Assembly: GCA_902803165.1 (NCBI GenBank)
Contig: CADCOS010000091.1
Location: 1 to 38,445 of the forward strand
Length of the DNA: 38,445 nt
From: an uncultured bacterium
GTDB taxonomy: Bacteria > Cyanobacteriota > Vampirovibrionia > Gastranaerophilales > Gastranaerophilaceae
Direction of reading: 5' to 3'
The position numbers and the translations under genes are program-made. The notes beneath the pieces are model-generated. The model did not search any database and had not been told where the DNA came from. It saw only the letters and a program-made list of their open reading frames with translations. Of the stretch, positions 1-38,445 are shown in pieces. Numbering within the stretch: position 1 is the first letter of the stretch; every line of letters begins with the position of its first letter.

Positions 1-9
1 GTAGTAAAC

Positions 10-140
10 ATTTCGGTGTTTTCTCTTTCTTTGCCCAAGATTTCTTTCTCTTTACCTCCGAAATAAAGAGAAAGAAATCTTGAAATTAAATAATTAGTAA
101 CTTTTTAAAATAAATGCACCGAAATATATATTTCGGTGCA
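10..140. repeat. Inverted repeats upstream of the flagellar operon
   Basis: The first 303 bases carry no gene that I can support. Positions 36-54 and 64-82 form a perfect 19-bp inverted repeat (arms CAAGATTTCTTTCTCTTTA and its complement) with a 9-nt loop. Positions 115-140 are a perfect 26-nt palindrome with half-site TGCACCGAAATAT. The core ATTTCGGTG also occurs at 10-18, followed by a T-rich stretch, so 10-18 could be the right arm of a terminator whose left arm lies before the window. Neither hairpin is followed by a U-tract on either strand. Confidence 0.7.
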
Positions 141-185
141 TATAATTGACCATTGGATTAATATTTTATGAAAAATTTACACCAT

Positions 186-216
186 TTGATTGATGTTAGC
201 AATAATAATATATAAT
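186..216 (+). promoter_or_regulatory. Candidate promoter of the flagellar operon
   Basis: A perfect TATAAT at 211-216 has TTGATT at 186-191 (19-nt spacer) or TTGATG at 190-195 (15-nt spacer) upstream. Neither spacing is ideal. Transcription would start near 223 and leave a leader of about 80 nt before the GTG at 304. I see no convincing sigma-28 box in the leader. Confidence 0.4.
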
Positions 217-303
217 ACACTACTAGAGTAGACTATTAGGGTAGGGAAACTATACCCGTATAAGACAGACTTGGTAAGAATATAAAAACAGGAGAGCTTT
301 GAG

Positions 304-858
304 GTGCAGCTTTCAAGCTTAAATACAACATTAATGCGTATTAGCATGATTGAGCGAGAGTTTCAATCACTCGGTTCCTATGCTCAAATTCAAAAACCGG
401 AAGCTGAATTTCAAAAGATTCTTGATAAGAAAATTGATAACAAACAAAGCGTTAATTCTGTTTCAAGAGAAGAAATAAATAATTTGATATCCAAATATTC
501 GAATAAAACAGGACTGGATGAAGATTTCGTAAAAGCGGTTATCAATCAGGAATCTGGTTTTAACCCTAATGCTACTTCTAAATGCGGTGCAATGGGTTTA
601 ATGCAATTAATGCCTTCTACTGCACAAGGTTTGGGCGTAACTAATGCTTATGACGCGGAACAAAATATTGAAGGCGGAACAAAATACCTAAAAGGACTTA
701 TGGACAGATTTAATAATGATAAATCGCTTGCACTTGCGGCATATAATGCAGGTCCGAATGCCGTTAAAAAATACGGCGGAATTCCTCCTTATGCCGAAAC
801 ACAAAATTATGTGAAAAATATTTTGAGCAAATATGACAAAATGAAAGGAGAGAGCTAA
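304..858 (+). CDS. Soluble lytic transglycosylase (flagellar, SLT domain)
   Basis: This 184-aa protein has an SLT-type lysozyme-like domain from about residue 56 to 178. The catalytic glutamate is E83 in NQESGFNP, followed by GLMQLMP at 98-104, AAYNAGP at 145-151 and a Y-rich C-terminal motif (PPYAETQNYV). Such enzymes cleave peptidoglycan glycan strands by a 1,6-anhydro mechanism. As the first gene of a rod/ring operon it most likely opens the wall for the flagellar rod, the job done by the C-terminal half of FlgJ in enterobacteria or by SltF in others. There is no obvious signal peptide; the N-terminal 55 residues are polar, so export may use the flagellar type III pathway (inference). The GTG start has an AGGAGAG Shine-Dalgarno at 290-296 with 7-nt spacing. 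The stop overlaps the flgF start by one base. Confidence 0.88.
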   Translation: MQLSSLNTTLMRISMIEREFQSLGSYAQIQKPEAEFQKILDKKIDNKQSVNSVSREEINNLISKYSNKTGLDEDFVKAVINQESGFNPNATSKCGAMGLMQLMPSTAQGLGVTNAYDAEQNIEGGTKYLKGLMDRFNNDKSLALAAYNAGPNAVKKYGGIPPYAETQNYVKNILSKYDKMKGES

Positions 859-1679
859 TGATAGTCAGAGGTCTTGAATCAGCAGCCAAAGGCATGCTCG
901 CTCTTATGGATATGAACGATAATACGGCTAATAATATTTCAAACGTTAATACCGTAGGTTTCAAGCGTGGTGCGTTGAGATTTAAAGATGTTCTTGAATC
1001 GGCTGTTTATTCGCAGCAAGGTTCGATTTTGAGAAACGGTACAACCAGATATTTAGGTGATTTGAGTGTAGGTTCTCAATCTTTAACCCTGACACATGAT
1101 TTTTCTCAGGGTGCTTTGGAAAAAACAGGTAACAAGTTTGATGTTGCAATTGAAGGCGACGGTTTCTTTAAAATCCAAGATGTTGACGGAAATGTTTCAT
1201 ACACAAGAAACGGTTCATTTTTAACAAACCACGAAGATTACTTAATAACAAAGCAAGGTGAATACGTTCTGGATGTTAACAATCGTCGTATAAGAATGAT
1301 TCCTGAAGATTTTGATCCGGAGATGGTTCGAGACAAAATGGAAATTATTATCGGTGAAAGCGGTAACATTGAAATGAATTCTTATACCCAAAAAATTCCT
1401 ATGCAGACAATAGGTATTTTTGATTTTTCGGATAAAGAAGATTTGTTTGAAATCGGAGATGCAAAATTTATTCCGAGAGATATTGAAAACAATCCTGAGT
1501 TGAGAGCTGAAAAATTCAGTGTACAGCAGGGAATGTTAGAACTTTCAAATTCAAATGTAATAAGGGAAATGATTAATACTATAAACACTTCCCGAAATTA
1601 CGAATCACTTACAAAAGTTGTAAGCACAAACAATGACTTGTTAAGAACGGCAGTTTCGGTCGGAAGATTGAGAACATAA
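858..1679 (+). CDS. flgF: Flagellar rod protein FlgF
   Basis: The 273-aa protein belongs to the FlgF/FlgG family of rod and hook axial proteins. The N-terminal flagellar bb_rod motif is clear (residues 1-35, with NNISNVNTVGFKR), the central part has VAIEGDGFFKIQD, and the C-terminus (about 225-270) has the coiled-coil segment ending in NTSRNYESLTKVV. N- and C-terminal helices pair to form the inner rod tube. It is called FlgF rather than FlgG because the next gene matches canonical FlgG much better and the two are adjacent in the usual order. The ATG overlaps the stop of the upstream transglycosylase (TAATG) with AAGGAG just upstream, so the two are translationally coupled. FlgF and FlgG can be confused by sequence alone. 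Confidence 0.85.
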   Translation: MIVRGLESAAKGMLALMDMNDNTANNISNVNTVGFKRGALRFKDVLESAVYSQQGSILRNGTTRYLGDLSVGSQSLTLTHDFSQGALEKTGNKFDVAIEGDGFFKIQDVDGNVSYTRNGSFLTNHEDYLITKQGEYVLDVNNRRIRMIPEDFDPEMVRDKMEIIIGESGNIEMNSYTQKIPMQTIGIFDFSDKEDLFEIGDAKFIPRDIENNPELRAEKFSVQQGMLELSNSNVIREMINTINTSRNYESLTKVVSTNNDLLRTAVSVGRLRT

Positions 1680-1730
1680 AAACATTAATTTAACAAAACC
1701 AAGACTTTAAAAACGAGAGAGGATAAATAA

Positions 1731-2516
1731 ATGTTAAGAGCATTAACAACAGCAGCAACAGGTATGATAGCACAACAAAATTACCTTGATGTTATTGCGC
1801 ACAACGTAGCCAACGTTAATACAACGGGTTATAAAAAGACAAGAATTGAGTTTCAAGACTTGCTTTCACAAGCTCAAAGAACTCCGGGCGCATTGATGAA
1901 TCAAGGAACATACCAGCCTGTAGGTATAGAAATCGGTCTCGGTGTAAAAACTGCAGCCACAACAAGGGTATTTACTCAAGGTGTTGCAATTTCTACCGGA
2001 AGACAACTTGATATAGAAATTGAAGGAGAAGGTTTCTTGCAGGTTATGAAAGAAGACGGTTCTCTTGCATATACTCGTGACGGCTGTTTGCAAGTTGACT
2101 CACTCGGTCAGTTATGTACTAATGACGGACTTTTAATTCAACCGTCAGTTTCAATCCCGCGTGACGCAACGGAAATTACAATTACTCAAGACGGTAATAT
2201 TTCCGTAACACTTCCGGGACAAACACAACAATCAATCGTAGGTTCTTTGCAATTGGTTAAATTCCAAAACCCTTCAGGTTTGTTGTCAATAGGACATAAC
2301 TTGTACAAAGAAACTCAAGCTTCAGGAAATCCTGTACAGGATACTCCGGGACAAAACGGCTTAGGTTTAATTCAACAAGGTATGTTAGAAGGTTCTAATA
2401 TCCAAATCGTTGATGAACTCGTAGGTTTAATCAAAGCAGAAAGAGCTTTTGAATCAAATTCAAGATTGATTAATTCTTCAAACAATATACTTCAATTAAC
2501 TAACAATATGGTATAA
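1731..2516 (+). CDS. flgG: Flagellar distal rod protein FlgG
   Basis: At 261 aa this is the usual FlgG length. It begins MLRALTTAATGMIAQQ and carries the signature HNVANVNTTGYKK at about residues 24-36, IEIEGEGFLQV near residue 90, and a canonical C-terminus with GMLEGSNIQIVDELVGLIKAERAFESNS. It forms the distal rod that runs through the P and L rings. It lies 51 nt after flgF, with GAGAGAGG shortly before the ATG. The gene and the next ones follow the common flgF-flgG-flgA-flgH/I order. Confidence 0.95.
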   Translation: MLRALTTAATGMIAQQNYLDVIAHNVANVNTTGYKKTRIEFQDLLSQAQRTPGALMNQGTYQPVGIEIGLGVKTAATTRVFTQGVAISTGRQLDIEIEGEGFLQVMKEDGSLAYTRDGCLQVDSLGQLCTNDGLLIQPSVSIPRDATEITITQDGNISVTLPGQTQQSIVGSLQLVKFQNPSGLLSIGHNLYKETQASGNPVQDTPGQNGLGLIQQGMLEGSNIQIVDELVGLIKAERAFESNSRLINSSNNILQLTNNMV

Positions 2517-2535
2517 AAATCGGGCAGGTAATTAA

Positions 2536-3243
2536 GTGATTAAAAAGTTTTTAACGACAGCATTAATAATGACGGTAAGCATTTTGGGCGTAAGCGCTCA
2601 AACTGTTACTTCTGCTGAAGTTAAAAGCCAAATTTCAAAACAGCTCGTAAATTCTTATAAAAAATTTACTGATGCTGATGTAGAAGTTAAAATCACTGCA
2701 ACACCGTTTGCACAGATGCAGTTACCGGACGGAAAAATTACTTACAAAATAGTTCAAGGCGGGGAAAGAATTACTCCTCGTGATATCAAAAGAGTTGATG
2801 TATATGTCAATAATGCTTTTGTAAGAACACTCAACCTTCCGGCTCAAACAGCGGTATACAAGGATGTTTTGGTTGCAGTGGATTTTATAAACAGAGATCA
2901 GGCAATAACCAAGGAAACAACCGAAGTTAAAAGGCTTGACGTTTCGCAAAAATTTGATTATGTATTGACTGAAAAAGTTTTGGGCAAAGAAATAACAGCA
3001 AAGAAAGGGTTTCAAAAAGGAGAAATCATAGACAAAAGATTTGTAAAAATGAGACCTGATGTTGCAAGAAATGAAGGTGTCAGAATATTCTTCGTTTCAA
3101 ACGGAGCAGTAATGATTACAATAGACGGAACTGCAATGGCTGACGGAATGAACGGAGATTATGTAAATGTTGAAAACAAAAACTATAAAAAAGTTTATAC
3201 AGGGAAAGTAATCGGAGAGAACAGGGTTCTCGTTAATATATAG
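2536..3243 (+). CDS. flgA: P-ring assembly chaperone FlgA
   Basis: This 235-aa secreted protein has an N-terminal signal peptide (residues 1-26, cleavage near VSAQTVTSA) and a C-terminal SAF/ChapFlgA domain. The domain is recognised by RIFFVSNGAVMITIDGTAMADGMNGDYVNVENKNYKKVYTG read in pieces: a hydrophobic strand, a DG turn, G.NGD.V.V.N and a final GKVIGENRVLV. FlgA is the periplasmic chaperone for FlgI subunits during P-ring formation and sits directly before flgI here. The start is GTG with only a weak AGG-like site (GGCAGGTAA) upstream. That start lies within sequence resembling the octamer repeats found elsewhere in the window. Confidence 0.88.
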   Translation: MIKKFLTTALIMTVSILGVSAQTVTSAEVKSQISKQLVNSYKKFTDADVEVKITATPFAQMQLPDGKITYKIVQGGERITPRDIKRVDVYVNNAFVRTLNLPAQTAVYKDVLVAVDFINRDQAITKETTEVKRLDVSQKFDYVLTEKVLGKEITAKKGFQKGEIIDKRFVKMRPDVARNEGVRIFFVSNGAVMITIDGTAMADGMNGDYVNVENKNYKKVYTGKVIGENRVLVNI

Positions 3244-3245
3244 GA

Positions 3246-3251
3246 AGGAGG
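3246..3251 (+). promoter_or_regulatory. Perfect but displaced Shine-Dalgarno of flgI
   Basis: AGGAGG at 3246-3251 is a full-strength ribosome binding site placed right after the flgA stop. The flgI ATG is 89 nt downstream at 3341, and no start codon with a long frame follows at normal spacing. The intervening sequence is an inverted octamer repeat that can fold (see 3253-3334). Confidence 0.6.
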
Positions 3252-3252
3252 A

Positions 3253-3334
3253 AAGTTAATAAGAGAAAAGTTAATAAGTTAATAAGAAAATTTAAATCAC
3301 TTATTCGCTTATTCGCCTATTCACTTATTCACTT
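3253..3334. repeat. Inverted octamer repeat tract before flgI
   Basis: The left arm (3253-3286) is built of AGTTAATA-type units. The right arm (3298-3334) read on the opposite strand is AGTGAATA, AGTGAATA, GGCGAATA, AGCGAATA, AGTGATTT. The two arms are imperfect complements: the outermost 11 bp match at 10 positions, and the following blocks at 5/7, 6/8 and 6/8 with one bulge, around a loop near 3287-3297. The repeat unit matches tracts at 30563-30630 and 38334-38372. Confidence 0.75.
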
Positions 3335-3340
3335 AAAAAT

Positions 3341-4444
3341 ATGAAAAAGTTATTTACAACAATATTAATTTTAATGAGTTTTATAAGTTGGACAATACCT
3401 GCCCATGCAATACAAGCAAAAGTTCGTATTATGGACATAACGCACATTAAAGGAGTGAGAGAAAATCAACTTGTAGGTTACGGCGTTGTTGTAGGTCTTC
3501 CGGGAACAGGCGACAACTCTCGTTCAACACAGATTACCAATAAAATGCTATTAAGAAATCTAGGCACTGTAATTGAACAAGAAAACTACATCCAAAAAGG
3601 TGCATCGGCAGCAGTTATTGTAACAGCAACAGTTCCTCCTTTTTCAAAGAACGGGGACAAAATTGATGTAACGGTTTCTGCTATAGCGGATGCTAAGAGC
3701 CTTGAAGGCGGCGTTCTTGTTCAAACTATTTTAAAAGCGCCTAACGGTGAAGCGGTAGCTGTAGCTCAAGGACCTTTAACCGTAGGCGGTATCAATAAAA
3801 TTGCGGGCGGTTCATCAGCAAGAACCGCAATAACAACATCAGGAAGAATTCCTGGCGGTGCGATTATTGAACGTGATATTTATACAGAAATCGGTGATGA
3901 AGACTCAATCACATTGTGTTTGGATAAATCAGATTACACTCTTGTTTCAAGAATAGCGCAAACGGTATCTCAGCTTGCACCTGCGCACGCCGTTGACGGA
4001 AGTTCCGTTCGTGTAACAATTCCACCGAGATTTGTAAACGACAGAGTAACTTTTGTATCACTTCTTGAAAATTTAGAGGTGTCTCCTACTTTAGAAAAAG
4101 CAAAAGTTGTTGTAAACGAAAGAACAGGCACGGTTGTAATCGGAGCTGACGTAAAACTCTTACCGGCAGCAGTTGCTCACGGTAATATTACGGTGACTGT
4201 TTCAACGACAAACGATGTTTCTCAACCGAACAGTTTTGCTCAAGGAGCAACAGTAGGATTTGAAAACTCGGATATACAAATTAATAAAGCTCCGGGAAGC
4301 TTGGTTCACATGCCGGCTAACAGTAATCTGAACGATTTGGTTTCGGCGCTTAATGCAATCGGTGTCGCTCCGATTGATTTAATTTCAATACTTCAGGCAC
4401 TTAAAAAATCAGGCAGCTTGCAAGCGGAATTAATTGTAATTTAA
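3341..4444 (+). CDS. flgI: Flagellar P-ring protein FlgI
   Basis: The 367-aa protein has a signal peptide (about 1-23, ending PAHA) and the FlgI hallmark block VRIMDITHIKGVRENQLVGYGVVVGLPGTGD in segments from residue 28. Later blocks include AVIVTATVPPFSKNGDKIDVTVSA, LSPTLEKAKVVVNERTGTVVIGADVKL-like sequence and a C-terminal NDLVSALNAIGVAPIDLISILQALKKSGSLQAELIVI in parts. Twenty-six copies normally form the periplasmic P ring around the distal rod. Length is standard. There is no Shine-Dalgarno close to the ATG: the nearest is 89 nt upstream, on the far side of a repeat hairpin. No alternative start in frame gives a better signal peptide. Confidence 0.95.
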   Translation: MKKLFTTILILMSFISWTIPAHAIQAKVRIMDITHIKGVRENQLVGYGVVVGLPGTGDNSRSTQITNKMLLRNLGTVIEQENYIQKGASAAVIVTATVPPFSKNGDKIDVTVSAIADAKSLEGGVLVQTILKAPNGEAVAVAQGPLTVGGINKIAGGSSARTAITTSGRIPGGAIIERDIYTEIGDEDSITLCLDKSDYTLVSRIAQTVSQLAPAHAVDGSSVRVTIPPRFVNDRVTFVSLLENLEVSPTLEKAKVVVNERTGTVVIGADVKLLPAAVAHGNITVTVSTTNDVSQPNSFAQGATVGFENSDIQINKAPGSLVHMPANSNLNDLVSALNAIGVAPIDLISILQALKKSGSLQAELIVI

Positions 4445-4454
4445 GGATATAAAT

Positions 4455-4805
4455 ATGAACTTTTCAACACCTACAATAGATTTAATAAAACATGATTTAA
4501 ACACCGCTCAAACGGTTAATGCGGATCAGGTTTTGTATAACAGAATAAAAGAATCCGGTGATTCTAAAGCACAATTAAGAAAAGCTGCGGAAGAATTTGA
4601 ATCTATTTTTATTACAAAAATGCTTCAAAAAATGGATTCAACGGTAGACCGTTCAAACAGTTTGTTCGGAGAAAAATCGCCTTATGTCGATACGTTTAAA
4701 TCAATTGTATTTCAACAAATGGGCCATGATTTGGCAAGCAATCCGAGAACATCCTTCGGATTTGCAGATCAGATTTACAGACAAATGGAAAAATATGTAC
4801 AATAA
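4455..4805 (+). CDS. flgJ: Rod-binding protein (FlgJ N-terminal domain only)
   Basis: This 116-aa protein matches the rod-binding domain of FlgJ: residues 41-112 contain LRKAAEEFESIFITKMLQKM, a loop with a GEKSPYVDTF element, IVFQQMGHDLA and a final FADQIYRQMEKYV. It acts as a scaffold or cap that promotes rod assembly across the periplasm. The muramidase half found in enterobacterial FlgJ is missing; that activity is probably supplied by the separate transglycosylase at 304-858. The gene starts 10 nt after flgI, with AAGGA before the ATG. The family assignment is firm, and the gene is complete rather than truncated, since many phyla have the single-domain form. Confidence 0.82.
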   Translation: MNFSTPTIDLIKHDLNTAQTVNADQVLYNRIKESGDSKAQLRKAAEEFESIFITKMLQKMDSTVDRSNSLFGEKSPYVDTFKSIVFQQMGHDLASNPRTSFGFADQIYRQMEKYVQ

Positions 4806-4826
4806 AAAGATACTAAGAAGGTAAAA

Positions 4827-5105
4827 ATGAGAGTAGAACAAAATAACAGCGTACAAACATTTTCGGCATTAAACGCATTTAAGACAAATAAAAATGTTAC
4901 AAGACCTCAGGAAAGAGAAGAAAATTCGGTTGTTGATAACACGCCTTCGGGAACAAAAGCCGCGCCGAAGAGTATTCTTGAAAGGGTTGATGCTGAAGAC
5001 ATCAGAAAATGTGCAAGCTATGTAGGTGAAAACAACATAACTGACGAAGATATTAAATATGGTCTTATATATGGCAGAAGTATAATCGCAGAGTGGTTAT
5101 GCTAA
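4827..5105 (+). CDS. Small protein, candidate anti-sigma-28 factor FlgM
   Basis: The 92-aa product has a polar, disordered N-terminal half with many N, T, E and P residues, and a predicted helical C-terminal half (VDAEDIRKCASYV, then ITDEDIKYGLIYGRSIIAEWL). FlgM proteins have this layout: unfolded N-terminus and C-terminal helices that bind sigma-28. Position is compatible, since flgM often lies near flgN-flgK-flgL. The specific FlgM pattern (I..G.Y.vd..kIA..l) is only weakly met. It could instead be a lineage-specific flagellar accessory protein. AGAAGG precedes the ATG. Confidence 0.4.
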   Translation: MRVEQNNSVQTFSALNAFKTNKNVTRPQEREENSVVDNTPSGTKAAPKSILERVDAEDIRKCASYVGENNITDEDIKYGLIYGRSIIAEWLC

Positions 5106-5152
5106 TAAAAGTAGTCAATTGGTAATACAGCCAAATGCTCGGGAGGAGACAA

Positions 5153-5767
5153 ATGAAAAAACTGTTTACAACGATAATAGCAATAATAGCGCTGACAACG
5201 ATAAGCGTACATGCCGAATCATTGTTTACGCTTGGCGCAACGCAGCATTATCAAGGCGTTCCGCGTTCACTGTTCGGCGGTGTTCAAGCACGTCAAATAG
5301 GTGATTTAATCTCGATTATAATGAGTGAAAATATTTCCGTAAACGACAACCTTTCGTATTCTTCGCAAAAAGAATCTAATACTACGGACACTTTTACTTC
5401 ATATCTGAAAAATTGGTTACATCTTTCACCGCTTAAAAGTGCTGACGGTTACGGCGGTTCTAATGAAGTCACAAATTCCGCAACAGGTTCACGTGCTATG
5501 TCATTGGGAGACAGAGTCGCTGTTCAGGTTATACAACAGCTGCCGAACGGCAACTTAAATGTGCAAGGTAAAAAAACTATCGTTAACGGTAATGAACGTA
5601 TGGATTTTATTATAACAGGTGTGGTTGATCCGAGATGGCTTAATGAAAACGGGGAAATATATTCATATCGTGTGGCAAATCTTCAATTCGCACTGTCAGG
5701 CAGAGGTGCAATCTCCAGAAGCCAGAACGAAGGTATATTCAACAGATTTATCAAGTATCTGTTCTAA
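5153..5767 (+). CDS. flgH: Flagellar L-ring protein FlgH
   Basis: The 204-aa protein carries FlgH signatures: SLFGGVQARQIGDLISIIMSE near residues 43-62, a glycine-rich central part, AVQVIQQLPNGNLNVQGKKTI, and the C-terminal block IITGVVDPRWLNENGEIYSYRVANLQFALSGRG in pieces. It forms the outer-membrane L ring. The chosen start (ATG 5153) has GGGAGGAG at 5141-5148; an in-frame ATG at 5135 would overlap that site. The signal peptide (ALTTISVHAES) has no lipobox cysteine, although FlgH is usually a lipoprotein. That absence is real in this frame because no other upstream start adds a Cys. Confidence 0.93.
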   Translation: MKKLFTTIIAIIALTTISVHAESLFTLGATQHYQGVPRSLFGGVQARQIGDLISIIMSENISVNDNLSYSSQKESNTTDTFTSYLKNWLHLSPLKSADGYGGSNEVTNSATGSRAMSLGDRVAVQVIQQLPNGNLNVQGKKTIVNGNERMDFIITGVVDPRWLNENGEIYSYRVANLQFALSGRGAISRSQNEGIFNRFIKYLF

Positions 5768-5777
5768 TAACTTGAAA

Positions 5778-5821
5778 ACCCTTGTCCTTCCGGGGATAGG
5801 ATGCTAAAGGCGGGCAAGGGT
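5778..5821 (+). other. Possible structured leader before flgN
   Basis: ACCCTTG at 5778-5784 pairs with CAAGGGT at 5815-5821, and an inner TCCT/AGGA hairpin (5785-5788 with 5798-5801) nests inside. There is no U-tract, so it is not a typical terminator. It could tune expression between the ring genes and the chaperone/junction genes. It does not match any riboswitch consensus I know. Confidence 0.3.
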
Positions 5822-5853
5822 GTGGTAATTGAAATTAATAAAAAAGGATTTTT

Positions 5854-6351
5854 ATGGACGAAATTCTATTTAGAAAACTTGTAACAGCAATAGATAAAGA
5901 AATCGCTGCTTATGAAAAATTAAAAGAACTTTTTGAAGAAAAAAAAGAACTTCTTAAAAGGGCAAAATCAGGAGACCTGAATGAACTTGATAACAGAATC
6001 ATTGCTCAAAATAATGCAATTGTTAAGCTGAACAAATCAAGGCAAAAACTTTCTGTTGAAACAACAGGTAAAAACTGTACTATGACAGAGTTTATAGAAC
6101 TTTTGGAGGATACTGATACCGAACAAAAAGAAGAACTTTTGTTAAGAAAAGTAAAGATTTGTAAAATTTCTGATGAATTAGTGTTACTAAATAATCAAAA
6201 TGTGGAATTATTAAAACATGGCATTATAATTACCAACAAGATGTTGGAAACAATTGTAGATGCGTTCGCTCCACAAGGAAGTAATTATAACGGAGCAGGC
6301 AAAACGGATTCACACGACTTAGACATGTGGACTGTAAACGAAGAAATATAA
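5854..6351 (+). CDS. flgN: FlgN-family export chaperone
   Basis: This 165-aa protein is almost entirely helical, with long heptad-like stretches (EKLKELFEEKKELLKRAKSGDLNELD, then a second helix around residues 95-135 ending in NNQNVELLKHGI). That is the FlgN layout: an antiparallel coiled coil with the conserved L..LL.hs motif near the C-terminus. FlgN binds FlgK and FlgL and delivers them to the export gate. Those two genes follow directly. The call rests on length, coiled-coil pattern and position more than on residue identity. AAGGA is present upstream of the ATG. Confidence 0.75.
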   Translation: MDEILFRKLVTAIDKEIAAYEKLKELFEEKKELLKRAKSGDLNELDNRIIAQNNAIVKLNKSRQKLSVETTGKNCTMTEFIELLEDTDTEQKEELLLRKVKICKISDELVLLNNQNVELLKHGIIITNKMLETIVDAFAPQGSNYNGAGKTDSHDLDMWTVNEEI

Positions 6352-6423
6352 AGCGGCTCAGCGTTGCAGAAGCTTGGCAGCTTGGGATAAAACCCGAAGA
6401 ATGAAATGAAACAGAGGTAAACA

Positions 6424-8097
6424 ATGGTTAGCTTATTTTCATCACTAAACATAGCATCAAATGCACTTTCGGTAAACGAATCAGCAATCAGCGTTGTATC
6501 ACATAACGTTGCTAATATGAATACCGAAGGTTACTCAAAGCAGAGAGTAAACCTTGCTACAAGAAATATTGCAGGCACTATCGGCGATAATGTAAATGCG
6601 CAGGTTCGTTCAAACGGCGGTGTAATGATTGCTAACGTTATGAGATATAATAACGACTACCTTAACAATTATTATCGTACTCAGGTTTCGGAATTAAACA
6701 AATACCAAGCTCAACTTGACGGACTGGGCGATCTTGCAGATGTATTTAATGACTTGGATGGTGAAGGTATTGACGGTGCTTTAGGTAAATTTTATGATTC
6801 ATTAAATAATTTACAGGAATATCCTGCAAGTTCAACAGCAAGAATTAACTTTATTGAAACAGCTAAGTCTCTGGCTGCTGTATTAAATTCAAAAAGTGTT
6901 CAGCTTGATCAGCTTAATTCTAAGGCTTTAGGAGATGGCGAATCAACGGATGCACTTGAAAAATCTGAAATTTTTACAAAAATAGGTGCATTTAATGATA
7001 AACTTGAAGAGCTTGCAGAAGTCAACAAAGCTCTCCAAGTAACACAAACAGGTACATTGACCGCAAACAACTTACTTGATAAGAGAGATTTAATTCTTAA
7101 TGATATCGCTGAATATATTGATATACAAGTTAAAGAAAATCCTAACGGTTCTGTAACTTTATATTCAGGTGATGACGCACTTGTTAAAGGTTCTGTTGTA
7201 ACAGGCAAATTGAGTATTGAACCGACCAAGACATATTGCTTGAACAACGGACTTACATACACTCCGGAATACTGGATTGATGCGGCAGGAAATAGGAGAA
7301 CGGAAAAAGCTGTAGTAAGTATAGTAAATTCAAGCGGTAATGTAGTAAAAGGTGATACAAACGGTGATATTACAGGCGGTTCACTCGGCGGACTTCTTCA
7401 TTCGGGAGATTTAAACGCTGACGGTATGAATCCCGGTAAAGCTCAAGCTGCTTTAAATTTAATTGCATCAGAAGTAGCAGATATGTTTAATACACTCAAC
7501 AAAAGGGAAAACGCATTTTATATAAATCCTAACGATACATCAAAATTGTATTACGAAACGGATGCATCAGGAAATATCACTAATGGCGGAAACAATGCGG
7601 ATATTTTCACAACACAAACAGGTACAGGAACAATAACTGCAGGTAATATCTCAGTAAACCCTGATTTACTTACAGATGACGGATGTTGGAAAATTGCATG
7701 CGCATACTTCCGTGACAGTGAAAATTTTGACGAAAATGCAATCGGTAATGCTCAAAACGTAGGTAACTCTTTTATTGATCCGAGCGGTAATCCTATCGGT
7801 TCATTCTTGGGTACAAGAAGCGAAAAAAGAGCTAACTTAAACGGACAATCTTTGGAAGATTATTACACAGGACTTGTCGGTAAAATTGCGGCAGGCGGAA
7901 GCAATGCTCAAAACATGGTAGATACTCAACAAGGGATTGTTGATTCTCTATATAACCAAATTAAATCGAATAACAGCGTAGATTTAAATGAAGAACTTGT
8001 TGATTTGGTTAAATACCAAACAGCTTATGCAGCTTCAGCTCAAGTATTTAATGTGGTTAATAATTGTTTGGATACTTTAATGACACTAGGAAGGTAA
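6424..8097 (+). CDS. flgK: Hook-filament junction protein FlgK (HAP1)
   Basis: The 557-aa protein begins with the axial N-terminal motif SLNIASNALSVNESAISVVS and HNVANMNTEGYSKQRV, and ends with the matching C-terminal coiled coil SVDLNEELVDLVKYQTAYAASAQVF and DTLMTLGR. FlgK forms the first of the two junction zones between hook and filament. The mid-region (about 190-500) is a variable domain, normal for the family. AGAGG lies upstream of the ATG. The stop is 8 nt before the flgL start. Confidence 0.95.
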   Translation: MVSLFSSLNIASNALSVNESAISVVSHNVANMNTEGYSKQRVNLATRNIAGTIGDNVNAQVRSNGGVMIANVMRYNNDYLNNYYRTQVSELNKYQAQLDGLGDLADVFNDLDGEGIDGALGKFYDSLNNLQEYPASSTARINFIETAKSLAAVLNSKSVQLDQLNSKALGDGESTDALEKSEIFTKIGAFNDKLEELAEVNKALQVTQTGTLTANNLLDKRDLILNDIAEYIDIQVKENPNGSVTLYSGDDALVKGSVVTGKLSIEPTKTYCLNNGLTYTPEYWIDAAGNRRTEKAVVSIVNSSGNVVKGDTNGDITGGSLGGLLHSGDLNADGMNPGKAQAALNLIASEVADMFNTLNKRENAFYINPNDTSKLYYETDASGNITNGGNNADIFTTQTGTGTITAGNISVNPDLLTDDGCWKIACAYFRDSENFDENAIGNAQNVGNSFIDPSGNPIGSFLGTRSEKRANLNGQSLEDYYTGLVGKIAAGGSNAQNMVDTQQGIVDSLYNQIKSNNSVDLNEELVDLVKYQTAYAASAQVFNVVNNCLDTLMTLGR

Positions 8098-8105
8098 TTA
8101 AAATT

Positions 8106-9164
8106 ATGGTTCAAAGAATTTCAACAGCAACAAGATATGCCCAATTGGTAGCAGATATGCAAATGAATCAGTTTAACTATAACAAGTTAACTGCTCAATT
8201 ATCTTCTGGTAAAAAACTTACAAGCATTTCTGATGATCCTATTGCTTCTGTAAATGTGTTAAATACAAACAGACAGTTAGGAAGAATTGAAACATATCAG
8301 GAAAATGTCGGTCTTGCAACTTCCGAATTATCTGCATTAGACGATTATATGGAACTTGCGAGAGGATATTTGCAAACTGCTTGGGATAAAGCTGTTCAAG
8401 CGAACAATCTTACATACAACGGAGATTCATTAAAAGCCATTAAAACGGAAATTGATGAAATTACTAAAACTATGGTTGATTTGGCAAATTCTGAATACGA
8501 TGACAACTATATTTTTGCAGGTGCTAATACAAAATTAGTTCCTTATGAATTGGGAGAAGACGGTTATATTACATATCACGGAACAAAGATGGATAATCCT
8601 GATTACATACGTCAAACAGAAGTTGCAGACGGAGTATTTGAAGTTATAAACACAACAGGTGACAGAGTTTTCGGATATTTTACACAAGAAGAAGTCTCTC
8701 GTGATTCCAACGGAGAGATTGTTACATTGAATCCTGATGACAATAAATATTATTATGAAGACGGAACAGAATGTACCGATACCAATATAACAACTCAAAT
8801 GGAAGACAAAGCCGTAGGTGTTATGGGTGCTTTAAGACAACTCAGCAACGGTCTTGAAAAAATGATAAACGGAAATACCTCCGAAGGTTATGACGAAATC
8901 CATGCTACATTGGACATGTTTGCGGATGCTCATACAAATATTCTTAATCAGCAAACAAAATTCGGCGGTGTATATAACAGAATGGAGATGACAACTTCCA
9001 CACTTGAGACAACAGGTGATAATTTGACATCTTATCTTACGGATTTGAATTCAATTGATTATCCTTCCGCAATTACTCAATGGTTGAATGCTCAATATGC
9101 ATATCAAGCAAGCTTGCAAGTAGCAGCTTCTTCAATGAATATGAGTCTTTTGAATTATCTGTAA
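8106..9164 (+). CDS. flgL: Hook-filament junction protein FlgL (HAP3)
   Basis: FlgL is recognised by a flagellin-like N-terminus (MVQRISTATRYAQLVADM, then LSSGKKLTSISDDP at about residues 34-47) and a flagellin-like C-terminus (QWLNAQYAYQASLQVAASSMNMSLLNYL in parts). It forms the second junction zone, onto which filament is built. The frame is open further upstream to 8064, inside flgK, but ATG 8106 gives the family-standard N-terminus and has AGGAAGGT at 8089-8096 upstream, so I chose it; the product is 352 aa. It is the last gene of the flagellar operon. Confidence 0.93.
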   Translation: MVQRISTATRYAQLVADMQMNQFNYNKLTAQLSSGKKLTSISDDPIASVNVLNTNRQLGRIETYQENVGLATSELSALDDYMELARGYLQTAWDKAVQANNLTYNGDSLKAIKTEIDEITKTMVDLANSEYDDNYIFAGANTKLVPYELGEDGYITYHGTKMDNPDYIRQTEVADGVFEVINTTGDRVFGYFTQEEVSRDSNGEIVTLNPDDNKYYYEDGTECTDTNITTQMEDKAVGVMGALRQLSNGLEKMINGNTSEGYDEIHATLDMFADAHTNILNQQTKFGGVYNRMEMTTSTLETTGDNLTSYLTDLNSIDYPSAITQWLNAQYAYQASLQVAASSMNMSLLNYL

Positions 9165-9184
9165 ATTTAAAAATATATAACTAA

Positions 9185-9211
9185 GAGGGTTTTCAAGGAC
9201 AGAAAACCCTC
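9185..9211. repeat. Hairpin after flgL
   Basis: A perfect 10-bp stem (GAGGGTTTTC with its complement) and a 7-nt loop lie shortly after the flgL stop. No U-tract follows, so it may be an RNA-stabilising hairpin or a processing site rather than the terminator itself. Confidence 0.55.
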
Positions 9212-9254
9212 CAAAACAAAAATAGTCTACAATTTTTATATACTTACCATTTTA

Positions 9255-9281
9255 AGGACAGGGAATCTGTTCTTTTTTTTT
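9255..9281 (+). terminator. Intrinsic terminator of the flagellar operon
   Basis: AGGACAG at 9255-9261 pairs with CTGTTCT at 9267-9273 (one G-U pair) and is followed at once by a run of T. It ends plus-strand transcription just before the convergent gene whose stop lies at 9280. Confidence 0.75.
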
Positions 9282-9906
9282 ATTTTATATTCGGGAACAC
9301 ATAAATTGTTCCGTCACTGTCACGCCATTTCAGCCAGCCGGTTTTAGGAGTTTTATCCAAGTCCATAGCCGAAACCAGCGCCCAATTGCCGCTTATTTTC
9401 GTCAATTTAATCTTCTGCACATGATTAAGCTTGGATAGTGATTGCGACAAGTCTTCGTTTTTAGCGTGTAAAGTATAAGTATTTTCAGGTGCATCTTTTA
9501 AAATACGAATTCCGTATTTTCTGCCGTACATATTATAGAAATTCATCCATGGCAAAAATTGCATCCTGTCAGCTGTTTGTGTCCATCCTTTTAAATTATT
9601 TTTTCTGTCATACAGGATTTCAACCCAGCCGTCCTCATCAATATCAGTTACATAAAGAAATCCGAGTTGTTTTTCATTTATCAAAAGTGCAAAACTTCCT
9701 TCAGGCATTGTCTCTTTTTTATATGAAAATTCTATTGTCTTTATAATTTCAGAATTTTTATCAGCGGCTTCATAAAGTGTCAACTCCTTGTCTGTTTGGT
9801 AAACTCCCATTGCGTTATTCGGAACGGATTCCACGTAATAAGGTGCTGTATCCGCATAAACTGCCGGTATAATTAACATAGACAATATTATTAAAATCTT
9901 TTTCAT
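9280..9906 (-). CDS. Secreted SH3-like hypothetical protein
   Basis: The 208-aa product starts with a clear signal peptide (MKKILIILSMLIIPAVYADT) and appears to be periplasmic or extracellular. The mature part looks like two SH3b-type beta barrels: the first from about residue 34 to 112, containing VYQTDKELTLYEAADKNSEI and ending with GWTQ, and the second from about 130 to 205, containing WALVSAMDLDKTPKTGWLKW. Paired tryptophans after glycine (GWT, GWL) are typical of SH3b repeats that bind wall material. I do not recognise a named family. GAGGGGAAAG precedes the ATG. It is convergent with flgL and is transcribed alone. Confidence 0.72.
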   Translation of the reverse strand: MKKILIILSMLIIPAVYADTAPYYVESVPNNAMGVYQTDKELTLYEAADKNSEIIKTIEFSYKKETMPEGSFALLINEKQLGFLYVTDIDEDGWVEILYDRKNNLKGWTQTADRMQFLPWMNFYNMYGRKYGIRILKDAPENTYTLHAKNEDLSQSLSKLNHVQKIKLTKISGNWALVSAMDLDKTPKTGWLKWRDSDGTIYVFPNIK

Positions 9907-10005
9907 TTAACTTTCCCCTCAATAAGAACATTTTACATTTCATATAACGAAAAGACAATATTTTTTGTTCAAATAAATTGAAAAGAATCAAAAAATATGC
10001 AATAA

Positions 10006-10011
10006 TATAAT
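10006..10011 (+). promoter_or_regulatory. -10 box for the structured RNA
   Basis: TATAAT at 10006-10011 would start transcription near 10018-10023, exactly where the closing stem of the RNA begins. No good -35 box is present at the right spacing. Confidence 0.45.
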
Positions 10012-10022
10012 TACTTTATATA

Positions 10023-10190
10023 GGTGTTTATTTTGTTCCTACATTTTTAATTAAAAGGGAGAGTAAGCTCTATAGTTTTTGAAGTATACCCGCCGATAAC
10101 AAATCGCCAGCGGGAAACGGATACTCTGAGGCACTCACCCACCTGCTGAGTAGGCAGGTAACAAAATCGCACTTATATAAAGTTTTTTAT
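10023..10190 (+). ncRNA. Structured non-coding RNA, possibly 6S RNA
   Basis: The 355-bp gap between 9906 and 10262 holds an RNA-like fold. A closing stem pairs 10030-10037 (ATTTTGTT) with 10160-10167, extended by GTG/CAC outside and CCTAC/GTAGG (10038-10042 with 10150-10154) inside. Next comes an AT-rich open stretch (10043-10056) opposite 10128-10149. Above it AGAGTA (10060-10065) pairs with TACTCT (10122-10127). The apical hairpin is CCCGC plus CGAT (10089-10097) with ATCG and GCGGG (10103-10114). A competing small hairpin is ACCTGC/GCAGGT (10141-10146 with 10154-10159). A T6 run at 10183-10188 could end the transcript. A rod with a large asymmetric central bubble and a hairpin on its 3' side is the architecture of 6S RNA. 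No open frame fits. The name is an inference; that a structured RNA is made is better supported. Confidence 0.5.
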
Positions 10191-10191
10191 T

Positions 10192-10206
10192 TAAGATTTA
10201 ATCTTA
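10192..10206. promoter_or_regulatory. Palindrome before the mutase gene
   Basis: TAAGATT at 10192-10198 and AATCTTA at 10200-10206 form a 15-nt palindrome directly upstream of a TTTACA element at 10211-10216. It could be an operator for the mutase gene or the last hairpin of the RNA transcript. Confidence 0.3.
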
Positions 10207-10261
10207 TAAATTTACATGATAAAATTATTTTATAAATTGAATTAGAGAAGAGGCAGCATTG

Positions 10262-11647
10262 ATGATTAAATTCGGTACTGACGGCTGGAGAGCTATTTTA
10301 GGAGAAGAATTCCATGATTTTAATGTCGAAAAAGTTACTCTTGCTATGGGAAAATATGTCTATGATAATTTTGGATACGATAAACAAATAATTATAGGCT
10401 ATGATCCTCGTAACAAAGCGGATTATTATGCTAAATTATGTGCCGAAATACTTGCTAAAAAAGGGTTTATAGTTGCACTGTCTTCTCATGTTGTGCCGAC
10501 ACCTGTTCTTGCATTTAATGCCAAGTTCAGAAACGCCTGCGCTATCATGTTTACGGCATCACACAACCCGCCTGAATATCTTGGCATGAAATTTATTCCC
10601 GATTATGCAGGACCTGCGACGTCTGATATTACAGACGAAATTACAGAAAATCTCGGGAAAGATTTTCCGTCTGCTGATAAATCGCAAAAAGTAAATACTG
10701 CCGAATTTGGTACGGCATACTTTGCAAAAATTAAAAAGCTCATTGATTTTAAAAAGATAAAAACCTTAAAATCAAAAATTATTTTTGACGGTTTATATTC
10801 CGCTTCAATAGGATATTTTGACAAACTTTTGGACTCTAACGGAATTAAATACAGTTCAATCCACATGGAGCATGATATAAATTTCGGCGGACTCATGCCG
10901 GATCCAAAACCTAAATACTTGAAAGAATTAGTAAGTAAGGTTTGCTCAGAACAAAATACAATAGGCTTGGCAAACGATGGTGATGCTGACAGGTTCGGAG
11001 TTATTGATGAAAACGGATATTATGTTGCACCGGATGTGGTTATAGCAATTTTATTAAAATATCTTATTAAAAAAGGATACAAAGGAAGTCTTGTTACAAC
11101 GGTAGGTTCAAGCATTTTGCTTGATGAAACAGCCAAAAAGCTGAATGTGCCTGTTATCGAAACGCCTGTAGGGTTCAAGTATATTGGCGAAGCAATGCGA
11201 AATAACGAAGTTATAATCGGCGGCGAAGAGTCAGGAGGTTTAAGTATACAAGGACATATTCCGGAAAAAGACGGAATACTGGCGAATTTGCTTTTGCTTG
11301 AGGCAGTGGCGGACAGCGGCAGAAGTTTGTATGAATTGGTTCAAGATACATACGCTTTTGTGGGAAGCAAATTCTATGCAGACAGACACGATTTCCAAAA
11401 ATCGGATTCGGAAACAATTAATAAAGTATTGGAAATATTTAATGCCATAAAAATAATAGGGCAATATGAAGTTACTAATATTGACAAAAAAGACGGGGCT
11501 AAAATTATGCTCGGTAATAAAGCTAAAATTCTCGTTCGTCCGAGCGGAACAGAACCTTTGTTAAGAGTTTATTTTGAAGCTGACAACAAAGAAAAACTTG
11601 CAGAAATTGAAACCGTCACGGATGAATTAATTAACAGCATACATTAA
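10262..11647 (+). CDS. Phosphohexomutase (phosphoglucomutase/phosphomannomutase family)
   Basis: This 461-aa alpha-D-phosphohexomutase interconverts hexose 1- and 6-phosphates for sugar-nucleotide and polysaccharide synthesis. All four signatures are present in order: FGTDGWRA at the N-terminus, the phosphoserine loop TASHNP with catalytic Ser100, the metal-binding DGDADR at 239-244, the sugar-binding GGEESGG at 320-326, and the phosphate-binding RPSGTEP at 426-432. It resembles the group annotated as phosphoglucomutase/phosphomannomutase in cyanobacteria rather than GlmM, whose sugar loop is GGEQSGH. I leave the exact sugar open. The ATG at 10262 has AGAGG at 10249-10253; a TTG directly before it is a less likely start. 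Confidence 0.92.
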   Translation: MIKFGTDGWRAILGEEFHDFNVEKVTLAMGKYVYDNFGYDKQIIIGYDPRNKADYYAKLCAEILAKKGFIVALSSHVVPTPVLAFNAKFRNACAIMFTASHNPPEYLGMKFIPDYAGPATSDITDEITENLGKDFPSADKSQKVNTAEFGTAYFAKIKKLIDFKKIKTLKSKIIFDGLYSASIGYFDKLLDSNGIKYSSIHMEHDINFGGLMPDPKPKYLKELVSKVCSEQNTIGLANDGDADRFGVIDENGYYVAPDVVIAILLKYLIKKGYKGSLVTTVGSSILLDETAKKLNVPVIETPVGFKYIGEAMRNNEVIIGGEESGGLSIQGHIPEKDGILANLLLLEAVADSGRSLYELVQDTYAFVGSKFYADRHDFQKSDSETINKVLEIFNAIKIIGQYEVTNIDKKDGAKIMLGNKAKILVRPSGTEPLLRVYFEADNKEKLAEIETVTDELINSIH

Positions 11648-11655
11648 ATAGAAGA

Positions 11656-11678
11656 TGCGGAAAATTTTTATTTCCCGC
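11656..11678. repeat. Hairpin after the mutase gene
   Basis: GCGGAAA and TTTCCCGC form an imperfect stem with one bulged base, soon after the mutase stop. There is no U-tract. It may be a weak or Rho-assisted terminator. Confidence 0.35.
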
Positions 11679-11741
11679 AAACTCATTGTTTACATAATCG
11701 GAAAAATATTATAGAATTATTATAAAGAGGGGAAAAAACAA

Positions 11742-12089
11742 ATGCCAAATAGTGATGCAATACCTGTTGAGGTAATAATATTAACTGAAACGAGCGATAT
11801 AAAAGGTACAGTATATGTATCTAAAGGCGTTGCCGCAAATCGTCAGCTGACAGAGCTTTTGAACGATTCAAACAGAAGATTCCTTGCGGTAACCAATGTA
11901 GAGATTTATCCTAAAAATTCTAACCAGCCTCCTAAGAGATATGAATTTTTAGAATTGCACATGGATTCTATTTTAATGGTTCATCCTATAACTCAAGCTT
12001 TGTTTAAAGATTCGCCTAAATCTCAAGAAGAAGATATTGCAAGATTTAGAGAATTACGAGCTAAATTAAATCAAACCAAGCCGTTTTAG
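11742..12089 (+). CDS. Small conserved protein with an RLSDLLN-like motif
   Basis: The 115-aa cytoplasmic protein has a beta-rich core: VEVIILTETSDIKGTVYVSK (residues 9-28), then NRQLTELLNDSNRRFLAVTNVEIY (33-56), then a strand FLELHMDSILMVHPI. The layout of a GxV strand, an R-L-x-x-L-L-N turn and an F-L-x-V-T-x-V strand looks like the DUF6812-type small domain seen in assorted bacteria, whose function is unknown. The assignment is from memory of the pattern and is tentative. It has its own leader, with GAGGGG upstream of the ATG and an AT-rich promoter region near 11687-11715, and a strong terminator after it. No enzyme motif is visible. Confidence 0.7.
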   Translation: MPNSDAIPVEVIILTETSDIKGTVYVSKGVAANRQLTELLNDSNRRFLAVTNVEIYPKNSNQPPKRYEFLELHMDSILMVHPITQALFKDSPKSQEEDIARFRELRAKLNQTKPF

Positions 12090-12107
12090 GTTTGTTCAAG
12101 GTTATGA

Positions 12108-12146
12108 AAAAGCGGCGATTTTGACTCTGTCAAAATCGCCGCTTTT
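12108..12146. terminator. Bidirectional intrinsic terminator
   Basis: An 18-bp perfect stem (AAAAGCGGCGATTTTGAC at 12108-12125 with its complement at 12129-12146) and a 3-nt loop lie between convergent genes. A-runs and T-runs flank it on both sides, so it can stop transcription from either strand. Confidence 0.92.
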
Positions 12147-12150
12147 GTAT

Positions 12151-13107
12151 CTATTTAAGCGTAATTGAAAAATTGCCGTTATTAAAACTTATTGAAATTC
12201 TGAATGTTTCGCCTTTATACAAAGCAGGCGGAGGATTGTATGTCGGAGTCGACATTACTGCCTTATAAACCGCATCATTTAATGTCATATTAGTTGATTT
12301 TTGTTCAAATGTCCTGTTGACGAGTTTACCGCTTGAATTGAGCGAAAAAGCAACCACACAGCTCCCGTCTCCTATAACTTTTGTAAAATCTACTTTCCTT
12401 CCGATTTCATTTCTCAGATTAATTTTATATGTTGCATATTCTTGTTTATCCTGCTGCGCTTGAAGTAATTTTTGAGCCTGTTCAGCTATTTTTGCCTGTT
12501 TTTCCGCTTCTGAAGAAACAGTTTCCGTAACGGGTTGATAAATCGGCTTTTTCACTTCTTGTTTTTGTACTTGTTTTGGAGCGGTTTTCTGAACCGGTTT
12601 TGCGGTTTGTTTTTTAATAACAGGTTTTGTTTGCGTTGTTTTTTTAACTACAGGCGCCGGTTTACTCTGTGTTTTAACTACAGCCGGCATGACAGGTTGT
12701 TTCGGTTCTTCTTTTTTTACTTCCGGCTGTTGAATTTGAGATTCTTTCCATAATTTATTAATTGACGGTATTTCAACATTTACCGTTTCTTTTTTAATCG
12801 GTGCTTTTACTTCTTTTTCCGCAGGTTTCCAGGCAAAAATAATTAAAAATGATAATATCAAACAGAGAATAAATATTGTCATAGATATCGGTTCAATATT
12901 TATCCGCGCTTTTGGTGATATTTCATTATAAATTTGTGACTGTACAATATTCGGCTCTTCTTTTTGTTCGGGAACAGTATTAACTGCTTCTTTAACAGGG
13001 TTTTCCGGCTTTTTATCCTCGATTGTTAAGACAAACTCATCGTTCCCGCAATCACAATATTCGGGTTTTTTATCATATTCTAAACCGCATTCAGTACATT
13101 TATACAT
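12151..13107 (-). CDS. Zinc-ribbon, TM and TonB/TolA-like C-terminal protein
   Basis: The 318-aa protein has four parts. Residues 1-25 form a short zinc ribbon (C4, C7, C18, C20). Residues 75-93 are a TM helix. Residues 94-222 are a long K/P/Q/V-rich linker with repeated KPV and KQ units, like the TonB periplasmic spacer, ending in an A/Q-rich helix as in TolA. Residues 223-318 resemble the TonB/TolA C-terminal domain (INLRNEIGRKV, VVAFSLNSSGKLVN, AVMSTPTYNPPP). A cytoplasmic metal-binding head on a TonB-like protein is unusual. It is the last gene of a six-gene set, but it also seems to have its own promoter (13114-13142), with the ATG at the expected transcription start and no Shine-Dalgarno. 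The architecture is clear, the function unknown. Confidence 0.72.
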   Translation of the reverse strand: MYKCTECGLEYDKKPEYCDCGNDEFVLTIEDKKPENPVKEAVNTVPEQKEEPNIVQSQIYNEISPKARINIEPISMTIFILCLILSFLIIFAWKPAEKEVKAPIKKETVNVEIPSINKLWKESQIQQPEVKKEEPKQPVMPAVVKTQSKPAPVVKKTTQTKPVIKKQTAKPVQKTAPKQVQKQEVKKPIYQPVTETVSSEAEKQAKIAEQAQKLLQAQQDKQEYATYKINLRNEIGRKVDFTKVIGDGSCVVAFSLNSSGKLVNRTFEQKSTNMTLNDAVYKAVMSTPTYNPPPALYKGETFRISISFNNGNFSITLK

Positions 13108-13109
13108 AA

Positions 13110-13130
13110 TTCATTTATATTATAAATGAA
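13110..13130. promoter_or_regulatory. Palindrome overlapping the promoter of the zinc-ribbon gene
   Basis: TTCATTTATA at 13110-13119 and its exact complement at 13121-13130 form a 21-nt palindrome that covers the -10 box and ends 2 nt before the ATG. It could be an operator, or a hairpin at the end of the upstream gene's transcript. Confidence 0.5.
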
Positions 13131-13142
13131 CAGTATTATCAA
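13114..13142 (-). promoter_or_regulatory. Internal promoter, probably giving a leaderless mRNA
   Basis: On the minus strand TTGATA (13142 to 13137) is followed after 17 nt by TATAAA (13119 to 13114). The ATG of the downstream gene begins 7 nt after the -10 box, at the expected start of transcription. Confidence 0.55.
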
Positions 13143-13144
13143 CA

Positions 13145-13951
13145 TTATTTCGATATTTTTTCAATATCATTATAATCTTGAGGAGTGCTGTATCTTTCGC
13201 TCGCAGAAATTTTCCACCCGCCTTTTACTTCTGTAGAAGTTCTTGATGAGCCTGTTGGGAAGTTTAGGATATCTTTGCCTTGATAACTCCTGATTACAGG
13301 AGCTATATATTGAACTGCGTACGGTGTGTATGAAGACGGAGTTGCATAAGTTTGAACATTTGAAACTCGCCCAAATTTATCTACATTAAATGAAAATCTA
13401 AAAACAGTACCTTCCGGAATTGAAGGTAAGAAAACTTCTTTCATAATCTTGTTTTGCAAATTTGAACGCCAGATATTCCAAGCAATTTCTTCTTCTTGTT
13501 GAGTTAATATTTTTTTTACCGGCTCTGTTTTTACCACCGTTTTAACAGGAGTTGTAACCGTTTTTACCGGCTCAACAATTTTTTGCGGAATTTGTTGAAT
13601 TTTTGTTTCTGTTGATTTAACGGGTGTTTGTTTTTGAGTATTAGTCACCGCCGTTTTTGTCTCTGTTTTCTTAACAGGGGTTTGCTTTTTAACCGTACTT
13701 ACAATCTTACGCTCATTTTTTTTCTGTACAGGCTCAACTTTTTTTTCTGTTTTTACCGTCACGGTTTTAGGCACAGCCGGAATTTCCATTATGGGAATGT
13801 CTTCTGTTTCCGTTTCTACAGTATTTTCAGGTGCAATTACGTAATCGGAATTATATACAATCACGGATTTATGCATTTCGGGTTTTAAAGAGCATATTAA
13901 AACCGTTGAAACAACTGCAACAATTAGTATTATTTGTAAAAACAGTCTCAC
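13145..13951 (-). CDS. TonB/TolA-like envelope protein
   Basis: The 268-aa product has an N-terminal TM or uncleaved signal (1-20), a linker of about 140 residues rich in K, T, V and P (many PVKT and KKTETK units) and a C-terminal domain (about 175-250) with WRSNLQNKIMKEV, FRFSFNVDKFGRVSNV and a YTPYAVQYIAPVIRSYQ helix. This matches the TonB/TolA C-terminal pattern and resembles the same part of the next gene's product. TonB-like proteins carry proton-motive energy from inner membrane to outer-membrane partners. Right after the TM it has ICSLKPEMHK (residues 19-28), a motif shared with the first protein of this gene set. The GTG start lies 4 nt after the stop of the upstream gene. Confidence 0.65.
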   Translation of the reverse strand: MRLFLQIILIVAVVSTVLICSLKPEMHKSVIVYNSDYVIAPENTVETETEDIPIMEIPAVPKTVTVKTEKKVEPVQKKNERKIVSTVKKQTPVKKTETKTAVTNTQKQTPVKSTETKIQQIPQKIVEPVKTVTTPVKTVVKTEPVKKILTQQEEEIAWNIWRSNLQNKIMKEVFLPSIPEGTVFRFSFNVDKFGRVSNVQTYATPSSYTPYAVQYIAPVIRSYQGKDILNFPTGSSRTSTEVKGGWKISASERYSTPQDYNDIEKISK

Positions 13952-13955
13952 TTAA

Positions 13956-15548
13956 TTATCCTATCTTTGATATCAACTCATCACATGCGAAGTTTTCAAA
14001 TCTTGTTTGAGAAAGCATAAATGTTTCCGCAATCAAAAGCGCTGTAGGAACAAGTGCAGCAAGAAGGCTTAATAACAAACCGCCCAAATCGCCGCCTATT
14101 TCACCCATAAAGTATGATGAATTCATTGAAAATTCAATGACTATAATTGATAAACCTATTACAAATGAACGGCGCATGTCTTTTTGCAATTTTCTTATTC
14201 CTTCAAGTCCGTATATTTCTACACCATGCTGCAGATAATTGCTGTAACCGTCATTTTTAATAACTTCTGACGCTTGAATTTTTTTGCTGCATAAAAATCC
14301 GCTTACAAATGAGAAAAAAGCGAAGATTATCAAAAATGTTGCCAAAACCAAAAATACAGGACTGAGTCTTAAACCTGAAATTCTTACCCATCCTGCTGCT
14401 TCAGGAAAACACATTGCAAGAGTGTTTGAAACACCATAAGCTAAGAAAGGAGCGGTTAAAATACCCAAGAAAATTTCTCCCGCAGATTTTATTTGTAAAT
14501 TAAACTGCCTGTCTTTTATGTTTTGGATTTTTGTTTTACTCATTGTATTTACTAATCTTTCAATCCATTGTCTGTATTCTTTTAGAACACATTCCAAATC
14601 TTCTCTGTATTCAAGCAGCGAAAGCTCATAAGAAAGTTCTGAATTACTGTTTTTAAAATAACCGCAGCCTATAGCAAGTGTAGCGGCCGTTCCGACAAAA
14701 AACAGAGAAATTAAAACGGCGAATACAGGAAATGTTTTCGGAGCTACATAATAAAGAACATTAATCAAATATATAGCGCAATAAAACATCAATGAAACAC
14801 CGAGCATAAAACTGCCGGCTATACCTGATGATACAGTTCCTTCACCATTCTTATTTCTTAAATACAAGAATATGCCTTGTTTTAAAATCAAACCGATTCC
14901 GTAAATAATCAAAGTGTACACAAATATAAGTTTCATATTAGAAGGCATTTGAATAACATTACCGGCTTCACTTAAAGGTAAACCCGTAAGATAATTCGAA
15001 ACGCCGAACGCACATATCAGAGAAGCAAAGAATAACGCTATATGCAAAACAATTCCGCCCTTTGAATTCATTGATAATTGTTTGCGCAAAGATGTTATAG
15101 CCGCACCGATTTCTTTTATTATTGAAACTCTTGTAGATTCTATTTCGGCCTTTCTTTTCTCAACCATAATTTTTGCAGCTGCATTTACGTCATTTCCGTA
15201 TATTGCTTTAATATCATTTTCAGTAATATTTTCTTGAGCTAATTCACGATTAACGATATCACCGATTATTTTTATTGATATAAATTCATCCGAATTTGCA
15301 ATCATAATTTTGCAAACTTTTTCGACATCCAATTTTGCAGGTAAAGCTCTTCCTTTGAAAAGAAAGTGTTTATCGTTAAATTGGTTCAAAACTGAACAGC
15401 TGTTGGTTTTTGGGTTATATTGAACCGTTAAAAGAAATTCAAATCCCAAATCCATTTTCACATCAGAATTTATATTAGAACCTATATTGACAAGTTCTTT
15501 ATCAGCAAATGTTTTTTCTCCGTGTTTTGTTGTTATTGTAAATGCCAT
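13956..15548 (-). CDS. FHA-like domain plus eight-TM membrane protein
   Basis: This 530-aa protein does not belong to a family I recognise. Residues 1-98 are beta-rich and resemble a degenerate FHA fold (VNIGSNINSDVKMDL, later strands ending FISIKII), but the phosphothreonine-binding Arg and Ser/His are not evident. A charged helical segment follows (105-160). I count eight TM helices at about 165-185, 205-230, 243-268, 272-297, 357-380, 396-420, 461-482 and 488-513, with a cytoplasmic helical hairpin at 303-355. The last stretch (GGLLLSLLAALVPTALLIAE, then FENFACDEL) vaguely recalls the final TM of MotA/TolQ/ExbB proteins; that is only a suggestion. AAGGAG precedes the ATG. It sits between the VWA gene and the TonB-like genes, so it may be the membrane core of the assembly. 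Confidence 0.6.
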   Translation of the reverse strand: MAFTITTKHGEKTFADKELVNIGSNINSDVKMDLGFEFLLTVQYNPKTNSCSVLNQFNDKHFLFKGRALPAKLDVEKVCKIMIANSDEFISIKIIGDIVNRELAQENITENDIKAIYGNDVNAAAKIMVEKRKAEIESTRVSIIKEIGAAITSLRKQLSMNSKGGIVLHIALFFASLICAFGVSNYLTGLPLSEAGNVIQMPSNMKLIFVYTLIIYGIGLILKQGIFLYLRNKNGEGTVSSGIAGSFMLGVSLMFYCAIYLINVLYYVAPKTFPVFAVLISLFFVGTAATLAIGCGYFKNSNSELSYELSLLEYREDLECVLKEYRQWIERLVNTMSKTKIQNIKDRQFNLQIKSAGEIFLGILTAPFLAYGVSNTLAMCFPEAAGWVRISGLRLSPVFLVLATFLIIFAFFSFVSGFLCSKKIQASEVIKNDGYSNYLQHGVEIYGLEGIRKLQKDMRRSFVIGLSIIVIEFSMNSSYFMGEIGGDLGGLLLSLLAALVPTALLIAETFMLSQTRFENFACDELISKIG

Positions 15549-15588
15549 AATTATCTCCTTTTTTGATAATCGAGTAATCTTTTGTTAT

Positions 15589-16257
15589 TTATCTTCCAAT
15601 TGCTTCTAAAAATCGTCTGCCTGCTTTATCAACATTAGCCTCATTTGCGACAATAAGTTTCTTTTCTCCTAAAATCGGATTTAGTTTTGTTTTTACCAAA
15701 TCCAATTTATCAGGTTTAGCGTAAACGAACATCATAGCGAGTTCCGGTATATAATTTTGAACATTTTTTATATTTTCGGGAAGTGTATTCCAATCAATTT
15801 GCTTTGAAATATTACCTTCGTTTTCCAAGTCACCGATAACAACGATTGACGGAATAAAGCCTTCTTTTTTCATTGTCAAGCAATGGTCAAGAGCTTTTTT
15901 GATAGCCTCACCGTAAGCTGTTCCGTAGTCTTTTGAATCATATTTTGTAAATGCTTCAACAGCTTTTGTAATGCCTTTGGAATCACTTGGCGCACCTTCA
16001 TAAATCAAGTAAGAATCTTGAGAAACTTTTAAAATTTTTATATGGTCTTCAGGATCTAAAATAGAACAAAGTGATTTTGTAAATTTAATTTCATCAGGCA
16101 GCATATCTTGATTTGAAGCGGATGAATCCATTACAAACACAACGGCAGCTTTATGAAAATCATCAACCTTTATGTTCTTTGCAGCCATAAACAACAATTT
16201 GCCTATTAATGATACAGCCAAAATAAGTAATCCTAATGTCACCAATCTTTTATTCAT
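15589..16257 (-). CDS. Membrane-anchored VWA-domain protein
   Basis: The 222-aa protein has one N-terminal TM helix (residues 5-26) and a von Willebrand factor A domain on the outside. The metal-ion-dependent adhesion site is complete: D44-x-S46-x-S48 in VMDSSAS, T113 in YGTAYGEAI, and D143 in VVIGDLEN. VWA domains bind protein partners through Mg2+ or Mn2+ and often act in assembly or adhesion complexes. It lies 10 nt after the upstream gene and 40 nt before the next, all in one direction. GAGGG lies before the ATG. I see no link to the MoxR/BatA type, which lacks this context here. Confidence 0.82.
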   Translation of the reverse strand: MNKRLVTLGLLILAVSLIGKLLFMAAKNIKVDDFHKAAVVFVMDSSASNQDMLPDEIKFTKSLCSILDPEDHIKILKVSQDSYLIYEGAPSDSKGITKAVEAFTKYDSKDYGTAYGEAIKKALDHCLTMKKEGFIPSIVVIGDLENEGNISKQIDWNTLPENIKNVQNYIPELAMMFVYAKPDKLDLVKTKLNPILGEKKLIVANEANVDKAGRRFLEAIGR

Positions 16258-16267
16258 AATTTCCCTC

Positions 16268-17296
16268 TTATTGTCCTACACTTACACTCAATCCGCTTGT
16301 CAGAGTCAATTCCATCTCAGTAAACGAAGGTATTTCCGCATCAACCCCTCGTTCTACGGCAGAAGTTGCGACTCCTGTACCGGCACCGACGCCTGCACCT
16401 ATTGCAACTGATCTGCCGACATTTCCGTCTGTTACCAATGCTAATAACAAACCGACAACGGCTCCGGCAGCAGCTTTTACTGCTACATTTTTAACTGATT
16501 CTGCGACTTTACCGTCATTTGAAACAGTAAAATCTATTGTCTCCGCTGATATATTGTATACTTGGTTTTCAGGTGTAACTATTTTGTCAAAATTTATTAC
16601 GACTCTTCCGTTTCTTGAACCGTATGATGCATGTCTTGCAACAGTAAGAGTTCCGTATACCAAACTGCCTTGAGGTATTACTACACTGCCGTTATATAGT
16701 ACATTATCAGATATAACAGCCGTTATATTGTCACCTTTCGTAGCAGTTGCCGTATTTATAGATGATTGAAGATATACGGGAATGGTTGTACCGGCTGAAA
16801 GCTGAGCTATATAACCTGTTAATGCCTGAGATTTTTTGTACTTAGGTTCTTCTACAGGCTTGAAAAACGTTTCTTCAGGTTCATCAAAAGAATATGTTTT
16901 TTCCTTACCGGAATTGGCGGTGAGAGATTCCGCAAGCCCGTCATATATACTTATAATACTTTTATTAAAAGATTGTTCGCAAACAATGTTTTGTCTTTTA
17001 ACTTCTTTTAAAATCATTTTATTAATTTTTGTATTTTTATCGGCTTCATAATAATAAAACATATTATCACCGCTTTGCTGCAAAATTATTATGGCGTGAT
17101 TATTACCGTCGGAAGACACGGCATAATAAGGATTTGACTTAACAATTTCATAATTTTGAGATTCTAAACTCATATTAACAAGCGGTTCTATTGCAGCCGT
17201 TTTTATATTCTTAAAATAATACAGCTCGCTAAAAGCATAGCAGCTGTTAGTTGAGAGAAAGAATAGCAGTACTAATGAGGCAAATAGTTTTTTCAT
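16268..17296 (-). CDS. Secreted protein with VirB10-like beta domain and glycine zipper
   Basis: The 342-aa product has a signal peptide (1-21, ending CYA). Residues 25-120 are an unrecognised mixed domain. Residues 166-256 form a beta domain (LSAGTTIPVYLQSSI, DNITAVISDNV, VVIPQGSLVYGTL, GRVVINFDKIVTP) that recalls the C-terminal domain of VirB10/TrbI, an outer-membrane-spanning secretion component. It is interrupted by a glycine-zipper membrane hairpin at about 275-312 (GAVVGLLLALV, GAGVGAGTGVA) and closed by a final strand (EMELTLTSGLSV). The same beta-domain pattern recurs in the SLH protein at 18919. The ATG overlaps the stop of the preceding small gene by one base. VirB10 kinship is my inference; the domain layout is visible. 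Confidence 0.65.
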   Translation of the reverse strand: MKKLFASLVLLFFLSTNSCYAFSELYYFKNIKTAAIEPLVNMSLESQNYEIVKSNPYYAVSSDGNNHAIIILQQSGDNMFYYYEADKNTKINKMILKEVKRQNIVCEQSFNKSIISIYDGLAESLTANSGKEKTYSFDEPEETFFKPVEEPKYKKSQALTGYIAQLSAGTTIPVYLQSSINTATATKGDNITAVISDNVLYNGSVVIPQGSLVYGTLTVARHASYGSRNGRVVINFDKIVTPENQVYNISAETIDFTVSNDGKVAESVKNVAVKAAAGAVVGLLLALVTDGNVGRSVAIGAGVGAGTGVATSAVERGVDAEIPSFTEMELTLTSGLSVSVGQ

Positions 17297-17574
17297 TAAT
17301 TTTTCCCTCCGTTTTCGCCGTTTTGTTTGATAACTGTTTGCGTAACTTGTTTTGTTGTTGTAACAGAGCCGTCTTTATTAATTTTAAACAAGTATTCAAT
17401 TGTGCTTAATGAGAAAGGTTTGTGCATATCAGGCTGAACGGCGCATATCCATAAAGTAAAAACAATTGCAGCGGTTAAAACAGAAATTCCGACAATTTTT
17501 AAGCTTAAAGAAACTATACTTTTTAAAATTATGAATGTAATAAGAATTAATATTACCGCTATTCCTAATGTCAT
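17296..17574 (-). CDS. Small membrane protein, first gene of the envelope set
   Basis: The 92-aa product has two hydrophobic helices (about 3-20 and 26-45), followed by a short polar tail with SVTTTKQVTQTVIKQNGENGGK. Just after the second helix it carries ICAVQPDMHK (residues 43-52), nearly the same as ICSLKPEMHK in the TonB-like protein of the same gene set. That suggests a shared binding surface at the membrane or a duplication. GGAAGG precedes the ATG. It is translationally coupled to the next gene (TAATG overlap). No database family is recognised. Confidence 0.6.
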   Translation of the reverse strand: MTLGIAVILILITFIILKSIVSLSLKIVGISVLTAAIVFTLWICAVQPDMHKPFSLSTIEYLFKINKDGSVTTTKQVTQTVIKQNGENGGKN

Positions 17575-17601
17575 TCCTTTTTCCTTCCGTTTTCAAAAAT
17601 T

Positions 17602-17607
17602 ATTATA
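17602..17607 (-). promoter_or_regulatory. -10 box for the six-gene envelope operon
   Basis: TATAAT on the minus strand lies 27 nt before the ATG of the first gene, downstream of acpS, in a very AT-rich 64-nt gap. The -35 region is not clear, so readthrough from acpS is an alternative. Confidence 0.4.
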
Positions 17608-17638
17608 CAATTAAATTTAATAATTTAAAATATTATTA

Positions 17639-17989
17639 TTATTCAACTATAACAAATGCCGCAGCTTTATCTTTTTCATGAGAAAGAGAAACAGAAAATT
17701 TATATTTTTTTAAATCTTCTATATATATATTTATAAACGGCGCTCCTTTATTATTGTTCAAAATTTCTATTTTGTTGTAAGATACCGTTTTGTCATATAA
17801 TTCGGAAACAGCTTTTACTACGGCCTCTTTTGCGCAATATCTTGCGGCAAGGTGCGGAGCCGGATTTTTATAACCGAAACAATATTCCAGTTCTTTTTGA
17901 GTAAAAATTCTATTCAAAAAAGCCGCGTCTTTCTCAGGCGTCTTATCGCTGAATCTTGAAATATCCTCTATATCAACTCCGATTCTCAT
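17639..17989 (-). CDS. acpS: Holo-[acyl-carrier-protein] synthase
   Basis: The 116-aa protein is a standard-length AcpS. It moves 4'-phosphopantetheine from CoA to a serine of acyl carrier protein, starting fatty acid synthesis. Signatures are the N-terminal GVDIEDISRF with the metal-binding Asp, FTQKELEYC at about 30-38, HLAARYCAKEAVVKA (46-60) with the catalytic Glu, and the C-terminal SLSHEKDKAAAFVIVE. The ATG has no Shine-Dalgarno nearby, but TGGTAATAT ends 6 nt before it (17996-18004), an extended -10 arrangement that would make the mRNA leaderless. It is divergent from the gene at 18068. Confidence 0.95.
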   Translation of the reverse strand: MRIGVDIEDISRFSDKTPEKDAAFLNRIFTQKELEYCFGYKNPAPHLAARYCAKEAVVKAVSELYDKTVSYNKIEILNNNKGAPFINIYIEDLKKYKFSVSLSHEKDKAAAFVIVE

Positions 17990-17995
17990 AATTTT

Positions 17996-18004
17996 ATATT
18001 ACCA
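17996..18004 (-). promoter_or_regulatory. Extended -10 promoter of acpS
   Basis: TGG then TAATAT on the minus strand leaves 6 nt before the acpS ATG. No convincing -35 box is visible, as is usual for extended -10 promoters. Confidence 0.4.
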
Positions 18005-18018
18005 TAATTCTCCGTTAT

Positions 18019-18046
18019 TTGACACTATTACTTTATTAAATATAAT
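18019..18046 (+). promoter_or_regulatory. Consensus sigma-70-type promoter
   Basis: TTGACA at 18019-18024 and TATAAT at 18041-18046 are both perfect and separated by 16 nt. Transcription would begin near 18053, so the mRNA would start almost at the Shine-Dalgarno (AAAGGAG, 18053-18059) of the gene at 18068. Confidence 0.8.
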
Positions 18047-18067
18047 AACCTTAAAGGAGTTGTAACT

Positions 18068-18649
18068 ATGGTTTCCGATAATAAAGAAGTTGAGTTTGAT
18101 CCCGGTTTTGCACCGTATATTATGGCATTTCAAGGTACGGTTGAATATTTGTATTCCGATATAAACAGATTTAAGAATCTTTCTCAAAAAAAGATTAAAT
18201 TTATGCAATATTACAAAAAATTATTGGAAGTTTTTTATAATAATATAGGATTTTATACGGGCTGTCTCATGTGGGCAAGTTATATAAAATCTCAGCCGAA
18301 AGCCAAAATTGCCTCAAATAGTTTTTTAGGAACGGAATATAACGAAGCGGAAAATGTCGCTGATATAGATTATGTAATACAGTTTATTAAACTTTTTCCA
18401 AAAGACATGAAATATTTTCTCGGGCAAACTTTTGAATTTGATGAAAATATTGTAAAATTAGCAGAAATTTATAAGGAGTTTTTAATTATAAATAAAGGGT
18501 TTACAAACTCGGAATACAATTCTGATATATTAATACCTGATTCAATTGCCATCGAAAAAGCAGAAGAATACAAAAAAATAATAGATACAGCTATTGAAGA
18601 AGGAAATCTGAGTAAGCTCAAAGACAGCCTCTCCATAATTTTAAAATAA
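18068..18649 (+). CDS. Hypothetical helical cytoplasmic protein
   Basis: I do not recognise this 193-aa protein. It has no signal peptide or long hydrophobic helix. It is rich in aromatic residues and lysine and looks all-helical, with FAPYIMAFQGTVEYLYSDINRF at the start, a YYKKLLEVFYNN helix, and a C-terminal charged helix (SIAIEKAEEYKKIIDTAIEEG). The promoter in front is one of the strongest in the window, so it may be well expressed under normal growth. A good AAAGGAG supports the ATG. It is a single-gene unit. Confidence 0.7.
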   Translation: MVSDNKEVEFDPGFAPYIMAFQGTVEYLYSDINRFKNLSQKKIKFMQYYKKLLEVFYNNIGFYTGCLMWASYIKSQPKAKIASNSFLGTEYNEAENVADIDYVIQFIKLFPKDMKYFLGQTFEFDENIVKLAEIYKEFLIINKGFTNSEYNSDILIPDSIAIEKAEEYKKIIDTAIEEGNLSKLKDSLSIILK

Positions 18650-18654
18650 CAAAA

Positions 18655-18858
18655 TTACATAAAAAAAACTGACTCTTTTTGAAGCCAGTATAAGTATTTT
18701 TCTCTAATAATTTTGGGAGGAGATTTGGGGATAGTTGATACATGGCATGCTACTATAAATTTCAAAATCATGGTACATGTTCCAAAATAAAATTTACAAA
18801 AGTTCACAAACGCCGTAAGATTTATAATTATATGTACTTTTGTTAAAAAAAATTGCAT
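18655..18858 (-). other. Possible small minus-strand transcript or ORF
   Basis: The 269-bp gap between 18649 and 18919 has no confident gene. A 67-codon minus-strand frame runs through it to a stop within the terminator at 18661-18689. An extended -10 (TGC then TATATT, 18880 to 18872 on the minus strand) lies upstream. The frame has a hydrophobic start and a KSPPKIIREKYLYWLQ tail, but no Shine-Dalgarno (the ATG follows AACTTA). It may be a non-coding RNA, a small protein or chance. Confidence 0.25.
18661..18689 (-). terminator. Intrinsic terminator reading on the minus strand
   Basis: On the minus strand ACTGGCT (18689 to 18683) pairs with AGTCAGT (18674 to 18668), with one G-U pair and an 8-nt loop, and is followed by a T-run (18667 to 18661). 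The orientation does not fit the plus-strand gene that ends at 18649, so a minus-strand transcript should reach it from the right. Confidence 0.55.
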
Positions 18859-18918
18859 TAAGTTTTTATTTAATATAGCATATTATTAACGGAAGTATAG
18901 AATGTAGGAGGACAATTA

Positions 18919-20055
18919 ATGTTCAAGAAAATATTAAAAGGAATGCTTACACTTGCATTGTTTGCAGTTATCGGCAATCCGGCACACGCTTTTTATTCTG
19001 ATATGACAGAAAGCCATTGGGCATATCAGCCTGTTAAATTTTTAACAGATGTTGGTATTGTTGTAGGTTTTCCTGACGGAACATACAAACCTGATATCCC
19101 TGTAACAAGAGCAGAATTTGCTTCTATGGCAATAAAAGCATTGGGACAAGAATACGCAAATGTTAGTCAAGCTATTCATTTTGAAGATATAAATTCTGAT
19201 TTTTGGGCATACGGAATTATACAAAAAGCTGTTTATTTCGGTTTAATTCCTGATGCTAAAGGCGAAAGCTTCCGCCCGTTTGATCCTGTAACAAGAATGG
19301 ATGCAATTAATATTATAGTTAATGCTCTTTCTACAAGCCAAATTGGTCAAAAAGAAGCAGAAGAAATTGTTTCAAAGAATTACAAAGATGCGAATCAGCT
19401 TCCTGCGGCATTCGTCGTAACTGCAGCTAAGGCTCACAGTTTAGACTTGGTTGTTACAATGCCTGGACATGAAAATATGATGGAAGCTATGAGACCTGCT
19501 AATCGTGCAGAAGTAGCTGCTTTATTATACAAAATGATGTTAGCCGCAAAACAAAGCCCTAACGATAAACTTGCTCCTGCTATGGAAAAAAGATACGGCG
19601 AAGGCTATATTGTTGATAACGTAAAAGTTCAAGGTTCAATAGGTATTATACCTGCCGGTACAATCTTCCCTATCAGACTTGAGTCTGTTGTAGGTTCTGC
19701 AATTTCGTCCGTTGCAGATATTTATACAGCAAAAACTCCTAAAAACTATGTAACCAAAGAAGGTTATTTGTTAATAGAAGAAAACAGTGATTTGAAGGGC
19801 GCTGTAAAATACGTTCAAAGAGGCAGCGCATTTAAACAGCAAGGTGAAATTATTCTTAGAAATGAACTTTTAGTAACTCCAAACGACCAAGCTGTTATGG
19901 TATATGGTGTAGCAACTCTTGATCCTCAAAAAATAGGTTTCTGGAGAAGCGTATTCAAAGGTAAAAACGTTCTTGCTAAACCGGGGCAAATTGTTAATTT
20001 GAGACTTTTAGCTCCTATAAAAATCGATTTAACAAACGGTTTTATCTACGAATAA
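18919..20055 (+). CDS. Secreted SLH-domain protein with C-terminal beta domain
   Basis: The 378-aa protein has a signal peptide (1-24, ending PAHA) and three SLH repeats: 25-76 (HWAYQPVKFLTDVGIVVGFPDG, PVTRAEFASM), 86-138 (FWAYGIIQKAVYFGLI, PVTRMDAINII) and a looser one at 155-208 (ANRAEVAALLYKMM). SLH repeats bind secondary wall polymers or, in cyanobacteria, tie outer-membrane proteins to peptidoglycan. No OprB-type porin barrel follows. Instead residues 243-375 form a beta domain (IPAGTIFPIRLESVV, DIYTAKTPKNY, GEIILRNELL, PGQIVNLRLLAPIKI) patterned like that of the secreted protein at 16268-17296. AGGAGG lies before the ATG and a strong terminator follows, so it is monocistronic and possibly abundant. 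Confidence 0.85.
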   Translation: MFKKILKGMLTLALFAVIGNPAHAFYSDMTESHWAYQPVKFLTDVGIVVGFPDGTYKPDIPVTRAEFASMAIKALGQEYANVSQAIHFEDINSDFWAYGIIQKAVYFGLIPDAKGESFRPFDPVTRMDAINIIVNALSTSQIGQKEAEEIVSKNYKDANQLPAAFVVTAAKAHSLDLVVTMPGHENMMEAMRPANRAEVAALLYKMMLAAKQSPNDKLAPAMEKRYGEGYIVDNVKVQGSIGIIPAGTIFPIRLESVVGSAISSVADIYTAKTPKNYVTKEGYLLIEENSDLKGAVKYVQRGSAFKQQGEIILRNELLVTPNDQAVMVYGVATLDPQKIGFWRSVFKGKNVLAKPGQIVNLRLLAPIKIDLTNGFIYE

Positions 20056-20073
20056 AGTAAAAATTTATAGAAG

Positions 20074-20108
20074 AAAAGGGGTTCGGAAATTTCCCGAACT
20101 CCTTTTTT
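20074..20108 (+). terminator. Intrinsic terminator of the SLH gene
   Basis: GTTCGG at 20081-20086 pairs with CCGAAC at 20094-20099; the stem extends outward through GGG/TCC and AAAA/TTTT and ends in a T-run at 20103-20108. Confidence 0.88.
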
Positions 20109-20109
20109 G

Positions 20110-20118
20110 TGGTATATT
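20110..20118 (+). promoter_or_regulatory. Extended -10 promoter for waaA-bioA
   Basis: TGG followed by TATATT lies directly after the SLH terminator. Transcription would begin near 20125, giving a leader of about 25 nt to the ATG at 20150. Confidence 0.4.
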
Positions 20119-20149
20119 AAATTTGAAAATAATTTCGGGAGATGTTTTA

Positions 20150-21394
20150 ATGTTTAGATTATTAAGTGATATGGTTTTTCCGATAGTTAAGCCCGTTATG
20201 AGCTACGTTTTAAGGAAAAAAGAGTACCCCGAGTCCGCTATTGAAAGAAAATACGGAATTATGCCTGAAGAAGGATTTCGGGGAAATCATAACGTAATAA
20301 TGTTCCATGGGGTTTCTGTCGGAGAAATTAATGCTCTCGAAAACCTTGTAAAAGAAACTCGCAGACAATTTCCCGAATTAAAAATTGTAGTTACAACAGG
20401 AACTCACACAGGGCAGGATTTAGCAAAGAAAAAACTCGGTGAAATTGCTGATTTAATAACATATTTTCCCGCAGATTTTCCTTGTGTAATCAAGAAATTT
20501 TTAGATAAAGTATGTCCTTCAACAGTGCTTATAGCCGAAACGGAGATTTGGCCGAATTTTGCTATGGAATGTAAAAAAAGAGGGATTAAAATTAATATAA
20601 TTAACGGACGAATATCAGACAGCACATTCAAATCCTATAATATGCTGAAGTTTATATTCAAATATTTTTTAAGTTTTTATGACGGAATTTATACCCAAAG
20701 CAGTGAAGATAATGAAAAATTTTTACAACTTGGCGCAAATCCTGAAACGACAAAGAGAATGAACAACTTGAAATTTGATATAAAGAAGCCTGAAATTGAT
20801 ATTGACTTTGATAAATCGGGTTCAAGAATTTTGCTTGCGGGTTCAACTCACAAAGGTGAGGATGAAATTGTATTTTACAATTTCAGAAGGCTTAAAGAAA
20901 AACATCCTGACTTAAAGTTGATTATTGCTCCGAGACATTTAACAAGAACAGAAGAAATAAGAGCATTAGCGGAAAGCTTCGGGTTCAAATTTGATTTTCG
21001 CTCTAATAACATTACCTCAATGAATGATATTGATGTACTGATACTGGATACATTAGGCGAATTGGGCAAAATGTATGCCTTTTCCGACATTGCTTTTATC
21101 GGGGGAAGTTTTAATAATACGGGCGGACATAATCCATTAGAGGCTATAATATTCGGAGTACCTGTGATTTCCGGATTTGATGTGCATAATTTTAAAGATA
21201 TATACAGCATTATAAAAAATTCTGGAGCAGGGTTTGTAGTTGATTCACGTGACGAATTTTATAATATTGCCGATGATTTACTCAGTAATAAAGATTTTTA
21301 TATCGCTACTTCGAAAAAATGTGCAGATGTTTTTGAAGAGCAGCAAGGAGCTTTAGAATTTGTAATTGACATAATAAGAAACGGACTTAAATAA
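20150..21394 (+). CDS. waaA: 3-deoxy-D-manno-octulosonic acid transferase
   Basis: The 414-aa protein is the Kdo transferase (WaaA/KdtA) that adds Kdo to lipid A precursors at the inner membrane, a marker of LPS synthesis. It has a hydrophobic N-terminal anchor (1-20), then FHGVSVGE with the catalytic Glu59, TTGTHTGQDLA, AETEIWPN, LLAGSTHKGEDE at about 258-269, IIAPRHLTRTEE and a C-terminal GGSFNNTGGHNPLEA, all typical of the family in glycosyltransferase family 30. ATG 20150 is preferred because GGGAG at 20137-20141 gives 8-nt spacing; a TTG start at 20123 would begin upstream of that site. The stop is one base before the bioA start. Confidence 0.95.
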   Translation: MFRLLSDMVFPIVKPVMSYVLRKKEYPESAIERKYGIMPEEGFRGNHNVIMFHGVSVGEINALENLVKETRRQFPELKIVVTTGTHTGQDLAKKKLGEIADLITYFPADFPCVIKKFLDKVCPSTVLIAETEIWPNFAMECKKRGIKINIINGRISDSTFKSYNMLKFIFKYFLSFYDGIYTQSSEDNEKFLQLGANPETTKRMNNLKFDIKKPEIDIDFDKSGSRILLAGSTHKGEDEIVFYNFRRLKEKHPDLKLIIAPRHLTRTEEIRALAESFGFKFDFRSNNITSMNDIDVLILDTLGELGKMYAFSDIAFIGGSFNNTGGHNPLEAIIFGVPVISGFDVHNFKDIYSIIKNSGAGFVVDSRDEFYNIADDLLSNKDFYIATSKKCADVFEEQQGALEFVIDIIRNGLK

Positions 21395-21395
21395 A

Positions 21396-22736
21396 ATGAA
21401 TTGGCAAGAAGAAGATTTAAAATATATTTGGCACCCATGTTCTCAAATGAAAGACTATGAAACACTTCCGCCTATTGTGATAGAAAAAGGTGAAGGTATA
21501 AATTTATACGATACGGAAGGTAATTGCTACAAAGATGTTATAAGTTCGTGGTGGTGTAACCTTTTAGGGCATTGTAATCCGAGAATAAGCAGTGCTGTAA
21601 AAAGACAGCTTGATACGTTAGAACACGTCATTTTCGCTAATTTTTCCCACAAAACAGCAATCACGTTATGCCAAAAACTTATGGAAATAATACCTGAAGG
21701 GTTATGCAAATTTAATTTTGCAGATAACGGTTCAGCATCGGTTGAAATGGCGTTAAAAATGAGTTTCCAATATCATCTTCAGACCGGACATCCTAAAAAG
21801 GTAAGATTTATGGCTCTTTCTGATGCTTATCATGGAGAAACGCTCGGTGCGCTTGCCGTAGGCGGAGTAGATTTATATTCGGAAATGTATAAACCTTTAA
21901 TGATGGATGTTATCAGGATAGAAGGTTTGGATTGTTACAGATGTCCTTACGGAAAATGCAGAGATAATTGTCTTTGCGAATGTTTTGAAAATGCCGAAAA
22001 AGCCTTTGAAAAATATGCCGAAGAAACAGCTGCCGTTATTGTTGAACCGCTTCTTCAAGGCTCTGCGGGAATGAGAATTTACCCGCCGTTATATTTAAAA
22101 AAATTAAGACATCTCTGTGATAAATATAACGTACATTTAATTGCAGACGAAATTGCGACAGGTTTCGGAAGAACAGGGAAAATGTTTGCCTTCAATCATG
22201 CCGGAGTAAGCCCTGATATAATGTGTATTTCCAAGGGTTTAACCGGTGGTTATATGCCTATGGCAATAACCGTAACCACACAAAAAATTTATGATGCATT
22301 TTATGATGATTATTTAAAAGGCAAAGCTTTTATGCATTCTCACACGTATTCGGGCAATCCGCTTGCGTGTTCTGCCGGAATTGAAGTGATGAATATATTG
22401 AAAGATGAACATATAATTGAAAAAGCGCAAGAAAAAGCCGTGTATTTTAATAACATTATAAAAGATAAATTTCTGCCGCTTAAAAACGTGGGAGAAGTTC
22501 GCTCAATCGGTCTTATAAATGCCATAGAGCTTGTTAAAGACAAAAATACTAAGACACCTCTCGATTCTAAATTGAGAACGGGATATCAAATTTATAAAAA
22601 AGCTCTGCAAAAAGGAGTAATTTTAAGACCTCTCGGAGACGTTATTTATTTTAATCCGCCTTTAATTATTGAAAAAAATGATATGGATTTTGTAACCGAT
22701 ATTGCTCTTGAGTGTACAAAAGAAATTCTCGGGTAA
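21396..22736 (+). CDS. bioA: Adenosylmethionine-8-amino-7-oxononanoate aminotransferase
   Basis: BioA makes 7,8-diaminopelargonate from KAPA using SAM as amino donor, the penultimate step toward dethiobiotin in biotin synthesis. The 446-aa sequence has the N-terminal WHPCSQMKDYE signature, SSWWCNLLGH (49-59), the PLP-binding DEIATGFGRTG (251-261) and the Schiff-base lysine K280 in CISKGLTGG. Six cysteines fall between residues 180 and 196 (CYRCPYGKCRDNCLCEC), an insertion that could bind a metal or be a stress-sensitive surface. The start codon lies one base after waaA with only a weak GGA upstream, so translation is likely coupled. Other bio genes are not in the window. Confidence 0.94.
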   Translation: MNWQEEDLKYIWHPCSQMKDYETLPPIVIEKGEGINLYDTEGNCYKDVISSWWCNLLGHCNPRISSAVKRQLDTLEHVIFANFSHKTAITLCQKLMEIIPEGLCKFNFADNGSASVEMALKMSFQYHLQTGHPKKVRFMALSDAYHGETLGALAVGGVDLYSEMYKPLMMDVIRIEGLDCYRCPYGKCRDNCLCECFENAEKAFEKYAEETAAVIVEPLLQGSAGMRIYPPLYLKKLRHLCDKYNVHLIADEIATGFGRTGKMFAFNHAGVSPDIMCISKGLTGGYMPMAITVTTQKIYDAFYDDYLKGKAFMHSHTYSGNPLACSAGIEVMNILKDEHIIEKAQEKAVYFNNIIKDKFLPLKNVGEVRSIGLINAIELVKDKNTKTPLDSKLRTGYQIYKKALQKGVILRPLGDVIYFNPPLIIEKNDMDFVTDIALECTKEILG

Positions 22737-22775
22737 TTACATGCCCAATTATGATTATTTCGGAATACAAAATTT

Positions 22776-23432
22776 TTATGTATTATAAATCCTGTCTCCG
22801 GCATCTCCCATGCCCGGAACAATATAACCTCTTTCATTCAAATGTGAATCAACCGCTGCGACAATGAGTGTTATATCAGGAAATTCTTCAAAAACAGCAT
22901 TTATTCCCTGAGGAGAAGAAATCATACAAACTCCGCAAATATTTTTCTGAGGGATTCCCTTTTGCACATATAATCTGATAGCTTCTTTTAAAGAATTACC
23001 TGTTGCAAGCATAGGATCTGTTATATAAACATAGTATTTTTCCGGATTATCAACGGGCATAGGAACTTTGTTGTAGTACCATACAGGTTTCAAGGTTTTT
23101 TCATCTCTGTACATTCCGATATGTCTGATAGTTGCCTGCGGTAATATATCGACTGCTTCGTCGGTAAATATTAAGCCGGCACGTAAAATAGGTGATATTA
23201 TTATTGTAATGTCGTGATTTATTGTTTTTGCTTTAAATGATGCAATTGGAGTTTCAACCTCTTCTTCGGTTTGCGGAAGATTTTTTGTCGCTTCATACAA
23301 AAGAATACGAGTTAGTTTTCTTGCTGCCAAACGCACTCCCTGAGTGTCCGTATGCTTGCTTCTTATTGTACATAAACTCTGATTAACTATTGGGTTTTCT
23401 ACTATTTTTAAATTAGCGTACGTTTTTTCCAT
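22776..23432 (-). CDS. upp: Uracil phosphoribosyltransferase
   Basis: The 218-aa enzyme salvages uracil by joining it to PRPP to form UMP. It has the PRPP loop YVYITDPMLATGNSL (about 136-150), the N-terminal HTDTQGVRLAARKLTRIL, the SPILRAGLIF block and the uracil-binding C-terminus PGMGDAGDRIYNT. Length and motifs are standard. The start has GAGGGAG upstream on the minus strand and overlaps the end of the mlaD-like gene by 20 nt, so the two are likely co-transcribed. Confidence 0.96.
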   Translation of the reverse strand: MEKTYANLKIVENPIVNQSLCTIRSKHTDTQGVRLAARKLTRILLYEATKNLPQTEEEVETPIASFKAKTINHDITIIISPILRAGLIFTDEAVDILPQATIRHIGMYRDEKTLKPVWYYNKVPMPVDNPEKYYVYITDPMLATGNSLKEAIRLYVQKGIPQKNICGVCMISSPQGINAVFEEFPDITLIVAAVDSHLNERGYIVPGMGDAGDRIYNT

Positions 23433-24087
23433 TTTTTAAAACTCCCTCAATGTTATTTTTTATATCTTTAGCTTTTTTATCATATTCGTCAAGAAATTTG
23501 TCCGAATATTTCAAAAATTTATTAAAATCAGTATTTGCTCCCGAAGATGTTTCTATTTTTATATTTGCCTCATTCAATTTTTTACCGAAAGACGAAGATG
23601 TGTATATAATTGAAGTTAATTTTTTGTACATGTTGTCTAAAAGTACAAGTGCATCTCTCAGTCGTTTAGGAGATTCAACCATAAATAGCGGTGTTGTTTT
23701 ATCAACATAAGTGTTTTTATCAGGCAAATAGAGTTCTAATGATTTAGAACCCGCCAGCCCGCTAAATTCTACTGTAACTGCCGTCCCCTGAGGGATATAA
23801 ACATCATTATTAGTAAGTACAAACTTTACGTACACTTCGTTTTTTACAGGTTTAATTTTTACTACGTGTCCTACTTCAATTCCCATCATTCTTACCGGCG
23901 AGCCGATAATAAGTCCGTCTACATCGGGTAAAAATACCTGATAATCATTATCATCATTTTTTTCTTTGCTGATATATCCCAATGAACTTATTGCAACGAA
24001 AAACAGTATTATAACAAGCCATATCAAAAGCTCAATCCTATGTGTAATATAAAAAATGTCTCTTTTCTTATCTTTCTCTTTTCTCAT
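23413..24087 (-). CDS. MCE-domain (MlaD-like) membrane protein
   Basis: The 224-aa protein has a short basic cytoplasmic start, one TM helix at about 15-38, and an MCE domain at about 47-123 (YQVFLPDVDGLIIGSPVRMMGIEVGHV, VYIPQGTAVTVEFSGLAGSKSLELYLP in parts). MCE proteins form periplasmic hexameric rings or tubes that carry lipids between membranes. A helical tail (135-215) follows. No MlaE or MlaF gene is adjacent. The frame is open to a TTG at 24108, but TATAAT at 24097-24102 sits so that transcription would start near 24090, just before ATG 24087; I therefore choose that start. No Shine-Dalgarno is seen for any start. Confidence 0.82.
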   Translation of the reverse strand: MRKEKDKKRDIFYITHRIELLIWLVIILFFVAISSLGYISKEKNDDNDYQVFLPDVDGLIIGSPVRMMGIEVGHVVKIKPVKNEVYVKFVLTNNDVYIPQGTAVTVEFSGLAGSKSLELYLPDKNTYVDKTTPLFMVESPKRLRDALVLLDNMYKKLTSIIYTSSSFGKKLNEANIKIETSSGANTDFNKFLKYSDKFLDEYDKKAKDIKNNIEGVLKNGKNVR

Positions 24088-24096
24088 ATTGTACAT

Positions 24097-24102
24097 ATTA
24101 TA
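24097..24102 (-). promoter_or_regulatory. -10 box of the mlaD-upp unit
   Basis: TATAAT on the minus strand ends 9 nt before the ATG at 24087, which would give a leader of about 3 nt. No clear -35 box is present. Confidence 0.45.
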
Positions 24103-24129
24103 TAACAATTTGAACGTTATGTGTAGAAT

Positions 24130-24158
24130 TTGTATTTGACTTCTTTATTTGATATAAT
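24130..24158 (+). promoter_or_regulatory. Promoter of the GspE-like gene, leaderless
   Basis: TTGTAT at 24130-24135, a 17-nt spacer and TATAAT at 24153-24158. The ATG at 24168 lies 9 nt after the -10 box, so the leader is 0-4 nt. Confidence 0.6.
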
Positions 24159-24167
24159 TAGCGGTAT

Positions 24168-25550
24168 ATGGAAGCTATTAATAATAAAACTCTTGAAAAA
24201 TTAAAATATGAGCTTGTAAGAGACGGAATTGTTTCTTTTGAGATATTAGAAAAGGCTGAAGAACTTGCCAATGTCCAAAATACAAATATAGGGCAGGCTT
24301 TGATTACTTCAGGTATTTTGTCGGAAGATACTTTGTTGAAATTTTTAGAATCTAAACTGCACATTCCTTATGTAAATTTAGAGGACTATACTCCGGATTC
24401 AAAATGTTTTCAATATATTTCATTTGCAGATGCAAGACGTTACAGAATAATTCCGCTTTTTAAAATAGAAGAAGTTTTGACAGTTGCAATGGCGGATCCG
24501 TTAGACTTATTTGCGATAGATAAAATCATCGAAACGGCAGAGTGTTCTATAGAACCGGTTATTGCTTCAGAAACAAGCATAATGAAAAAAATAGACGAAT
24601 ATTATAAAGTCGCTGATACTGTTGATGATATTGTTTTGCAGGAAGGAATCGAAGATTTTGATTGGACTGAAGAACTTCACAGGGAAGATTCGGGAGAAGA
24701 ACATATACAAAGAGTTATTCGTGCTATTTTGAAACAGGCAATTATAGAAGATATTCACGAATTGAATTTTGAACAGACTGAAGACGGTTTGAAAGTTGTA
24801 TTTAGGCAAAGCGGTGAAATTTTTGACAAAGGTACGATTCCGCAAATACTGAATTCGGCATTTGTATCAAAATTAAAAGTATTATCAAATCTGGATCCAT
24901 CGGTTTGTGAAATTCCGCAGCTCGGAAAACTTTGTTTTAAAGTTGATAATACGATTCTAATAGCATCGGTTTCATCATTCCCTACTATTATGGGTGAGAG
25001 AATTTCTTTAAAAATATACAAACCGCCTAAAACTTTGGATAAGATTTTAACTGATGAAAAACAAAAAAATATATTGCTTCAAGCGGCAGAAAAACCGGGA
25101 ATAATATTGGTTTGCGGTTCTCCGCTAAGCGGTAAAACTCATATAATATATTCACTTTTAATGGAGATTGACAATCGCAGCAAAAATGTTATGACGATTG
25201 AGTCAATTGCTAAATATGAACTAAAATACGTTCATCAGTGCGAATTAAATGAAAATATAGGGTTCAATATTGATAAAGCGCTTAGATTTGTTGAATTTCA
25301 GCAGCCGGATTTAATTTATCTTGAAGGTATAAAAACAAGAGAAGCTTTTGAATTTTTATCGGAGCTTTATTACAACGACAAAACTGTTATTACCGAATTT
25401 ATGGCTAATAATATGACTGATTTAAGGCAAAAACTTTCATTTGAAGATTTTCAATCTTTTAAGAATTTGATTTCTTGCCTTGTATTTATACATTCCCGTG
25501 ACAGTATTGAAGTTTTTGATAAAGAAACTCTTAAAAAATATTTGGCTTAA
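24168..25550 (+). CDS. Degenerate GspE/PilB-type secretion ATPase
   Basis: The 460-aa protein follows the type II secretion/type IV pilus assembly ATPase layout. Residues 36-147 form an MshEN-like N-terminal domain (IGQALITSGILSEDTLLKFLE, IPYVNL, IIPLF.IEE.LTVAMADP). Residues 178-300 form the N2-like domain (IIEDIHELNFE, VVFRQSGEI). Walker A is intact (GSPLSGKT, 317-324). The rest of the active site is altered: the Asp box TIEDPxE reads TIESIAKYE, the Walker B region reads QPDLIYLEGIKTRE instead of DPDxxxxGExRD, the conserved TGH histidine box is missing, and there is no tetracysteine zinc motif. It may bind but not turn over ATP, or act as a regulator. The mRNA is probably leaderless. No pilin or secretin genes are adjacent. 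Confidence 0.8.
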   Translation: MEAINNKTLEKLKYELVRDGIVSFEILEKAEELANVQNTNIGQALITSGILSEDTLLKFLESKLHIPYVNLEDYTPDSKCFQYISFADARRYRIIPLFKIEEVLTVAMADPLDLFAIDKIIETAECSIEPVIASETSIMKKIDEYYKVADTVDDIVLQEGIEDFDWTEELHREDSGEEHIQRVIRAILKQAIIEDIHELNFEQTEDGLKVVFRQSGEIFDKGTIPQILNSAFVSKLKVLSNLDPSVCEIPQLGKLCFKVDNTILIASVSSFPTIMGERISLKIYKPPKTLDKILTDEKQKNILLQAAEKPGIILVCGSPLSGKTHIIYSLLMEIDNRSKNVMTIESIAKYELKYVHQCELNENIGFNIDKALRFVEFQQPDLIYLEGIKTREAFEFLSELYYNDKTVITEFMANNMTDLRQKLSFEDFQSFKNLISCLVFIHSRDSIEVFDKETLKKYLA

Positions 25551-25580
25551 TGCTATTCAAATCTTTATAAAAATAAATTA

Positions 25581-25608
25581 TATTAATTTAAACATTTATA
25601 AATTAATA
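25581..25608. repeat. AT-rich inverted repeat between ATPase and regulator genes
   Basis: TATTAATTTA at 25581-25590 and its exact complement at 25599-25608 form a 10-bp stem with an 8-nt loop. A short T-rich stretch follows later, so it could be a weak terminator or an operator for the regulator gene. Confidence 0.4.
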
Positions 25609-25636
25609 TTGAGGGTTTTATTTCGGTCAATTTAAC

Positions 25637-25664
25637 TTGAAAAAATTTCTCCTATTATTATAAA
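25637..25664 (+). promoter_or_regulatory. Promoter of the response regulator gene
   Basis: TTGAAA at 25637-25642 and TATAAA at 25659-25664 with a 16-nt spacer, about 30 nt before the ATG. Confidence 0.45.
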
Positions 25665-25692
25665 GGCATATTCTAATTTAATAAGGGGAAAT

Positions 25693-26355
25693 ATGATGAA
25701 TATAAAAATATTGCTTGTAGAAGATCAAAAACTTATGAGAATAGGAATAAAATCGTTGTTTGAAGACTATCCGGAAATGGAAATTATAGGCGAGGCTTCG
25801 AACGGAAAAGAAGCAATAGAAAAATCTAAACTTATAAAGCCGGATATCGTTCTTATGGACTTAGGACTTCCCGATATGTCCGGCATTGAAGCAACAAAAC
25901 AAATTTTAGAAAATAATAATTCTATCAGGGTGATTGTTCTAACTTCCCATACGACAGAAGAAGAAGTAACCTCTTCTCTTCAGGCTGGTGCAAGTGCTTA
26001 TGTAATAAAAGATATTGCAACAGAATTTTTGATGAACATTATAAAAATGATAAAAGCGGGTGCAATGTGGTTAGACCCGCATATTGTTCCTTTTATAAGA
26101 GATAAGAATTGCGGGGTAATCCCCGCAAGACAGCTTTCCAGAAATGTATTTAAGGAAAGGCATTCGAATCTCACGCAAAGGGAATACGAAGTTTTAAAGC
26201 TTATTGTGGATGGTCAATCAAACAGCGATATTGCAAAAACATTAACGATAAGCGAGCATACTGCTAAGGCTCACGTTTGTAACATAATACAAAAACTGGT
26301 TGTTGACGATAGAACCCAAGCTGCAGTAAAAGCACTAAAAGAAGGTTTGGTTTAA
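25693..26355 (+). CDS. NarL/LuxR-family response regulator
   Basis: This two-domain regulator has a receiver domain (about 4-120) with the acidic pair VEDQ, the phosphoacceptor Asp in VLMDLGLPD, a T in VLTSH and a K in YVIKD, and a C-terminal LuxR-type HTH (LTQREYEVLKLIVDGQSNSDIAKTL, SEHTAKAHVCNIIQKL). On phosphorylation such proteins bind promoter DNA. No histidine kinase gene lies next to it, so it is an orphan. Two ATGs stand in tandem at 25693 and 25696; AAGGGG at 25683-25688 suits the second slightly better. The product is 219 or 220 aa. Confidence 0.93.
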   Translation: MMNIKILLVEDQKLMRIGIKSLFEDYPEMEIIGEASNGKEAIEKSKLIKPDIVLMDLGLPDMSGIEATKQILENNNSIRVIVLTSHTTEEEVTSSLQAGASAYVIKDIATEFLMNIIKMIKAGAMWLDPHIVPFIRDKNCGVIPARQLSRNVFKERHSNLTQREYEVLKLIVDGQSNSDIAKTLTISEHTAKAHVCNIIQKLVVDDRTQAAVKALKEGLV

Positions 26356-26361
26356 ACATTT

Positions 26362-26763
26362 CTATTTATCCTTATGAAAAATATTTTTAACTTTGTCCCA
26401 GCCTTCTTTGCCGGTTTTCTTTGCCCATGCACACCATTCGTGGCATTTGTTTGTAACGGGTTCTGCGAATTTTTCTTTAAATGCGCCGTCTTTCAATTTT
26501 GCGATTGAACCTGATTTGTGAGCATATCCCAATCCGCCGATGATTCCTGCTGCGCCCAGAAGCATAAGTCCGATTGTTAACAAAGGGGATTTTTTCTTAA
26601 CTTCTTCTCCGCCGTAGGAATATTCATTTCCTCTGAAATTTACGGTATCACATCCTTGTTTGTCATCAGGGCAAGTATTAACATTGTTTCTCATTTTTCT
26701 TGCCGCAGAGCCTGCACATTCGGATGAACCGCCTCTGAAACCGATACTGTTAATGTAAGTCAT
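26362..26763 (-). CDS. Small one-TM protein with FRG motifs
   Basis: I do not recognise this 133-aa protein. It has a cysteine-containing polar N-terminal half, a glycine-rich TM helix at about 60-81 (LLTIGLMLLGAAGIIGGLGYA) and a basic C-terminal tail with KCHEWCAWAKKTGKEGW. Two short motifs, NSIGFRG at residues 5-11 and TVNFRG, resemble the NINFKN start of another small membrane protein in this window (35363-35716). GGAGG precedes the ATG. It converges with the response regulator gene, with only 6 nt between the stops. Confidence 0.65.
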   Translation of the reverse strand: MTYINSIGFRGGSSECAGSAARKMRNNVNTCPDDKQGCDTVNFRGNEYSYGGEEVKKKSPLLTIGLMLLGAAGIIGGLGYAHKSGSIAKLKDGAFKEKFAEPVTNKCHEWCAWAKKTGKEGWDKVKNIFHKDK

Positions 26764-26855
26764 GATTTTCTAACCTCCACAATTAAGCCTTCTATATCAT
26801 GAAAAACATTTGTTTTTGAAAAATTGCTATTCAATGCGGAAAGTATTAAGATTTG

Positions 26856-27494
26856 TTAAGAATTTATACTTCTTTTATTTTCAAGCTGTTTTTTTATACA
26901 TGCTTTTGAAATGCAGTCTCTGTCTTGTGTGGAGATATCCGTATATGTAAAAGATACTTTGTATCCGTCATCAAATTTTTCACTTCTTACATATCTTATT
27001 TTTGCGTGTACAATTCTGTCATCTATCATCATATCTATTTCGGAATCATTTTCGGAAACAGCGTGACAAGGGAGTAATATGCTGACTCCATTGGCAGAAA
27101 TATCGTATGTTTTTACATTAAAATTGCGGGAGCAATCTTCATAATTAACATAATACGAGCAGTTGAAATCTGCCAAGACTCTGAAATATTCTCTGTTTTG
27201 TTGATATTCTAATCCGTCAGGTGTTTCTAAAAATATGAATAAATAAGGATGTTCATAAGAGCAAGATTTTATTTTCGTAGTTGTTCTGTATAAGCCGTCT
27301 TGACAAATAATGCTCAAAGTTACTTCTTGCGGAGTTTTTATATTGAAATCTTCCTTATCGTTTTTGGCACAAGTTATTATTGTCTTGTCATCTATTTTTT
27401 TTAGAGCTGTTTTGATAAGTGCCGGCTGTCCGTTATTGTCTTTGTATAAAATCTTTAAATACTTTATATCATCTATATCGAGATTAAACTTCAT
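26856..27494 (-). CDS. PilZ-domain (c-di-GMP binding) protein
   Basis: The 212-aa protein has an N-terminal YcgR-like beta domain (about 5-95) and a PilZ domain (97-205). The c-di-GMP-binding residues are present: R101-x-x-x-R105 in NREYFR and the D131-x-S-x-x-G136 motif in YDISANG. Proteins of this layout brake flagellar rotation or control surface-polysaccharide export when c-di-GMP is high. With a flagellar operon in the same window, a YcgR-like role is plausible, though not shown. AAAGGAG supports the ATG. The gene is transcribed alone. Confidence 0.88.
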   Translation of the reverse strand: MKFNLDIDDIKYLKILYKDNNGQPALIKTALKKIDDKTIITCAKNDKEDFNIKTPQEVTLSIICQDGLYRTTTKIKSCSYEHPYLFIFLETPDGLEYQQNREYFRVLADFNCSYYVNYEDCSRNFNVKTYDISANGVSILLPCHAVSENDSEIDMMIDDRIVHAKIRYVRSEKFDDGYKVSFTYTDISTQDRDCISKACIKKQLENKRSINS

Positions 27495-27552
27495 AAAAGC
27501 TCCTTTATTTTTATATTACCATAATGTGCACATTTTTCAATAACTTTGAACG

Positions 27553-27561
27553 TGGTATAAT
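27553..27561 (+). promoter_or_regulatory. Extended -10 promoter of the HAD gene
   Basis: TGG followed by a perfect TATAAT (27556-27561). Transcription would start near 27568, exactly at the GAGGG that serves as ribosome binding site for the ATG at 27578. Confidence 0.55.
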
Positions 27562-27577
27562 TTTTTTGAGGGTTTTT

Positions 27578-28246
27578 ATGAAAGGTATAATTTTTGATTT
27601 TAACGGGACATTATTTTGGGATTCTCAATTGCATTATGATGCGTGGAGAGATTTTTCAAAGAAATTGAGGGGATATTCTTTTACCGATGAAGAAATGCGA
27701 AACAAGATGTTCGGGCATACCAATGAAGATATAATTGCGTATGCGATAGGTAAAAAACCTTCAAAAGAAATGGTCGAAAAATATGCAAAAGAAAAAGAAC
27801 GTCTTTATAGAGAGCAGTGTTTAAAATCTCCGGAGACATTTAAACTTGCGCATGGTGCGGTGGAATTATTGGATTATTTAAAGAATAATAATATACCGAG
27901 AACGATAGCTACAATGTCCGAGTGGGACAATGTAAAATTTTATATAGACAATTTTCATTTGGGGAAATGGTTCGATGTGGAAAAGATTGTATATTCTGAC
28001 GGAACAATTCCCGGTAAACCCGCTCCGGATATATTTGAAATTGCCGCAAAAAATATAGGTTTAAATCCAAAAGATTGTATAGTTATTGAAGATGCAATTG
28101 CCGGAATAAATTCCGCAAAATCTGCCGGAATAGGTAAAATTATTGCAATAGCTTCATTGGAACCTATCGAATATTATGAAAATATAAGCGGTTTGAGCGG
28201 AATTATTAAAGATTTTAATGAATTTGATAAAAGTTTATTTAATTAA
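27578..28246 (+). CDS. HAD-superfamily hydrolase (beta-phosphoglucomutase-like)
   Basis: The 222-aa protein is a subfamily I HAD with a four-helix cap. Motif I is FDFNGTL (residues 5-11), with the nucleophile Asp but Asn in place of the usual second Asp. Motif II is TIATMSEW, motif III/IV are PGKPAPDIFEIA and CIVIEDAIAGINSAKSAG. It probably removes phosphate from, or moves it within, a small sugar phosphate; the Asn at the acid/base position is found in several HAD groups and may alter activity. The frame is open to 27524, but that would start upstream of the promoter; ATG 27578 with GAGGG is better. Confidence 0.85.
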   Translation: MKGIIFDFNGTLFWDSQLHYDAWRDFSKKLRGYSFTDEEMRNKMFGHTNEDIIAYAIGKKPSKEMVEKYAKEKERLYREQCLKSPETFKLAHGAVELLDYLKNNNIPRTIATMSEWDNVKFYIDNFHLGKWFDVEKIVYSDGTIPGKPAPDIFEIAAKNIGLNPKDCIVIEDAIAGINSAKSAGIGKIIAIASLEPIEYYENISGLSGIIKDFNEFDKSLFN

Positions 28247-28263
28247 TGTGTTAAGGTGAAAAT

Positions 28264-29595
28264 ATGAAATTATCAGAAATTATAAAAGCAACAGGGGCAG
28301 AAGTATCAAGGGAATATCAAGAGGACTTTGATGTCAGAATTTCTACTGATACAAGGACGATTCAAAAGGGCGATATATATTTACCTTTAAAAGGAGCAAG
28401 CTTTGACGGAGAAAAGTTTATAGAGCAAGCGCTTGAAAAAGGCGCAGCAGGAGCTTTTTATACAAGTTCGAATTTCTGCATTAAAGCTGAAGGAAAAGTT
28501 ATGCTCAAAGTTCATAACACGCTTACGGCGTATCTTCAACTTGCTAACTACAGAAGAAATAAAATTAATCCGAAAGTTGTGGCTATTACGGGCAGTTCGG
28601 GGAAAACAACAACAAAAGAACTTGTTGCTTCAGTGTTGGGTGAAAAACTAAAAACCTTTAAAACTCCGTTAAACCATAATAACGAAATTGGTTTTTGCCA
28701 AACAATATTTGAAATGCCTGATGATACTGAAGTGCTTGTGCTTGAAATGGGAATGAGAGGTTTGGGAGAAATTGAGCTGCTTTCCAAATATTCAGAACCT
28801 GATATAAGCATCATTGCAAATGTCGGTACAGCACATATAGGCAGATTAGGTTCAAGAGAAAATATAGCTAAGGCTAAATGTGAAATAGTAAAATACCAGA
28901 GGGGAAATATTTTTATTGCACACGATGATGAATTAATTAAGAAAACCGTTGAATTTAACGGCGAAAAGATTTTTTATTCAATAAACGACGTAAAAATATT
29001 GCAAAGCGAATCTGATTATTCAAAATTTGAATACAAAGGTAATATTTATGAACTTAATGTCGGTGGTAATTACAATATAGAAAATTCACTTTCTGCAATA
29101 ATTTGCGGAGAAAAACTCGGGTTAGCAGTTGAAGAAATTCAAAAAGGATTAAAAAAATATAAGCCGATAGAAAAACGCTGGGAAGGCGTTAACGCAGGCG
29201 GTTATGAAATTATAAATGACAGTTACAATGCAAACCCTGAATCTATGAGAGCTTTTACTGATACGATTCTGGAACACTATAAAAATTGTGCTTTGGTTCT
29301 CGGTGATATGGGAGAACTCGGAGAAAATGAAGTTCAGTATCACAAAGAGTTGGGGGAATATATTAATAATCACAAAAAATTAAACCCAAATACCCAAATA
29401 ATAACTATAGGAAGCTTGTCAAAAAATATCTCTGAAATGGTAAAAAAATGCAAGAGTATACATTTTGAAGAAATTCCGCAAGCCGTTGAATATATAAAAG
29501 AAAATATTTCGCATGAATATAAAATATTCCTAAAAGCATCGAGAAGTATGAAATTTGAAAAAGTTATAGAAAAACTTGGAGAAGAAGATGATTAA
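28264..29595 (+). CDS. murF: UDP-N-acetylmuramoyl-tripeptide-D-alanyl-D-alanine ligase
   Basis: MurF adds D-Ala-D-Ala to UDP-MurNAc-tripeptide, the last cytoplasmic step of the peptidoglycan precursor. The 443-aa sequence has the N-terminal ISTDTRTIQKGDIYLPLKG, the ATP loop ITGSSGKTTTKE (about 108-119), NVGTAHIGRLGS, the GGNYNIEN and NDSYNANPESM motifs of Mur ligases, and LGDMGELGE near 345. Length is normal. AAGGTG lies before the ATG, 17 nt after the HAD gene, so the two are probably co-transcribed. The end overlaps the next gene by 8 nt. Confidence 0.96.
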   Translation: MKLSEIIKATGAEVSREYQEDFDVRISTDTRTIQKGDIYLPLKGASFDGEKFIEQALEKGAAGAFYTSSNFCIKAEGKVMLKVHNTLTAYLQLANYRRNKINPKVVAITGSSGKTTTKELVASVLGEKLKTFKTPLNHNNEIGFCQTIFEMPDDTEVLVLEMGMRGLGEIELLSKYSEPDISIIANVGTAHIGRLGSRENIAKAKCEIVKYQRGNIFIAHDDELIKKTVEFNGEKIFYSINDVKILQSESDYSKFEYKGNIYELNVGGNYNIENSLSAIICGEKLGLAVEEIQKGLKKYKPIEKRWEGVNAGGYEIINDSYNANPESMRAFTDTILEHYKNCALVLGDMGELGENEVQYHKELGEYINNHKKLNPNTQIITIGSLSKNISEMVKKCKSIHFEEIPQAVEYIKENISHEYKIFLKASRSMKFEKVIEKLGEEDD

Positions 29596-30556
29596 ACTTC
29601 TTGATTGTACTTTACGTGACGGCGGATATGTTAATGATTGGAGTTTTGGCAAGAATAACATATCTTCAATTATTGAATCTTTGAATAGTTCAAAAATAGA
29701 TTTTATTGAACTCGGGTTTTTAAAAGAGTGCAATTACAATCCTGATAAAACTTTTTTTGATTCCGTTGCCGGACTAAATCAATTTATTTTGCCTGATCAA
29801 AAATATACGGTAATGATAAATTGCGGAGAATTTAACGTAAAAAATTTCTCCTTAAACGAAAACAAAAATATAAAAATAAGATTAGCGTTTAAAAAACATA
29901 ATCAAGAGCAGGCTCTAAAGGATATTGAAACTTTAAAAACTAAAGGTTTTGACGTTTTTGCCAATCCGATGAGCACAAATACGTATTCAAAAGAAGAATT
30001 GGAAAGCCTTATAAATAAAATAAATTATCTCAACCCTTTTGGGCTTTCAATTGTAGATACATTAGGAAATATGTATGAAAAAGATGTAATAGAGATTTTT
30101 GAATTTATAAACCAAAAATTAAACCCTGAAATATCATTGGGGTTTCATTCTCATAACAGCTTGCAGCTGTCTTTTTCAAATGCAAAAGCTTTGATTAAAA
30201 TGGGTATAAATCGTGAACTTGTTATAGACTGCTGTCTTTTCGGGATGGGAAGAGGTGCGGGTAATCTTTGCACGGAATTGATTACAAAATATTTAAACGA
30301 TAACTATAACGCCGAATATGATATAAAACCAATTCTTAAAACAATCAGCGAAATCATTAAACCGATATATGAAATTTACCCATGGGGATATTCAACTCCA
30401 TACTATATAGCAGCTCTGCACGGTTGTCATCCAAATTATGCATCATTGCTCGTATCCAGAGGAGTAAGCGACAATAACATTTCTAAAATACTTTTAAAAA
30501 TTCCGAATGACAAAAAAGCGGTTTTTGACAGAGCTTTTCTGGAATCTATTTTGTAA
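29588..30556 (+). CDS. DRE-TIM metallolyase (HMGL-like aldolase)
   Basis: The 322-aa protein belongs to the HMG-CoA lyase-like/4-hydroxy-2-oxovalerate aldolase fold. The N-terminal LDCTLRDGGY carries the catalytic Arg and metal-binding Asp, and GFHSHNSLQLSFSNA (about 183-197) carries the HxH metal ligands. A glycine-rich GMGRGAGNLCTEL follows. The DmpG partner dehydrogenase is absent, and the C-terminal region does not look like the DmpG communication domain, so the substrate is unknown. Stand-alone relatives occur near polysaccharide genes in other bacteria. ATG 29588 has GGAG at 29578-29581; a TTG at 29576 is the weaker option. It overlaps the end of murF. Confidence 0.82.
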   Translation: MIKLLDCTLRDGGYVNDWSFGKNNISSIIESLNSSKIDFIELGFLKECNYNPDKTFFDSVAGLNQFILPDQKYTVMINCGEFNVKNFSLNENKNIKIRLAFKKHNQEQALKDIETLKTKGFDVFANPMSTNTYSKEELESLINKINYLNPFGLSIVDTLGNMYEKDVIEIFEFINQKLNPEISLGFHSHNSLQLSFSNAKALIKMGINRELVIDCCLFGMGRGAGNLCTELITKYLNDNYNAEYDIKPILKTISEIIKPIYEIYPWGYSTPYYIAALHGCHPNYASLLVSRGVSDNNISKILLKIPNDKKAVFDRAFLESIL

Positions 30557-30916
30557 GTGGCAGGTGAATAAGGTGATTAGGTGAATAGGTGACCATGTGA
30601 TCATGTGACCAAGTGATTAGGTGATTCCGTCATTGCGAGGGCAAAAGCCCGAAGCAATCCAGTCAATTAAATGGAAAGTTGAAAATGGAAAGTGGAAAAT
30701 TGGAAATAAGGTGATTTAGTGACCAAACAATCAGGTGACCATGTGACCGTGTGACCATGTAATCAGGTGATATTTCGTCATTCTGAGGAAGTGAAATGAC
30801 CGAAGAATCCAGAGAGTCAATTGAAAAGATGATTAAGCGATTATGGCATTAAGACACTAAGGAATTTGTAAAAACATTCCCCGCGCCACGGTGCCTTATT
30901 AACCTAACGCCTTTTA
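30557..30916. repeat. Intergenic repeat mosaic of octamers, heptamers and palindromes
   Basis: This 360-bp gap holds no gene. In order: about eight tandem octamers of type GGTGATTA/TGTGACCA (30563-30628), a palindrome with ATTGC/GCAAT ends and GGGC-AAAA-GCCC tip (30632-30658), a heptamer tract of type ATGGAAA (30671-30702), a second octamer tract (30710-30773), a second palindrome with ATTCT/AGAAT ends (30780-30808), and degenerate octamers (about 30827-30910). Both palindromes are followed by ATCCAG and then AGTCAATT. The part from 30605 to 30699 is repeated at 38351-38445. Confidence 0.85.
30605..30699. repeat. 95-bp dispersed repeat, copy 1
   Basis: This block is identical to 38351-38445 at 93 of 95 positions (differences at the octamer TTAG/ATAG and at AAAG/AAAA). 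It includes the end of the octamer tract, the ATTGC palindrome and the start of the heptamer tract. Confidence 0.92.
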
Positions 30917-32362
30917 TTATCCAAGCATTTCTTTTAAAAATTCGTTAACGGTCTTAGGATTTGCTCTGCCTTTTGTCTCTTTCATTACCTGACCGACAAA
31001 GAATCCCAATAAATTTGTTTTACCGTTTTTGTATGCCTCAACTTCGTTAGGATGAGCTTCTACAACTTTTTTAACCAAATCTTTAATTGCACCTTCATCG
31101 GAAATTTGGCTTAAACCTTTTCTTTCAACGATTGCTGAAGCTTTTTCTCCGTTAGTAATCATATCTTCAATTAAAATTTGTTTACCGATGTTGTTCGAAA
31201 TTGTTCCTTTTTCTATTAAACCGATAAGTTCAACAAGATTTTCAGGAGTTAATTTTGTTTCATTAATTTCAAGTTTTTGTTCTTTCAAGTAAGCTGAAAT
31301 TTCACCCATAATAAAGTTTACGGCTGTTTTAGGGTTTCCGCCCAATTCCAATACCTTATCAAAGAATAAAGCTAATGGCATTTGTTCAACAATAATTGAA
31401 GCGTCATATTCGCTCAATCCCAAACCCATATATCTCTGTCTTTTAGCTTCCGGAAGCTCAGGCATCTTAGCTCTGATTTCTTCAACCCATTCTCTTGAAA
31501 TTTCAAGCGGCATCAAATCAGGTTCAGGGAAATATCTGTAATCATGAGCATCCTCTTTGCCTCTCATTGAGCGAGTTTCTTTTAAACCGTCATCCCAAAG
31601 CCTTGTTTCTTGAACAACTTCTCCGCCCTCTTCAACTATTTCGATTTGACGGTCAATTTCGTATTCAATAGCTCTTTGTAAAGCAGAAAAACTGTTTACG
31701 TTTTTGATTTCCGCACGAGTACCGAATTTGTCAGAACCTTTCGGCATAATTGAAATATTGGCGTCACATCTCATTGAACCTTCTTCAAGATTACCGTCGC
31801 AAACGCCTAAATATCTTACGATATTTCTGAGTTCTTCCATATAATTACGTGCTTCTTCGCTTGAACGCATATCAGGCTCTGATACGATTTCTAAAAGCGG
31901 AGTTCCCGCACGATTTAAGTCAACAAGAGAATAAGTTGAACCGTTAATTCCCGCAGCTCCGGCGTGAACAAGTTTTCCCGCATCTTCTTCCAAATGCGCA
32001 CGTGTAATGCCGATTCGCTTACCTTTAACGTTTAACCAGCCGTTTACACAAATAGGCTCGTCATATTGAGAAATCTGATAACCTTTCGGTAAATCAGGAT
32101 AAAAATACTGTTTTCTGTCGAATTTACATCTTGAAGGTATTTCGCAGTTTAATGCAAGTCCGAGCAGGATACCCATGTTTACACATTCTTTGTTAAGAAC
32201 AGGTAAAACCCCCGGCATACCTAATGTAATCGGGCTGATTTGTGTATTTTGCTCATTACCGAATTCTGTTGAATCAGGTGCAAAAATCTTTGATTTGGTT
32301 TTTAATTGAGCATGCACCTCAAGCCCTATAACGACTTCATACTTATCTCTTAATTCTGTCAT
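30917..32362 (-). CDS. gatB: Asp/Glu-tRNA amidotransferase subunit B
   Basis: GatB is the kinase/tRNA-binding subunit of GatCAB, which converts misacylated Glu-tRNA(Gln) or Asp-tRNA(Asn) to the amide forms. The 481-aa sequence starts YEVVIGLEVHAQLKTKSKIF and has ALNCEIPSRCKFDRKQYFYPDLPKGYQISQYD in parts, the cradle with LEEDAGKLVHAG, DLNRAGTPLLEIVSEPD and DYRYFPEPDLMPL, and the C-terminal YqeY-like tail ending in GRANPKTVNEFLKEML. It is complete. GAGGG precedes the ATG. gatA and gatC are not adjacent, which is common in cyanobacteria. Confidence 0.97.
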   Translation of the reverse strand: MTELRDKYEVVIGLEVHAQLKTKSKIFAPDSTEFGNEQNTQISPITLGMPGVLPVLNKECVNMGILLGLALNCEIPSRCKFDRKQYFYPDLPKGYQISQYDEPICVNGWLNVKGKRIGITRAHLEEDAGKLVHAGAAGINGSTYSLVDLNRAGTPLLEIVSEPDMRSSEEARNYMEELRNIVRYLGVCDGNLEEGSMRCDANISIMPKGSDKFGTRAEIKNVNSFSALQRAIEYEIDRQIEIVEEGGEVVQETRLWDDGLKETRSMRGKEDAHDYRYFPEPDLMPLEISREWVEEIRAKMPELPEAKRQRYMGLGLSEYDASIIVEQMPLALFFDKVLELGGNPKTAVNFIMGEISAYLKEQKLEINETKLTPENLVELIGLIEKGTISNNIGKQILIEDMITNGEKASAIVERKGLSQISDEGAIKDLVKKVVEAHPNEVEAYKNGKTNLLGFFVGQVMKETKGRANPKTVNEFLKEMLG

Positions 32363-32421
32363 ATCAAATCCCTCTTTTGAATCTCATTTTCCTTAATTCT
32401 AACATAAACAAGGAACGAATT

Positions 32422-33360
32422 TTATTCAACGACGTAAGCACCTTTTTCTTCTACCTTTAATGTTCTTACGTCAGCTTTAATGTTCTGTTTTTCCCAAATA
32501 TCTTTTACTACTGCTTTAATTTTATCCAAATCGTATTTATGAGAAATTACAAGCATTGAAGGTCCGGCGCCGGAAAGCACACAGCCTAAAATACCGTCCT
32601 CATGCTTAAATGCTTCAATTATTTCGTGCATACCGGGAACGAGTTTTTCTCTGTACTGTTGATGCAATCTGTCCTGCAAAGCTCTTTTCATAAGTTTTTC
32701 ATCGTTTGTATTAACTGCTTGAACAAGCATTGCCAAGTGTTTTGCATTAAATACCGCATCGGCCATAGGAACTTCTTTTGGTAAGACAGAACGAGCTATA
32801 TCCGTAGCAAGTTCAAAATCGGGAATGCATACGGTTATATCCCATTCCTCAGGCCAATTTAACTTGCAATAGGAAATTGTACCGTCGTCTTCTTGGTTTG
32901 AAAGAACGAAACCGCCTAAAATTGCAGGCGCAACATTATCGGGATGACCTTCTACCTCTGTGGCAATCGCCAGTAAAGCTGTTTCATCGGCAGGTTCGCC
33001 TAAAAGTTTATTTGCGGCAAGCAGTCCGCCTACAATTACGGATGAGGAACTTCCCAACCCTCTTGCTATCGGAATTTGCGATTGAATATTTATTTTTAAT
33101 TCAGACGGTACTTGACCGATTGAATTGTATAATAACTCAACTGCTTTATAAACAATATTGTTTTCGTCTTTTGGAATACTGTCAAAAACCATTTCATCAA
33201 AGTTTTCTTCCTCAGACATCATATTTATTTCTATTCCAGTTCCCGGAAGAACGGTTTCTTCTATTGTAACAGTGTTATATATAGGAAGTGCCAACCCCAA
33301 ACAATCAAAACCGGGGCCGATGTTTGCCGAACTTGCAGGCACTTTTACGCTAACTTTCAT
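32422..33360 (-). CDS. thrB: Homoserine kinase
   Basis: ThrB phosphorylates homoserine on the way to threonine. The 312-aa GHMP kinase has PASSANIGPGFDCLGLAL at residues 8-25, the ATP loop PIARGLGSSSSVIVGGLLAAN (about 92-112), GHPDNVAPAILGGF and the C-terminal GCVLSGAGPSML motif. Length is typical. GAGGAG lies ahead of the ATG. It is followed by gatB 60 nt downstream on the same strand; the two may be one unit. No threonine synthase gene is present here. Confidence 0.96.
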   Translation of the reverse strand: MKVSVKVPASSANIGPGFDCLGLALPIYNTVTIEETVLPGTGIEINMMSEEENFDEMVFDSIPKDENNIVYKAVELLYNSIGQVPSELKINIQSQIPIARGLGSSSSVIVGGLLAANKLLGEPADETALLAIATEVEGHPDNVAPAILGGFVLSNQEDDGTISYCKLNWPEEWDITVCIPDFELATDIARSVLPKEVPMADAVFNAKHLAMLVQAVNTNDEKLMKRALQDRLHQQYREKLVPGMHEIIEAFKHEDGILGCVLSGAGPSMLVISHKYDLDKIKAVVKDIWEKQNIKADVRTLKVEEKGAYVVE

Positions 33361-33378
33361 TTATTATTCTCCTCGTCA

Positions 33379-33395
33379 GTATAATGGGGTTATAC
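33379..33395. repeat. Short hairpin upstream of thrB
   Basis: GTATAA (33379-33384) and TTATAC (33390-33395) flank a 5-nt loop, between accA and thrB. It overlaps TATAAC/TATAC elements that could serve as a thrB promoter. Confidence 0.3.
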
Positions 33396-33439
33396 AATAA
33401 AGATATTGAAAAGACAAGACAAAAGTTATTGATTTTATC

Positions 33440-34396
33440 CTATGTTTCAATAAATTTACCCATTGCACGGAATTTTGCATATCTTTCTTCAATCAATTTA
33501 TCTTCAGGCATTTTTTCCAATTCTTTAAGAGCTTTTGAAATAGCATTTTTGATGTTTTTTGCAGTCATACTTGCGTCGTTGTGAGCTCCGCCTAAAGGTT
33601 CTTTTATTTCTTCGTCAATTATACCTAACTGAAGTAAATCTTTAGATGTAATTTTAAGCGCTTCGGCAGCATCTTCAAATTTTGCGGCATCTCTCCACAG
33701 AATCGAAGCACAGCCTTCAGGAGAAATAACCGTGTAATACGCATGCTCAAGCATCATAACTCTGTCTGCAACTGCCAATCCTAAAGCGCCGCCGCTGCAG
33801 CCTTCCCCTGTGATTATGGAAATAATCGGAACGCTTAATTTTGACATTTCTCTCAAATTCATAGCAATAGCAGCGCCCTGACCTGTTTCCTCAGCTTTTA
33901 TTCCCGGATATGCCCCCGGAGTGTCAATAAGCGTAATAATCGGCATATGAAACTTGTTAGCATGATTAAACAATCTTAACGCTTTTCTGTAACCTTGCGG
34001 CTGCGGCATGCCGAAATTGTATTCCAAATTTTCTTTTGTTGTTTTACCTTTTTGTATGCCTATAATCATTACGGGCTTACCGTCAAGTTTGGCAATGCCC
34101 CCGATTATTGCTCTGTCATCCATTCCTTCACGGTCACCGTGAAGTTCAATAAAATCTTCGCATATAAGATTAACATAGTCGAGAAACTTAGGTCGTTCCT
34201 GATGTCTTGCTATTTGTAATTTTTGTGAAGGTTTCAATTTTGAGTACAACTCCTTTTTGTAATCTTGGGCTTGTTTTTCGAAAATTTGAATTTGTTTTGC
34301 CATATCCAATCCCGAATCCTCGCTCATTTTTTTTAGTTCATCTATTTTCTTTTGTATTTCCGCTATCGGTTTTTCAAAATCCAAAACTGCCGTCAT
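33440..34396 (-). CDS. accA: Acetyl-CoA carboxylase carboxyltransferase subunit alpha
   Basis: AccA pairs with AccD to move CO2 from carboxybiotin to acetyl-CoA, giving malonyl-CoA for fatty acid synthesis. The 318-aa protein has the N-terminal helix pair (LDFEKPIAEIQKKIDELKK), ARHQERPKFLDYV, GDREGMDDRAIIGGIA, IIGIQKGKTTKENLEYNFGMPQPQGYRKALR in parts, TLIDTPGAYPGIKAEETGQG, GEGCSGGALGLAVAD and AYYTVISPEGCASILW. The start is 12 nt after the accD stop with AGGTAAG between, so they form one operon as in many bacteria. Confidence 0.97.
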   Translation of the reverse strand: MTAVLDFEKPIAEIQKKIDELKKMSEDSGLDMAKQIQIFEKQAQDYKKELYSKLKPSQKLQIARHQERPKFLDYVNLICEDFIELHGDREGMDDRAIIGGIAKLDGKPVMIIGIQKGKTTKENLEYNFGMPQPQGYRKALRLFNHANKFHMPIITLIDTPGAYPGIKAEETGQGAAIAMNLREMSKLSVPIISIITGEGCSGGALGLAVADRVMMLEHAYYTVISPEGCASILWRDAAKFEDAAEALKITSKDLLQLGIIDEEIKEPLGGAHNDASMTAKNIKNAISKALKELEKMPEDKLIEERYAKFRAMGKFIET

Positions 34397-34408
34397 TTTA
34401 TCTTACCT

Positions 34409-35275
34409 CTATGCACCATGCATTTCCAAAATATTTGCCAATGTTTTTCTTAAATTTTTTCTTTTTGAAACGATATCAACTTGACCGTATTTTAGCAAAT
34501 ATTCTGCTGTCTGAAAATCATCGGGAAGTTTTTGTCTTATGGTTTGTTCAATAACTCTTCTTCCCGCAAAACCTATTCTTGCCCCCTGTTCTGCGATAAT
34601 TATATCGCCAAGAGTTCCGAAACTTGCTGTTATTCCGCCGAAGGTCGGTTCTGTCAATAAGTTTATATAAAGTATTCCGGCCTTATCAAGTTTTCCTGCA
34701 GCACAAGAAGTTTTTGCCATTTGCATAAGACTTAATGCGCTTTCTTGCATTCTCGCTCCGCCTGATGACGTTACGGCAAGCATCGGTATTCTTAATGCCA
34801 GTGCTTTTTCCATTATTCTTGTGACTTTTTCTCCGACTACACTTCCCATTGAACCGCCCATGTAATCAAAATCCATAACAGCAGCCGCAATTGAATGTCC
34901 TTCGATTTTGCCTATACCTGTTATAACAGCTTCATCGAGTCCTGTTTTATTGCCTGCTTTTTTTAATCTGTCTGCATAAGATTCCGTATCAAAAAAGTTC
35001 AAAGAATCTGTCGGAAGTATATTTTTAAATAATTCTTCAAAAGTGCCTTCGTCAAAAAGCTGAGAAATTCTTGTTCTTGCATTAATTCTAAAGTGATAGT
35101 CACAATGCGGACAAACCATTAAATTGTCTTCCAATTCAGCTTTAAGAATTTGTGTATCGCAGTGAACACATTTTGTCCAAAGCCCCGGATTTGCATCCTC
35201 AATCCCGCGCATATCTTTTGCTCTGCGTTCAATTTGAGCTTCTTTACGTTTATCAAACCATTCTTGTATTGTCAT
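34409..35275 (-). CDS. accD: Acetyl-CoA carboxylase carboxyltransferase subunit beta
   Basis: The 288-aa AccD has the N-terminal four-cysteine zinc finger (C36, C39, C55, C58 in CVHCDTQ and CPHCDYH) and the crotonase-like carboxyltransferase core (AVMDFDYMGGSMGSVVGEK, VTSSGGARMQESALSLMQMAKT, EPTFGGITASFGTLGDIIIAEQGARIGFAG in parts). The start at 35275 gives the usual MTIQEWFDKR start; the frame is open 20 codons further, but that extension is atypical. No clear Shine-Dalgarno is seen before ATG 35275. bioA in the same window supplies the cofactor pathway for this enzyme. Confidence 0.96.
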   Translation of the reverse strand: MTIQEWFDKRKEAQIERRAKDMRGIEDANPGLWTKCVHCDTQILKAELEDNLMVCPHCDYHFRINARTRISQLFDEGTFEELFKNILPTDSLNFFDTESYADRLKKAGNKTGLDEAVITGIGKIEGHSIAAAVMDFDYMGGSMGSVVGEKVTRIMEKALALRIPMLAVTSSGGARMQESALSLMQMAKTSCAAGKLDKAGILYINLLTEPTFGGITASFGTLGDIIIAEQGARIGFAGRRVIEQTIRQKLPDDFQTAEYLLKYGQVDIVSKRKNLRKTLANILEMHGA

Positions 35276-35362
35276 ATATTTTATACATTCCCTAATATTC
35301 TGTTTTAACAAAACTATTTTACACCAAAATACCAAAATGGGTATTTTTTTGCAAAACTTAAT

Positions 35363-35716
35363 TTATTTTTCCTCTGTTTTATATTCATTTCGGTTAATTG
35401 TCGGGCTTAAACCTTTTACTGCAAAAGGTTTTGCAAAAAATACAGCACTCAAAAAGTTACAAATATTTCCGACAATATTCAATGCAAGTTTAGTATGTTT
35501 CATTTTCTGCGGAAGCGCCAGTCCTATGCTTATAAGTGCAAACCCGCCCATAATAAACAGATATGCTTTAAATATTCCTCTCGGCACGGCAACGCAATCG
35601 TTAACGTCATGCGGATTTGTAATCTTATCTGTTAACTTATCTATAAATTCACGTTTTTTAGGTTCTTCATTTTTTTGTGAATTTTTGAAATTTATGTTAA
35701 TTGGTGCTATTTTCAT
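35363..35716 (-). CDS. Small two-TM hypothetical protein
   Basis: The 117-aa product has a polar N-terminal part with ININFKNSQ at residues 6-14, then two TM helices at about 47-68 (GIFKAYLFIMGGFALISIGLAL) and 77-96. It is rich in lysine and has no catalytic motif I can name. The NINFKN motif resembles the FRG motifs of the small protein at 26362-26763. AGAGGA lies 14 nt from the ATG, rather far. The opposite strand is also open here, but that product looks like a shadow: its hydrophobic pattern mirrors this gene and it has no ribosome binding site. Confidence 0.6.
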   Translation of the reverse strand: MKIAPININFKNSQKNEEPKKREFIDKLTDKITNPHDVNDCVAVPRGIFKAYLFIMGGFALISIGLALPQKMKHTKLALNIVGNICNFLSAVFFAKPFAVKGLSPTINRNEYKTEEK

Positions 35717-35873
35717 ACATACATTTTAAATCCTCTAAAAAAATTTTTTTTACAAAAATCTTTAGCACTTAACAAAAATTAACATAAAACTTTACAAATT
35801 TGCTACAACTTGTTTTTTATGTTACTTTTTAAGTGGAATGGCAGGGTTATATGCCGTCGGATAATGAGGATAT

Positions 35874-36431
35874 ATGAAAAGTACAACACTCAGAAGATCA
35901 AACATTACAAGAGAAAAAGTCGCTATGATGGAGGCTTTGAACCGTTATAACAGACAGCATCAGGATGAAGATTTTTATAAATCTCAAAATAAAACCCGTG
36001 AGCTTGATGTTTTATGGCAGTCTTTCGGCGTAAAACCGCAAAGAAACGAAAAAGCTCCTCAGGTTTACTTTGTAACAGGTTTAATCTTGGGTGTAATAAT
36101 TACTCTTGCTATCACAACGGTTATAAGCTTGCTTATCAATCTTTCAACACCGAAAGATTCAATTGAAGCTCCGGTTAAAAAACAGCCGGCTGTTGAAACT
36201 CAAGGTAAATTTTCATTTATACCTTCTGACAGTGCAGCCGTAAAACCTGCGGCACCTGTTGTCACTACCGAAGATTATACGGTTAAATCAGGTGATACTC
36301 TTGAAAGTATCGTTATCAGATTTTATGGTTCTTTCGATATGAGCAAGGTTAAGTTAATTCAGGATGCCAATAACATGGCTAATCCGAATGCGCTTTCTAT
36401 CGGGCAGAAACTAATTATCCCTATGAATTAA
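35874..36431 (+). CDS. Membrane-anchored LysM protein
   Basis: The 185-aa protein has a polar cytoplasmic N-terminus (1-62), one TM helix at about 64-88 (VYFVTGLILGVIITLAITTVISLLI), a proline- and alanine-rich linker and a single C-terminal LysM domain (134-183: YTVKSGDTLESIVIRFYG, ANPNALSIGQKLIIP). LysM domains bind the glycan of peptidoglycan, so the protein likely ties the inner membrane to the wall. GAGGA lies 3 nt before the ATG. It is followed by radA 4 nt later, so they are likely co-transcribed. Confidence 0.85.
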   Translation: MKSTTLRRSNITREKVAMMEALNRYNRQHQDEDFYKSQNKTRELDVLWQSFGVKPQRNEKAPQVYFVTGLILGVIITLAITTVISLLINLSTPKDSIEAPVKKQPAVETQGKFSFIPSDSAAVKPAAPVVTTEDYTVKSGDTLESIVIRFYGSFDMSKVKLIQDANNMANPNALSIGQKLIIPMN

Positions 36432-36435
36432 GAAG

Positions 36436-37800
36436 ATGGCAAAGACTAAATCCAAATATGTATGTCAAAATTGCGGATACGAAACCGCCGGATATTTAGG
36501 TAAGTGTCCTGAATGCGGTGCTTGGGCTTCGTTTGTTGAAGAAGTTACCTCTTTTTCAGAAAAAAGCGTTAATGCGGATTTACCCGACAATAATCCGCCG
36601 ATGAAACTTTCTCAAATAGAGATGAATTCTGAAATAAGAGTAACAACAGGTATTTCTGAATTTGACAGAGTGCTTGGAGGGGGAATTGTTCAGGGTTCTT
36701 TGGTTCTTATTGCCGGCGATCCCGGTATCGGTAAATCGACAATTTTACTCCAAACAGCAGGCAGTCTGTGTAACAATAACAAAAAAGTTTTGTATATATC
36801 GGCAGAGGAATCAGCAAGTCAAATAAAGCTTCGCGCAGAGCGTTTGGGAGTAAAATCCGATAATCTTTACATTTATCCCCAAACAAATTTTGAACTTATA
36901 AAAAAGCATATTGAATCAATGCAGCCTGATTTGGTTGTTGTTGACAGTATTCAGGCAATTTATACAAGTGTTATTCAAAGTTCTGCGGGAAGTGTTTCTC
37001 AAATAAGAGAATGCTGTAATGCACTTATGGGAATAGCTAAGACAAATAATATTTCCGTAATAGTAATCGGGCATGTTACTAAAGAAGGAAATATTGCAGG
37101 TCCAAAAGTATTGGAGCACATGGTTGATACAGTTATTCAATTTGAAGGAGATAAATATAAAACCTACAGAATTTTGCGCTCAATAAAAAACCGATTCGGC
37201 AACACTTCAGAAGTCGGAATTTTTGAAATGAGCGGTAAAGGGTTAAAAGAAGTTGTAAATCCTTCAGAACTTTTTATTAAGGAATATAATCAAACCCAAA
37301 CTCCGGGCAGTACAATTATAGTAACAAGCGAAGGGACAAGACCTCTTTTGGTTGAAATACAAGCTCTTGTCGGGACAACTCCTTATCCCGCTCCGAGAAG
37401 AATTGCAAACGGAGTAGATGTGGGAAGGGTTTTACAAATACTTGCCGTACTTGAAAAAAGAATCGGGCTGAATCTTTCAAAACAAGATGTTTATGTTAAT
37501 GTTATCGGCGGTATTGATGTTAACGAGCCGGCTGCTGATTTAGGTATAGCGCTTGCGATTATAACATGCGTGCGGGATGTTGTTTTTGATTCTCATACGG
37601 CAATTGTCGGTGAAATAGGTCTGTCAGGTGAAATAAGGGCGGTTAATCATATAGATAAAAGGATTAATGAGGCGCAAAAACTCGGGTTTAAACGAATAAT
37701 AATACCTGAAGCCAATGAAATTCAAGAAAAATTTGACGGTATTGAAATTATTAAAGTAAGAAGAATTATAGAGGCAATAACGAGAGCAGTATCTAAATAA
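36436..37800 (+). CDS. radA: DNA repair protein RadA/Sms
   Basis: RadA is a hexameric helicase that drives branch migration in recombination. The 454-aa protein has the N-terminal zinc finger (C10, C13, C24, C27), Walker A GDPGIGKST (94-102), the family-specific KNRFG motif at 251-255 and a C-terminal Lon-protease-like domain (about 300-454: DVYVNVIGGIDVNEPAADLGIALAI in parts, IVGEIGLSGEIRAV). All key motifs are intact. The start lies right after the LysM gene with AGAAG between, too close for a normal site, so translation is probably coupled. Confidence 0.97.
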   Translation: MAKTKSKYVCQNCGYETAGYLGKCPECGAWASFVEEVTSFSEKSVNADLPDNNPPMKLSQIEMNSEIRVTTGISEFDRVLGGGIVQGSLVLIAGDPGIGKSTILLQTAGSLCNNNKKVLYISAEESASQIKLRAERLGVKSDNLYIYPQTNFELIKKHIESMQPDLVVVDSIQAIYTSVIQSSAGSVSQIRECCNALMGIAKTNNISVIVIGHVTKEGNIAGPKVLEHMVDTVIQFEGDKYKTYRILRSIKNRFGNTSEVGIFEMSGKGLKEVVNPSELFIKEYNQTQTPGSTIIVTSEGTRPLLVEIQALVGTTPYPAPRRIANGVDVGRVLQILAVLEKRIGLNLSKQDVYVNVIGGIDVNEPAADLGIALAIITCVRDVVFDSHTAIVGEIGLSGEIRAVNHIDKRINEAQKLGFKRIIIPEANEIQEKFDGIEIIKVRRIIEAITRAVSK

Positions 37801-37812
37801 TATTTTTCGGCG

Positions 37813-37840
37813 ATGACTTTTTATTTAAGTTTATTATAAT
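37813..37840 (+). promoter_or_regulatory. Promoter of the lipoprotein gene, probably leaderless
   Basis: TATAAT at 37835-37840 with an ATGACT element at 37813-37818 (16-nt spacer). The ATG at 37848 lies 7 nt after the -10 box and has no Shine-Dalgarno. Confidence 0.45.
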
Positions 37841-37847
37841 TTATAAT

Positions 37848-38342
37848 ATGAAGAAAATATTTACCCTTATTTTAATATTTTTTGCTGTTTCAGGTTGTGT
37901 TAATGCTGAAGTTTTGCAGGCCGGTGTTTCGGTAGAAGAAGTGCCAAAAGCTCTTTTCGGTACTTGGAGAGTTAATGCAAAACTTGATAAAACAAATTCT
38001 TATTCGACTTTTAAACCCCAAAGTGCCGATTGCTGGAATCTTTCAAGAGTAGACGGCAGAATTAGCTTAGACAATCCTTTAAGCGGTGCGAAGGCGGATA
38101 TATCGGTAAACACTGTCGAAGGTAATCTTGTTATTTTTTCTAAAAAAACGCCGTACGGAAGTAATAAAATTTTGACTGATACAGTTCACATAAGGATTGA
38201 CGGAAATAATTTCAGCGGAATAAATTCTCTCACTTTAGAGTCTTTTTCTCTTGTGGACAAGCATTTAATGAAAACGGAAACAGCAACTTATATTATTAAA
38301 GGTGAAAAAATTTCCGGCGAAAGTATATTGGCAGGTGATTAG
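37848..38342 (+). CDS. Putative secreted lipoprotein
   Basis: The 164-aa product starts MKKIFTLILIFFAVSGC; VSGC fits a lipobox with Cys17, so it may be a lipoprotein, although cleavage by signal peptidase I after VNA is also possible. The mature part is beta-rich (FGTWRVNAKLDK, WNLSRVDGRISLDN, HIRIDGNNFSGIN, TATYIIKGEKIS) and looks like a small barrel or lipocalin-like fold; I do not recognise a family. The last residues (LAGD) and the stop TAG are written by the first units of the octamer repeat that follows, so the original C-terminus may have been replaced. Confidence 0.7.
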   Translation: MKKIFTLILIFFAVSGCVNAEVLQAGVSVEEVPKALFGTWRVNAKLDKTNSYSTFKPQSADCWNLSRVDGRISLDNPLSGAKADISVNTVEGNLVIFSKKTPYGSNKILTDTVHIRIDGNNFSGINSLTLESFSLVDKHLMKTETATYIIKGEKISGESILAGD

Positions 38343-38445
38343 GTGATAAGGTGACCAAGTGAATAGGTGATTCCGTCATTGCGAGGGCAAAAGCCCGAAG
38401 CAATCCAGTCAATTAAATGGAAAATTGAAAATGGAAAGTGGAAAA
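38331..38445. repeat. Octamer tract and 95-bp dispersed repeat, copy 2
   Basis: Five octamers (GGTGATTA, GGTGATAA, GGTGACCA, AGTGAATA, GGTGATTC) at 38334-38373 lead into the ATTGC/GCAAT palindrome (38378-38404) and the ATGGAAA heptamers. From 38351 it matches 30605-30699 at 93 of 95 positions and runs out of the window. Confidence 0.92.

Follow-up and report, generated by a model that had tools for sequence, protein, structure and literature searches.

A conserved six-gene cassette of Gastranaerophilales that may be an undescribed route for force or signals through the cell envelope

What does a bacterium do with a compact run of genes that encodes TonB-like arms and a von Willebrand factor A (VWA) protein, when no gene for the usual motor stands in that run? 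To our knowledge, few couplings between the inner membrane and the outer envelope are known, namely, ExbBD-TonB, TolQRA, and the vWA transducers proposed in 2025. We analyzed a stretch of 38,445 nucleotides (here, the window) from an uncultured gut bacterium of the Gastranaerophilales, a group related to cyanobacteria. In this stretch, an initial annotation had described six co-directional envelope genes of unknown type. The six open reading frames, here A to F (Table 1), are present as described; all are on the minus strand, a detail that we add, and are read in one direction from 17574 to 12151 with intergenic gaps from A to F of -1, 10, 40, 4, and 37 nt. These data support a single operon of envelope parts that may together reach across both membranes.

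Table 1. Coordinates of the cassette genes and of the candidate signals at their borders (positions in the window)
Feature	Size	Positions	Strand	Description
A	92 aa	17574-17296	minus	small inner-membrane protein
B	342 aa	17296-16268	minus	signal peptide, beta domain, glycine zipper
C	222 aa	16257-15589	minus	N-terminal TM anchor and VWA
D	530 aa	15548-13956	minus	FHA fold and 8 predicted TM
E	268 aa	13951-13145	minus	GTG start; TM, linker, TolA/TonB-type tip
F	318 aa	13107-12151	minus	Cys ribbon, TM, K/P linker, TonB_2 tip
Promoter-like TTTAAA-16-TATAAT		17629-17602	minus	acpS / gene A interval; 10/12 matches
Perfect hairpin	18 bp	12108-12146		flanked by A/T tracts; resembles a bidirectional terminator

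Promoter-like matches occur across the region at chance level, and the site upstream of gene A is one such match. Terminator-like matches are above chance (9 found versus 3.8 expected), and the perfect hairpin falls directly after both F and the convergent gene at 11742-12089.

The distribution of the genes carries the case that they belong together. C and full-length D occur in an identical set of 64 of the 97 Gastranaerophilales genomes; E, the first TonB-like protein, is found in 61 of those 64 and is absent from the remaining Gastranaerophilales genomes. The order A-B-C-D-E-F is fixed, with tiny gaps, and is kept across genera, D is the neighbor of C in nearly all loci, and the flanking genes are unrelated and vary from genome to genome. 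Given this strict co-occurrence and the conserved order across genera, the cassette is real, far beyond chance. The six genes form a conserved, transferable unit whose products appear to connect inner membrane and outer envelope. Conservation of the neighborhood in both Gastranaerophilales and Vampirovibrio had been proposed as a check. It held in Gastranaerophilales; among the matches listed from 386 genomes of the phylum, none lies outside the Gastranaerophilales family, and because the cassette is confined to one family among those matches, the genomes sampled yielded nothing for Vampirovibrio. The neighborhood is thus conserved in relatives, and none of the parts proved to be a member of some unrelated known pathway, the two points on which the initial annotation had said beforehand that it could fail.

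Patchy presence, paralogues, and unrelated flanks might also suggest a mobile anti-phage or conflict module. We consider this very improbable, as PADLOC returned no match and none of the six proteins has a nuclease- or toxin-like domain. Searches of viral contigs recovered no cassette homologues, those of plasmids and phages no homologue either, D included, and no empty insertion site was definable in same-genus genomes, because the genes near 11742-12089 have been reshuffled too much. Natural variants reveal how flexible the unit is. C-D-E variants are without B and F, and C-D-F variants are without E, so neither every arm nor B is obligatory. Type 2 loci, which are without gene C, carry one to four divergently transcribed secreted VWA genes (DxSxS in 11/11), which argues that a VWA protein is the usual partner of the cassette.

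D would be the membrane hub of such a unit. Its first 100 residues, predicted to be cytoplasmic, have an FHA fold (AF2 pLDDT 74-81 for residues 1-90; best Foldseek match 6ccd, E 1.4e-4, probability 1.00) and are followed by a helical linker and eight hydrophobic segments predicted to be TM, in agreement with its description as an FHA-like eight-TM protein. The phosphothreonine-binding Arg of the GR motif was found in 0 of 45 D FHA domains, position 24, assigned from the motif by eye, being S, T, N, G, or A. Mean identity is 82% in TM5-6 and 72% in TM7-8 but 45% in the FHA part, and TM5-8 hold the conserved membrane residues E472, N476, T502, E508, and T509. AF2 models of the TM part were unusable (pLDDT <50, nine sequences). 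Pfam and NCBIfam gave no family above cut-off for D, and sequence searches of the PDB and PHROGs gave nothing convincing; weak matches to Tetraspanin-15 (E 0.1) and TssO (0.0023, 4 members) are scattered and unrelated, and we do not claim an internal duplication of TM1-4 and TM5-8 (hhalign probability 13.5%). A kinship with ExbB, which the initial annotation had proposed to check, was not borne out, with an hhalign probability of 0.1 against 17 ExbB sequences and no detection of D by PF01618; no TonB domain was found in D either. D appears to represent a new family of inner-membrane proteins.

C is a TM-tethered VWA protein (Pfam VWA/VWA_2, ~5e-5) whose domain presumably lies on the periplasmic side. 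Its MIDAS, through which this adhesion-type domain would bind metal, is intact (D44-x-S46-x-S48, T113, and D143), as annotated, and each position is kept in 39/39 C proteins except S46 (38/39, with one Thr). No H, D, or E occurs in the TM window of any of the 39, and PDB profile searches with C, as with B, returned spurious matches only. One of the nearest described counterparts is a family of inner-membrane vWA force transducers beside tolQ-like motors, proposed in 2025 (PMC12204202), which likewise pair a membrane-tethered VWA with a multi-TM inner-membrane protein and have a proposed trans-envelope role. In C, however, both the SHLS/His helix and the Asp transpore helix are missing, its tether is short, no tolQ gene stands beside it, its neighbor D is not ExbB-like, and the cassette adds two TonB-type arms; the phyla listed for the transducer family do not include Cyanobacteriota (PMC12204202).

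The two arms are E and F. E consists of a TM with a PxMHK motif, a K/P/T-rich linker of ~110 aa, and a tip at residues 150-250, modeled by AF2 as a helix (2-22), a disordered stretch (26-142), and a tip with pLDDT ~90. The tip has the TolA-III/TonB-CTD fold: the Foldseek list is led by TonB/TolA, and VIA gives Z 7.2 to 1lr0 and Z 7.2-5.6 to TolA/TonB, with the best 20 matches all TolA/TonB, lists that speak only for the modeled parts of the proteins. F begins with a zinc-ribbon-like CxxC...CxC element, predicted to be cytoplasmic, in which C4, C7, C18, and C20 are invariant; beyond its TM and K/P linker, the tip scores 28.8 bits to TonB_2 (cut-off 22) and is related to the universal TonB of the lineage (hhalign to TonB402, 94.8%). 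Both proteins thus have the tips with which they were first annotated, along with the single TM and long K/P-rich linker typical of TonB/TolA. A has a hydrophobic N-terminus/TM, then P-x-M-H-K, then a conserved tail (EY..KiN.DGS) predicted to be periplasmic; its TM and PxMHK are homologous to the N-terminus of E (hhalign probability 97.9, E 4.6e-13; blastp 1.2e-4).

The ancestry of B ties the cassette to a second operon. B has a signal peptide, an N-terminal domain without assigned type, a beta domain at ~160-260, and a glycine zipper at ~270-313, and it had been called VirB10-like. It does score to TrbI (1.9e-8, 34.8 bits, just under the cut-off of 35), as do 9 of 23 B members (best 3.6e-10), which might point to a relic or an auxiliary part of a type IV secretion or conjugation system (T4SS). 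The label is misleading, however, for B is paralogous to the first protein of the TonB-ExbB-ExbD operon of the lineage (blastp to L122:2869-3636, E 3e-32; hhalign 100%, 5.9e-47). A B-like protein precedes TonB-ExbB in 17/17 genomes checked, and that protein itself scores to TrbI (2e-7). The beta domain recurs in several non-T4SS proteins of the source genome, weakly so in the SLH protein of the window (blastp 9e-6). B, moreover, starts with a signal peptide, whereas VirB10 starts with an inner-membrane TM and a proline arm. The cassette has no other T4SS gene, and D has no plasmid or phage homologue, so we consider such a T4SS link extremely improbable. VirB4-, VirB9-, or VirB11-type genes were found neither among the cassette proteins nor among the minority of flanking genes scanned with Pfam.

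The cassette therefore invites comparison with TonB-ExbB-ExbD and Tol-Pal, the 5:2 motor systems, with which it shares the plan of its arms and, for TonB-ExbB-ExbD, the parentage of B. It differs from them in having no ExbB, ExbD, TolQ, or TolR, in a D unrelated by sequence profile, and in arms that have no motor-binding His. One could suppose that the universal ExbB-ExbD drives E and F as additional TonB/TolA proteins, with D and C merely organizing them. PF01618 (the ExbB/MotA family) is found in 96/97 genomes, with or without the cassette, and at two loci of the source genome, neither on the window contig; the universal ExbB operon is present in 17/17 loci checked, the F tip is akin to its TonB, and TonB paralogues sharing one ExbB are known, with HasB in Serratia given as a case in PMC9008036. 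Set against this are the residues: the universal TonB has His at the S-x3-H place in 16/17, but any His in the TM window occurs in only 3/42 E, 0/30 F, and 1/16 A proteins, and no S-H-L-S type helix with the ExbB/TolQ-contacting His was found in E or F. It is D, furthermore, and not ExbBD, that is inherited with C and E. We regard sharing of the universal motor as unlikely. Because the TMs of E, F, and A are without the TonB-type His, and C is without His and the ExbD-type Asp, the original suggestion of an energized machine found no support here, while its other part, a trans-envelope operon, stands as a conserved unit that could span both membranes. The source genome has no TonB-dependent receptors, nor do 86/97 genomes, and the arms therefore do not serve that usual client in most of the lineage.

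The Agl-Glt focal-adhesion complex of Myxococcus combines similar parts by description: GltG joins FHA, one TM, and TonB_C in one chain (PMC3169522), and CglB is described as a VWA adhesin (Islam 2023, cited in PMC12204202). A surface adhesion or gliding device working in that manner would have its FHA in D, its TonB tips in E and F, and its VWA in C or the secreted VWAs. The cassette is also found more often where a second MotA/ExbB gene is lacking: two or more such genes occur in 19/64 genomes with it versus 21/33 without it (p 0.002; genus-level p 0.049, in statistics that ignore phylogeny). The arrangement differs, however, as FHA and TonB tip sit on separate polypeptides, D being FHA plus eight TM without a TonB domain, and C is anchored in the inner membrane. 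The cassette has no motor gene and no TPR proteins GltD/E/I, PF01618 finds no AglRQS (TolQR-like) motor gene on the window contig, and the whole is confined to Gastranaerophilales; we think such a device quite unlikely. The cassette could also monitor turgor or the state of the envelope: C, by its VWA/MIDAS, and the arms would sense strain or a ligand at the wall or outer membrane, and D would relay this to partners in the cytoplasm through the FHA-like and zinc-ribbon domains. Such a sensor would account for the docking domains that D and F have on the cytoplasmic side and for the missing motor signature. A tight co-directional run TrkA-TrkH-C-D-F, seen at five loci in two genera (L075, L076, L140, L144, and L145), lends it weight and may indicate gating of K+ uptake in one variant. 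The Trk linkage is nevertheless seen in a single divergent branch only, the flanks are unrelated at most loci, and the cassette has no kinase, phosphatase, or regulator gene, so we hold this reading, too, to be unlikely.

Our comparisons support the conclusion that the cassette fits no described system found. With moderate confidence, we propose that the operon encodes a second trans-envelope transducer of this lineage, complete in itself, which parallels the universal TonB-ExbB-ExbD operon and is partly made from its duplicated parts. In the predicted physical complex, D would be the inner-membrane hub, its degenerate FHA docking domain facing the cytoplasm and its eight-TM core strongly conserved; C would show its MIDAS-bearing VWA domain to the periplasm; and the common TM and PxMHK element of A and E would plausibly dock on D. 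The long K/P-rich arms of E and F would cross the periplasm with their TolA/TonB-type tips to reach B, a secreted beta-domain/glycine-zipper protein that would sit at the outer envelope as their target, much as the universal TonB presumably contacts its own B-like partner. Transduction would run either outward, as force powered by D, or inward, as sensing of the envelope or a ligand. That D is a new, ExbB-unrelated energy converter, using E472/E508, N476, and T502/T509 to drive the arms and the VWA protein across the envelope, is a bolder proposal and a rather doubtful one.

Gastranaerophilales of the animal gut thus carry a compact six-gene module that unites TonB/TolA-type arms with a VWA protein and has no ExbB/ExbD gene in the cassette. 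We predict that the TonB-like arms of this lineage have VirB10-fold/glycine-zipper proteins as their partners instead of TonB-dependent receptors. If D did prove to be an energy converter, it would constitute a second, independently evolved way of powering trans-envelope work, and the cassette as a whole may be an undescribed route by which force or signals pass through the envelope.

All six open reading frames (ORFs) that the initial annotation read as an envelope operon, here called cassette A-F, are present in the window with the intergenic gaps that it gave (-1, 10, 40, 4, and 37 nt), and their order recurs across Gastranaerophilales genomes. With a promoter-like site upstream of A and a hairpin past F, the cassette looks like one transcription unit. 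Among the neighborhoods read, the runs were ABCDEF (11), CDE (11), BDEF (7), BCDEF (4), BCDE (3), ABCDE (2), CDEF (2), CDF (2), and others (2), with median gaps of 2 to 13 nt and a slight overlap of A and B (median, -2.5). Relatives of the upstream gene product, AcpS, are detectable in only 3 of 23 same-genus genomes, its own included, which is odd for a usually essential gene.

Features of the cassette, its variants, and related loci (G, genome, with G000 that of the window; C plus number, contig; L, locus read elsewhere)
Feature	Sequence	Positions	Strand
Cassette A(92 aa)-B(342)-C(222)-D(530)-E(268)-F(318), ORFs	Window	17574-12151	-
acpS, same strand as A	Window	17989-17639	-
Promoter-like TTTAAA-16-TATAAT, between acpS and A	Window	17629-17602	-
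Perfect 18-pair hairpin with A/T tracts, 3' of F and of convergent gene 11742-12089	Window	12108-12146	
Two SLH repeats, then the beta domain of B	Window	18919-20055	
MlaD-domain gene overlapping upp (UPRTase) by 20 nt; adjoining MshEN-T2SSE (PilB/GspE-type) ATPase gene	Window	22776-24108, 24168-25550	
Two ORFs resembling, by eye, FlgK and FlgL (flagellar hook-associated)	Window	6424-9164	
Universal TonB operon, X192-B-like(255 aa)-TonB(402 aa)-ExbB-ExbD-ExbD	G000:C12, L122	1-4261	
TonB of that operon	L122	1566-2774	
trkA-trkH and divergent copies of C, D, F, one co-directional run	L075	2825-10256	
Same	L076	1959-9362	
Same	L140	2996-9071	
Same	L144, L145		
Three membrane/secreted-looking genes between D and E, same genus; sole such interruption noticed	L146 (G398:C17)	4893-11499	
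Stand-alone 99-aa ORF, homologous to the D FHA-like domain only; adjoining efflux genes, by eye of TolC and EmrAB type	L077	7021-7320	
Same	L078	6539-6838	
Same	L079	6387-6686	

A search with D returned 82 matches in 194 genomes of the class, and a D profile (28 sequences) returned 128 in 386 genomes of the phylum; the matches listed from both all come from the family of the window's genome, and several close relatives in named records are Candidatus Gastranaerophilales. C is present in 64 of 97 family genomes and full-length D in the identical 64, while three further genomes hold only a 99-aa FHA-like ORF. E occurs in 61 of the 64 and is absent from the remaining genomes of the 97; two of the three C- and D-bearing genomes without it carry C-D-F loci (L075 in G179 and L140 in G475), and the third is 57% complete. 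The cassette is patchy even inside the window's own genus, the genes on either side are dissimilar at nearly every locus, and plasmid, phage, and viral-contig collections yielded zero cassette homologues. Six genera (g5, g7, g11, g14, g4, and g20) each have D copies in at least two separate clades, so that duplication, and probably also transfer, took place.

Type 2 loci, second copies in two genera, read B-D-E-F without C; directly beside B lie one to four divergently transcribed genes for secreted VWA proteins, all 11 of which carry DxSxS. This arrangement argues that a VWA protein, membrane-tethered or exported, is a standing partner of the cassette. Type 3 loci comprise C-D-E only, and type 4 (five loci, two genera) is a closely spaced TrkA-TrkH-C-D-F run; two further loci of the C-D-F kind have, in place of TrkA-TrkH, a gene that by eye is acyl-CoA-ligase-like.

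The universal TonB operon of the family includes a paralogue of B. The window's genome encodes its parts recognizably (Pfam TonB_2, 1e-13; ExbB, 2e-28; ExbD, 3e-24), and all 16 of the other genomes examined share the order B-like-TonB-ExbB, whether or not the cassette is present, with ExbD genes downstream in 15 and X192 not called in a few. The B-like protein, of TrbI fold with a glycine zipper, heads the TonB-ExbB-ExbD genes in all 17 (L122, L124-L139). B is its paralogue, matching it at 30% over 218 aa (E, 3e-32; hhalign, 100%). The initial annotation called B VirB10-like; both proteins score to TrbI, and a weaker copy of the B domain (E, 9e-6) follows SLH repeats in another window protein, so that the label is better read as a beta domain of this lineage's envelope proteins, one whose pairing with SLH repeats suggests use at the wall/outer membrane interface. 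The F tip, too, is related to the TonB of this operon (hhalign, 94.8%); most naturally, B and F would have arisen from the operon or have a common ancestry with it. TonB-dependent receptors occur in only 11 of 97 family genomes, G000 not among them, and TonB-like arms here therefore generally work on other clients, for which gene order makes the B-like proteins obvious candidates.

The TonB-like character claimed for E and F stands in fold and layout. E joins a transmembrane segment (TM) through a disordered K/P/T linker to a well-modeled tip (pLDDT about 90), whose nearest solved structures are TolA domain III and TonB C-terminal domains (Foldseek); VIA Z values of 7.2 (1lr0) and 6.4 (5lw8) are weak alone, and the argument is the uniformity of the list, whose first 20 rows are all TolA/TonB. 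In F, a ribbon with four invariant cysteines is followed by a TM and a K/P linker, and the TonB_2 tip scores above the Pfam cutoff. A is homologous to the E N terminus (hhalign probability, 97.9; E, 4.6e-13): in both, a TM leads into P-x-M-H-K. The transducer helix of ExbBD-TonB and TolQRA touches the motor through a His. The S-x3-H motif is kept in 16 of 17 universal TonBs but is missing from E, F, and A, and E and F thus fail the test for ExbB-driven transducers. The universal TonB of G000 has Q at the motor-contact site (ISTALQP) and a His farther along the same helix.

C, whose VWA domain is preceded by a TM at the N terminus, has the intact MIDAS first described (D44, S46, S48, T113, and D143 in 39 sequences, S46 being Thr in one). 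The nearest published concept is a vWA force-transducer proposal, whose transducers employ a motor-contact His or an ExbD-like Asp (PMC12204202); C fails this test, its TM containing no H, D, or E in 39 of 39 sequences. By parts list, the nearest system is the Agl-Glt machinery (PMC3169522). On the tests made, the cassette cannot be assigned to either, and no account of the A-F gene set was found in the literature searched.

The FHA fold proposed for D is upheld at its N terminus (AF2 pLDDT, 74 to 81), where Foldseek matched 6ccd (E, 1.4e-4) as well as the FHA folds of DgcB and YscD/PscD; eight hydrophobic segments come after it. The phosphothreonine-binding Arg after IG is replaced by S, T, N, G, or A in all 45 sequences, and we treat the domain as a putative docking fold rather than a phospho-reader. 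TM5-6 and TM7-8 are much better conserved than the other parts of D, mean identity to the window copy being 82% in TM5-6, 72% in TM7-8, and 45% in the FHA part. Searches of Pfam, NCBIfam, PHROGs, and PDB found no family for D, and a profile comparison with 17 ExbB proteins of the lineage showed no similarity (hhalign probability, 0.1). The membrane residues E472, N476, P501, T502, E508, and T509 are conserved in 44 to 45 of 45 sequences; if the cassette is energized at all, the acidic ones among them would make D the speculative candidate energizer. Two or more MotA/ExbB-family genes occur in 19 of 64 cassette-positive versus 21 of 33 cassette-negative family genomes (genus-level p, 0.049, phylogeny not controlled), the cassette thus being rarer in such genomes, which are likely flagellated.

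We favor, from the gene content, linkage, folds, motifs, and paralogy described, a trans-envelope transducer in which D would be the inner-membrane hub, A and E would dock through their common helix, C or the secreted VWAs would bind a ligand or surface, and E and F would reach B. It may act as a motor or as a sensor; the Trk linkage, confined to one divergent branch, is the best hint that the cassette may have a turgor- or K+-related sensing role.
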